Shown here in pieces: positions 1-64,000 of a DNA stretch of 64,000 bases; positions within the stretch are counted from its first letter, which is position 1; the number at the start of each line of letters is the position of its first letter. Below the pieces are notes generated by a model. It saw only the letters and a list, made by a program, of their open reading frames with translations. It did not search any database and was not told the origin of the DNA. The stretch is from Liolophura sinensis (taxonomy: Eukaryota; Mollusca; Polyplacophora; Chitonida; Chitonidae), in NCBI RefSeq assembly GCF_032854445.1, contig NC_088301.1, forward strand, positions 32,658,402-32,722,401, read 5' to 3'. The position numbers and the translations under genes were made by a program.

Positions 1-197
1 ACTGAACATGATGACAAAACGAATTTAATAAAGCCTGTAATGGGACGTTCAATTTCACAGCCATTCCAATTTTTAAGCTTAGTACGAATTTCTACAAAAA
101 CCACAGCTACCGACTGGTCATCCCATACTTTACAAAATACACATTTACTTTCTTTGTCGTAATGTGCCACTAAGGGTCGATTTACATGCATGTACTT
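1..197 (-). CDS. Partial exon of an unidentified gene (runs off left edge)
   Basis: A reading frame stays open for 65 codons from a good 3' splice site (TTTTGACTCCAG, read on the minus strand) to the window edge. The peptide begins KYMHVNRPLVAHYDKES and is mixed in composition, with a CVFC pair, so it looks coding rather than low-complexity. Its entry phase (0) matches the exit phase of the exon at 2944-3198, so the two can join directly across the minisatellite intron. I do not recognise the family and see no catalytic motif. The exon may continue, or end, beyond the window. The call rests on open frame, splice signal and phase only. Confidence 0.45.
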
Positions 198-609
198 CTG
201 GAGTCAAAATATGTCTTTACAGTTCTAACTCAGGTTTATGAGTAACATTAAAGTCAAATTGCTGTATACAGAATAACATGTGTGCTGACTACAGTCCTGC
301 AATAGTTAGTGCGTTAAAGGAGTAATTTGATTTGAGGCAATCGTATAAATTACAGAGGATAACCGATCTAAACTGTCTGGGCTACATATAAGACAAGAGG
401 GCATCGGAAGGTCGATCATCTTTTCCCCCTTTTATGCAAGAGGCAAAAAAAAAATCTCTTTAAGCCGCCCACCCTCCTCCCAGCTGCCAATGTTTATATA
501 CAGTTGATAAAGTGTATTGTTGACTTCACAATCTCTGCAGATTCCTAAGGTTTCATTCACATGAGAAATATTGTCGTTGGCGGATTTCAGATCATTGAAT
601 GTTCATGAT

Positions 610-2290
610 TACTACAGGAATGGCCGTTGATAAACTGGTTCTAAACTAGGATTACAGGAATGGCCGTTTGATAAACTGGTTCTAAACTAGGATTACAGGA
701 ATGGCCGTTTGACAAACTGGATCTAAACTAGGACTACAGGAATAGCTGTCTGATAAACTGGATCTAGGACTACAGGAATAGCCGTCTGATAAACTGGTTC
801 TAAACTAGGACTACAGGAATACCCGTCTGATAAACTGGTTCTAAACTAGGACTACAGGAATAGCTGTCTGATAAACTGGTTCTAAATTAGGACTACAGGA
901 ATGGCCGTCTGATAAACTGGTTCTAAATTAGGACTACAGAAATAGCCCTCTGATAAACTGGTTCTAAACTAGGACTACAGGAATGGCCGTCTGATAAACT
1001 GGATCTAAACTAGGACTACAGGAATAGTCGTCTGATAAACTGGTTCTAAACTAGGACTACAGGAATAGCCGTCTGATAAACTGGATCTAAACTAGGACTA
1101 CAGGAATAGCCGTCTGATAAACTGGTTCTAAACTAGGACTACAGGAATAGCCGTCTGATAAACTGGATCTAAACTAGGACTACAGGAATAGCCGTCTGAT
1201 AAACTGGTTCTAAAGTAGGACTACAGGAATAGCTGTCTGATAAACTGGCTCTGAATTAGGACTACAGGAATAGCTGTCTGATAAACTGGCTCTAAACTAG
1301 GACTACAGGAATAGCTGTCTGATAAACTGGATCTAAACTAGGACTACAGGAATAGCCGTCTGATACACTGGTTCTAAACTAGGACTACAGGAATAGCCGT
1401 CTGATAAACTGGATCTAAACTAGGACTACAGGAATAGCTGTCTGATAAACTGGTTCTAAATTAGGAACTACAGGAATAGCCTGTCTGATAAACTGGATCT
1501 AAACTAGGACTACAGGAATAGCTGTCTGATAAACTGGTTCTAAATTAGGACTACAGGAATAGCCGTCTGATAAACTGGTTCTAAATTAGGACTACAGGAA
1601 TAGCCGTCTGATAAACTGGTTCTAAATTAGGACTACAGGAATAGCCGTCTGATAAACTGGATCTAAATTAGGACTACAGGAATAGCTGTCTGATAAACTG
1701 GATCTAAACTAGGACTACAGGAATAGCTCTCTGATAAACTGGATCTAAACTAGGACTACAGGAATGGCTGTCTGATAAACTGGATCTAAACTAGGACTAC
1801 GGGAATGGCCGTCTGATAAACTGGATCTAAACTAGGACTACAGGAATAGCCGTCTGATAAACTGGATCTAAACTAGGACTACAGGAATAGCCGTCTGATA
1901 AACTGGATCTAAACTAGGACTACAGGAATAGCTGTCTGATAAACTGGCTCTAAACTAGGACTACAGGAATAGCTGTCTGATAAACTGGCTTTAAACTAGG
2001 ACTACAGGAATAGCTGTCTGATAAACTGGATCTAAACTAGGACTACAGGAATAGCCGTCTGATAAACTGGATCTAAACTAGGACTACAGGAATAGCTGTC
2101 TGATAAACTGGATCTAAATTAGGACTACAGGAATAGCCGTCTGATAAACTGGTTCTAAATTAGGACTACAGGAATAGCCGTCTGATAAACTGGATCTAAA
2201 CTAGGACTACAGGAATAGCTGTCTGATAAACTGGATCTAGGACTACAGGAATAGCTGTCTGCTAAACTGGATCTAACTTAGGACTGGCTC
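610..2290. repeat. 41-bp minisatellite, about 40 copies
   Basis: The tandem unit contains CTACAGGAATAGCCGTCTGA followed by TAAACTGGATCTAAACTAGGA, with recurrent variants (GCC/GCT, GGATC/GGTTC, AACTAGG/AATTAGG). A few copies have lost the AAACTA segment. It fills most of the putative intron between the exons at 2944-3198 and 1-197. Confidence 0.97.
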
Positions 2291-2943
2291 TGATTTAGGA
2301 TTAAGTAACAAATGACGTCAGTAGCTGACAATTCTAAACATGTCTTAATAAACATGAAGAATACATTTCGAAAAAAAAAAACAAAAACAGAATTTTTTAG
2401 AATTAATTTTTGTCTTTAAGACCATGCATATATTTGTTTCTTCCATAACAGTAAAAGCAGATAAAATGCTCTAAGGATATGCTTTATGGCCATATACATG
2501 TAAGGACAATCCATACGACAGCTAAATATCCATTTATGGGTATTTTTTTCATATTAACAGTTTAATCATTAAATATGTAAGAGTTATAATTACTCCCTAA
2601 CCAAACCATATGTCTCGTCTGCGAAAAAATGATCTGACCATTAAAAAGACAATCCTCAAAAGTCTTTATTATTAAACTTCAGATGAACTGAATTATTATT
2701 TTTTAAATTCTGCCCACCAGTTCAGAGATATGGCAAGAAAAAGGTCATTATCTGCTATCATGTCAAAATACTGATAAAAGGTCAAAAAAATGTATCGGCA
2801 ACTCACAAAAGTTGCTAAGTTATCACGCTCCTTGTCATTAAGTTTCAAACTAAATTTGATAAAATGCAGTCAAGTACATGTAGTTTTAGAGATATAACAT
2901 GCAAAAAGATTACAGAAAATAGTTATGAAAGAATGAATCTCAC
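2291..2943. other. Putative intron sequence, no feature recognised
   Basis: AT-rich sequence with homopolymer runs between the minisatellite and the exon at 2944-3198. I see no convincing exon, RNA gene or repeat here. Confidence 0.4.
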
Positions 2944-3198
2944 CGTGGAGCGGGGAAGACAGGTGCCAGGTGCCATAAACTTAATGTACCGTCCATAAAG
3001 ATAGGGAAGAGGGGGAGACCCAATAACATCATTACAATCTGGCACATACACTTTCTGTAGCAGGGATATTTGTTTCACCAGCATATGGTTTTGACAGAGC
3101 GCTGATTGAAAAATTTGCATAACAACAACATCTGACCCAGCTTTACTGCTATGTAAACCCTCACCAACTAGGTACAACATACATGTAATTCCCTTCCA
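2944..3198 (-). CDS. Internal exon of an unidentified gene
   Basis: This 255-nt block is open for exactly 85 codons and is flanked by an acceptor (ACATCGCTTGCAG) and a good donor (ACG|GTGAGATT), phase 0 at both ends. The peptide starts WKGITCMLYLVGEGLHSSKA and ends near FMAPGTCLPRST. It is hydrophobic-rich but has no clear membrane segment or recognisable family motif. Lying 3' of IPP on the same strand, it belongs to a separate gene or an unrecognised downstream transcript. It could join the exon at 1-197 directly. The function is unknown to me. Confidence 0.5.
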
Positions 3199-3658
3199 CT
3201 GCAAGCGATGTCAGCAAAGGCAATATGGCAAAATTAGCAGCAGCAAAAGTGACAGATATTTAAAAAGACATAAAGGTACTCTTAAATACCTAACGAACAC
3301 ACATTGCTTACATCATTTTGATCATTCATATATCATGTTGATAATTCAAGCCCTAAGGTAAACTGGATTTTTAAATGCAAATAAATGTGATAAAATATTT
3401 ATTTTTGGTACTGAGCTTACAATTTTAAAGTGGGATATTAATTAACTCTTAATATAGCTTCCTATGATCAAGGGAACTCAGGAAATGTTAATCAGGTAAA
3501 ACGTGGAACTTGGTTATGGGCGAAAATTTAGATCGTTTAAGTAATACAAAGTGGGTCCTTGAAAAAGATGCAATGCCTTCAATCAACACAAAGTGTTCTT
3601 CAGCCCTATACCAGAATCTCAAATTTAACTCAATGAAGTTAAGAAGTTTGTCAAATAC

Positions 3659-3704
3659 CTGATGTTTCCTCTATCCATAAACGTACCAGTTCATTAAAAT
3701 CTAA
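3659..3704 (-). CDS. Possible 46-nt exon of the same unidentified gene
   Basis: A short block with a good acceptor (TTTCCCAAGTTTCAG) and a donor (ATCAG|GTATTTG) encodes LDFNELVRLWIEETS plus one base. The other two frames contain stops. It exits in phase 1, which does not fit the phase-0 entry of the exon at 2944-3198: a phase-1 join hits a stop after 12 codons. Either another exon lies between them or this is a chance match. Confidence 0.25.
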
Positions 3705-4583
3705 CTGAAACTTGGGAAACGAAATAACTTAAAATATAAAATGTAAAAACAACAACAAAACAGTGCTATAGACTATAAATAAATTAAGATTTTACTTTAA
3801 AGAAAATTAACATGTCTGGAAATACTTAATCAACAGAGGATTACAACACAGAGAACATATCCTAATTCTTCTAATTCTTAGGACTCATATTAGTTGTGCG
3901 GAAAGCAAAGAATTACAATTTCTCTCCGAATTTTTTTTGAAAAGTAAAGATAGGAATATGTTGTTCATTAGATGAACTAACCCTGTGAAAAAAAAGCAAC
4001 CAAATATCCCTGCTTCTGTTACATGTATACTGGCTAAAAAGAGCAGACCTGGTGTCCCAAAAATTAGAAGAATCAGGGTAATCAATGACTCTAATGGCCA
4101 GACCCTTAACTAATGAGAATACTACATGTGCTACTAAGAATGTAACTCTGGTTGAATCGGCTGTAGCTTTATAAAACAAACTTAGCAACTGGTAAGTGGT
4201 TTCAACAAGGCTCTGCTAGGTCCCTCAAGAATGTGAATATTGTTTGAATACTGTCCCCATCAAATAAATACGTAAACAAAGCACCGTCAGGGGTAAAAAT
4301 AGACCATATGATGGTGGTGTGTCTTATATACCCTAACTTGACTATAACAACTAAAATATTACCACTTTTAATATCAGCACATTGCCCGGAAAAAAATTCC
4401 TAACATGAGGTATTATGAAGAGAATTTTCAAGAAATGTTGTATTTGACCTACCGTTTTGCCATAATGTGCTTTTTACAGGAAAATCTCATGAAATATTAC
4501 TTTTTGAACGTAAAATTATATATTTGCCAGAAGGATATCACCTTGAATTCCACACAAACTTAAAAAGAACTTTCGACAGAACA

Positions 4584-4715
4584 GGACCCGGTTTCACGAA
4601 ACATCCTTAACGTTACGCTCACTGAACTACCACGACAACCAGTACTGTAGGTATTTACATCATCATGGTAGTTGTGAGCTCATAACATTAAAAAGAGCTT
4701 CGTGAAACTGGGCCC
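4584..4715. mobile_element. Foldback (MITE-like) element, about 130 bp
   Basis: Imperfect terminal inverted repeats of about 50 bp begin GGACCCGGTTTCACGAA and GGGCCCAGTTTCACGAA, read inward from each end, and both reach an ACTACCA block near the centre. There is no coding capacity. It fits a miniature inverted-repeat element. I could not confirm a target duplication. Confidence 0.6.
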
Positions 4716-5131
4716 ACAACTCTCAAAATCAGGCAGAAATGTGTAATAACATGATCATGGTGAAATTTCAGGTCAAACACAGTAAGTTAAAATATCACAA
4801 CATTTATATTGCAAAATATGATTCCTCGATTAAACGCTTGAACGATGCTGCATAGTCCCACACATCACAAAGTTTCAGTTTTTAGTAAACTTAATTCCTA
4901 GAATATACAATTATTAGTTAGGAGTAAAATGATACCATTACCATCCTGCCATAGGCATTGGAAGTTGAGCAGCTCTTTCTTTATGAAGTTACCATTCATG
5001 ATAAAAAATTACAAAGATTAAATGGGGATAATTTACAGCCTGTGTCTGTTTCAGGATTCTAAGGCAGAGCATTACATTCGGAGCGACTTTTCCAAGAAGC
5101 AGGAAATACATGGATGGCAAAACATCCAAGG

Positions 5132-8100
5132 CTACACCACGACAACCGCCCCTTCACATCGGCTTGTTGGCATATCACAGATATCTAACCAGGTACCAGT
5201 CTGTGGGTCATAGCACTCAACAGAACTCAGAGTGGCAGGGGCAGTGAACTCTGAGCTTGAGCTTCGCCCACCCACCACATACAGTATACCATTGATAGCA
5301 CACACTGAAGCTCCAGCTCTGGGCACTGACATGGGTTGGATCTCTTCCCAACAGTTCTGGAAAGGAAGTTAAATATAATTTATTCGCTTTTTTTTGTTTT
5401 TATTTTTGAAATGTTATCGTGTATATCATGAAATATTTCTATATGCAAAGTAAATGACAAGTAAAATGGTTTAATTTATTCTTTATTTGATTGTGTTTTA
5501 CGCCATACTCAGGAACATTTCACTTATACGACCAGCATTATGGTGGGAGAAAATTGGCAGACCTATCCAGGTATAAAATAGTTTAATGTTTGTGGTTTGT
5601 TGACTGGTATGTTTAACTGTAATTAATTTAACAAGAAACATTCGTCTACTACATTAAACTTACACAAGACTTTTTTTTCAACCTGAAATGAAAACTCTTC
5701 CACATTAATGAGTTACATTTTTCAAAATTCTCAGTATAATGCTAATAGGTTTCCTTTCTGAAAAGGCAATTGAATGCTGTAAAATGTTACTTTTGGTGCT
5801 GAAAATCATGTTTTTCTAGTATCATCCTACCTTTCAAACTAATCTCAGAGCACATTCCTAATATCAACAGATTTCTCAGAACATGGTGCAACTTAATTAT
5901 GGGAAAATATTCAGATTATTTACAATGTTAACTTTACATTCAGCGAATCAACTGTCTTTGCATCAAATACATTTCTGTACAATTTTACCTTTGTGTTCAC
6001 AAAACTACAAATCGTTTCCAAGCGCTCGATATATGTGTGCTTGTCCAAAGAGATCTTACAGTCCCTCTAGATTGGTTTCATATCATGGTGCAAAAAATCA
6101 TCATTTTAATACATAAACCAACAAAGAAACCAAAAAAAAAAAGACTGATGAATTATTAAATAAATAATGAAAAAATGAAAGCACCTGTTCAATGCTGTAT
6201 TTTTCGACAGTTGCAAGAGTTCCATCATGATCATTGCGCCCTCCCACTGCATAGATGTGGCCATCAAGCACAGCCGCACCAATATACGCTCTGCAATTGG
6301 ATAAACTGGCCAGCTTGGACCACTCATGGGTGACAGGGTTGTAACTCTCCACTGTTTTCAGCTCTATGCCCATATCATTCATGCCTCCCAGGGTGTAGAT
6401 CAAGCCTGACAAAGAATGTAAAATACACAAATAAATTTACATGATCAAGGTGAAAAACACAAAGGTTTTGATTCTGATTTTTGGTACTAATGCAAGAATC
6501 TGATGCACTGTTTTCTTCTCTCTGCAGAGTTTAATAGTGATAATTCTGTTGTTTGGTCATTCACATCATACTTAAAAATATCTCACTTAATGCATTTTTA
6601 GAATTTTTCAAGTGACACATTTTGATTGATTCTGACTGATTCAGCCTCCTTAAAGAGCAACTTAAAGAGTTTTTTGTGAAGTTTATTTCATTTTTTATCA
6701 GAAATAATTAAGTGTTGGCTTCAAAGGTATCACTTTAAGTACTTTGTGTGTTTCTGAAAGTGGATTTTTACATATTAGCCTTTATACGTGAAATACAGTG
6801 TATAATGGAAACCAGTACCAGAACCCTTCATTTTGAAACTGAAAAAGCTGTAGCATATAACCTACAAGAGTTCGATTAGATCACAATCATCATTGCTCAA
6901 AACCTAGTCGTGTATGTACGTGGGAAGGTCTGCCAGCAACCTGCGGATGGTCGTGGGTTTCCTCCGGGCTGTGCCCGGTTTCCACCCACCATAATGCTGG
7001 CTGCCGCCGTATAAGTGAAATATTCTTGAGTACGGCGTACAACACCAATCAAATAAATAAATAAATAAACAATGTGGTTTATATCCTTTTGATTTTAGAA
7101 TGTCAGCTCATGATTTTATAAAGGTCTTGGCTCAAACTGATACATTTTATGATATATGAATTAAGAGGGATAAGTGATGTGTGTTTTAACTTAGTCTATA
7201 TACACACTTCATTATATACCATAGTTCCTCAATCGTTTAGCATATGAAAGAACAACTTTCACTGCAATTTATGAAACTTCATCTTACTTTGGTAGGGTTG
7301 GCAAATTTCTGGGCTTCACAAAAAGTATAATTGTGAAAGTCTACACAGAATAATGAACACAGAATATACTTTAATAAAAAAAATTGTGAATGCTGGAAAA
7401 GGAGCCCAAAATTATATAAAGGTCAATTATTAGGGATTTACACTGGTAAATTATTTTCCCAATGTAAGCTGCAATGGCGTTAAGTCATGATACAAAGTCT
7501 GTAGATAACATTTCAAGGCTTTGCTTTTCATATTTGAATTACACACTTGAATACTTAAAACAACAACAGCATTATAAAGTGTAGGAATATTACCTTCGTA
7601 TGCTAAAGCAGTCATGCTGAACCTGGGAGTGATCACCCTGCCCACACCCTGCCACTGGTTGATGCTGGGGTCAAACTTCTCCACTGTGTCCCCTATCTCT
7701 GAACCAACCCACCCACCCAGAGCATACATGCAGCCGTTGAGGCTACACACACCCATGCCTGTACGTGGCAAAATCATGGGAGGGCCCTCGTACCACTCGT
7801 TTGTCACTGGATCGTAGCAGTCTGTGCTGTCATATATCAAGGAATTATTTTCACCACCAATAACATAAATCTGGCCATTCAACTCAGCTACCCCGTGACC
7901 ACTTCTCGCATAGTGCATGCTGGGAAGGCTTTTCCACTGTTGAGAGAACAGATCAAACATTTCCACGGTTTTCAGCGTTCTACTGTCGCACCATCGGCCA
8001 TCTTTGGGTCGACTGTATCCGCCTATCACAATCAAACTTTTCCTGGCACTTTTTCTTGGATGCATCACATATGGCTTCAGCTTGTTAAGTTTCAGCTCAA

Positions 8101-11100
8101 GGCAAAGTTTTCTACTCAGCTGGAAGTCTTGCACCAACTTTTTCAGAGCAATTTTTAAACTGAGATCTTGACAGTCATCAATGTGTTTATCTATCTGTGA
8201 CTGAGAGATCAACGGAAATCGTATGGGGCTCATCACCTCAAAAACACACTTTCTTCGCATTGCTAGGTCATGCATAATCCAGTCCATGGCAGAGGCAAAT
8301 ACTTGGAACTCTGTATCTATGTGGAGATGTTCGCTGTGCAGTAGATGGATTAACACATCTTTGGGTAACCTCTTGAACTCCTTACAGTGACAGACTTTTA
8401 CAAAGTGGCTGTGGATATAGGTCTCTGCAGCAGTTTTCAGTGGAATGCAACCATGGGCATCAGCCAGTAGGTATATACCTTTACAAAAGAAAGAGTAATA
8501 TGTTAAGCCTAACAATAAGTAGAAGTCTAGAAGCTATCATTTAAAATAGGGCCTGGTGATTTAAAGTCCTAGTATTTTTCATGGATGCTAGATATTTCTG
8601 ATTATTTGAGCCCTTAACTGCTGTTACAAAATCGCTGTGCATCTACTATACGCTTCACAATGGCTGAGCCAGAGTATCTATTTTCAGCTGGTCAGCGAAG
8701 CTGCCAGCATGACGAGTCCACTATATGAGGTAAGTTTGCCTCACTAGACTGTGCTGCCGTGGAGCGCCAGATGAGCCCAACCAACGGGGCCAGCCTATAT
8801 AAATAGGTGCAGTGTGGTCGGGAGGAAATTGCAGAAAGTGACACGAGGACAAAGAACAGAAGACGCAGGTGGCTGGTAGCAGCACAGCAATCATCTGAAC
8901 GGACATCACACGCCTGGGGCTGGTAGGACATTTACGTCATACCACTGGGTATGTGTGAGAAGCATGTCGAGGGCCGTGAACATAGTAGCGGGGTGTGGCT
9001 GTTATTATGACTGTTTCCTTGAGGTACAGATAACTGTTGCGGCCGACCGGGGTCAGGGCCGCACGCACAATATAACTTGACGAGAAGGCCGCAAACAGCC
9101 ACAGAATGAACCGCAAGTCAGGGAAGTCAGGGCTAGTGAAGGGCTTGGAGCCAGCGGCCTGTCAAACTTGCGTAAGTTAGCGGTGGCGCTGGGGGTAGCA
9201 TTTTGCTCTCGAAGACAGAACCAGCCAAGAGGGCCGGAGACCACAACGAGACTGCCACGGGGCCACAAGGGCGGCTGAGATGACCGCAGATCGCGGAGGG
9301 CATTTTCATCATTTTACCATTTCATCATTTCATTTCACTTTTCATGTACACTATTAATACATGTATTGCACCCGATTCATTTGTTTCTTCTTTATTGCTT
9401 CTCTCCATCTCCTAGGTCCTGCATGGTGACGGGTTGTACCGGGAAGGCCAGCACCACATGATTGAATGACCATGATTGATTGGCACTGACACGTTCGCAA
9501 GACAGCTCGGCGATGTCGTGTTGTAGCCAAACCGTTACAACTGCAATGCCCTACCCTGTCACAAGCGGATCATTTAATATTTGTCCTACACTCCTTAACG
9601 CCCTTACTCCACACCTCAAAACTTCAATGTTTCTAAAGTCCATTAGGAGCAAGTTTTTCATTTTAAAAATCTGTTTAAAGACTATTCCTGATGAAATTCT
9701 ATATAAAATATGTTATTTAAGTAGTTTTGTATTCATTTTTTATGCAGGGATTAATAACTATCAGTGAAAAATTAAACACAACTGTAGACAAAAAATTCAA
9801 TAATTGCATTTAGAAACCATGTATCATCATTTTAAAACACTGAATTCAATCTTCAGAAGCCTGAAAGCAATGTTTGCAACACAGATGAAAAGGCAAATTT
9901 TGCTACACATTATAGAAATAGGCACTAAGAGTTATATCCCTTGATTCTGCCCAACACAGCCAGTTTTTGATTTCATTTTATTTTAAAACATCAAATGAAT
10001 GTCTCTCATCCAGGAGGTCTTCATTAGTGCGATAACGTTTCGTTATCTTTCAGTTTCATGTTGAAGGTATAGTGCCATAGTTACCAGTTGTGAAGTCTTA
10101 GGTATGATTATCATTGTACCTTGAGTATACCTTATTGCAGGCAGTCGTTTTATTAAGTATTAGGTATGCTAACTCACAACTGGTTGCACATATCTTGATT
10201 TGCATACCTTACTTGTTATAGGCTGAAATATTAAATTATCTGATTGTTGTACACAAGCAACATGGCAATGTACACAGAGTGTCTTGAGTCCTTCCATATC
10301 AGGCAATTTTATCAGTGTCGAGTCCTTCCATATCAGGCAATTTTATCGACTGTTTTTCATGCTTTCTGAATGAAACACGAGCAGAGGATCAGTAACAAAT
10401 GAAATTAAAATCCAGGAAACTTTGTAGGTAACTGTTCACATATATCACATAACATACAAGATACAGTTTTAATGTTGATTGGCACAATGTAAAATCAAAG
10501 GTAAATGGGATAAAGTAAGTGAGTTTGTGCTTGGGGTTTAAGGTCTTACAAAGCAATTTTTCAGTCATATGACAACAAAGGAATCCTTAGAGTGCATGTA
10601 ATGTGCCTCCTTGTTGCAGGGTGGATTTCAATCGCTCTTTTATTTAGTGCTGCTTCACTGAGATGCCTAACTGAAGACAAGTAAACTGCCCCAACGGAGC
10701 CATTATACTAATATAGGTCAACCAGTCGTTGCACTATCCCCTTCATGCTGAACACCAAAATGGGATAAAGAGGTCTAGTTACAATTCCCCTATTATTTTA
10801 AAATGTATAACTGTTTTCATTAAAATTGAATTATTCATATTCCCATGAAATACTTTAATTAGGGTTATTTCAACAATTAAAAACTTTTAGACCTTGTAAT
10901 AAAATTTGCACCTAAATAGTCATAGGAATACAATACCATGGGTTTGTTTATAAATATCCCCATAAATTGTTCATGCAAATGAATTAGTAACTAATCTATA
11001 CTAAAATTCTTTCAATCATATATATGCTTTCGTTTTGAAAACATTTTGTAACATTTTTTGATGAATCCGTATGAAAGTACGCTGTCATACTGACCTATAC

Positions 11101-12809
11101 AATTATCATCTGTCAGGTTTTGCTTCAGGAAATCGCTGCAGCCTTCTACAACATCAGATACCTCCAACATGTCTGCTGCTTCCAACAAGTCTACACAGTT
11201 CTCTGCTGTTATATCAACAGTGCCTGGGAAAGAGAAGGATTTACTTTGATTCAAGTTTATTTGATTGCTGTTAAATGTAATTCTCAAGTATTTTCACTTA
11301 TATGATAGGGCTTAAAAGCTTAAAAGCGGAGGAATCTGGAGGCTACCATTCTTTGAGTAGTTACTAACAGACTTTACCACATGTTTTCACACTGCACAGA
11401 CTTGCACATCATTTGAGTGGAAGACAAGTGGTTTTCGAACAACGCAAGTCTCCAAAGCTCTTTGAGCACTTCTTATAACAGCAGGTCAAAGCAGGGAATA
11501 TAGAAATTCCCTAGCCAAGGTTGATTTGGCCCCACGTCATTTATGTTTAACACTCTACTCAAGAATATTTCAGTCGTATTACAGCAGCATGTGTTGTCAC
11601 TAGAGGAAACCAGTGTGCCAGCTGGAAACTGGTCTATGGCCAGTAACTGACCAACTTTCTCACATGTGACCAACAGTTTTTCACCCGCAGAGTAAGCTAA
11701 ATGAGTAGGTTATATGGCTGAAAGATAAGCAATCTCCAACACATTTCAGCTAAGACCAAAAATTCCTTGTTCAGTCCTAATAAGATTGATCCCACCCCTC
11801 AATGTCTATCTCAATGGCCCAAACTACCCCTACAAAGTAGGAAGTTTCAAGACTCAGATAAAAATTCCAGTATAAAAAAATAATTCCAGAAAACTATTGA
11901 TTTCCAAACCTGGACAAAACAGCCATAATTTTGTAGGAAATGGAAAGAACAACCTGAAACTTCAAATTGATCTGTAACTTGTCTTGTTATACCAAGTTTT
12001 GATTAAATATGATCATGTGTTCACAAAAAAAAAGTATCGCGACACACTGACTGGCTGACAGACATGGTGTGAGCCTCTGTTCTTCTTTGGTAATGATTGG
12101 GGACTAATGAATAAATGTATAAAATCCCCCAACCCCCACCACCTCCACCAAAAAAGGCAATGGGAAGATCTTTTTTGTGAAGTTTAAGCTTAAGTTAATA
12201 ATAAATGTACCACTGAATTAGTTAGGTTAAAAGGTAAGTAAAAGAATACCATATGAGTTTTGAAATACTCTTCTTCCCTTACCTACATGTACTCTCATTA
12301 ATGCCCATAAGAGGCACAACTGCAAATGCATTGATAATGCTTTTTCGTCTTCCCTGGAGTCATGATATATTCACACCTATACCCAATTTGTGTTATCAAG
12401 GTACTATATTTAAATATGCAAAGATTACAGGAGGTATGGATGGATTGAAAAAGATAAATTTTCCCTTGTTCAGTTGAACAATGCAAGAATGTCCAGAAAA
12501 CATAACTAAGTATACTGACTGCAAACAACTTTTACCTGTATAAATAAATCTGAGAATTTCTCTAAAGATTTCAGAGCGCACACCATGAATCCCTACTTCT
12601 TCCTTTGACACTTCAGAGAGCTGCCCTACAAACATTGCCCTGAAATATCGACTACATGCAGAAAGGATGATGCGATGAGCCTTGAACTCGCTGCACTCAA
12701 CAACCAGTGTAACATCAGTGAAGACACCTTCGGTAAGAAGGTCTGACAAGCTAGCCAGCAATGTGCTGCCATAATGCACTGGACTGAATGTGACAGTGTC
12801 TGCTGACAT
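5132..12809 (-). CDS. IPP: Kelch-like protein, actin-binding protein IPP orthologue
   Basis: Coding exons, 5' to 3' on the minus strand: 12809-12536, 11223-11095, 8478-7594, 6405-6185, 5356-5132; all have GT..AG introns and consistent phase, giving 577 aa (human IPP is about 584). The BTB domain (about 10-125) has SEFKAHRIILSACSRYFRAM. BACK follows (about 134-245, with EFQVFASAMDWIMHDLAMRR and SPIRFPL). Six Kelch repeats start at about residue 283 (GG doublets in IGGYS, IGGEN, LGGWV, LGGMN, VGGRN, VGGRS). The tail TSRCEGAVVVV and the GIEL and GGRSSSSEF blocks match IPP better than other KLHL proteins. By family, BTB-Kelch proteins bind Cullin-3 and present substrates for ubiquitylation, and IPP is reported to bind actin. 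I chose ATG 12809 because the upstream in-frame segment is interrupted by a stop. Confidence 0.93.
5480..5572 (-). mobile_element. SINE family A, 3' fragment
   Basis: Reads TTTATTTGATTGTGTTTTAC, then the ACTTATACGACCAGCATTATGGTGGGAG segment in two overlapping blocks, which is the reverse of the family A tail and body. It is truncated before the tRNA-like head and lies in an IPP intron. Confidence 0.75.
6911..7070 (+). mobile_element. SINE family A, head-truncated copy
   Basis: Contains the conserved blocks TGGGAAGGTCTGCCAGCAAC, GATGGTCGTGGGTTTCCTCC, TATAAGTGAAATATTCTTGA and an AATAAATAAATAAATA tail. It is inserted in an IPP intron, antisense to the gene. Confidence 0.9.
7217..7415. mobile_element. 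MITE-like element B, copy 1 (diverged right end)
   Basis: The left end (CCATAGTTCCTCAATCG..GCATATG) and interior (GGGCTTCACAAAAAGTATAA, CTACACAGAATAATG) match the copy at 35188-35370. The right terminal repeat is poorly preserved. Confidence 0.5.
8622..9539. mobile_element. Probable solo LTR of a retrotransposon, 918 bp
   Basis: The block begins TGTTACAAAATCG and ends AAACCGTTACA, so it has TGT..ACA termini. It is flanked by identical 5-bp sequences, actgc (8617-8621 and 9540-9544), as expected for a target-site duplication. It is far more GC-rich than its surroundings and has a TATA-like CTATATAAATAGG at about 8797. That motif is nearly palindromic, so orientation is uncertain, although its place in the first fifth suggests plus. 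There is no coding region or second LTR. A solo LTR left by recombination fits best. It sits in the IPP intron between 8478 and 11095. Confidence 0.65.
9545..11094. other. IPP intron sequence with a short direct duplication
   Basis: No exon or element recognised. A 28-bp segment beginning GAGTCCTTCCATATCAGGCA occurs twice, at 10285 and 10320. An 11-bp inverted pair (ACCAGTTGTGA / TCACAACTGGT) lies near 10084 and 10172. Confidence 0.5.
11224..12535. other. IPP first coding intron, no feature recognised
   Basis: AT-rich intron sequence. The short ORFs on both strands lack splice or family support. Confidence 0.5.
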
Positions 12810-12932
12810 TTCCTCTGCCTCAGCTAGGACCACTGCTTTTCACTCCCAGCTGTTGATCATTTCTCGTAATTCCAGCAGTGGTACACTTTCAGATCGAGTC
12901 TCCATTTTTACATAACCTGAATCAGCAATTGT
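12810..12932 (-). promoter_or_regulatory. IPP 5' leader with two upstream ORFs
   Basis: A strong acceptor (CCTTTTTCAG) begins this exon, implying a further upstream non-coding exon. Read on the minus strand it contains a start-stop uORF, ATGTAA (12913-12908). A 21-codon uORF follows (12905-12840) whose ATG has A at -3 and G at +4. The second uORF is in the same frame as the IPP start and ends in TGA 30 nt before ATG 12809. The main start has the weaker context, so translational control is plausible but inferred. Confidence 0.6.
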
Positions 12933-13199
12933 CTGAAAAAGGAATCAAGATAAGTTTGTTTATAACATCTAACACTATCTATTTTACCGCCAGATGTGAC
13001 TAAATATATATACTCTTCTACTACATTTCTAAATTTCAAGGCCCTTCATGCAAGTTTCCATTCAATTTACTTGCTGCATTATTTCTTTACCATATGTGAA
13101 ATTTGTGTCAGTTAGCAAACCCTTGGCCTCAATCTATTATCTAAAATAAATGTCATTGTCTGACTATTTTCTAACAGTTACAAAGGTATTCAAGACATA

Positions 13200-13532
13200 T
13201 GACGATGAGTCATTAAGTGTGTGTACATGTGCTGCGTCTTATTGATGCAGGGCGAGTCCAAGCTCCCAAAATGCGGCCGCCACTGAAATATCATATTGAA
13301 GACACCAGACAGGACACCCCACCTAGTCACATTAAACTGACACCAGGTCAACAGTTTTCTTGCTCTAACCTCTCAATACTGAATGCCAATTGAGGCAGTA
13401 ACAAGTAGGGGCCTACCATGTTTACAGTCTATGGTATGACCTTACCCAGGTTTGATCCTGCCTCTCTTGACTTGAAGGCAGCCAGCTCTCCCAACTTCAA
13501 GGCAGCTGCCCTAGTCATCAGGCCGCTGAAAC
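13200..13532 (-). mobile_element. SINE family B copy
   Basis: Reverse copy of the second SINE family: the blocks ACACCAGGTCAACAGTTTTC, CTCTAACCTCTCAATACTGA and ACCCAGGTTTGATCCTGCC correspond to the body and tRNA-like box B of the copy at 50374. It lies between IPP and the Ldh_2 gene. Confidence 0.75.
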
Positions 13533-14321
13533 AGTTAGTTAATAAGTATACTGATGTCTGCACAGGTGGTAAATTATGAAGATAGAACCGTATTCATATT
13601 CAAGATTCAGCTGAGATAAATGACACGGAAATCAGTTAAGCAAGTGACATTGATTGTAAAGAGTGTAAAGGAATTGGGGGGTTTGAAATTCAGCCTTTTT
13701 AAAAAAAATATTTCTAGGGATAATGATAACTCAATGTCAGGATGAGTGTGAGAATTCTGAAACAGCGCACTAAGTCGATCCACATGCCGTGGACTACCTA
13801 CAGCAACCATCATCAGTGGTATGTGATAGCTACGTCTATTGAAAGGTTCAAATGAGTCCGAAACCGGACTCAATACCGGCATTACAATAATCAAATAGCC
13901 ACTAGCTACCAGTGACCAGCCCTTTATCCCAGCTGTCATAAATATGTTTTTTAAATCTACGTCAGGGCAACTGACACTTACCACCACTTCTTTTGCCAAA
14001 TGGACTGTACACGAACTTTTTTACCTCCACGGAGAAGACTTCGGACTTTCGTTGCTAATTCTTAAAGCCTTTCTCCTAAATGTCAACATATTCTGGGTCT
14101 CCAATACCAATTATTTTTGTTTTTTGCTGAATTCTAATATTTTCAGGCCTATTACATTGAATATTATACGTGTTTAAGAAGCATACCATCAGAAAACTGA
14201 CATTTCTGGACACACAGAAGATCGTCAAACTCCAAACGAGTTCGCAAGACTCGTACTTTTCCCGAAATTCAGAAAGGCGGTGGTGACAGATAAGAAGCCG
14301 AGAAGTCGACGGTTCAGTCAT
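13533..14321. other. Divergent upstream region of IPP and the Ldh_2 gene
   Basis: The 5' regions of two oppositely oriented genes meet here. I found no unambiguous TATA box or other core promoter element, and start sites cannot be placed from sequence alone. Confidence 0.4.
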
Positions 14322-17300
14322 ATGGCAAGTGTCATCTGTCGCCGTTCACAGCGCTTAATCCTGAACTTTGGAGACACAGTGGCCGCACATGTACGCAGCA
14401 TGGCGTCAGAAGTCGGAGGCGTTGTTCCCAAGCAGGAGTTGAGAGAGTTTGTCAAGAGGTGTATGATGACGGTTGGTAGTAAAAGGGACCACGCTGAAAG
14501 TTTGGCCGAGTTGCTGGTGGCTGCAGATTACAGGGGTCATTTTAGCCATGGCCTAAATAGACTAGGTACTAAAAGAGAATTGTAATAACACTTTAAAGAT
14601 TTTAAAGGGATGCAAGATCGTTGCTGGATTGACAGACATGGAACTGAGCACTTCTTACACAATGAAGCAGGCTAAAGCCGCAACTGCTCCGACAGCTACT
14701 GGACTAACGTACATGTTCCCAGAGTGGCATATATTACTAATATACGGAGACCGCTGCCATCTTTAGCACCGATGAGATGTGCACCCAGTTATTACATTGT
14801 TTCTGTATTTAACTACCAACACAAATACACAATAGTTGCAGAGTGACATAACCCTTTCATGAGAATATTTTTTAGCGAGAGTTACTGTGGAATACAGCCA
14901 CAAAGGTGTCGGAATGATGGTAAGGATTTTTGTGGGGAATTTTACTCTGAAATCGACCAGCACGAAGTGGTTGGAGAGTTATGGAGAATAACTGCTTCTA
15001 ATGTATCAGATGGACGGTAAGCTACATTTACTACATCTTTGCTTGGGCATTAAATCTTCGCTAGTGTTGTCTCCCTATAACGACCCTATTTTTGTCTGTG
15101 CTCACATCAATCACGTGACTTGCATGTACAACTATCAGAATGGGATGGCAGCCACACTGGGTGTAGTGTCTGAAAATGTATCTATTTTGTGAATTTGTGC
15201 GGTTGTCATGGATTGTTTTTGGTTTGGTGAGACTCAAAACAGGTGAGTTGATTATGATGATGACTCCGTTGACACTTAGTTGAACGCTAGTGAAGATTTT
15301 ATGTGCGTGTGAAGATGCGGTAAATGTGGCTTACTGTCGATTCCACACATTAGAAGAGTTATTCTCCATATCTCTCCTAATACTTCGCGCTCGTCGATAG
15401 TGAGAGTTACATTCCGCAACTAGTTGAAAGTATGATTAGGAAGCGAACATCCCCAGTGTTTTTGCATCACACGCAGCGCGGTTGTAGTGATGCTGAGCCT
15501 AAATAAGTAGCATTTGCGGCGATGGTATGTATGTTAGTTTAGGAACCGTTGGAGCACTTGTGGCTATGAATCAACTGCAGTTCCATGTCACTGTCTTTTT
15601 GCCATTCTACACTACCATTACCATCAGACTGTGAATTCCTAGTAGGAAACATCAATTATAGTGGTGACACAGGGCTAGGTCCTTTTCCAGCCCTCAGATT
15701 CAGAATTAAAAATACAGTCATATTTTGTGTTAGGACTGACATAATAAATTGTAAATGCAGAGAATTGTTTAATGTAGAATTTAACATAGTGAATTTGGAA
15801 ATACACAATTGCATTGTGCATGACTAACATAGTGAATTATGAATTTACAGAGTTTACATTGTGTAGGACTAAAATAGTGAATTACAAACACAGTCGCTTT
15901 GTCAAGGACTAACATAGTGAATTATAAAAACAAGCTGTTATATGTATAAATACAAAGTCACATTGTGTGGGACTAACATAGTGACTTAAAAATATACAGT
16001 CGCATTGTGTAGGACTAACATAGTGACTTAAAAATATACAGTCGCATTGTGTAGGACTAACATAGTAAATTACAAATACACTGATTCATGTTGTGTAGGG
16101 ACTAACATTTTCACTTAAAAGTACACAGTCGCATTGTGTAGGACTGACATCGTGGCTTATAAATACACAGTCGCATTGTGTAGGACTAACATGGAGACTT
16201 ATGGGTACACAGTCGCATTGTGTAGGACTTACATGGAGACTTATGGGTACACAGTCGCATTGTGTAGGACTAACAAGGTGACTTATAAATACACAGTCGC
16301 ATTGTGTAGGACTAACATGGTGACTTAGAAGTACACAGTTGCATTGTGTAAGACTAACATGGTGCTTTATAAAAACACAGTTGCATTGTGTAGGACTAGC
16401 ATGGTGACTTATAAATACACAGTCGCATTGTGTAGGACTAACATGGTGCCTTATAAATACACAGTTGCATTGTGTAGGACTAACAAGGTGACTTATAAAT
16501 ACATAGTCACATTGTGTAGGACTAACATAATGACTTATAAATACACAGTTGCATTGTGTAGGACTAACATGGTGACTTAGAAGTACACAGTTACATTGTG
16601 TAGGACTAACATGGTGCCGTATAAATACACAGTTGCATTGTGTAGGACTAACATGGTGCCTTATAAATACACAGTTGCATTGTGTAGGACTAACATAGAT
16701 CTTTGTGTTGTAGAGATGCATATGTTTCTTCCTGTATTGGAATGTACTTTTGGTTTAGTTAGCAGTTTTGAATTATAATGGTTGAACTGTTGCAAGTATT
16801 GGCTGTTTGCAGACATGTATATCAATGATGTGAAGACGGGTATAACAGTGAGTGACAAGGAGCCAAGCCTGGAGAAGCAGACAGCAGCCACAGCTTTGAT
16901 TGACGGAAACAATGTTTTGGGGCCAGTTGTAGGGAAGTTGGCCATGGACACAGCTATTCACAAGGCCCAGACTGCCGGGGTGGGCTGGGTCACATGTAAA
17001 GGTAACTCACACACAATGTCTGATATCATGAGATATTATTTATTTATTTTATTTATATGGTGTTTCATGCCTTGCTTAAGAAAATTTCGGGTACCAGTAT
17101 ATGACAACGACCAGCATTATTGTGGGAGAAAACAAAGGCAGATCCAGGGAGAATCCATGCCCAGCTGCATATTGCTGACAGGCCTTCCCACATATGACCA
17201 GAGAGGAAGCCAGCATGAGCTGGACTTGAACTCACTGCGACTGCCTTGGTCAGAGTCACCTGGGTCATTGTGCTACTTTGAACGTGCTATCCTCTAGGCC

Positions 17301-20300
17301 ACGGACACCCCAATGACCCAATGAACATATATGGGAACAAGATTCCTTTTGGTTGTTGACTCTGCTCTCTAACGAATGACAGCCAAAATGCCCTCAGTGT
17401 AATGAATGTGCTAGGTGGTGTGGTGGGAATAGAAGTGTGTCTGCAATCATGGCAATAATTTTGAAAGTATACATGTTGTTAATGTGTATTATTTAAGTTT
17501 TTGTTATATTTCTGTTGTCTTTAAAGCCAGTCTCTCAGTCATCTTAGTATCACACATGTATATACTTCAATTGCCATGTTTGTCTTTGGCTGTGATTTTT
17601 GGTTCAGTCGGTAGTGACCCAGAAGCCTCTCACCAATGCGGTCTCTGTGAGTTCAAGACCAGCTCATGCTGGCTTCCTCTCCGGCCCTGCATGGGAAGGT
17701 CTATCAGCAACCAGTGGATGGTCGTGGGTTTCCTCCGGGTTGTGCCTGGTTTCCACCCACCATAGTGAAATCAACACCAATCAAAAAAAAAAAAAAAAAA
17801 TCAATCAAACGAAATTTGTGCTTCAGCACAGAAGTGGTTCAACAATGCATGTTTTATGTGCTTAAAAAATAACTGATGATATTGAACTGCTCCATGTAAG
17901 TTAATATTTAGGCAAAATTTAATTTACTTAAGTCATGCACTAAATACCTTGAAGATATATTGCTGGCCTTTTTGGTCGATTTTTTAAGTATTGGCTTATA
18001 TCCACACTAAATGTCAGTCTTTCTTTGATGAAAATGGCAAAGTGTTACATACTGTGTGGAATTATAGGTATAGGAGAGAGGTCTACAGTTGCCAGAAATT
18101 TGTAGTTGGATCAAATTTTAGGAAATTAAAGTTCTTTTTGATGGTGAACATTGAACTATCTTAAAATTGATGCTTTTCAGGCTCAAACCACTTTGGGATA
18201 GCAGGATGGTACAGCATGAGAGCCGCTGAAAAGGGACTTCTGGTATACACATTATCATCATTCCAACTTTTTATCCCCTGACATTAATACTGCTTAATCA
18301 GCTTAGTTTGTGTAAATACCAAAAGGCCACCGTCTTTAAAGTTTGTGGAGGTGGGGGATTTTTGAGAGTGCGCAAATAATTAGAGTGTCCAGTAAATTAG
18401 AAGAATTATGGTACCTGTACTTTGTCTTTCAATTTTTTAGTAACATTTCTCATAAATTTCTCACAAGTGCAAAGCCATAGAAAAGAAATTCTGAAAGGTG
18501 AATGAGTGTTCTATTTTGCATTCAGTGTCCCATTTTCAGTTGGTGTAAGTTTCCTATTAACATATTCTGCCCCTGATACATCTCTGTCTGAAGGTCAGTT
18601 TGTTCTTTTGTTTTAAGGGCATGGCCTTCACTAATACTTCCCCGCTGGTTTTTCCAACAAGGGCTAAACAGGTAGGATCATTTTCAAGTACTTTCAGAAT
18701 GTGCTGGAAGGAAATGACAATGGTACAACTCTTTATCAACAATTTTGAATTAATACATAAACATAAAAAATAAGTGAAACAAACATCATGAAATTCCAGT
18801 TGGTTTAAAATTATACGAAGCAGTCATTGTGTAATTGTCATTTTGCTGGTCGTGCCATGGGAAAAGAAAACAGATTCAGCCAACTTTCTGTACTTATAAC
18901 ACAGGGTTTGTACGGGTCCATGGAAATGGGAAATAGGTGACTGGACCTGTGGTAGTGAAGATTAGAAATTGAGATGCGATGATTGGCCTGAAAAAGACAA
19001 AGTGCATCTAACTGTTCAACATATGTGTGGTTTGTGATTTCCAAAGATGAATGGTCCATAGTGGCCAGTCTGATGGATGTTACATTTTTACTGGTCCAGT
19101 GAATTCCATTCATCATTCATTAAGGTATAATTACTGGGATGAAGCCTTCCTTTCTGAACAATAAGTGGTTGAGAGCTCTTATAGGTTTGCCTGTGTGTCT
19201 TTGCATATGGTGATTAGCCATAGCTTACATCCTTGTTCAGTTCTTAAGCTGTTTCCTGGGTGATATTGTGTCCTGGGTTTTGTCTGGTGTCCATGGCATG
19301 GCATTTCAGTGAGGTGACACTATTAGTGTTATCATAGAGACACTGTTGTAAAAAGATGAAAATAATGTTGAAAGCAACATTAAACACCATCTAACCCAGC
19401 AAACAAGCCTGCTGTAGATAATTGGATTCCTTGGTCATTTTCAGCCTATTCTTGGTACCAATCCGATTTCCTTGGCGGCACCAGCCAATGACGGGGACAG
19501 CTTTGTCTTGGATATGGCCACATCCACGGCAGCTTTGGGAAAGGTAGACGTTTAGCTTGTAGCAGCCAGTGCCTCATCGTCTCAGGAAGATAAAACTTGT
19601 ATCCACTTTTATAGTTTTCCATTTTTTCTAATTTAATATAATAGAAATATGATATATGATAGGATATATATGATATAGTTTTAAATGTGTTAAATCTTGC
19701 CAATCTGAAAAAGTCATCATTTGTTTGGGAATGACACAATTTTACTGTGCTCCTGGGTCATTCAGCTGGTAGTTGACACCTTCAGAATAACTTTATTGAA
19801 TTTGAGAACTTTATTGATTGAGAAAGACCACTAAAACATCACCACTATCTAGCAAATTAAGGAATTATTTAAAACAAGTAGAGCCCCCACTGCAAAATTT
19901 TTTTCCCATTGCTTATACCTTGTCATTTTGTTTCCATCTGTGTTTACTGTGGACTGTTCTGGAACAAAACTTCGGTTTGAATTTAGTTTACGTAAAAAAA
20001 CCCTACTACAGGAGCTAAATTATAGATATTTTATTGTTTTCTGTTATAAATACTTTTTAAGTGTTTATAAGCCGCAGAGAAGAAACAACTATTTCCCATG
20101 CTTTTTGATCAACAGATTGAATTACATGACCGGAAGAATATTCCAATTCCAAATGGCTGGGGGGCAAATTCTGAAGGCAAGGTTAGTGATCATGAATGTC
20201 TACAAAAATAAGAGATTGTTGTTCTTGACGACAATTAACTCTGGAATATTATCCCATTAATGCATGGGAAACCTACAACTACCCACAGGTTGCTGACAGA

Positions 20301-23293
20301 CCTTCCATGTAGGACCAGAGAGGAGGCTAGCGTGAACTCACAGGGATGGCATTGCTGAAAGGTTTCTCAATTTCTAAATGTTTAGTAGGGCCTACAGTGT
20401 AAATCTCCAAAATATGATTAAGAATGCTGCTGAAAGCTATCATGGTCTTTTGTATTTGATTGATCATTTCCTTTTGAATAATTAAGCTAATTTCAATTCA
20501 GGAAACCAATGAGCCTGCCGAGGTTCTGAATGGGGGTGGTCAGCTACCGCTGGGAGGCTCGGAGTTAACAGGTGGGTGACCTCTGTACAGGTGATCACGT
20601 GCAGTATGGTGTATGTGTGTAAGACAGCAGCCTTTAAGGACAGGGACCCTTAGGTAGAGCCTTTAGCCCTTATTTCAGTTCTGGACAGGACCCCGTAAGT
20701 ACGATATGCATTTCAAGTTGTAGAAATGTGAAATATTTGTAAATCATTTGTATTCAAATAAAATCCTACAAAAAATCATTGACATGTTATTTAATATCGT
20801 TTTTAGCAATATTGTAGACAAAACTGAGATGTGCTTTGTGAAACAGCCTTCAGATTTTGTCCATTGACCGTTCAGATGGTTGTCAATATCGGCCAGTTCG
20901 TGTGACCACCAAACCAAAACCAAAAATAATATATGAATCTCTGTCAGCTGAATATAATAAAAAATGTAGGGTGACTATTGTCCAGAACTGCTGATGTTGT
21001 CAACTTTGACCTATCAGCCACAAGGATACATGTAGAGTATATATGGATGAAAAATTCCACTTGATTGGTCAGGCCAGGCTGACATCACTGGTGTATCCCC
21101 ACTGATATGTAACCCTATCGAACAGGAGGCTACAAAGGGTATGGACTGGCCATGATGGTGGAAATCTTCTGTGGCATCTTAGGGGGCGCTGCTTACGGCC
21201 CAAATGTGAGGAAATGGCGCACATCTGATGAAATAGCTAATCTGGTAGGTCAGTCCCATTGTATAATCTATTCTCTATTTGCATTTAAAAGATGTCAGGA
21301 AGACTTTTTGAGTGTGACACATTTTAGGTTTGAAAAATTGGCTGAGGTGACTTCCAGGTTTAAACTAGTGACCTCAGAATGTTGAGTGGCTGTGTCTAGA
21401 ATTGTCATACTGTCTTAATTACCACCTGATGACTTGGATAGTTCTGGTCAGAGTGCCTTGCATTTAAAAACATTAGGAGGTAGGTCACATTTTCAGAACT
21501 CTTTGAAATCAGTGTGCAGACCCTATAACTCTTAATTCAAGATAAGTTCTTCAGTCTAAATTGTTACTTACACCTGGTTAATTCCTTCAGAGCCATATTT
21601 CTGTCAAACATCGCTTTGTCATAACTGACTTACCCTCTGAACATTTTCAAATTCAAGGAACTCTGATTAGATGAAGCCCAGCTGAAGGAATAGCCTTTTA
21701 AAATTATTAGCATGGAAGAACACTGTTTAAGGACAATCATGTAAGTACTTTATTGTAAAAATACACTTTCTGAAACATGTAAAGGATTTAAAATCATAGT
21801 TTTGATGCAAGGACTTAAGTTTTTCTTATAGGAATGAAATTAATCAAACTTCATGAAAGGTTTTTAGAGGAGCCTATAAGGTGAATTAATCAGAATCAAG
21901 CAAAATGTGTCACTTAAAAAATGCTAAACCTTAGGTGAAATACAATAAATGTATCTGGAACTGTTGGAGAAGTTTTCTGTCAGTTGTTTGCTATTGTAGG
22001 GCCATTGTTTTGTTGCTATTGACCCAGAAGCGTTTGCACCAGGGTTTAGGGACAGAATGAGTGACTTGATGAGCATATGTCGAGGCCTGGAGCCAGTGAG
22101 TATACATCACCATGCAGTAATTCAGTCAGCCTGACTACTGTACATGCTACTCTTCAGAAAGACACTTCTAATGACTCCTGAAATACAACAAGGCAGTAGT
22201 ATAATTATTTACTTTTAGGGCAAGCAAATTTTTATAGAAAATACAAAATGTACTCTTTAAAATTTTTCTATCTTTCTCCTCAGTTTGATGTGACTACTAC
22301 AATGTATATATATGCTGCCAGTACTTAGATGGCTTATGGGTACATTCCAGATGATGGTTCAGTTAACACTCACAACTCCTGTATATTGTGTAACAGGTGG
22401 TGCATGGTTTTAAAACCTTGAATTCATGAAGTCTCACTTCAGACCAATTCTAGACAAGGTATCCCCCTCTACCAATGTTATGACTGACCTCAGTGCTTTG
22501 GTAGCAACAGTCGGTTGACAGAGCACATATTGACCGTTACTTGTGGGCAGTTGGTCAGCTTAGCGTTGTCTTTCACCAGTATTGTGTGCATATCATTCTG
22601 TGACATGTGGGAAAGCTTGTCAGTAACTTGCCAAAGGTCAGTGGTTTTCACCAAGCACTTCGTTTTTCCTTCCCCTATTAAACTTACTGCCATCTTATAA
22701 CCAAAAAATACTTGGGTATGGCTCTAAGCAACATACTCAAATTCACATAAGAAACAAATCAAAATGATAGCAGTAGATAAATATAGCCGAACGGTTTTAC
22801 AGATTTCTGGAGAGACAGAAGTTTTGGTAGCAGGTGACCCAGAAAGACAACACATGGCTAAGTGTGATGCTGCTGGGGGAATCCCCTACCATCCAAACCA
22901 GATCAAGTTTGCTGTAAGCCATGTATCTTTTTTCACTATGTTTACAATGTTATCACCTATCATGTTTACAGTACGAGTACTTAAAATTTGCTGGGGATAG
23001 ATTATTAGTGTTTTTTAAGATAATGGGTATTTTGAAACAGATTGCGTAATCCAGATTTAGGTAGATTCTGACCTAGTTAATCTTTAGTTAATAGGAACAA
23101 AAAAATTTACTGGTATTAATATAATCCAGAAATGACAGCTGTGTATATTTACTTTTTCTGCTGAAAAAAGTAACAGGAATTGGCTAATATGTTAATGACC
23201 CAAACTACACACATTTTCGATATTGTTTATTGTGTTTTTCAGAATGATATTGCAGAGAAGCTGAGCATTGCACCAATGAAGTTGAAGTCATGA
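14322..23293 (+). CDS. Malate/L-lactate dehydrogenase-like oxidoreductase (Ldh_2 family)
   Basis: Eleven exons: 14322-14565, 16813-17001, 18181-18242, 18618-18671, 19445-19543, 20116-20181, 20502-20571, 21126-21244, 22000-22095, 22803-22913, 23243-23293. Phases are consistent and give 386 aa, near the family's usual 330-370 plus a leader. Family landmarks are in order: RGHFSHGLNRL (71-81), KGSNHFGIAGWY (with H148, the likely catalytic His), GTNPISLAAP (187-196), LDMATSTAALGK, GGYKGYGLAMMVEIFCG (262 onward) and GDPE..GIPYHPNQI near the end. These NAD(P)-dependent enzymes reduce 2-oxoacids to 2-hydroxyacids; the substrate here cannot be read from sequence. The first 17 residues are basic (CRRSQR) with no acidic residue, so mitochondrial import is plausible. 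A frame open upstream has no ATG. Intron 1 holds a 42-bp minisatellite. Confidence 0.93.
14566..15779. other. First part of Ldh_2 gene intron 1, no feature recognised
   Basis: No exon, RNA gene or dispersed element recognised before the minisatellite begins. Confidence 0.4.
15780..16695. repeat. 42-bp minisatellite, about 22 copies
   Basis: The unit contains ACACAGTCGCATTGTGTAGG then ACTAACATGGTGACTTATAAAT, more diverged at the left end. Because 42 is a multiple of three, reading frames run through it on both strands (14-residue peptide repeats), which I treat as artefacts. It ends about 115 bp before exon 2 of the Ldh_2 gene. Confidence 0.95.
17036..17311 (-). mobile_element. SINE family A, near full-length
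   Basis: Reverse copy: the (TTTA)n end, the GACCAGCATTATTGTGGGAG body, GAGAGGAAGCCAGCATGAGC, the box-B complement TGGACTTGAACTCAC, and the head complement TAGGCCACGGACACCCC. It lies in intron 2 of the Ldh_2 gene. Confidence 0.85.
17600..17800 (+). mobile_element. SINE family A copy with poly(A) tail
   Basis: Contains ACCCAGAAGCCTCTCACCAA, box B GAGTTCAAGACC, GGAAGGTCTATCAGCAACC and GTGGGTTTCCTCCGGG, and lacks part of the conserved tail region before CACCAATCAAAAAAAA. It is in the same intron as the copy at 17036. Confidence 0.85.
20261..20368 (-). mobile_element. SINE family A fragment
   Basis: Matches the central reverse segment (CACAGGTTGCTGACAGACCT, GACCAGAGAGGAGGCTAGCG) and is truncated at both ends. 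It lies in intron 6 of the Ldh_2 gene. Confidence 0.6.
22490..22752 (+). mobile_element. SINE family C copy
   Basis: Contains the family C core (GTGGGAAAGCTTGTCAGTAA, CTTGCCAAAGGTCAGTGGTT, TTCACCAAGCAC) and the end ACTGCCATCTTATAACC..ATACTTGGGTATGGC, related to the family A tail. It lies in the intron before exon 10 of the Ldh_2 gene. Confidence 0.6.
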
Positions 23294-24914
23294 TTTCAAA
23301 GTCGGGTTGTTTGTACATGAGCCAGCATGCATGTTTACTCTGAGTGACTGCCTCTGATATTTGTGAACATTCAAGAAAACAGAATCGGCTTCATGTTGGA
23401 TTTGTTAATTCATGTCTTCTTCTATGCAGGACACACTTTACTATTTACTGTCTGTGTTTGCTACAGTGCTCTGGAAACATACACCCAGATGTGATTTTAC
23501 CAGCATGTACAGGTTTGACTGCTATATTTTTATGTAAACATGTGCATGTAATATCTCAAATCAGACATAAATCGTGAAACATTTTAATAACTATAGCCAA
23601 AGTACATGGATAAAAACATAAAACTATAGATTTTTATGACAGAGACACACTGTGTTTCTTGGAATCAGTTTTTTGTGACACCAGTATCTCCTGCAGTCTC
23701 AACAGCCATTATCCTTTCAACAAAATGCTTCAAAGTGTGAACTTAAAAATACTATCAATCAATCCAAAATGTGATTTTCTGATTGTTACAGTGTAAGAGT
23801 TATTGGGCAGGTGTGTGTGTGGTTGTGAGAGGTGGGTGCGGTTGGGGGATGGATGGGGGGTGGAATTATATAAAAGTTACTGCTATCCAGAGATATATTG
23901 TATTTTATACCAAAGGATGGAGAGCTACAGAGTGAAGGTTGTAGACAGTGAAACAATAAGTATAGCTGTTCTGCCACGGGTCCTTGGCAAAATATTTCGA
24001 GATACAGTTGTTCACCACAGCTTCCATATACTGCTAATCTTTCTGCTCCACGTGGGGTACCGACTCTCCAAATGAAACCTGCTGTATTGCCTCATTTGTT
24101 ATTGGACTGGAAAGCCCACTGTCTGCAACTTGGACTTCGCAGATCTCCATTCATCCGTCTGTCAGCGTAAAGTAGGAGATCTAGCATTACCTGGTAGCAT
24201 TTGATGTCTGCGTGGAACAGTTAAAAACTTTCATACAGAAAGAACAATTGGAGATCTGAAACAATGGTGGACTTGTAAAGTGAATTGTGAATGGCATGTT
24301 GGGTTTGGTACATGAGCTTGTCTACATCGGAGAGCAGAAATATGTTTGGTTGTAATAACCAACTTAACCTCTTATACATTTTCAAATGGCAGTGACTCTG
24401 ATTAGAAGAATCCCAGCCCCCAGACTGGAAGTTAATTACTGTGCCAGTTCTAAGCAGAGCTCTTGGGCTACCCAGAATCTTGCATCTAAATCAACCATTC
24501 ACCAACCAATCTATCAACATGTCTGCCTCAAGAATGGACTCTGTACTGTACTATTATCAGAAATGGCTACCATATCACATTTAGTGGCAGTAGTTTTGTT
24601 ATTTTGATATCGTCCATTTAGCGGAGACGTTAGCAGATGATAATGTAGCAAGAAGTCGTTAACCCTGGTAAATATTAGTAATGTTACGGTCTAACAGTGC
24701 AATAGACCACTATTGCCTGTCTTCATACATGACAGATTGTTAGTGAAGTAAAACCATAAAGCTAGAATGTTATATTAGTAAAACTGTTTGGATTTGCTGT
24801 TTGCATTTTTAGTCACCCAAATCTAATGAAGACAGCAACCCAGAACATTAATAATGTTGACTTTAGATAAAATACAGCTTTACTGTGTCGCGGCACAAAC
24901 AAAAAAACTGACTG
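23294..24914. other. Region 3' of the Ldh_2 gene, probable 3' UTR and intergenic DNA
   Basis: No exon recognised. It includes a GT-rich, G-rich low-complexity stretch near 23810-23870. A polyadenylation site could not be placed with confidence. Confidence 0.4.
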
Positions 24915-25100
24915 ATATTGTAGAGATCCCGCAGTACTTCAGGGTTCAAGTCCAACTTTTGCTAGCTTCCTCTCCAGTTGTACGGGAGAAGATCTTTCTG
25001 TAACCTGTGGATGGTTGCGAGTTTCCTCTTACCACAATGCTGGCCATCTTATAAGTTAAATATACTTGAGTCCAATCAACTCCAATGAAATAAATAAAAA
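24915..25100 (+). mobile_element. SINE family A, diverged copy
   Basis: Recognisable blocks are box B GGGTTCAAGTCC, GCTAGCTTCCTCTCC, CTGTGGATGGTTGCGAGTTT, CACAATGCTGGCCATCTTAT and an AAATAAATAAA tail. Confidence 0.7.
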
Positions 25101-25579
25101 TGTAAATGAAAAACCAGTGAGAAGGTGTCTTGATAAACAAGACATTTACATTAAAGCACCCAGGTACATGCAGTAGCTTGTACATTATTTTTACTATTCA
25201 GAATGCCAGAAGTCGTTTAATAATGAGGTATCATTATTGATATGTTTAATAGATCAGTTATTATTTTTTATATTGTTAATGTGTTTTAAACTGTTCTTAC
25301 CTTTATAGGTATAAATGGCAGTGAATAAGAAATATGCAATAAAAATTCAAGGCAGCAAATAATCATGTTGCTTCAATGCAGACTACATGTGTATTGAGTT
25401 TAACTGTTTCAGTAGTGTAATATGTTGAGGCAAGGAGGTCACATGCCCTTTTATTATTGGGATCGTCACTTTTCATCCATGCCCAGCAGGTTCACCTTTA
25501 CGTCAAGAGCTTTGTCAGCTGACTGGCAAGGTGTGATGGTTTTCTTCAGGCTAGTTTAATGTCTACTACCCTGAACTTT

Positions 25580-25710
25580 CGTACATGGGAAGGTCTGTTA
25601 GCAACCTGCAGATGGCTGTAGGTTTTCCCCGGGTTCTGCCCGGTTTCCTCCCACCATAATGCTGGCTGCCACAGAGTGTAAGCTCAAATATTCATAAAAC
25701 ACCAATCAAA
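25580..25710 (+). mobile_element. SINE family A, head-truncated copy
   Basis: TACATGGGAAGGTCTGTTAG, CCGGTTTCCTCCCACCATAA and the AACACCAATCAAAT tail identify it. The 33-bp minisatellite begins at its tail. Confidence 0.8.
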
Positions 25711-26000
25711 TATTGCCATATTTGAGGAAGACAAGTAGTCCGTGTTGCCATATTTGAAGAAGACAAGTAGTCCATGTTGCCATATTTGAGGAAGACAAGT
25801 AGTCTGTGTTGACATATTTGAAGAAGACAAGTGGTCTGTGTTGCCATATTTGAGGAAGACAAGTGGTCTGTGTTACCATATTTGAGGAAGACAAGTAGTC
25901 CGTTTGAGGAAGACAAGTAGTCCGTGTTGACATATTTGAGGAAGACAAGTAGTCCGTGTTGACATATTTGAGGAAGACGAGTAGTCCGTGTTGCCAATAG
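25711..26000. repeat. 33-bp minisatellite, about 9 copies
   Basis: The unit is GTTGCCATATTTGAGGAAGA then CAAGTAGTCCGT. One copy is internally deleted near 25900. The unit length divisible by three gives spurious reading frames on the minus strand. Confidence 0.93.
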
Positions 26001-26133
26001 CTTTTTGACATCAAAACCAATGTACACGACAATGAGAGTGGGGAATCTACAATTCCATGTTCACGGCCAGGATTGAACTTGCCTGGTCTCTCCTAGTCCT
26101 GCTAGCAAATGAAAGACAAATGTCTTAACTACT

Positions 26134-26263
26134 TACTGTAATTCTTCAACCTTTTCACATGCTTGCAAGATAGTTTTGTCTCCAAGATCAACTTCAAAAA
26201 GGTGAATAAATTACACTGAAAATAGCTTTTTCAAATGTGAAAAAGTTGATGAATTAGGGTAGT
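26134..26263. mobile_element. MITE-like element B, copy 2
   Basis: Terminal inverted repeats TACTGTAATTCTTCAACCTT..CACATG and CATGTG..AAAGTTGATGAATTAGGGTA enclose a short non-coding core. Confidence 0.65.
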
Positions 26264-26916
26264 CACGACCTCCCCAACGACCTCTGGTGGATTGTTGAAA
26301 TCAGCAATATGCAAACTCTGTGGAAGAATAGCTGGATTTACAGAATTTATTATTACAGCATCAATAAAATTCAATGTATGGATGTATACAAGTATATGTA
26401 CTTATATTGTTTCACTTGGCATATTTCCATCACAAATGGCTATCACATATCACACTGGAGGGATACATTTAAACAAAAATCTTTGTCCAGCATGTGTTTC
26501 AGGTAAAATACAGAGCAGATAAATATTATATTTCAAGACTGCAATACATTACATCCTCTAACTTACTCCATGAAGTACGTGTAAAAACAGAATAAAAAAA
26601 CAAACTAGTCTATACTAAACAGCAGAACTTGCTAAATTCACAACTCCATCACTTACCAAGTTTCTTGCTAATTTTCAACACCTTAAATAATTCTTTTTAA
26701 TAGTTTTTACTTTAAAAGACAAGCTTAAGGGTTATTGGGTATTTTGTGATCAGTTTATAAAATGTGAACGTCTGTCTTTTTTTTTTTTAAGACAGAGCAT
26801 GCTGATATGCATGTACTCGCAGCACTTTAACACCATGCACAAAACAGCATTATACTGGCCCCAGACTAACCAGCACTTCCACTCCCTGTATGCTGACTGT
26901 GATGTTGGGAAAAGAC

Positions 26917-27065
26917 CACATTTATTCATTTATTTGATTGGTGTTTTTATGGCGTACTCAATAATATTTCACTTACACGACAGCGGCCATCATTATGGTG
27001 GGAGGAAACTGGGCAAAGCCCAAACAGGGGGAACACATGACCATCCACAGGTTGCAGGACAAAAT
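26917..27065 (-). mobile_element. SINE family A, 3' part
   Basis: Reverse copy with TTATTTGATTGGTGTTTT, GCGGCCATCATTATGGTGGG, GGAGGAAACTGGGCAAAGCC and CACAGGTTGCAGG. It lies just downstream of the sirtuin stop. Confidence 0.85.
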
Positions 27066-27219
27066 TACAACTTTCCATCATTACTAACAAGATACACAGT
27101 TTCTTTTGTTGCGCAAAGACAATATATGCCAAGAGGTGGTCCCAGATACCCACCATACAAAAATTATTTTCAAGTGTCTTTTTTTTTTTTTCTATTCAAA
27201 GAAAAACCGTCTGTAATTT

Positions 27220-30200
27220 TTATGTTTTCTCCACCTTTAAGCTTCTGTTTTTAGCGTACTCTGCTAGTCTGTCGTCTCTACCCTGTTCCCACATGCTGAG
27301 TTCAGCCACTGACATCAACTCCTTCATAACTATTCTCATCAGCACATCACAGTCACCAAACACCCTGCTCCCAAGGGCTTTCCCATCAGGCCCTGTTTTC
27401 AGGCACTCCTTGTCCATGTGAGTCTTCTGTCTGAAAATTGGCAAAGACATTGATTGACACATTTGTGACCATTATACATGTAACCTGTTTCTGGTGCTGG
27501 ATTGAGGTGGTACTATGGTTTAGCCATCTTCATTACACTTGCTTTCAAAACTGGAGTTTTGAAGGCTTTTTATAAGTTTATAAAGGTCATGAACTCTTAT
27601 TTTATTGCATAGTGCTGATCTCTTGAAAAGATCATGAGCTCTTCATTTTATTGCATGGTGCTGATCTTTTGAAAGATCATGAGCTCTTCATTTTATTGCA
27701 TGGTGCTGATCTTTTGAAAAGATCACGAGCTCTTCATTTTATTGCATGGTGCTGATCTTTTGAAAAGACCAGTAAAAGCTATGACAGGACTGAAGTGCAC
27801 CAATTTCCTCACCGTTTATTACATTAGCCTCAATGTGGCAGTGCAACCAAATGAAGTCTTCTTCAGCGTTCACTCTACCATTTGATTGATGAATGTAATT
27901 TAGAAAATGGTTTCAGTTTACAAGATTTCATTGTTTCAGATTACTCTCTTTGACTGTTGCGTACAATTATAGCACCAAGTTTCTAGTGTTGAAATTTACC
28001 ACTCCGATACCTGTGGGTGATATGGCCTGGACAATTAATGGGTATTACTGGCAATTAAAAATACCCAACCCAGTGGTCTCTGCAACATTTCAACAGGAAA
28101 ATCTGTGGATTAATTACCCTGAAAGTGTAATAAATCTCAAATACCTAATAATGCTGCAAAAAACCTTGTATCCCATTGAGTACAGTGTACAGGAATACAT
28201 GTACACGGAAAATATAATTTGAAAACACTCCTCGACTCAATATTTACCTCATTGAATTATTATTAAGATAATGTCTGGCTGTTGTATCATTTTGCTGTCT
28301 TTTTACTTTCCCAAATCTATATTTGTCTCCATACCTGTACCTATACTGGCAATGTTAACCAGGAAATTTAGTCCTCCAAACGGTGGTAAAATACACGTAA
28401 ATGCTGAAATGTTAAACTGAGTTTTTCAATTTTCAGATTTACACCACTCGTGTAAAACAATACCGTTTAATCCAATGATATTTCATTTATTGCTCAGTTT
28501 GATGATGCTTGTTTGTTACCTGACTGACTCAGACTTGCACTCTTGCTATACCAGAAGTCATCCCTTCACCACTTCAGGGTTCACTTCAAAATACATGTGA
28601 CCGTTTTGACCAGTGGTTGCTCCTAACTAATACATTTTTAACGATTCCAGTTGAATAGATTTGATTTGATTGGTGCTTTATGTTGTACTAAAGAATAATT
28701 CACTTATATGATGGCAGCCTGCATTATAGTGGGAGGAAACTTGAGCAGAGCCTGAGGGAAAGCCATGACCTCCACAGGATGCTGGCAGACCTTCCCATGT
28801 ACGACCAGAGAGGAAGTCTCCATGAGCCCACACCGACCGTATTGGCGAGAGGTTCCTCGGTCATTGTGCTGCGCTAGCTAGCTAACCACCCCGCCATGGA
28901 GGCCCCCAATGTTGCTGTTGAACCTGTTACAGATGACAATCCTGTGAGGGTGTCCAGTGATCTGCACGAGGTTGCTGGCCGGTGTGACTGTCAGGGTAGT
29001 GCCCAAGCACAGCATTAAGTCTCTCTTTTGACACTGCTCAGTTGCTCTTGACAGAATATCCTCCTCTAAATTGTCACGAAAGTTTATGATTGTGTCACGA
29101 AGATAGCCATTACAGCCCTAGAGAGGAGAAATACGAAAACAAGGAGAATTACCCTAAATGACAGAAAATTTCGACCCCAAAAGTGCATTTTTAGAGGCAA
29201 ATAACTGTCACAAAATACTGCTTTTGGTGATGAAGCAAACTTCAGAACACCTTTCTTAACTCAATAGAGCTCTCAGAATCAGGAGACGTGGACAATGTTA
29301 ATCCTCAACAGAATCTCTGGTCATTTAAGGTAGCTGTGCCCATGATTTATTTATTTGATAGGAGTTTTTTGCCTCACCCAAGAAGAATTCACGCACAGCA
29401 AATTTGACAAATACATTGACTTCAAGAATTGGCTGAAACAAGTGGGAGTTGTTACCAATAAAATATCTTATTAATGTCTTACCATTATTATGAAATGGTC
29501 TCCAGAAGAATAAGTGAAATAATCTTGATTATTGCATAAAACGCCATCCATATAATTAAATAAATAAATACTTGTGTAACAAGACACCTTTCTACTGCTT
29601 GTATCAGCAATCAGAGGTTATTAACAGCCTTCATGGTAGAGTGCAGGCTTTCAGCTGAGAAGATGCGAGTTCAAATCCACATGTGAAATTCTTACCCTCT
29701 GCATGCATTGTCTGCCTGTTCTGTGAGATAAACCACAAAGCTTACACTGTGAAGCGTGTGCTGGCTTCACAACATCCGTCTCCCCAAAATCTGCCAATTC
29801 CTCATAATACGCACTGGCTGTGTCATCCATGACATAAAATGGTCTGTGGTATCGTTTCTGGCACTTTTCACACACTTCTGTGAAGACATTTCCATGGAGC
29901 TCGGACAGAGCCTGGGCTGGTACTCCAGACAAACAGTGAAGTCCATCACAGTTCTGACTGATGACATGTTTGATGTAACCCAGTTCCATCAACTTCTGTA
30001 TGGCTTCATGTGTGTATGTCGGCCTCAGCTCTTCATAGCATACTTCATCTTCTAAAATGACAGAATTACACAGTCAAAGGTATAAAAATACCTTTGCCTA
30101 ACATATATGATAAGCTGGATACTGAAAATCATACAGGATTGCAAACAACAGAATGCAAAAAACACATATAACATTAGTATGTATGTACATGTGTATGCTT

Positions 30201-32765
30201 GAGGTTTAATGCCATACTTAAGAATGATGAAAAATCATTAGGTGCGTGTACATATAATGTGTCTTCATGTGGCAGCGCGAGTCCATGGCGCCAAAGTGCT
30301 GCCAACATTGAAGTATCATGCCGATGGCACCAGACATGACCCCTCACTCTGTCTCATTATACTCACTCCTGGCCAACCAGTCATGTTTCCTTGCACTAAC
30401 CTCTCAGTGCTGAACACCAGATGAAAGGCAGCAACAAGAGCCATTTTTGAACTTTTTGGTATGACCCTACCCGGGTTAGTTCCCGAGGTCTCCAGACTTC
30501 GAAGCCACCAAAACGGTCTATGACATCAGTCACTGAGTCTCAGAAATGTCAAGATGTTAAAATATGTTGATGTTTTTCAGCTAAGGTAGAATATACATGC
30601 TTAATGGAGTTTGCCGAAGCTGTCTGTTGTACATCTAGGTTTAAAAGTATTTCACTCCCAGATGCTTAAATTCCTTCTGAATGGCTTGAAAAAATATCAC
30701 GTCATTTACTGTGGGCTTTCCAGATTAGTAATACAAAACTAAAATCTGTCTGAAGGTAGGTCTTATGCCACTTTAACTCCAGAACTCACTATTACAGCTA
30801 TTTCCTGAGATCCCTCCTAGCCATAGCTTACTCATAAAAGTGTGCACTTTAATTTGGAGAATCACCACAAGGGAAGTAACTTGGGGTATCTGTATTCAAA
30901 TCACCCAGGGTCATAAACAGTTACCTTCTGAAGTGGAAGCTTCAGTTTCTTCTGGCTTAATTAGCTGTTTTTTCACTCGTTTAGTTGGAGGTTCTGTCAG
31001 TGAACTGTCTTCCTCAGATTCTATTTCCGCCTGCATCGCGTTCTCCATTCTCTGATCCTCCTTTGTCCACTTGCCATTCTTTCCTCTATAATCACCAATC
31101 CCCGCCGATGTGGATATCCCAGCCCCTATAACATGTAATGATTTAATAATCTGATTGGTACTTAAAGGGTATATGAAACGCTTGGTCATTATTTCTTAAT
31201 ATATGATGTGGCACAGCAAATTAAACTACAAAAAAGTTAATCAGCTTTTTTCTTGTGGTGTACAACTGGCTTTAAACTACAGTTTTTGTAAGCCATATGT
31301 CCATCAATGATATCATTTGCCACTGTTTCCGGGGATTGACAGAAGATATGTATAAAATAGAGGGGTTATTAAGAATTATAAATTAAACCAAAAAAAAAAA
31401 AAAACCTGTAAACTGTTGTTTTATTTTTTTGGCATGCCTTCCTTCGTGTTCCTTAAAACCATACTTGTTTTATAGTGCCCTTATGTATTCTTTAATGGGG
31501 TTTGTTAAAATTTACACAATTCTGCTCAGCTGCTGTGTTAATGAAACGTCCTAATATTCAAACACAGTTCAATAAAAATAAAATAAAACGTTTTACTCTT
31601 GAAAGTTTAAAATGTGTAGAACGATACTTTAGTGCAGAACAATGTACCAATCACAATCTAAGTTCTTTCCTGTTCTGAATTTTGCTTTTGAAGGACTTTC
31701 CATTTATGGCTTAAGTCTTAAGATGTTTGATAAATATGGTTCCAGGTTTACGGGTGCAAGAGCACTAAATCTGACCTAGAGTTTCGTAATAGCCAATGAG
31801 AGCAGGGCATATTGGAACCTGTCATCTCATTGGTCAAGGGCAGATTACCATAATTCCTCAACCATTTTGCATATACATGTAAATAGCAACTGTCAGTGTG
31901 ATTTATGCACATTTTCAATTTGATTTCCAAGACAATTACATTTCTTGGGTTGGCCATTATTGAGTCTTCAGAAAAAGCATAATTTTAACATTCTACATTA
32001 TCAGGATAATCACCTTAGAACATAGGTACACATGCTGAAAACATATGAAAAGGTTGTTGAATCACAGTAGCTATATGGACTTCACTTCAACACTTCAATT
32101 ACTGGAATAAGCCACCAAAGGCTAACTTGTACATAAAAGCTTACAAAACTGTTGACCTTCTACCTCAGTTTTAACACTAACAAGGCAGAACATTTATCAT
32201 CCATAATAATGGGTACAGCACTGAATAATTCAAACGAAAAATTTACAGCAGGATCGAAGTATATGTTGAAATATTCTGTTAGCTGAAATGTGAAGGATGC
32301 TCAATTCCGTGTTTATGCACACTGTAATTTATGTAGGTAGGATCAAGCGTTGTTATATACCATACCTGTAAACACAACACAGTGACTACATTGCTTAATC
32401 AACTTTACAATGCGCGTTGCTTCTATCCTGATCTTGTTCAATGAATCAAAGAATTCCGCCGTTTTGGCTGCCTCTTTCACCCATGTCTTTTCCACATCTT
32501 TCATCTGGGGATAAGGAGATCGTTTCCTATTTCGGCATCGAGCTGCCTTTAAGATACTTTCCCAACACGACTGGTGAAACGTCGCATCTCCATTTGTGCC
32601 CCATGCAACAAGGAATTCGTTATATTTTCGGAGACTTTCACGGGCAGACTTCTCAGAAATGAAGGTGTTCACTTCCACGCGTGGTTCATCCTGACAACTT
32701 ATTTTCTTGTCGAAATCACACTTTTTCAAAGAACAACAGACAGATGTTTCGCTTGTCACAGCCAT
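27220..32765 (-). CDS. Sirtuin, SIRT6/7-like (class IV) branch
   Basis: Coding exons, 5' to 3' on the minus strand: 32765-32366, 31125-30925, 30051-29696, 29117-28924, 27430-27220; phases agree and give 453 aa. The Rossmann/NAD signature FTGAGISTSAG starts near 132, DYRGKNGKWT is at 145-154, and SQNCDGLH (232-239) holds the NAD-contacting Asn/Asp. ELHGN carries the presumed catalytic H253. Zinc-site cysteines are CEKC (261/264) and C316/C321, with an extra CKLC (303/306). LRDTI and CLGTTLTVTPASNL follow. By family this is an NAD-dependent protein deacylase, probably nuclear. Oddities are a Gly where most sirtuins have Pro (GIGDYRG), about 50 extra residues (157-209) that are acidic and carry a basic cluster KRVKKQLIK (182-190), and a 130-residue N-terminal extension. 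Vertebrate SIRT7 is the nearest type I recall, but strict orthology is unproven. Confidence 0.9.
27431..28660. other. Sirtuin intron 4, mostly without recognised features
   Basis: Apart from the four-copy repeat at 27586-27775, I recognise no exon or element in this intron segment. Confidence 0.4.
27586..27775. repeat. 46-bp tandem repeat, 4 copies
   Basis: The unit reads AGATCATGAGCTCTTCATTT then TATTGCATGGTGCTGATCTTTTGAAA. The first copy is most diverged. It lies in the last sirtuin intron. Confidence 0.92.
28661..28908 (-). mobile_element. SINE family A, near full-length, beside a splice donor
   Basis: Reverse copy from TTGATTTGATTGGTGCTTTA through TGCATTATAGTGGGAGG and GACCAGAGAGGAAG to the head end CCATGGAGGCCCCC. 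In sirtuin orientation its head begins about 16 nt inside the intron that starts at 28923. Confidence 0.88.
29345..29400 (-). mobile_element. SINE family A tail fragment
   Basis: TTTATTTATTTGATAGGAGT followed by GCCTCACCCAAGAAGAATTCACG resembles the reversed family A tail. It is short and diverged. Confidence 0.4.
30180..30540 (-). mobile_element. SINE family B copy
   Basis: Reverse copy with GTGCGTGTACATATAATGTG, CACCAGACATGACCCC, TCACTCCTGGCCAACCAGTC, TAACCTCTCAGTGCTGAACA and the box-B region complement ACCCGGGTTAGTTCCCGAG. It lies in sirtuin intron 2. Confidence 0.75.
31126..31844. other. Sirtuin intron 1 segment, no feature recognised
   Basis: AT-rich, with an A14 run near 31390. I see no exon or dispersed element before the MITE-like copy. 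Confidence 0.4.
31845..32071. mobile_element. MITE-like element B, copy 3
   Basis: The left end TACCATAATTCCTCAACCAT..GCATATAC pairs with the right end CATATGAAAAGGTTGTTGAATCACAGTA. It lies in sirtuin intron 1. Confidence 0.6.
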
Positions 32766-34692
32766 TCAGATGGTTCATGTAGAAATTTAGAGTTCTGTTT
32801 GCGCTGTCACTGCAAGAACATGATTTAGTTTCACTTTCTCCATATTGTTTACACGTTGTTGTGCAACCGCAAGTTGCTCTTCCGCTTCCAGGGGAAGCAA
32901 TGTACGAGTCAAATCATTTACGACAATATGGAACAGAGCTAGGTACTGGGACCAGCATGATGGGTCTAAAGATCCACTCAGGGACGGCAGATCGCTTACA
33001 TCAACCAAATTCACCAAACCATTGCGACCTTTGTTCTACACCAAATTTCTGTAACACATGGTTATATAACTAAGATTATAATTTTATGTGAAATGAACAA
33101 ATTTACGCCATAAATTTAGGAACATGTTTTATCTCTTAACAACCCTTCTATTTTATGCATACTTTCCGTTGGTGATGGGGAGTTTTCATTTTCGCCAACC
33201 AATTTATATGTACATCCGATACTCTATTATTGATGTATCACACCTTGGCTTGAGAAGATGGGGAATTTTCGGAAATGATGTACCGGTACCGGTAATGCCT
33301 TTGAACGAGAGACCAGCTTAACTCGAAACCCAGAGATCGCTGTATGGCTCAAAGATCTGTCGCACTAGATATTTCTGAAAGCATTTTTGGTTCTCAGTCC
33401 TGCGTGGTAGCTAGGGCACCGATGCAATATTTGACATGTCTATGTGGGATGTAGGCCTAGAGCGTATGTATTATAGTTTAATTACTATACGTACGGCTCC
33501 CAAATGCACCCATCCCCAGACGTGCATTCCGCTAATACCATAGCTTACGTTTGTTGGTGTTGTCTACCGGCTGAAGGTGAATGAGCAATCTATAATTTGT
33601 TGTGTATCGGTATTAGAACAAGAGTGGTAAGATTTAAGCCTGGCTTAACTTTTAAGGCACACTTTTCAGAGTGGATAAAGCCAAGTAAAATGCCTATAAC
33701 TGGACGTATGGATTATGTTTTTAAAGTATGTAATAACTACACCACCTGTAAAGCAACTTGTTAAATCATATTGATCATAAAACCATATTGATGTAATTAG
33801 TGTTACATTAGTCCCAGGTTTTACAGTTTTTACAGGTTGCAATATTTTTTTTAGCCTAATTCTAGTTCAGGCAAGGAGCTGAGCGTGAACATTGGCGTTG
33901 CTAAGTTTTAAGGATATAATTGAACAGTTAGAATAAGACCTTAACTGAGGTAAATTGACAACTTCAACAGGCCGGATTTCACTGGTTACGCGTGACCATT
34001 CGCGAACTGTCACGCTGTCATCATTGCTCTAGTTATCTCTCTATGCTGCAGTCTTTCATATCACATAATATACAGGCGTGTTTACAAAAATCTCGATTGC
34101 TTGGTTGTGACGAAAATTTTGGCTTTTATCATATGTTCACCATGAATAGCTCTGACTTGCTCAGTTCGGTTAGAACATTAGGTTTAAATCTGAGCAGACT
34201 AGTTTTAATAGTTCAAACTGGAATGTGCCGTTCCAACGTGAAATTATAGAGACAACAATTAACATACAAGTTCTACATGGTATACTAGTATATTAAATAC
34301 AAGGCGTATTTGGTGCCTTGGTACGTAGCAGGGCCAACAACTCTGTAATACACAACTTAATGTTGTTTTAATTGTTATTGGAGTTGGTGGGGGGGAGGTG
34401 GCAGTTCAAAAGTGGAACAGTCCCATAACGCCGGTCATGGTGATATCCTGACGCACCATACCGCACACTGCCGGAAATCGAACTTCCGTTCGTCAGAGCG
34501 GCAATGTACGAGTCAAAGCTTTTAACGACATTTCACCCACTTTCGACAAAACACGTGGAAAAGACAGAAAACTAAACAAATGTTGAGGAATCACATCGAG
34601 GTTTTGTGCAGATTTCGAAGTTTGTTATCGATAGCCGTGTGAAAAAAGTGGTTCAGCAATGAATTATTGAAAGATAATTGAAGATTTCTAAG
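32766..34692. promoter_or_regulatory. Shared upstream region of the sirtuin and WDR36
   Basis: This 1.9-kb interval separates two divergent start codons. Sequence beginning GCAATGTACGAGTCAAA occurs at about 32899 (5' of the sirtuin) and 34501 (5' of WDR36), with a similar TTTA-CGACA continuation at both. I see no clear TATA box. A short ORF on the sirtuin strand ends 22 nt before its ATG. It opens only with a non-ATG codon and is not convincing as protein. Confidence 0.5.
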
Positions 34693-37600
34693 ATGGCGTC
34701 TGCTAGTAAAATATTTACAGGCTTTAGAGCACTGGGATACGTTAGCAATCACATCCCTTTAGCTGTTCGACATCATAACAAACGAGGCGAAAACTATGTG
34801 GTAACGTCAGTAGGAAAGGCGTTTCACACTTATAATGTAAGTGAGCTGTCATTCAGGCTATGCCTTCACCTTCTGGTAGAGTTAGTAGTACTGTATGATA
34901 TCTATGTTTCGACTTGACTCTGAGTCATGTCACCCTGGACATTGTTCAAGGAACCGCAGCTGTTTGAAGCCGATGAAATCCAGACCCCAATTCAGATCAT
35001 TATCGCACACTACTCTGGATATACAAGATACCGCATGCAGGTCAATTTCCAGTTTATCACCTATAGTATGACAAGGGACCTGCAGTACATAACCACCACA
35101 CTGCCAGTCTGCACCAGTAGAAATAATATAACATGGTGATTATATGACTCTGGGTCAAGTCAGAACCATAAAACACAGTCATATTGTATACCCTAATTCC
35201 TCAACTTTTTCTCATATGAAACAGCAACTTTCAGTGCATTTTATCGTCATTGGTTGCATTGGTCAGTTTGAGGGCTTCACAAAAATTGTAATTTTAACAA
35301 GACTACACAGAATAATGCCTTAATAATAAACACTGTGGAAACATGCGTAAAGGTTGAAGAATTACTGTAGGACTCATTAGTATACCTAGTCTTCGAGGAC
35401 TTTTAGCCTTCCAGATTTCAACTCGTATCTCTCTCACACGTTGCATGTTTCTCTCAGTGAAACCATCATATTTGTTACCTGTAACATGTAACTCTGATTG
35501 GAGCGGTGCAGCCACGAGAATGACATATTTGCGGCTACAATTCAACCTCCAAGGTGGCATCTTCAAATAACGAGGGTGACAGCGCATGTATAACATTTTG
35601 GCTGGCTGAACCTCGGCTAATCATCTGTGTTTTTACATATATATGTATATTACATACACCAAACACATCCTGGCTATTAGCAGGACGTAATGCAATGTCA
35701 GTAGTATTCAGCTTATTTTGCCTGTTTTACCACCATGCAGGCAGCAGTTAGTAGCACCTTTGTTGTCAGTTTTTCTTGAGGGCGTGGGGAACATAGTGCC
35801 AAGTGAGGTCAACAGGGCTTGTAGGGCCATTTAGGTGATCTAAGATAAGTCATCATATTTTGGTTACTATATAAATGTTTTCCACCAATATAATGATAAG
35901 CATGTAATTCTGCATGGTAAGGTCAAAGTCTTTCTCAGATATGTGACAAAGCTTGTCGGGTACTTGTCAGAGGAGGGTGGTTTACTATAGACTTTCAGTT
36001 TTTCGGCTTCACAAGAAATTACCATTGTTGTAGAAATGAAATATTGTTGAGTAATATGGAGTTGAACCCCACTCAATAAATATGGGTCAGTGTCCTATTG
36101 CAATGAAAGCTGTACATGGGAAGATATGGCAGCAACCTACGAATGGTCGTGGGTTTCCCAGGGACTACCGTCGTATAAGTGAAATATTCTTGAGTACGGC
36201 GTAAAACACCAATAAAATAAATGAATATTGCAATGAAGGAATGATTATGGCTGAATATAAAGCCAACAAAAGAAGTCCGTGTTATATCAGGTGGTTAAAA
36301 AAGGCAAACATTAGCCTGTTCACTGGTGTGATTTGTAGATTTTCCCATTCTCACCATCGATGGGGTCTAGGTGACAGCAAGCGGTTGATGATGATGGTGT
36401 GGTGATGGTGTGGTGATGGTGTGTGGTGATGGTGTGTGGTGATGGTGATGGTGTGGTGACGGTGTGGTGATGGTGTGGTGATGGTGTGTGGTGATGGTGT
36501 GGCTATTTCTGCAGTCTAATGACTTTTCAAGACTGCTTTTATACCTCCATTATAGTGTTTACATATTTGTAGGTCACATCTGGTCAGTAACTTCCCAAAG
36601 GTTGTTCGCACTTCTCTTTGCACTTCTCTTTCTTCCACCTGTAAAACTGACTGCTATCATATAATTGAAGAATTCTTGAGCAGGGCATTAACAACAGTCA
36701 AATAAATAAATAAAAAAGAATAGTCATGTACCCTGAAATATCACTACTGTTACAGTTGATTTCACCACAGCAGGCGACTTGATCTGAAATATCACGACTA
36801 TTACAGTTGACTTCACCACAGCAGGCGACTTGATCTGAAATATCACTACTATTACAGTTGACTTCACCACAGCAGGCGACGATCTGAAATATCACCACTA
36901 TTACAGTTGACTTCACCACAGCAGGCAACTTGATCTGAAATATCACCACTATTACAGTTGACTTCACCACAGCAGGCGACTTGATCTGAAACATCACTTC
37001 TATTACAGTTGACTTCACCACAGCAGGCGACTTGATCTGAAATATCACTACTATTACAGTTGACTTCACCACAGCAGGCGACTTGATTTCCAGACTGTCC
37101 ATACGGACTGGCTTGAGGAAATCTCTGAAAAAACTTTAAAGCCATATTCTATTACACCCCAGGAAGATGGCTGAGGAGCTTTTTTGTACTTTTATATGTT
37201 TATATAGACCACACCATGAACTTCATAGTAAGAAATAGAATGTAAATTTCATGTATCCTGTAAATCGTGTGTTGTCATCTTATTTTATACAGTTTGCATT
37301 TTTTCTCATGTTGTAGTGCTCAAGACTTGGGATTGTTAGCGTCAGTAAGTAAACATCATTAGCACATTCTGTACTTATGATTTACATATAGCTTAAGTGG
37401 TAGTGAGGACACGCCCTATGGGTGATTACTCACACTGACCTGATTACGTGTAGCTTAAGTGGTAGTCAGGACACGACCTATGGGTGATTACTCACACTGA
37501 CCTGATTACGTGTAGCTTAAGTGGTAGTGAGGACACGCCCTATGGGTGATTACTCACACTGACCTGATTACGTGTAGCTTAAGTGGTAGTGAGGACACGA

Positions 37601-40600
37601 CCTATGGGTGATTACTCACACTGACCTGATTACGTGTAGCTTAAGTGGTAGTGAGGACACGACCTATGGGTGATTACTCACACTGACCTGATTATGTGTA
37701 GCTTAAGTGGTAGTGAGGACACGACCTATGGGTGATTACTCACACTGACCTGATTACGTGTAGCTTAAGGGGTAGTCAGGACGCCCTATGGGTGATTACT
37801 CACACTGACCTGATTACGTGTAGCTTAAGTGGTAGTGAGGACACGCCCTATGGGTGATTACTCACACTGACCTGATTACGTGTAGCTTAAGGGGTAGTCA
37901 GGACGCCCTATGGGTGATTACTCACACTGACCTGATTACGTGTAGCTTAAGTGGTAGTGAGGACACGACCTATGGGTGATTACTCACACTGACCTGATTC
38001 CGTGTAGCTTAAGTGGTAGTGAGGACACGACCTATGGGTGATTACTCACACTGACCTGATTCCGTGTAGCTTAAGTGGCAGTGAGGACACGACCTATGGG
38101 TGATTACTTACACTGACCTGATTACGTGTAGCTTAAGGGGTAGTCAGGACGCCCTATGGGTGATTACTCACACTGACCTGATTACGTGTAGCTTAAGTGG
38201 TAGTGAGGACACGCCCTATGGGTGATTACTCACACTGACCTGATTACGTGTAGCTTAAGTGGTAGTCAGGACACGCCCTATGGGTGATTACTCACACTGA
38301 CCTGATTACGTGTAGCTTAAGTGGTAGTGAGGACACGCCCTATGGGTGATTACTCACACTGACCTGATTACGTGTAGCTTAAGTGGTAGTCAGGACGCCC
38401 TATGGGTGATTACTCACACTGACCTGATTACGTGTAGCTTAAGTGGTAGTGAGGACACGCCCTATGGGTGATTACTCACACTGACCTGATTACGTGTAGC
38501 TTAAGGGGTAGTCAGGACGCCCTATGGGTGATTACTCACACTGACCTGATTACGTGTAGCTTAAGTGGTAGTGAGGACACGACCTATGGGTGATTACTCA
38601 CACTGACCTGATTACGTGTAGCTTAAGTGGTAGTGAGGACACGACCTATGGGTGATTACTCACACTGACCTGATTACGTGTAGCTTAAGTGGTAGTCAGG
38701 ACACGCCCTATGGGTGATTACTCACACTGACCTGATTACGTGTAGCTTAAGTGGTAGTGAGGACACGCCCTATGGGTGATTACTCACACTGACCTGATTA
38801 CGTGTAGCTTAAGGGGTAGTCAGGACACGCCCTATGGGTGATTACTCACACTGACCTGATTACGTGTAGCTTAAGTGGTAGTGAGGACACGCCCTATGGG
38901 TGATTACTCACACTGACCTGATTACGTGTAGCTTAAGTGGTAGTGAGGACACGACCTATGGGTGATTACTCACACTGACCTGATTACGTGTAGCTTAAGT
39001 GGTAGTGAGGACACGACCTATGGGTGATTACTCACACTGACCTGATTACGTGTAGCTTAAGGGGTAGTGAGGACACGCCCTATGGGTGATTACTCACACT
39101 GACCTGATTACGTGTAGCTTAAGGGGTAGTCAGGACACGACCTATGGGTGATTACTCACACTGACCTGATTACGTGTAGCTTAAGTGGTAGTGAGGACAC
39201 GCCCTATGGGTGATTACTCACACTGACCTGATTACGTGTAGCTTAAGTGGTAGTGAGGACACGACCTATGGGTGATTACTCACACTGACCTGATTACGTG
39301 TAGCTTAAGTGGTAGTGAGGACACGACCTATGGGTGATTACTCACACTGACCTGATTACGTGTAGCTTAAGTGGTAGTGAGGACACGACCTATGGGTGAT
39401 TACTCACACTGACCTGATTACGTGTAGCTTAAGTGGTAGTGAGGACACGACCTATGGGTGATTACTCACACTGACCTGATTACGTGTAGCTTAAGTGGTA
39501 GTCAGGACACGACCTATGGGTGATTACTCACACTGACCTGATTACGTGTAGCTTAAGTGGTAGTCACACTATTGTAAATTTTTGTTTTGAAAGCAAAATG
39601 AGTCTTCTTTAAGTATGAGAGGAGGGTATAAAAATGAAACTGAAAAATCATTTAATTTGTGAGACTATGTAAGCAATTTGGAAAGTTTTCAAGAATTGGA
39701 AAATCTTCTGAAACATTAAAATAGGTCAAAAAAATTTGTCATTCATCATGTACTTCCAACAGTGAACCTGTTGTATGTGACATAGCCTCCATAATGCTCT
39801 GTTGAGTATTCTGTGTTTTTTAAATAGTTATAATAACTATTTACAGGTAACAACCACCCTGGGGAGATCGATTGCTTAGCTGTGGATGCTTTTTTGGTGT
39901 TCACAAGTTGTCAGAATGTGGTGCGGGCTTTTGACCGAGGCAGGCAGGTTAGATTTTACTGCGTCTTAGACCACCATATAGCAGTTTTCACATTAAGCCA
40001 TCCTTAAATAATTCTTTGCTAGCTGTAACAAAAAATAATGCAGGTTGGTATGGAATTTTTAAAATTTTAGTTAATGGAAAAGATAGGAACTTTAATGAAA
40101 TTAACATGGAGAGAGTAAAAAATGAGGTTTATTTTAGTAGGGCTAACATAAGGATGGTTTGGGAAATAATCACCTCTCTTTGCAGACTTCAAATTGATGG
40201 ATATGACTGCATGGCAGCCCAAGGCATATACATGTATGGGTGGGCCTCCATAACTGAGGTGGTTAGCATGGTGCAGTGACCACTGCAGTTGTTGCGAGTT
40301 CAAGCCCGGCTTATGCTGGCTTGTCAGCAACATGCGGATGGTCCTTGGTTTCCCCGGTGCTCTGTCCCGTTTCCTCCCACCGTAATGTTGGCGTAAAACA
40401 CTAATCAAATAAGCAAAGAAACAAAATAAATTCATGAAAATATGTCAGATGTCAGTAGATTCCTGTGTGATAGATAACACAGGTGATGAGTTCAGCTATT
40501 TGGGGCTGAACTATAGCCTTGTTACTGTAACCATGTACAGGATACTTGTCAGAAAGCTGAAAATTCTACTGGTGGAGCCTCGCTGACTGGTCGCATTTTT

Positions 40601-43600
40601 GAAAGAAGCTCTTGCTTGTATTTGAGAATAAACAAATTGGGCTGGTTTCCTCACAGGGCTCTGTTCTGTCCACTTCTCCTGGATACTGTCTGACTCTGAC
40701 TTGCTCCCTAATCCCTGACGCAGCCTTGAGATTTTCGTCTACCTGTCTGTGTGCATAAAATAGCCTCTGGGAGCAGGACATGGTAGAGTGGTTAAAGGGG
40801 CTTGTCTTTCATTTGTAAGACACAGGAGATGAGAGTTCCACTCTCCCAACCCTGCAGTGTAACTGACTTTTTTCCCTGTTGTTATTGGCTTTTTAGCGAA
40901 GGAATGTTGTGTTATTATTTCAGGTTATCCACACATATGAAGGTCATGAGGCAACTGTTCATCTCCTCCTGCCATTTGGGAATCACCTTATTTCCGTGGA
41001 CAAGAACAGTTGTATGAAAATCTGGGATATCAGATCTGAAGGTATAAGCATGAAATGTAAAGGTTCAACTAGTTTTTACTTTCACTTCAGGTTTTTGTCT
41101 CTCTCTGTTTTGATTATGATGGAGGAAATGTGTATGATAAAAATATGGTATGAATCCAGAGGGAGACTGCATGGCATAGTTCTGTTCTTGTCTTCTCTGG
41201 GGAGTTTTATGCCATACACAAATATTTTGAGCAAGGAAACAGGACTGGTTGGCTCGGTGTCAGTATAATGTGACTGGGTGGGGTGTTGTGTCTGGTGTCT
41301 TCGGTATGATGCTTCAGTGCCGGCAGCACTTTGGTGGCATGACTTGACCTGCCATAAGAAGACAGAATATATTTGCACACTTCTAATGACTCCTCATTAA
41401 ATCCATTGTATATGTAAACTAAACCAGCTGGGACACAAAGGCTGCTGCTATCAAAAGGGGAAGTAACTTTGTGTGACTTTAGGTTATTGTGAAATTTGAG
41501 CATTTTTTTTTTTTTTTGACATTACCCACATTTAAGTTCTGCAGAAATACCATCTGATAAATCCTTCATTAAAAATTCATAAAACATTGCTGACTCAGCC
41601 CTCTATGAACTTATAAATTCCTGTATGAAAACTGGATTTTGACATTGAGCTTTATCTTTCAGAACTGTATCTGGAAATACAGTTTGAGAACAGAAATTTC
41701 CAGGTGACTGCGTTGATGCACCCAAACACATACCTGAACAAGATTGTGCTGGCCAGCAAACAGGGAACAATGCAGTTGTGGAATATCAAAACAAACAAAC
41801 TCGTTTACACCTTCAAAGGCTGGAATGAAGCAATTCTTGTCCTAGAGCAGGTAGGTTGTTTGTGGAATCTAATGGATGTAGTGTTTGTAGATCATGTTGA
41901 CAAATACCATACTTGATAGAATAAGATTTTATTTAGTTATATCACTGATAGATAATACTTATCACTGATAAATCAGATGTCTGATATTTCAGGCTCCAGC
42001 TGTAGACGGGGTAGACATTGGCTTAATGATGTCTGATATTTCAGGCTCCAGCTGTAGATGTGGTAGACATTGTTGTAATGATGTCTGATATTTCAGGCTC
42101 CAGCTGTAGATATATCAGGCATTGATGTAATGATGTCTGATATTTCAGGCTCCAGTTGTAGATGTGGTAGACATTGGTGTAATGGTGTCTGATATTTCAG
42201 GCATTGATGTAATGATGTCTGATATTTCAGGCTCCAGCTGTAGATATATCAGGCATTGATGTAATGATGTCTGATATTTCAGGCTCCAGTTGTAGATGTG
42301 GTGGACATTGGTGTAATGATGTCTGATATTTCAGGCTCCAGCTGTAGATATATCAGGCATTGATGTAATGATGTCTGATATTTCAGGCTCCAGCTGTAGA
42401 TATATCAGGCATTAATGCAATGATGTCTGATATTTCAGGCTCCAGCTGTAGATATATCGGGCATTAATGTAATGATGTCTGATATTTCAGGCTCCAGCTG
42501 TAGATGTGGTAGACATAAGTGTAATGATGTCTGATATTTCAGGCTCCAGCTGTAGATGTGTCAGGCATTGATATGATGATGTCTGAAATTTCATGCTGCA
42601 TCTGTAGATGTGGTGGACATTGGTGTTATGATGTCTGATATTTCAGGCTCCAGCTGTAGATGGGGTAGACATAAGTGTAATGATGTCTGATATTTCAGGC
42701 TCCAGCAGTGGATGTGGCAGGGATTGGTGTAATGATGTCTGATATTTCAGGCTCCAGCAGTGGATGTGGCAGGGATTGGTGTAATGATGTCTGATATTTC
42801 AGGCTCCAGCAGTGGATGTGGCAGGGATTGGTGTAATGATGTCTGATATTTCAGGCTCCAGCAGTGGATGTGGCAGGGATTGGTATGGCAGACGGACAAA
42901 TCTACTTACATAACCTCAGGTTTGATGAAACTGTCATGAGCTTCCGGCAGGAATGGGGACCCGTCACAGCAATATCATTCCGAACAGGTGAGGCTGAAGC
43001 ATTTATCAACTTCTCAGTATACAGTTTTGGTTTGCACTGCTATACATCCAGACTCTTTATTTTCTGGACCGCTTGGGTGGCCTGATGGTGAGAGCGTCTG
43101 CCTCGAAGACGGGAGACACCTATGGATGGTCGTGGGTTTCCCCTGGGCTCTGCCCGGTTTCCCCCCACCATGATGCTGGCCGTCGTCGTATAACACCAAT
43201 CAAATAAATAAATATAAAAGTCCATGACTGAATTAATTTAATTCACTTAAAATAGACTACCAGTAGAGTATGTACGTAAGTGGGCTATATAGGTATAGCG
43301 AGGCGAAAAAGAATTAGATTGTGGAGAATTTCATCACAGCTGTGATGTTTACAAGATTTCCTTGAGATTTTCCTTGGGATAAAAAGGAAACTGATGCTCT
43401 TAAAACAAAAAAAAAAACATGTAGGTTGTTGAATGTTAGAGCTCTCTATCTGTACACAGATTGTGGACATGTGTAACAGAGAGTAAAGCACTCGATGGTA
43501 TATTTCTTTGTAATCAGATGGTGAAGGTAATGTATGGGTTTTGGGTTTCCATACACCTTTCTAAAGGGTAACATGCCCCAGATTACACCGAAATAAGTTG

Positions 43601-46600
43601 AAATCTGTAGCTGACGTATGTCCAGCAGCAGAGATGATAATGGGATAATTGTTTCATTAGTGGGAGTGGGTGGTGGGAATCCGTAGTCAAAACAACACTG
43701 TCAAACAGACTGATAATTAAGTCCTGCGCTCCACATATTTCACAAAAAGTCAGAATTGAGTTTTAGTGAAATGTATTCAGTTTGTCTCAAGCTTACAGCA
43801 TACTTTTGAGTTTTTTAAACTCTGTATTCAGTATTTTGAATTTAACAGTAGTTAAGGTCGACCTCTCTGAATTTGTCTTCCACGACATAGCGGGGATATT
43901 TGTGTATCAAACGTGGGAAAATTCACCACTAACTTGCCGTAGGCTGGAGGTTTTCACCCACACCCACATCAACATCCTCCACCCGTGAAACTGCCTGCCA
44001 TTGTACAAGTGATCTTGTTGTTGTTGTTGCTGCTACAGATGGACACCCCGTGATGACTACAGGAAGTTCTGTTGGGCATATTGCATTGTGGGATTTAGAA
44101 GAGCGAAAGCTGAAGAGCCAGATACGACGAGCTCACGACAGTGCTGTGTCTGGGATGAAGTGCTTACCCTGTGAGCCTCTGATGGTCACTTCCTCACCTG
44201 ACAACTCGTTAAAGGTAACTCATAAATCACTCAAACAGCTTACCTAAAGGTTTGTTGACAACACCAGTAACAGGTAACAATGAATACTTTGAGCCATACA
44301 GGTGGATTAGATTAAAGGATGTGTGAAAATGAACTCTAAATCAAAAACTATTGTTTTAAAGGAAATGCTTATGCCAAAAAAGAAAAGATAGACAAAAGTA
44401 AGTTTGAGGCATATGTTTAATCTCTTAATAACTGCTCTATTTTATCCATATTTTTGATCATTTGTCAGGAATTATTGGACATTTCATTGATAAACAATAA
44501 TACAGGGAACCTGGGACCACTGTAACCCCAGTTCGTGTTCCCTACTCCATATCCAAAGTTGTTTTATTTATTTATTTATTTAATTGGTGTTTTATGCCGT
44601 ACTCAAGAATATTTCACTTATACGATGGCGGCCAGCATTATGGTGGGTGGAAACCGGGCACAGCCCGGGGGAAACCCCACGACCATCTGCCGGTCACCCA
44701 TTATCATCTGCTTTGATGCACATCAAAAGAATAAGTTTAGGGTCATTATGTGCTTCCGAAAGCATATTTTTACTAAACTTCAGGTGAAATGCAGTAGACA
44801 GGAGATTTTTTGGCTTTATTATAGGCAACTCCAATTTTAATTGTAAAATAAATAGTTTGTCATGGAATTTAGGGTGGACATGTCTTTGAAGGTGTGTACA
44901 TTTACTTTGTGTACCCCCATATCAGGTGTGGATATTTGATCTTCCGGATGAAGGGGGACGACTCTTGCGCCAGAGGGCAGGTCACAGTGCCCCACCGTCC
45001 AAACTCTGTTACTATGGTGATAAGGGTCAGACCATTCTCAGTGCAGGTAAGCGAAAGGTCAATTGACTGAAAATTCTGTCTTAATGCCATTCAAAGACGG
45101 TTTCCTGTAAAACGAAAAGCCCTTACATTCAGTGCAGGTAGAAAGACATGTCAGTGTAAAAAGACTACTTCAGTGGACTAGTGGTAAGAACATCCGCCTT
45201 AAAGTTGGGAGGCCTTGGATCAAACCTGGGTCGGATTAGATCTGGGTGGGGTCACACCTGGGTGGGGTCAAACCTGGGTGGGGTCACACCTGGGTGGGGT
45301 CAAACCTGGGTGTGGTCACACCAAAGAATTTACGAATAGTACTTGTTGCTGCCTGGCGTTGGTGATCAGTGTTAAAAGGTTAAAACAGGACTGGTTAGCC
45401 TGGTGTCAGTATAGTGTGACTGGGTGAGGTGTCATGTCTGGTGTCTTCAACATGGTACTACAGTGGCAGCTGCATTTTGGTGGCGGTTGACCTATTTGCA
45501 ACAGTACTACTTATGATTGGTCAGTTGTGTGTTCCTGACTGACTGTTCGGACAGTTCAGGGCTACTTGAAGGCCCAGCCTTTGTTTGGCTTATCAGGTTT
45601 AAAATAAAAAAACAAAACAACAACCAGGTTGTCTATTGAAGAGTTTCTTAAATGATATTTCATTTTAGAGGAACATGTTAGAGTGTTTTTTCTTACAAAA
45701 ATAAGATCTTTGTATGATTGTTAGATAATTTATCATACTTTGTTTCCACAAATGAAGTGAGCACATGTGTCTACATTTAACAGTTCAATTTTCAGTATTA
45801 TGGGCTCATAGAGATCAGTTACCAGATAGTACATGTAAGGGTAGGCAAAATCTGAACACAGTGAAAATAACCATAAAAATTATATATGAATGTTCTTTAC
45901 GTCTGATTTATTTGATTGGAGTTTTACATAGTACTCAAGAATATTTCACTTATATGACGGTGGTCAGCATTATGATGGAAGGAAACTGGGCAGAGCCTGG
46001 GGAAAAGCCATGAGCTGAACTTGAACTCACAGTGAGCACATTGGTGAGAGGCCTCTGGGTGGTTGTGCTGCACAACCACGCTAACCACTAGGCCACGGTT
46101 CCTCCCCACCCCTCCCATTTTATGATTGTGTGATTTAAGTAGACATTATTTGAGATTATATTCTTATCAGACTTGCATGCTAAGCCTGAAGTCTAGTCTA
46201 AAGCATGTAGTGTTAACTTTTATCATGTATTTATTTATTTGATTGTTCTAATGCCATACACAAGAATTTTTGGCATGTGATATTCGGTATGGTTTCAGGA
46301 CAGGACAGTACCTTGAGGTCATTCTCCACCGTGCATGAAAAACACAGTAAAAGCTTGGGAAGAGCGTCCTATAATAAATCCAACAGCAAGAAGTCAGGAC
46401 TGAAGAATGATCGACACAGGATGCCTTCTGTTGTTGAATTAGCTGCAGGTAAGAGTAAGGACGCGTCAGTCTAGTGTAACTCTCAAAACAGTGGAGGTTA
46501 AGAGTGGTCTTATTGCTAATTATGTATTAACAGTGTGGTACCAGTGACAAACTTTCAAGAACACCTTGTGATAAAGCGTTGTGTTGTGTTGAAAATAGCA

Positions 46601-49600
46601 CTTTACTGACTATTTACATGCTTAAAGGAGAAAAAAACAGAAAAATGATGCCTTAATCAAATGAAAGAACATGAAAAATTATTTGCATATAAAGTCTTTC
46701 ATAATAGTAAGATTTTTCCATTCAGGAGAACAGGCTAATTTGAAATTATTTTCTTATGGTGGCCACCTCTTGGTACATGTTGTCTTTGCATAGTAATGTT
46801 CTAATAAGGGATGTGATGCATGTCCAATAAATTTATTTGAATATATATTTATTGTTTATATCCAAATACAGGCATTTAAGCTGAATTATGATAATATATC
46901 TACACATGAATTAAATGCATTTAAATATTTCAATTCAAGGTGGGCTTCATCGAATATATAATGAATATATATATATATATTCTTTAGTGACTTGGAGTTA
47001 CATGTGTTACCCAGTGGCTGATCTTGATGTTTTCAGAACCTTGTAGAGAAAGTGATTGGGACAACATAGTGTGTGTACATCGTGGGTTGTCCATGGCAAC
47101 CACATGGAGTTACATTCACTCTACAATGGGCAAGTACAAGCTTCGACATGAACGCTTTGAGACAGACCCCAAACTGCGAACGGCCTCTGCCACCGTGAGT
47201 AAAATCAGAGTTTTGGATGTTATATTGAAGAGCAGCTTCAGTTGCCTTCAAATGGAGCGCCATGATTTTTGGGTAGTGCTTAATTGCTCTTAATTTGTTA
47301 AAAGTGATTAAAGTGACTCTTCGAGTCTTACTAGCCTGGTATCTGTCTGCAGTAGTTACATGATTACATGAAATGAAAGGCACTTGGTGACCAAAATCTG
47401 TGTACCATGATTTTTTGAGGATTATATCTAGGAATCTGGGTGAAACGGAAAAGACTGATCAACAGCAGAGAGTGAAACATGCCCACAAGCTAGTTACCCT
47501 CATCCACAAAATAATGCTTGTTAAATAGACATAAATATATCACCTCAAAGATAGGATTCTTAAGAATCTCAAATAAACTTTGGGAATTGTTTCTTGTAGA
47601 ATTTTGTTCAAATTTATTGAATGAAACTAATCAGAAAAATATTTATCGTGTGAAGAAAGTCATATATTTAGGCCTATGGATATCTGCATTATAATGTTTT
47701 GCAGTGTGTGACGATAAGCTCCTGTGGGAACTTTGCCCTGATTGGCTACAGCTCTGGTCATGTGGATATGTGGAATCTGCAGTCGGGGCTCTATAGGGGT
47801 GGATACGGTGAGCCAACAGGTAAAACTGCATGCTGTACATTGGGCTTTCACTATTCGAGATCGTAGACATCCTGGCACATTCTGTTTCACCCACACCAAC
47901 ATGCTTTACTCGTGCAGGCACAGTGGTGAAAACATTGTCGAAATACAAAATACAGAAGTCTGCTTCACAGCACAGCTAGTTTTTCGTAGCATTCAAAGTT
48001 CACATATCATGTGTAGATTGTTTCTAACTTACTGTAATTTCTGGTTATTATCAGCCATAGTTCTCAGAATATCATACAAAGTTCACATGTTATCTTCCAC
48101 CTCATGGTCTGCTTACTGTCTCGAACATTGTGCACAAATACGACGTACAATGTTTTTAATCTCTGCAAGTAATATGCACACCTTCTGCCTGAACTCATTT
48201 AGTTGAAATGTCGGAGCAAGAGATTGTCACAAAGAGTGTAGCATCGTAATATGTGAATGGTGGCACCCTGAACACAACTCTACACAATGTTAGGTTTTGT
48301 AAACAAAATTGGAAATACGATCAAGGTATTTTCTGTTTTGCATAGGGGTGGAAATAAACTGTAAATCTGAGCCTGTTTCTGTGTACATCATAGCATCATA
48401 CTGGAGAACTATGCATTCAGTATTAAATGCAGTACGGAGGTGAAGACAGCATCAGATGACGTCATGATCAGACACTATACTGAAAATTTTATCTAAAATA
48501 TCAGTATTAAATGCATTCAAATGTTTGAATTGGATGATGGGCTTTACAGGCCATGTTGATTCTTTCATTTTCATTTTTTTGTTCTTTACCATGCATTTAT
48601 GGTCAGAAAATATCAGAAATGTCAGAAAAAATGCATGTTTTAGTGCACAATACATAATGCACATTCATGGAATTTTGTCAAATGTAAAGGTAGAAAAACA
48701 CCATGAGACATCCTTAAAGCCCATTCAGATACTCAGTTCATTTATTTAGATGCATTGTTATTTATTTATTAACAAGAAAGTCGAGGTAATTTAGAGGTTT
48801 GGTGTGTCTAATGTCACATGCTAATTTAGTGTTTTTGGTGTCTTTTTTTTTTTTTTTTCACGTGAATATGTCTCAGACACTTTCTAACACAGTCGTCAAA
48901 AACAACTTTGATATCATGTTCAGTTCCACCTAATCTGTTTTATCAAGTGTTTTTTCCCCTCTGTGTTTGACCAGCTCATAGTACACCGGTCAGAGGTGTT
49001 GTAATTGACGGCCTTAACCAAGTCACTGTCTCTGCCTCTGCTGAGGGGGACCTCAAGTTTTGGAAGTTCAAACGAAAGGATCTGCTGGGGACTTTGAAAC
49101 TGAACACGCCAATTTCCAAAATCAATCTTCATCGTGAAAGGTATGTGTGTAGAGCTATTTTAGCAAAATGATTACTTCTAAGCGGAAATCTGACGTGAGC
49201 TTTAGAAACCAATTCCATTAATAACCTATTGTAAGAATTTCTTGGCAAGCTCACCAGTGTAAAGCATTTCGACCTCCAGCCTTTGCATGGACTCGGAGCA
49301 TATTGGCTACGTCCTACCGAGCATCAGGGATGGTCTTTACAGAACCTAAGCCAGTTTGCCTAAAACCTCACAGATAACAATAACAGGAAGTTGATTGTCA
49401 TTCAAGTATGGACTCGCACCTTTATTGCTTTTTACCAGGAACTCTCCTGTACTCAAGGTGAAAGATGTCTGATTGGCCTCGACAAGCTTTGTTCATTTAT
49501 TACATTGTTGTGTAATGCCTTATTCAAAAATTAGTTTTCACTTATATGGTGGAATTTGTATTTATTTATTTATTTGATGCAATTTTTATGCCATACGGAA

Positions 49601-52600
49601 GAATATTTTGCTTATACAATGGCAGTCAGCATTATAGTAGGTGGAAATCCACAACCATCCGTAGGTTGCTGATATACCTTCCCGTGTAGGACCAGAGGAA
49701 GCTAGCATGAGCTGGACTTGAACTCACAGCGACCGCATTGATGGGAGGCTTCTGGGTTATTATGCTGCACTAGCACACAAACCACTAGGCCACATAGGCC
49801 CTCATGTGATTTGTACATTTCCCTGCCCTTACCTTGAGGCCTTGGTGACAGTAAGCAGTTATGATGCTTGTGTAGTCATTTGTACAGTGTTTCACCACTA
49901 TTATGGGCAATATCTGTATGTTACATGTAGGTTTTACAAGTTTTTTATTAGATTGCTAAAGGTCAGTGGTTTTCCCTGTGTACTCTGGTTTCTAGCATGT
50001 ATAAAACAGGCTCACCACGTTGATGTATGTCTGCATGTCCCATATTATTGTTGCTTAGTTATTTCCGCTATGAAAATAAAGACTTTTGTTTGTGAATGAA
50101 AAAAAATCTTTTTCTTTCAGTTCTATGCTAGCGGTAGCTTTGGATGATTTTGAGGTTCATATGGTTGACCTTGACACAAGACAAGTTGTCCGGGTCTTCT
50201 CTGGACACCGAAACAAGATTACAGATTTGGTATGTACTCATTTTACTCAGGAAACTAGTGCTTGCATTTCTTACTAGGTTTTTTCCAGGAAAGCCTTTGG
50301 CTCTAGTTCAGTTGTTAGACTTTTGTTGATCTACTTGATCTGTTGAATGCATAGGTCAATTCTCAAAATGACCCAACTACTTCAGTGGCTTAATGGTGGG
50401 GGCGTCTGCTTCGAAGTCTGGAAACCCGGGATCAAACCCGGGTAGGGTCCTACCAATGACTGTAAAAATGGTACTTGTTGGTGCCTCGCTTGGCGCTCAG
50501 CACTAAGAGCGAGGAAACAGGACTGGTTGACCTGGTGTCAGTATAATGTGACTGGGTGGGGTGTCATGTCTGGTGTTTTCGACATGATACTTCAGTGGTG
50601 GCAGCGCTCGCTCTGCCTCAAGATATATATAACACAGTATATGTACACACACCTAATGACTCCTCATCATCATATGGCTGAAAAATTGCTAAGTACACAG
50701 TTAAACCCCAAACATTCATTCATTCAAATTGCCCCAAATCACTCACAAGTGGGCTCTCTATGGAGACGTCTTAGTCCAGCTTGCGCTGGATCATTTTCAT
50801 CCTTCACTCCATTGGCTTGTCTAGTGCGCGATGAAGTGTGATTGTCATCTATGTAGTTGAGAATGCACACCCCACAAGGGGTGCTGCTTTGATCAAATTT
50901 TCAGTTTCCATGATACAAAGATATAAAAGCCTTATTCAGTTGCAGAACTAATCGTTCAGCCTTGTTTAACTGCCTCTGCAGCCAGTATTTTAAAACATTA
51001 TGACAGAACTATGGGGTGTAGAGAACCAGTTTGTGCAGTTTTATAAAGCATGCGTCTTCAGTGAAACCAATAAACCATTTTTAGTGTCATTTTCACAATA
51101 AATGTATGCATAAATTTCACAGGAACAAAATGCTTTAGTGGTTGAAAAGGTTAAAGATTTACAGTAGTCAAACTGAGGCTCTATGGGACAAAATTCTTGG
51201 TTCCATCACAACTGGCTAGAAATGACAAGTTAGGATGATATTGATGCAGTTGAAGTGTCAGGGTTCTGAATTTGCTATATGTATATAGGTTCACATTGGC
51301 TGAGATCCTGTTCGGTTTAAAATTTGGCTAATTCTGTCAGTTTTCTTGTTTCTGTGGCAACAGACTGTTTGAAAATGTTTCACTAAAGTGACTACTCTAA
51401 CCTGATTTTACGCGTGTTACAATGAGTTCCTGAGTTCTGACATGAACAGCTGTTTAACATGTGATTGTATGTGTCGCGTTCACTTCTTGTCTACATGTTG
51501 TCTACATGGTTATCATTGTACAGACGTTCAGCAGCGATGCTCGCTGGCTCATCACCTCGTCTATGGACTCAACCATCCGGGTGTGGGATGTCCCAACAGG
51601 AAGGTAATCATGCAGTCGGGTATTTAACAGTTTCGGCCAAGAAGAATCCAAAATTATTCTAATAAAAGTTACTGTTGTGAGTGAAAATTATATAGGTTTA
51701 CCCGAAAACACTAAAATGCAAGTTTTTGTTCCAATGTCTCTTTTAATTATTTATTTATTTGAAAAGTGTTTTATGCAGTACTCAAGAATATTTCACTTAT
51801 ATGACACCAGCCAGCATTTTGGTGGGAGAAAACTGGGCAGAGCCGGGGGAAAACCCATGACCATTCGCAGGTTGCTGGCATCCCTTCCTAGTACGGCTGG
51901 AGAGGAAGCCAGCTGGGCTGTACTCTCAGCGACTGAATTGGTGGGAGGCTCCTTGGTTATTGTGCCATGCTGGCATGCTGGCCTCCTTAGCCATGGAGCC
52001 CCCCTTCCATTTCTCTGCTCTAGTCACTACTCCTATGTAGCTACCATGTTAACAGCTTTGATTTATAGATTAATTTTTGGTTGAATCCAAACATATTCCT
52101 GTATTACTTTGTCTCTCAGGAATCCATTTGAATCAAAGTTTAGATTTGTGTATATTCAGACCATGCTTTTATCCCTTTTCTGAAGACAGATAAGAGATAA
52201 GATGTAGGGTGTACTTAATTCTTCAGACAGGTCATATTGCAGACTTAAATAAGCTTCTGTTTTTTTTGACTGTTCTGTAATGGAATTAAAATATGTATTT
52301 GGAAGTATTTGTAGTGCATGTATTAATTATCCATAGCCTATATTGATAGCCTGTGATATATTTCTCAGGTTGATAGATGTCTTCCTCCTGGATTCAGCAG
52401 TCTCCAGTTTGTGCATGTCACCCACGGGCGACTACTTGGTCACGTCTCATGTGGATGACCTTGGGGTGTATCTGTGGGCAAACATGACCTTGTTCAGACA
52501 TGTTCCCCTACAACCTTTACCCTCAGACTTTGAACCAAGCATATTAGAGATGCCATCAACAAGCAGGCAGTTAACAGGTGTGTATCTTAGAGTCTCCAGG

Positions 52601-55600
52601 GGGTTAAACATGTGGCTCAGATGTTTAGCACGCTAGCGCAGCATAATGACCCAGGAGCCTCTCACCAATACGGTCACTGTGAGTTCAAGTACAGCTCATG
52701 CTGGCTTTATCTCTGGCTGTACGTGGGAAGGTCTGCCAGCAACCTGTGGATGGGCATCGACTTCCCCTGGGTTGTGTCCGGTTTCCTCACGCCATAATGC
52801 CGGCAATTGCCATGTAAGTGAAATATTCTTGAGTGCGACGTAAAACACCAAATAAATAAATAAATAGAGTCTTCAGGAAGAGTATACTTGTATTAATTGC
52901 TTTTCACTTAAAAAAGGGCTGTGTGTCCAGGAAGGTGGAGTGGTTTGGTTACATAATGCATTCTCAACCCTCGTTTTCCTATACTCCTAAATACTACTCG
53001 TTTTAGTCAGTACATGGAATCACATACCTGTCAAATTATTATATAATAATAGTATTAATAAAAGAATAAATGTTGCTCAATTACAGGAGAAGTAGACGAG
53101 TCCAGTGCGCCTGATGAAGATGAAGTGTACCTAACATCAGGGTTCAAATCTCCAGAACAGCTCTCTGATGAGCTGGTGACATTATCACTTTTACCCAACT
53201 CAAGGTGGCAGAATTTGCTACATTTGGATGTAATCAAGGTTAGAACTTTGAAATCACCAAGATTCTTTGAGACTCACCAGCCTTTAGTGGCCTAACAGTT
53301 AGAGTGTCCAGCTCAAACCCAGTATGGCAAACCAAAGACAAATGGGACTTGCAGCAGCTTCACTTGATGCTCAGCACTGAGAGGTTAGGGCAAGGAAATA
53401 GGACTGGTTGGCCCTGTGTCAGTATAACGTGACTGGGTGCGCTGCCACAAGAAGACACAGTATATGTTAGTACAGCTGATGACTTCTTGTCATTACATGA
53501 CTGGAAAATTGCTAGTACTAAAAAGTACTACGACATAAAACCCCAAGCATACATACATACACCAGACTGTGAAAGTTGCACCCAACAAACTAATATGTTC
53601 GTACGCCAGATCACAGTTGCCAGCAAAATATTAGAAACCTCCGTAAGAAGTACTTGCTTATGATCGAAGGAAATAAAGAATCAAATATTTCCCCATTGTC
53701 TGCAAATTGGCTGCCGCAGAGGAAAACAACCTGTGTGAAATCTTGCAGAAATCCAGCTCATAGCAAATGCTATCATTGACTTGTGATGCGAATTCCGGTT
53801 CACTTTCTAATACATGGGGCGCAGACTCAAGTCGATCTCTTGATCCTTACGCTGTACCCCTCAGAATGTTGGTCAGGTCCCTGGCAAATGGCTATGGTTA
53901 TAATGTGGCAGACCTGAAGGCTATTCTTGAGTGTGGCATTAAACACTGATCATATAGATAAATAAACACATACAGTGGATAAAACTGAGATGTTGAAGGG
54001 ATACAGGTTCAACTCTGATTGACAGTTGAGCTAGAACGTCCTGGGTTAAAACCCTGCAGCCGTGGTAATGCTTGAATAAATCTGCTAGGCATAGACTCAG
54101 CTAGCCAATCTTTCATAGCAGTCTGGAGGTCTGCAGGTCTGTTAGTCTCAGGAGATTATTGAACATTTATAGTTTACTATGATTATGGCAGAACATACCA
54201 TTGTATTATTACGGGGCATTTTGTGAACTTGTTCTGTTAAACTTTTTTTTCTTTGTGTCAGTGAGATATGGCCATAAATAACAAACTTCATCTTTTGTCA
54301 GATGAGAAACAAACCTAAGGAGCCGCCCAGAGTTCCCAAATCTGCTCCGTTCTTTCTTCCTACTATTCCTGGACTTGAACCACAGTTTGCTCCAATGGAA
54401 GCAGAGGACACAAGTGAAAAGGTTTGTACTAGGGAAAATTGTATGGGAGAGTGATGTAAATGAAAATCCTTCTCTATAAGCCAGGTCAGAGAAATTTTTG
54501 GTTGTTTACAGTAATAAGATATCTTAAGTCTAGCTCATGCCAGCTTCCTCTCTGAACATACATGGGAAGGTTGGCCAGCAACCTGCGAATGGTTGTGGGT
54601 GTTTACCAGCCTCTGCCTGGTTTCTTCCTTTGTTTACATCTTACATGATTATCATTTTGTTTACATCTTACATGATTATCACACTTTGTTTACATCTTAC
54701 ATGATTATCACACCTTGTTTACATCCTAAATGATTATCACACTTTGTTTACATCTTACATGGTTGTCACACTTTATTACATCTTACTTCCATTTTACCTT
54801 GTGTTTACATCTTACATGATTATCATTTTGTTTATGTCTTACATGATTGCACCCTTTGTTTACATCGTACATGATAATCACTTTGTTTACGTCTTAAGTG
54901 ATTGACACTTTGTTTATATCTAACACGATTATCACCCTTTTTGTGGCCTGCGGCAATCTGTGGGTTGTCGTATGTATCTCCCAGTTTCCTCCCTCCATAA
55001 TGCTGGCCATCTTATAAGTGAAACATACTTGAGTACAGCGTAAAACACCAATCAAATAAATAAATAAATAAATATCACCCTTTGTTTTACATCTTACATG
55101 ATTATCACGCTTTGTTGAACAGGGCAAATCTCGTGTGGTAACAGGTCATCTCCAGCCACTGACCGTTATTGGTCAGGAGTTACTGCAGGCTTCATCTACA
55201 GAAGATTGTAAGTTATTAGTATGTCTGTCACTGGGATATGAGGTCATCTGTAAACCCTGACTGTTTGCCATGTCCCCTCATGTTATATTATCATTTTAAG
55301 AATACTTTTCAGTAGTTTCATTCGACTCAAATCTTGACATTGACTTCTGAAACAATTGAACAAGTAAAAAAGCTACCTAACAGAGGCAAGGCTTTGAATG
55401 TCATCTTGTCAGTCCTTCACAAAAGATTCCATGACTATTTGGAACTGACTTACTGTACTGAGATAAAACTTCGTCTTGACAAGGTACCGATCAAAATCAT
55501 TATGCTCAAAATGTCTGATGATCCTATGTGCTGGGTATGTGAATGGTACAGATTTTCTAGTGAATGGCTTACAAAATAGATGCTGAACAAAGGTTCCTAT

Positions 55601-57241
55601 CTTATGTATAGGACTGCACACTGATTTATTCAACAGGGGCCACTCGCACAAAGCAATTGTAGGCTGTGAAGTTGATTGTAACTACCATGGTAACATGTTT
55701 TAATTTGAGTTGCCATGGTAGTTACAACGCACTTAGCTTACAACCACATTGTGCAAGTGCCCCCAGTATCATTGGTTCAGCTATGTTGCCTTTGAATGAC
55801 TTCCAATTGACTTACTGACTTCAGGTAAAGTGTCAGCTTCAGTTAAACCTGGACTTACTGCACTCTGACTTAAGGTAAAGTGTCAGCTTCAGTTAAACCT
55901 GGACTTACTGCACTCTGACTTAAGGTAAAGTGTCAGCTTCAGTTAAACCTGGACTTACTGCACTCTGACTTAAAGTAAAGTGTCAGCTTCAGGTAAACCT
56001 GGACTTACTGCACTCTGACTTAAGGTAAAGTGTCAGCTTCAGGTAAACCTGGACTTGCTGCACACTGACTTAAGGTAAAGTGTCAGAATCAGCTAAACCT
56101 GGACTTACTGCACGCTGATTTAAGGTAAAGTGTCAGCTTCAGCTAAACCTGGACTTACTGCACGCTGATTTAAGGTAAAGTGTCAGCTTCAGCTAAACCT
56201 GGACTTACTGCACTCTGACTTAAAGTAAAGTGTCAGCTTCAGGTAAACCTGGACTTACTGCACGCTGATTTAAGGTAAAGTGTCAGCTTAACCTTGATTT
56301 ATCTTTCAGTTCGCTCCATATTGAAGAAGTTTAAGGAGCTTGGTCCATCAGCCATTGATCTGGAGATAAGATCCCTGTCCTCAGACAATGGTGGTTCTAC
56401 TGAATTGATGGGTCAGTTCTTGAGATTTATTCAACATATCCTGGCCACCAAGAAGGACTTTGAACTGGCCCATGCATATCTGGGGCTGTTTCTTAAGGTA
56501 CATGCATTGTTAGTTAGTTATTGTATGTAACAACACACCCACGCCAACAGTTATTACTGGTGCTGATGAACATTTTCCTGGTTCAAAAATTATACCTGAG
56601 CTCGATATTGATGAAATGTTGCTATTGTGGTGTTAAACCACTATAAATCATGTTCATGGGTTTCCACCAGGCTCTGTCGTCGTATACATGAAATATTCTT
56701 GAGTGTGACATATAACACCAATTGAATAAATAAATAAATCAAATTTATATCAAATGTGCACCTAGTCATGTAGAAGAACCTAATGTGACTTGGTTTCAAG
56801 ATTTTTGGGTCTGTGCAGTATTTTGTAAACAGAGTGTTTCTTGAAAAAAAAACAAACTTGTTGGCCTCCAGTACATCTGGTGCAAAACTAATCTTTTATC
56901 ATTTCTTATTTTCAGGCACTTGTATTTTTCGCTGAAGTTTATGTACAAATACTATTTAATAACATTGCTGTCCAACTGTGAATTCATGGGTATTTAGTCA
57001 TAATGTTATCATTCATCCATTTCCACAAAGGAAAAGCTGGATTACAGAGTATGTATATATTTAGTAACTTGTTGTTTGTGTTTACTTACAGCTACATGGT
57101 GAGCAAATGACCTCTGAGCCCCACTTGATAATGGCTGCCAAAGAATTAGCCAATCAGCAAGAGGCTTCCTGGCAACATCTTCAAAGAACGTTCAACCAGA
57201 CTTTGTGTTTAGTGAACTATCTCAGGAGTGCTACATTGTGA
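34693..57241 (+). CDS. WDR36: WD repeat-containing protein 36 (UTP21), SSU processome
   Basis: Twenty exons: 34693-34836, 37317-37344, 39847-39947, 40924-41041, 41663-41850, 42855-42987, 44039-44214, 44926-45046, 46299-46448, 47037-47194, 47705-47819, 48975-49140, 50121-50229, 51524-51603, 52369-52577, 53087-53238, 54302-54421, 55123-55207, 56310-56497, 57092-57241. Phases agree and give 896 aa, the size of the vertebrate protein. Landmarks are FTGFRALGYVSNHIP (8-22), WDR36-type WD blades through about residue 640 (HPNTYLNKIVLASKQGTMQL, TDGHPVMTTGSSVGHIALWD, MSPTGDYLVTSHVDDLGVYL), and the Utp21 C-terminal region from about 690 (NKPKEPPRVPKSAPFFLPTI, then LRSLSSDNGGS). By family it is a nucleolar U3 snoRNP/SSU-processome scaffold needed for 18S rRNA maturation. 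Introns hold at least four minisatellites and many SINEs. Confidence 0.97.
35188..35370. mobile_element. MITE-like element B, copy 4
   Basis: The left end ACCCTAATTCCTCAACTTTT..CATATG and right end CATGCG..AAAGGTTGAAGAATTACTGTAG form terminal inverted repeats. The core shares GGGCTTCACAAAAATTG with copy 1. It lies in WDR36 intron 1. Confidence 0.65.
35836..36085 (+). mobile_element. SINE family C, diverged copy
   Basis: ATGTGACAAAGCTTGTCGGG, TACTTGTCAGAGGAGGGTGG and flanking blocks resemble the family C core. It is diverged, so the boundaries are approximate. Confidence 0.4.
36111..36226 (+). mobile_element. SINE family A, head-truncated copy
   Basis: TGTACATGGGAAGATATGGC, AATGGTCGTGGGTTTCCCAG, TATAAGTGAAATATTCTTGA and AAAACACCAATAAAATAAAT identify it. 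It lies in WDR36 intron 1. Confidence 0.85.
36310..36716 (+). mobile_element. SINE family C copy containing a GATGGTGTG expansion
   Basis: Starts near TGATTTGTAGATTTTCCCAT, contains TCTGGTCAGTAACTTCCCAA and TGACTGCTATCATATAATTG, and ends in a TCAAATAAATAAATAA tail. Positions about 36385-36500 are an expanded GATGGTGTG simple repeat, which is the variable spot in this family. Confidence 0.65.
36720..37090. repeat. 51-bp minisatellite, about 7 copies
   Basis: The unit is CTGAAATATCACTACTATTA then CAGTTGACTTCACCACAGCA then GGCGACTTGAT; one copy lacks CTT. The unit length divisible by three yields a spurious minus-strand ORF. It lies about 230 bp before the 28-nt WDR36 exon. Confidence 0.95.
37385..39565. 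repeat. 62-bp minisatellite, about 35 copies
   Basis: The unit is TAGCTTAAGTGGTAGTGAGG then ACACGACCTATGGGTGATTA then CTCACACTGACCTGATTACGTG. Recurring variants are CGACC/CGCCC, AGTGG/AGGGG, GTGAGG/GTCAGG and a 60-bp form lacking AC. It begins about 40 bp after the donor of WDR36 exon 2 and ends about 280 bp before exon 3. Confidence 0.97.
40241..40430 (+). mobile_element. SINE family A copy with tRNA-like head
   Basis: Head GGGCCTCCATAACTGAGGTG..GGTTAGCATGG, box B GCGAGTTCAAGCCCG, then AGCAACATGCGGATGG and CCGTTTCCTCCCACCGTAAT. The middle has deletions. It lies in WDR36 intron 3. Confidence 0.8.
41210..41400 (+). mobile_element. SINE family B, head-truncated copy
   Basis: GGAAACAGGACTGGTTGGCT, CAGTATAATGTGACTGGGTG, GATGCTTCAGTGCCGGCAGC and CTAATGACTCCTCATTAAAT match the family B body. 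It lies in WDR36 intron 4. Confidence 0.8.
41960..42890 (+). repeat. 52-bp minisatellite spanning the WDR36 exon 6 acceptor
   Basis: The unit is TGATGTCTGATATTTCAGGC then TCCAGCTGTAGATGTGGTAG then ACATTGGTGTAA. GATATTTCAG occurs 17 times intact, giving AG|GC junctions at 41993, 42045, 42097, 42149, 42201, 42231, 42283, 42335, 42387, 42439, 42491, 42543, 42647, 42699, 42751, 42803 and 42855, plus one degenerate copy near 42595. Only 42855 continues into the rest of WDR36 exon 6. The three units before it carry the exact exon start GCTCCAGCAGTGGATGTGGC. Confidence 0.97.
43068..43218 (+). mobile_element. SINE family A variant with a different tRNA-like head
   Basis: Head GCTTGGGTGGCCTGATGGTG followed by AGAGCGTCTGCCTCGAAGAC resembles the family B head, but the body (TGGATGGTCGTGGGTTTCCC, CCCACCATGATGCTGGCC) and tail (ACACCAATCAAATAAATAAA) are family A. 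It may be a chimaera. Confidence 0.8.
43832..44015 (+). mobile_element. SINE family C, partial copy
   Basis: ACGTGGGAAAATTCACCACT, AACTTGCCGTAGGCTGGAGG and CGTGAAACTGCCTGCCATTG correspond to the family C core. It ends 20-30 bp before WDR36 exon 7. Confidence 0.5.
44562..44694 (-). mobile_element. SINE family A, 3' part
   Basis: TTTATTTATTTATTTAATTG, GCCGTACTCAAGAATATTTC, GGCGGCCAGCATTATGGTGG and CAGCCCGGGGGAAACCCC identify it. It lies in WDR36 intron 7. Confidence 0.9.
45164..45500 (+). mobile_element. SINE family B copy with internal 16-bp expansion
   Basis: Head GACTACTTCAGTGGACTAGT and box-B-like TTGGATCAAACCTGGG are followed by about five copies of a 16-bp unit (GGGTGGGGTCAAACCT, 45240-45320). 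The unit looks like expansion of the box-B region. The body ACAGGACTGGTTAGCCTGGT, CAGTATAGTGTGACTGGGTG follows. Confidence 0.8.
45905..46108 (-). mobile_element. SINE family A copy
   Basis: TTTATTTGATTGGAGTTTTA, CAAGAATATTTCACTTATAT, TCAGCATTATGATGGAAGG, box-B complement TGAACTTGAACTCACAG and head complement CTAACCACTAGGCCACGG. It is internally deleted and lies in WDR36 intron 8. Confidence 0.85.
46226..46275 (-). mobile_element. SINE family A tail fragment
   Basis: TTTATTTATTTGATTGTTCT then AATGCCATACACAAGAATTTT, about 20 bp before the acceptor of WDR36 exon 9. Confidence 0.6.
47820..48974. other. WDR36 intron 11, no feature recognised
   Basis: Contains short AT-rich low-complexity runs, including a T16 near 48845. 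I see no exon, SINE or tandem array. Confidence 0.4.
49500..49802 (-). mobile_element. SINE family A, full-length copy beside a tail fragment
   Basis: A short tail fragment (about 49500-49555) is followed by a nearly complete reverse copy from TATTTATTTATTTATTTGAT through CAGCATTATAGTAGGTGG, GGACCAGAGGAAGCTAGC and TGGACTTGAACTCACAGCG to CCACTAGGCCACATAGGCCC. It lies in WDR36 intron 12. Confidence 0.85.
49803..50010 (+). mobile_element. SINE family C, partial copy
   Basis: TGATTTGTACATTTCCCTGC, GTGACAGTAAGCAGTTATGA and AGATTGCTAAAGGTCAGTGG match the copies at 22490 and 36310. It directly abuts the family A copy. Confidence 0.55.
50374..50726 (+). mobile_element. SINE family B, best-preserved copy
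   Basis: tRNA-like head CAACTACTTCAGTGGCTTAA..TGCTTCGAAGTC with box-B-like GGGATCAAACCCGGG. Body GGAAACAGGACTGGTTGACC, CAGTATAATGTGACTGGGTG, CACACCTAATGACTCCTCAT and an end AAACCCCAAACATTCATTCA. It lies in WDR36 intron 13. Confidence 0.85.
50727..51523. other. Rest of WDR36 intron 13, no feature recognised
   Basis: No further dispersed or tandem repeat and no supported exon. Confidence 0.4.
51744..52004 (-). mobile_element. SINE family A, near full-length
   Basis: TTATTTATTTATTTGAAAAG, GTACTCAAGAATATTTCACT, CCAGCATTTTGGTGGGAG, CGCAGGTTGCTGGCATCCCT and head complement CTTAGCCATGGAGCCCCC. It lies in WDR36 intron 14. Confidence 0.88.
52600..52867 (+). mobile_element. SINE family A, full-length reference copy
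   Basis: Shows the whole structure: head GTGGCTCAGATGTTTAGCAC..GCTAGCGCAGCATAATGACC, box B GTGAGTTCAAGTACA, body GTGGGAAGGTCTGCCAGCAA, CCGGTTTCCTCACGCCATAA, tail GTAAGTGAAATATTCTTGAG and CACCAAATAAATAAATAAAT. It lies in WDR36 intron 15. Confidence 0.92.
53276..53565 (+). mobile_element. SINE family B copy
   Basis: Head CAGCCTTTAGTGGCCTAACA..GTTAGAGTGTCCAGC, body GGAAATAGGACTGGTTGGCC, CAGTATAACGTGACTGGGTG, and end TAAAACCCCAAGCATACATA. It starts about 40 bp after WDR36 exon 16. Confidence 0.8.
53850..53975 (+). mobile_element. Diverged SINE (family A or C) tail copy
   Basis: Contains ATGTGGCAGACCTGAAGGCT, ATTCTTGAGTGTGGCATTAA and GATAAATAAACA, resembling the shared SINE tail. The head is not recognisable. 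Confidence 0.4.
54537..54622 (+). mobile_element. SINE family A middle fragment
   Basis: CATGCCAGCTTCCTCTCTGA, CATGGGAAGGTTGGCCAGCA and CTGCCTGGTTTCTTCC. The 27-bp array begins where it stops. Confidence 0.6.
54623..55120. repeat. 27-bp minisatellite, about 12 copies, split by a SINE
   Basis: The unit is TTTGTTTACATCTTACATGA then TTATCAC, with length variants. Copies run to about 54942 and resume at about 55074. The last copy runs directly into the acceptor of WDR36 exon 18 (GTTGAACAG|GGC). Confidence 0.9.
54943..55073 (+). mobile_element. SINE family A, 3' part inserted in the 27-bp array
   Basis: GTGGCCTGCGGCAATCTGTG, CCAGTTTCCTCCCTCCATAA, CATCTTATAAGTGAAACATA and CACCAATCAAATAAATAAAT, flanked on both sides by copies of the 27-bp unit. 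Confidence 0.85.
55636..55764. mobile_element. Foldback (MITE-like) element, 129 bp
   Basis: Terminal inverted repeats GGGGCCACTCGCACAAAGCA and GGGGGCACTTGCACAATGTG (read inward) extend through GTAACTACCATGG near the centre. It resembles the element at 4584-4715 in plan and in the central CATGGTAGTT block. Confidence 0.65.
55820..56295. repeat. 50-bp minisatellite, about 9 copies
   Basis: The unit is GGTAAAGTGTCAGCTTCAGT then TAAACCTGGACTTACTGCAC then TCTGACTTAA. It ends about 15 bp before the acceptor of WDR36 exon 19 (TTATCTTTCAG|TTCGC). Each unit carries a donor-like AAG|GTAAAG and an acceptor-like TCAGCTTCAG. Confidence 0.95.
56655..56745 (+). mobile_element. SINE family A, 3' fragment
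   Basis: ATGGGTTTCCACCAGGCTCT, CGTATACATGAAATATTCTT and CACCAATTGAATAAATAAAT. It lies in the last WDR36 intron. Confidence 0.75.
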
Positions 57242-57900
57242 TGTTAACTGTGGACGCTGCCTGGTGAACTGTGTGAAGAGAGAAACATACTGTGTAGTAG
57301 TCCAGTGTGTTAGCTGCCCTGTGGGAGCCAACCATTCGCCAGATTGGTGTTACAGGTTTCCCACCTTCACTGAAACAATTGTCTATGCACTGAGAGCCAT
57401 GTGTTTATAGCTGAGCATAGATAGACCTTACAGCTTGGAGCAACATGGTTTGGGGCAACTGGAAGCATCTTGAGAAAAATCAGATCATCTAATCAGATTC
57501 TAGTTTTAGTGTATCTGTGTGGTCACCGAGAACTCTTGACTAAGCAGTTGCTCGGAGTTGAACACATTCTACTTTTCCGTAGCCTCAAGCAGCCAGTTAT
57601 GTCCAATAGTATCAGCCTGTGAGCGCTTTCACCCAGATGAGCAGAGTTTGCCCAAGGTTGGTCATTGTGGTGCAATCGGTCCTGTGACAGTCACACTGCT
57701 ATGTCAATGTTGACCGTTGCCGCCAGTTGTAGTCGTCCTATACGCACTGGAGTCTGGTCAGACACAGAATGATTGAGTTGGACACAGATGCATTGTAAGT
57801 TAACCTATGCCTGGCTTAATACCTTGAGATGTGCGACAAAGAAATAATGGTGTGTAACACAGTACATTATAGCAATAAAATTTATTCTTGTATCAAAGCT
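57242..57900 (+). other. WDR36 3' untranslated region
   Basis: Follows the TGA at 57239-57241 and contains no convincing ORF. The likely end is set by the AATAAA at 57874. Confidence 0.6.
57874..57879 (+). terminator. Likely WDR36 polyadenylation signal
   Basis: AATAAA about 630 nt after the WDR36 stop, followed within 40 nt by T-rich sequence (ATTTATTCTTG). It is the first canonical hexamer I found downstream of the stop. Confidence 0.6.
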
Positions 57901-59068
57901 TCTACATTCAGTATTAAATAGTTATGTATATTTGAATATAGAACATGCTGCTGATGGGACTGGGCATACCGGAGGCCATTCCAGATGATGAGATGTGCTA
58001 GCTGTGTGTACATACCTGTACAAACACAGATCTTGTCAGTGTACTTATCTGATTTTACATCATTTCACTTCCTGATCAGATCATAAGTGTGTTAATCTTG
58101 CAGACAAGCATGTACAAGTTGTACATCAATCTGTCAGTGGCAAGACTGGCGTCCTGTGAGAGGAGGATCTGGGAAATGTTGAGCAAATGATGGGAGTAGA
58201 TACAGTAGATACTATATCACACTGTGAGTGATACAGTGTGATACAGTTTTGGTGGGTTTGGTCCCCTCTGTACACACTGTGGTAATGAATTGTGATGACA
58301 TAAATGACATCTTAAGGAAATTCCTCAAAAATATCTACTATTATCCAGGAATGACTAACTTTTATGTGAAGAGATAAAGAGAAAAATATATATATATACA
58401 TGTAACAGTAAAATAATTTATCATCAACTAACATGCTTGCTAAAATCAAAGCACAATATTGAAAGTAAACCGCTTCTACCAGCTAAAAATTTTTAGAACT
58501 AAATGCACACGGCTTGTACATGTATATACAACTTGATCAAACAGTACAATAAGCTTAAATGTAGCTTGAAACTTCTTTATCACAGTCATAAAACATCACA
58601 GTGTAGGAACCTTTCAGTCAGATGTAGCACTAGGTCAAAGACGTATACCATGTTGACACAAACTTGCAATATTACCTACACTGCCCGGATATGCCCTACT
58701 GTGTAATAATTAAACGATAGTTTTAGCATCACACTAATGCTGGGCTTTTATCATCATCTTTAGCAGAAGGCTACCAAGGAAATGTTGCCAGTGACTGACG
58801 GAAATTAAAAGAAGTAAAACATAAGTGCATTGTAGCGAAGTAGCAGGCTGCAGGTAGCTTTGTAAAGAACCCCGGCTAATGTCCAGTTCTAATTACTGCC
58901 TGATGTACCATGCCTATCATGAAAGTAGAATATAAACTCCCAGGTCTTGAAACTTTCCCACACACCTTGGAGGGCTCTATGAATTACTAACTCGGACATG
59001 GTTTCCTAGCAGCTTCACAGGTTGGCAGCTTCCTGGTTTTCCTAAGCCTGATGGGTTTCCTGACTGCC
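57901..59068. other. Intergenic sequence, no gene recognised
   Basis: Lies between two convergent genes. Small ORFs here lack splice or family support. Part may be the 3' UTR of the minus-strand gene. Confidence 0.4.
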
Positions 59069-60053
59069 TCATGAGGTCCCAATCAACTGATCAACAGCAT
59101 CCCAGTCAATATAGCTCATAATACTACCACTGCTGACAGAGACCGCATCGGCTATGTCTCGAATCTCTCCCACATTTACCTCATTTGCATACTCATTTGA
59201 CATGATGACATCATAATAATCCGAGACAGCCTCTGATGTCTGGTACTCCCGAGATGAAATAGCTCTCCCCTGCAAAGAAAACAAACAAAAGTCCAGATTA
59301 AGATTGGTCCACACAGCTTGAGGGTTGACTACTTCAATTTACTTTAAAGGGGTTTAATGCCGTGTCAAAGAATTTTTCACTCACATGACAGCACCTAGGC
59401 TTATGGGAAATCGTGGTGCATGCAGTAAACCTCTGCAATTAGCCACAGCTAAACTGCTTATCCAACTTGATCTAAGGTTAGGTGTGAAATTCATGTCCGG
59501 CAAAATCAGGCTTCAGAACAAGATTCACAGATTACCAGACAGATTCAAGTTCACCTATGTGTCAATCCTACATATGTATCCTTTTGAACAAAATTCATAC
59601 TGAGAAGCTTGTTTTAGATTACATGAAATGTAGTCTGAGATTCCACATAACAAACCTGGGCAGCAATATTTTTGGCCGTCATTGCATTAAAACCAACAAG
59701 TAATGACAACCATGGAATTATTATTATTCAAAACGTGCATGAAAGAGGCCAGTTTTCAAACTTGAGCTGAAGTTTGATAGGGAGAATCTGGATGAATTTG
59801 CTACACAAACTGACGTGTACCATACATTTATGCCTTGTGAAGTTCATGTATGCATTTACCGCGTATGAGCTGTCTTCATCGTCATAAAGGATTTGCTTGA
59901 CCCGTTCATCCACCTCCCAGGAAGAAATGTCAGACTCTATCTCCTCCTCCTCCAGCAAATCACTGATGTACGGGTCAGCGTAGGGACGGGCTCTCGTATC
60001 TTGGCGCTGAGACAAAGTGCTGTGGGTTGGCGCTGCAAGCACTGCGTCAGACG
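59069..60053 (-). CDS. C-terminal two exons of an unidentified gene
   Basis: Two exons on the minus strand, 60053-59860 and 59269-59069, join in phase 0 and end in TGA, giving about 131 residues. Splice signals are good: acceptors TTTGTTTTAG|CG and TTTCTTTGCAG|GGG, donor GCG|GTAAATG. The first exon encodes a basic stretch (QRQDTRARPYADPYISD) then an acidic one (EEEEIESDISSWEVDERVKQ). The second ends DWDAVDQLIGTS and contains SDYYDVIMSNEY. It is hydrophilic with no membrane segment and is probably partly disordered. The phase-2 entry of the first exon means more 5' exons lie to the right, beyond the satellite. I do not recognise the family. Confidence 0.65.
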
Positions 60054-60239
60054 CTAAAACAAAGACAGAATTAATTGTGTTTTATTTTTTATCAGCTATA
60101 CAGATCAATTACACATATGGCAATGCTTATTTCCACTTCAGAACCTTGAGCACATTATTAACCCTGGCTTCTGTTCCTTAATCTGTTTCCAGCTACAATA
60201 CTACATATATATGACCATATAAACCTGACATCATACTAG

Positions 60240-63200
60240 CCCAGTTTATGAGTTAAGGAAACCGGAGAGCAAGGAGAGAACCATCATCATGGCTGTCAGC
60301 TTTATCAGTTAAGCCATGGAGCTCAGAGTAAACCATATGCCTTCACCATGTACCCGACAAACTTGCCAGAATTACGTCAGGCCTTAATTTACATCATGGC
60401 AGTCAGGTTTATGAGTGAAGGAAACCATAGAGCTCAGAGTAAATCATTTCCCTTCACCAGGTTCCCGACAAACTTGCCAGAATCACGTCATGCCTTAATT
60501 TACATCATGGCAGTCAGGTTTATGAGTGAAGGAAACCATAGAGCTCAGAGTAAATCATTTCCCTTCACCAGGTTCCCGACAAACTTGCCAGAATCACGTC
60601 ATGCCTTAATTTACATCATGGCAGTCAGGTTTATGAGTGAAGGAAACCATAGAGCTCAGAGTAAATCATTTCACTTCACCAGGTTCCCGACAAACTTGCC
60701 AGAATCACGTCATGCCTTAATTTACATCATGGCAGTCAGGTTTATGAGTGAAGGGAACCGGAGATGTTGACAGTAAGCTGTATGCCTTCACCAGGTACCT
60801 GACAAACTTGCCAAAATTACGTCAGGCCTTAATTTACATCATGGCAGTCAGGTTTATGAGTGAAGGAAACCGGAGATGCTTGCAGTAAACTGTATGCCTT
60901 CACCAGGTACCTGACAAACTTGCCAAAATTACTTCAGGCCTTAATTTACATCATGGCAGTCAGGTTTATGAGTGAAGGAAACCATAGAGCTCAGAGTAAA
61001 CCATATGCCTTCACCATGTACCTGACAAAATTGCCAAAATTACTACAGGCCTTAATATACATCATGGCTGTCAGGTTTATGAGTGAAGGAAACCATAGAG
61101 CTCAGAGTAAATCATTTCCATTCACCAGGTTCCCGACAAACTTGCCAAAATTACTTTTCAGGCCTTAATATACATCATGGCTGTCAGGTTTATGAGTGAA
61201 GGAAACCATAGAGCTCAGAGTAAATCATTTCCCGTCACCATGTACCCGACAAACTTGCCAGAATCACGTCATGCCTTAATTTACATCATGGCAGTCAGGT
61301 TTATGAGTGAAGGAAACCATAGAGCTCAGAGTAAATCATTTCACTTCACCAGGTTCCCGACAAACTTGCCAGAATCACGTCATGCCTTAATTTACATCAT
61401 GGCAGTCAGGTTTATGAGTGAAGGAAACCATAGAGCTCAGAGTAAATCATTTCCCTTCACCAGGTTCCCGACAAACTTGCCAGAATCACGTCATGCCTTA
61501 ATTTACATCATGGCAGTCAGGTTTATGAGTGAAGGAAACCATAGAGCTCAGAGTAAATCATTTCCCTTCACCAGGTTCCCGACAAACTTGCCAAAATTAC
61601 TTTTCAGGCCTTAATATACATCATGGCTGTCAGGTTTATGAGTGAAGGAAACCATAGAGCTCAGAGTAAATCATTTCCCGTCACCATGTACCCGACAAAC
61701 TTGCCAGAATCACGTCATGCCTTAATTTACATCATGGCAGTCAGGTTTATGAGTGAAGGAAACCATAGAGCTCAGAGTAAATCATTTCACTTCACCAGGT
61801 TCCCGACAAACTTGCCAGAATCACGTCATGCCTTAATTTACATCATGGCAGTCAGGTTTATGAGTGAAGGAAACCATAGAGCTCAGAGTAAATCATTTCC
61901 CTTCACCAGGTTCCCGACAAACTTGCCAGAATCACGTCATGCCTTAATTTACATCATGGCAGTCAGGTTTATGAGTGAAGGAAACCATAGAGCTCAGAGT
62001 AAATCATTTCACTTCACCAGGTTCCCGACAAACTTGCCAGAATCACGTCATGCCTTAATTTACATCATGGCAGTCAGGTTTATGAGTGAAGGGAACCGGA
62101 GATGTTGACAGTAAGCTGTATGCCTTCACCAGGTACCTGACAAACTTGCCAAAATTACGTCAGGCCTTAATTTACATCATGGCAGTCAGGTTTATGAGTG
62201 AAGGAAACCGGAGATGCTTGCAGTAAACTGTATGCCTTCACCAGGTACCTGACAAACTTGCCAAAATTACTTCAGGCCTTAATTTACATCATGGCAGTCA
62301 GGTTTATGAGTGAAGGAAACCATAGAGCTCAGAGTAAACCATATGCCTTCACCATGTACCTGACAAAATTGCCAAAATTACTACAGGCCTTAATTTACAT
62401 CATGGCAGTCAGGTTTATGAGTGAAGGAAACTGGAGATGCTCGCAGTAAACCATATGCCTTCACCAGGTACCTGACAAACTTGCCAAAATTACTTCAGGC
62501 CTTAATTTACATCATGGCAGTCAGGTTTATGAGTGAAGGAAACCATAGAGCTCAGAGTAAACCATATGCCTTCACCATGTACCTGACAAAATTGCCAAAA
62601 TTACTACAGGCCTTAATATACATCATGGCTGTCAGGTTTATGAGTGAAGGAAACCATAGAGCTCAGAGTAAATCATTTCCATTCACCAGGTTCCCGACAA
62701 ACTTGCCAAAATTACTTTTCAGGCCTTAATATACATCATGGCTGTCAGGTTTATGAGTGAAGGAAACCATAGAGCTCAGAGTAAATCATTTCCCGTCACC
62801 ATGTACCCGACAAACTTGCCAGAATCACGTCATGCCTTAATTTACATCATGGCAGTCAGGTTTATGAGTGAAGGAAACCATAGAGCTCAGAGTAAATCAT
62901 TTCACTTCACCAGGTTCCCGACAAACTTGCCAGAATCACGTCATGCCTTAATTTACATCATGGCAGTCAGGTTTATGAGTGAAGGAAACCATAGAGCTCA
63001 GAGTAAATCATTTCCCTTCACCAGGTTCCCGACAAACTTGCCAGAATCACGTCATGCCTTAATTTACATCATGGCAGTCAGGTTTATGAGTGAAGGAAAC
63101 CATAGAGCTCAGAGTAAATCATTTCCCTTCACCAGGTTCCCGACAAACTTGCCAAAATTACTTTTCAGGCCTTAATATACATCATGGCTGTCAGGTTTAT

Positions 63201-64000
63201 GAGTGAAGGAAACCATAGAGCTCAGAGTAAATCATTTCCCGTCACCATGTACCCGACAAACTTGCCAGAATCACGTCATGCCTTAATTTACATCATGGCA
63301 GTCAGGTTTATGAGTGAAGGAAACCATAGAGCTCAGAGTAAATCATTTCACTTCACCAGGTTCCCGACAAACTTGCCAGAATCACGTCATGCCTTAATTT
63401 ACATCATGGCAGTCAGGTTTATGAGTGAAGGAAACCATAGAGCTCAGAGTAAATCATTTCCCTTCACCAGGTTCCCGACAAACTTGCCAGAATCACGTCA
63501 TGCCTTAATTTACATCATGGCAGTCAGGTTTATGAGTGAAGGAAACCATAGAGCTCAGAGTAAATCATTTCACTTCACCAGGTTCCCGACAAACTTGCCA
63601 GAATCACGTCATGCCTTAATTTACATCATGGCAGTCAGGTTTATGAGTGAAGGGAACCGGAGATGTTGACAGTAAGCTGTATGCCTTCACCAGGTACCTG
63701 ACAAACTTGCCAAAATTACGTCAGGCCTTAATTTACATCATGGCAGTCAGGTTTATGAGTGAAGGAAACCGGAGATGCTTGCAGTAAACTGTATGCCTTC
63801 ACCAGGTACCTGACAAACTTGCCAAAATTACTTCAGGCCTTAATTTACATCATGGCAGTCAGGTTTATGAGTGAAGGAAACCATAGAGCTCAGAGTAAAC
63901 CATATGCCTTCACCATGTACCTGACAAAATTGCCAAAATTACTACAGGCCTTAATTTACATCATGGCAGTCAGGTTTATGAGTGAAGGAAACTGGAGATG
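60240..64000. repeat. 111-bp satellite in a 1561-bp higher-order repeat
   Basis: The monomer starts CAGTCAGGTTTATGAGTGAA and includes GAGCTCAGAGTAAATCATTT and TTAATTTACATCATGG. Distinct monomer variants (..TTACTTTTCAGGCC.., ..GGGAACCGGAGATGTTGACA.., ..GGAAACTGGAGATG..) recur at exactly 1561 bp: 61154 and 62715, 61601 and 63162, 62439 and 64000. Two near-identical 14-monomer units thus fill about 60.9-64.0 kb. The array is truncated by the window, and it is probably intronic to the minus-strand gene at 59-60 kb. The 111-bp period creates 37-residue repeat frames, which I do not regard as a gene. Confidence 0.97.

Follow-up and report, generated by a model that had tools for sequence, protein, structure and literature searches.

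The WDR36/UTP21 gene of Liolophura sinensis contains a 52-bp minisatellite which repeats the 3' splice site and the first codons of one coding exon, with 16 intact decoy acceptors ahead of the true one. With a probability of roughly 60%, the array grew by slippage, the last acceptor is mainly used through exon definition, the products of decoy splicing are decayed, and the array is a tolerated passenger. It represents a real, natural 17-fold duplicated-splice-site experiment in an essential single-copy gene, and most likely an accident that the gene tolerates. The steps of 52 nt form a built-in ruler, on which counts of junction reads would directly weigh proximity against exon definition. The array also illustrates that a minisatellite can enter coding sequence with protein length and frame unchanged, the real exon start being pushed to the last copy. 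All positions refer to the window, i.e., the whole analysed stretch of 64,000 nt.

The gene is located on the + strand at about 34.7 to 57.2 kb of the window. Its exons were found by tblastn with a human WDR36 query sequence and are collinear with human WDR36. The WDR36-Utp21 first propeller (Pfam PF25171, E 1.3e-81) and the Utp21 C-terminal domain (Pfam PF04192, E 3.3e-29) were both recognized above the curated cut-offs, and the protein piece whose coding sequence flanks the array matched human WDR36 in PDB 7mq8 with E 2.8e-45, so the gene had been correctly named in the first-pass annotation. The coding exons are intact and their borders match the splice consensus. WDR36 is a ribosome-building gene and is essential elsewhere. 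In the searched assembly (609 Mb in 632 contigs, which are very long), the Utp21 domain was identified at this locus only, the array segment occurred once, and neither a second WDR36 copy nor a second haplotype was found for comparison. Because no other locus in the genome showed the Utp21 domain, this one appears to be the sole WDR36/UTP21 copy, and a working mRNA must therefore originate here.

Coordinates of the array and of its surroundings are listed in the table. The exon downstream of the array had been designated exon 6, but among the coding exons identified by homology it is the fifth. Its start at 42855 was placed correctly, as this position keeps the frame and the homology to human WDR36 runs across the junction. 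The opening codons are GCT CCA GCA GTG GAT GTG GCA GGG ATT GGT, and the unusual residues VAGIG correspond to VVAIG in human. The exon ends at 42987, because G42987 sits in a codon GAT split with the next exon. If the first acceptor of the array were used, the preceding intron would be 142 nt long. No known structured RNA was matched in the region by Rfam search. A possible short interspersed element (GGCCTGATGGTGAGAGCGTCTGCCTCGAAGACGGG...) lies at 43060-43200, just 3' of the exon.

Table. Features of the WDR36 array and of the neighbouring exons and introns (window positions).
Feature	Position	Strand	Description	Basis
Coding exon before array	41663..41850	+	fourth coding exon by homology; ends ...GAGCAG|GTAGGT	tblastn, splice-border reading
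Intron containing array	41851..42854	+	1004 nt	exon borders
CTGAT	41965..41969	+	good branch-point match in unique flank, 24 nt before first decoy AG	yUnAy scan
52-bp minisatellite	41976..42884	+	per unit 17 nt of intron end, ~30 nt of exon start and 5 nt GTAAT filler	Tandem Repeats Finder, unit table
First B-type unit	42097..42148	+	others start at 42231, 42335, 42387, 42439	unit table
Truncated unit	42201..42230	+	30 nt	unit table
Broken acceptor GATGTCTGAAATTTCAT	42578..42594	+	the only one; AG lost (ATTTCAT, before 42595)	
Three identical C-type units	42699..42854	+	first 30 nt equal true exon start	distance table
True acceptor GATGTCTGATATTTCAG	42838..42854	+	sole frame-keeping site	homology spans junction
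True coding exon	42855..42987	+	133 nt; APAVDVAGIGMADGQIYLHNLRFDETVMSFRQEWGPVTAISFRT; donor ACAG|GTGAGG	
Downstream intron	42988..44038	+	1051 nt	

Tandem Repeats Finder reported period 52 at 41976-42202 (score 363) and at 42198-42884 (score 968). With about 17 head-to-tail copies of 52 bp and 89% matches, the array is a minisatellite in the usual sense (many copies of about 10-100 bp), real and far beyond chance. By direct reading, TGTCTGATATTTCAG is present 17 times at 41978-42840, as 16 decoys and the true site. The earlier count of intact decoys was right, except that one of them (acceptor before 42201) belongs to a unit of no more than 30 nt, where GCATTG comes next; the other 15 of 16 are followed by GCTCCAG. 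The composition ascribed to the unit, an acceptor with about 30 nt of coding sequence, was confirmed as well. In the three units next to the exon, the coding part shared with it measures 30 nt, while older units deviate from the exon at 5-10 of the first 31 bases.

Three types of units were recognized. A-type units are exon-like and carry GATGTGGTAGACATTGGT, in place of which B-type units carry GATATATCAGGCATTGAT; C-type units match the exon over 30 nt. In the middle of the B unit there is a second acceptor-like GATATATCAGGC (TCGGGC in unit 42439), which shares 11 of 12 letters with the acceptor GATATTTCAGGC and looks like a copy of it. Since the B-type units (42097-42490) hold this internal acceptor-like ATATATCAG|GC, the AG decoys number more than 17. 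The truncated unit would be a B unit that lost 22 nt by deletion between its two copies of GATATWTCAGGC, and the agreement of the B-unit repeats at 11/12 letters fits such a deletion.

Could the array, or its copy number, be an artefact of assembly? The three identical units are where a number could be miscounted, but few units are alike, the contigs of the assembly are very long and contain this locus once, and the window is rich in repeats of this class; of all explanations considered, this one is the most improbable. The window has 13 distinct arrays, with coordinates summing to about 17% of its bases. Genome-wide, triple acceptor-like words in tandem spacing occurred 2058 times versus 1999 for the reversed pattern, i.e., without an excess of acceptor-bearing arrays, and acceptors are therefore not preferred targets of array formation. 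The array in WDR36 thus resembles a by-product of ordinary slippage in a minisatellite-rich genome. It would have started with a tandem duplication over the intron-exon border, multiplied by replication slippage or unequal exchange into the 52-bp minisatellite, and the intron would have grown from about 142 to 1004 nt. As the three exon-adjacent units are identical and match the exon start exactly, the exon-side end was expanded or homogenised last, and recently.

Thirteen decoys are the same as the true site at every position from -20 to +3, and the remaining three intact decoys have 1-3 differences. On a small acceptor profile built from 16 further introns of this gene, the true acceptor is weak (score 7.6; own range 5.2-14.8), 13 decoys score equally, and three slightly higher, which counts against the preferred reading. 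Because of the 13 identical decoys, the local sequence score cannot explain the choice, which leaves position, exon definition or the sequence further into the exon as the only explanations. When read from exon 41663-41850, each of the 16 intact decoys leads to a stop 9-108 nt in, as does the broken decoy, and only 42855 stays open. As previously predicted, the next decoy upstream shifts the frame to a stop inside the exon, and the second one upstream meets TGA within the repeat; the first of these stops is a TAA 108 nt in, and the TGA is 93 nt in. Micro-exons formed with the internal donor of the unit were also considered and were ruled out by reading, as the introns would be only 24 nt, which is too short, and the frame would be lost.

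In human genes, the switch from intron to exon definition lies at about 250 nt, and exon definition favours the sites closest across the exon (PMC9225289). Since each of its flanking introns measures about 1 kb, the exon 42855-42987 is probably recognised as a unit, so that the acceptor nearest to the donor at 42988, which is the last copy, would be mainly used. The growth of the array would itself shift the exon into this regime. The first-pass annotation held that splicing must choose the last of 17 sites; it is right that only this acceptor keeps the frame, but an extraordinary mechanism need not be assumed, as ordinary exon definition favours it when the flanking introns are long (PMC9225289), and the human analogue ABCA7 likewise uses the copy next to the exon, with leakage of about 2% to the following unit (PMC5954066). 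In the strict class of acceptors with long introns on either side, the upstream preference is reduced and not clearly reversed (PMC9225289), which counts against the preferred reading, and leakage is therefore expected. Each copy is a complete acceptor with a candidate branch point, so some use of decoys is likewise expected; their RNAs would carry a frameshift and an early stop and would be removed by nonsense-mediated decay.

Under a different explanation, the acceptor nearest to the upstream donor is used, by intron definition or by scanning from the ancestral branch point, and most transcripts would have an early stop and the gene would be weakly expressed. The first decoy has CTGAT 24 nt upstream, a 142-nt intron and a score equal to that of the true site; the introns to the first three decoys would all be below about 250 nt, and competing acceptors generally favour the upstream one (PMC9225289). 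Both these intron lengths and the branch-point match of the first decoy, predicted to be the best in the array, count against the preferred reading. CTGAT at 41965..41969 is probably the ancestral branch point, judging from its sequence and place. Every unit contains a GTAAT, a candidate branch point located 18 nt from its AG, with the nearest upstream AG 30 nt away, and thus the true site need not rely on a distant branch point. A CTGAT closer to the unit AG is only 8 nt away; AGs less than 12-15 nt from the branch may be skipped (PMC1431707). Only at the first decoy is the better candidate, at 24 nt, retained, which would make some use of this decoy likely. Against predominant use of an upstream acceptor stand the single copy of a gene essential elsewhere and its intact coding exons. 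Moreover, between alternative acceptors separated by over about 20 nt the choice falls at the first step, through separate branch points (PMC9225289), and simple scanning is therefore inapplicable over 862 nt. Predominant use of an upstream acceptor is thus unlikely.

Folding of the RNA could instead mask the decoys, if the middles of A and B units paired with the acceptor segment and the exon-like units and the true site stayed more open. For the branch region, openness was predicted at about 0.5-0.66 in the four final sites versus about 0.2-0.56 elsewhere, but random substitutions at the same places give like values (fractions 0.24 and 0.47), and masking was rejected since they produce the differences equally well. 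In addition, a CTGA-TATT-TCAG hairpin is possible at all intact acceptors including the true one, and the last three decoys would stay open. This explanation is very improbable.

The array may also be a regulator, with its copy number setting the share of unproductive splicing, and hence the WDR36 dose, differently among individuals. Every decoy leads to an early stop, 16 of the 17 decoy acceptors are still intact, and the length of the ABCA7 repeat correlates with expression and skipping (PMC5954066). Clustering of the changes outside the acceptor gave p of about 0.01-0.03 with all changes counted, but 0.27-0.36 with block changes counted once. Selection preserving the acceptor segment was discarded, its significance vanishing when each block change is taken as one event. 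A regulator is quite improbable. An evolving dimmer is a little less probable still; in it, the number of identical acceptors would set the decayed fraction of WDR36 RNA and vary individually, and turnover would rewrite the first ten codons of the exon. The array is more probably the tolerated passenger proposed above, not an adaptation.

The most similar known system is human ABCA7, in intron 18 of which a 25-bp repeat starts with the real donor of exon 18 (PMC5954066). The exon-adjacent copy is normally used there; retention of one unit, in about 2% of transcripts, causes a frameshift and an early stop, and such transcripts increased when decay was blocked by cycloheximide (PMC5954066). Both repeats include a genuine splice site, lie in conserved genes and have many intronic copies (PMC5954066). 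In both, splicing at the next copy lengthens the transcript by one unit, with a frameshift and an early stop, in WDR36 according to frame reading. In ABCA7 the donor is repeated without coding sequence, while in WDR36 it is the acceptor together with coding sequence; for the ABCA7 repeat, length polymorphism (about 12 to 427 units) has been demonstrated and RNA data exist, while the WDR36 array is known from one assembly. In human IFI6 (G1P3, 6-16), as far as Turri et al. 1995 is related in PMC2572611 and PMC4526556, a minisatellite likewise provides several splice sites of one kind within one gene, but these are donors and the alternative units give distinct protein isoforms, whereas the WDR36 alternatives all break the frame. 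All units of the WDR36 array but one carry an acceptor, and both frame and homology mark the last as the real one. Since the repeated site is an acceptor and not a donor, the array is a variant of the ABCA7/IFI6 type and not a member of the donor type; it is the mirror image of these donor repeats. A partial literature search found no other case of an acceptor-side splice-site minisatellite.

Intron gain by tandem duplication is similar in that the duplicated piece spans an intron-exon border, with an acceptor and an exon start. There, one duplication creates a new intron, whereas in WDR36 an old intron only became longer and its copies do nothing or do harm; a single upstream donor at 41851 is common to all acceptors, and no extra protein exon was found in the array. 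NAGNAG tandem acceptors (PMC3250501) are also near-identical competing acceptors of one exon, but they lie a few bases apart and are chosen at the second step, whereas the WDR36 acceptors are 52 bp apart with their own branch regions.

Other repeats of the window were annotated as well. A 50-bp minisatellite at 55815-56289 of the same gene stops 20 nt before the acceptor of a further WDR36 exon, which starts at 56310, and excludes this acceptor. A 51-bp array (3 x 17 codons) on the - strand of a WDR36 intron, at 36701-37135, has two open frames (VACCGEVNCNSSDISDQ repeats), with no evidence of a gene in the array. The 111-bp array at 60285-63992 is at least 3.7 kb long, reaches the window edge and has long open frames on the + strand. 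Elsewhere in the assembly, contig C99 has seven COX1 copies about 15.5 kb apart, a head-to-tail mitochondrial concatemer that is probably an assembly artefact, while contig C632 has a single COX1 copy; the mitochondrial genes use the invertebrate code. Two genes were recognized on the - strand of the window, one of the SIR2 family at 29654-32765 (Pfam E 1.9e-11) and a BTB gene at 6104-12839 (Pfam E 1.3e-22), and kelch-like open frames are present in the same stretch.
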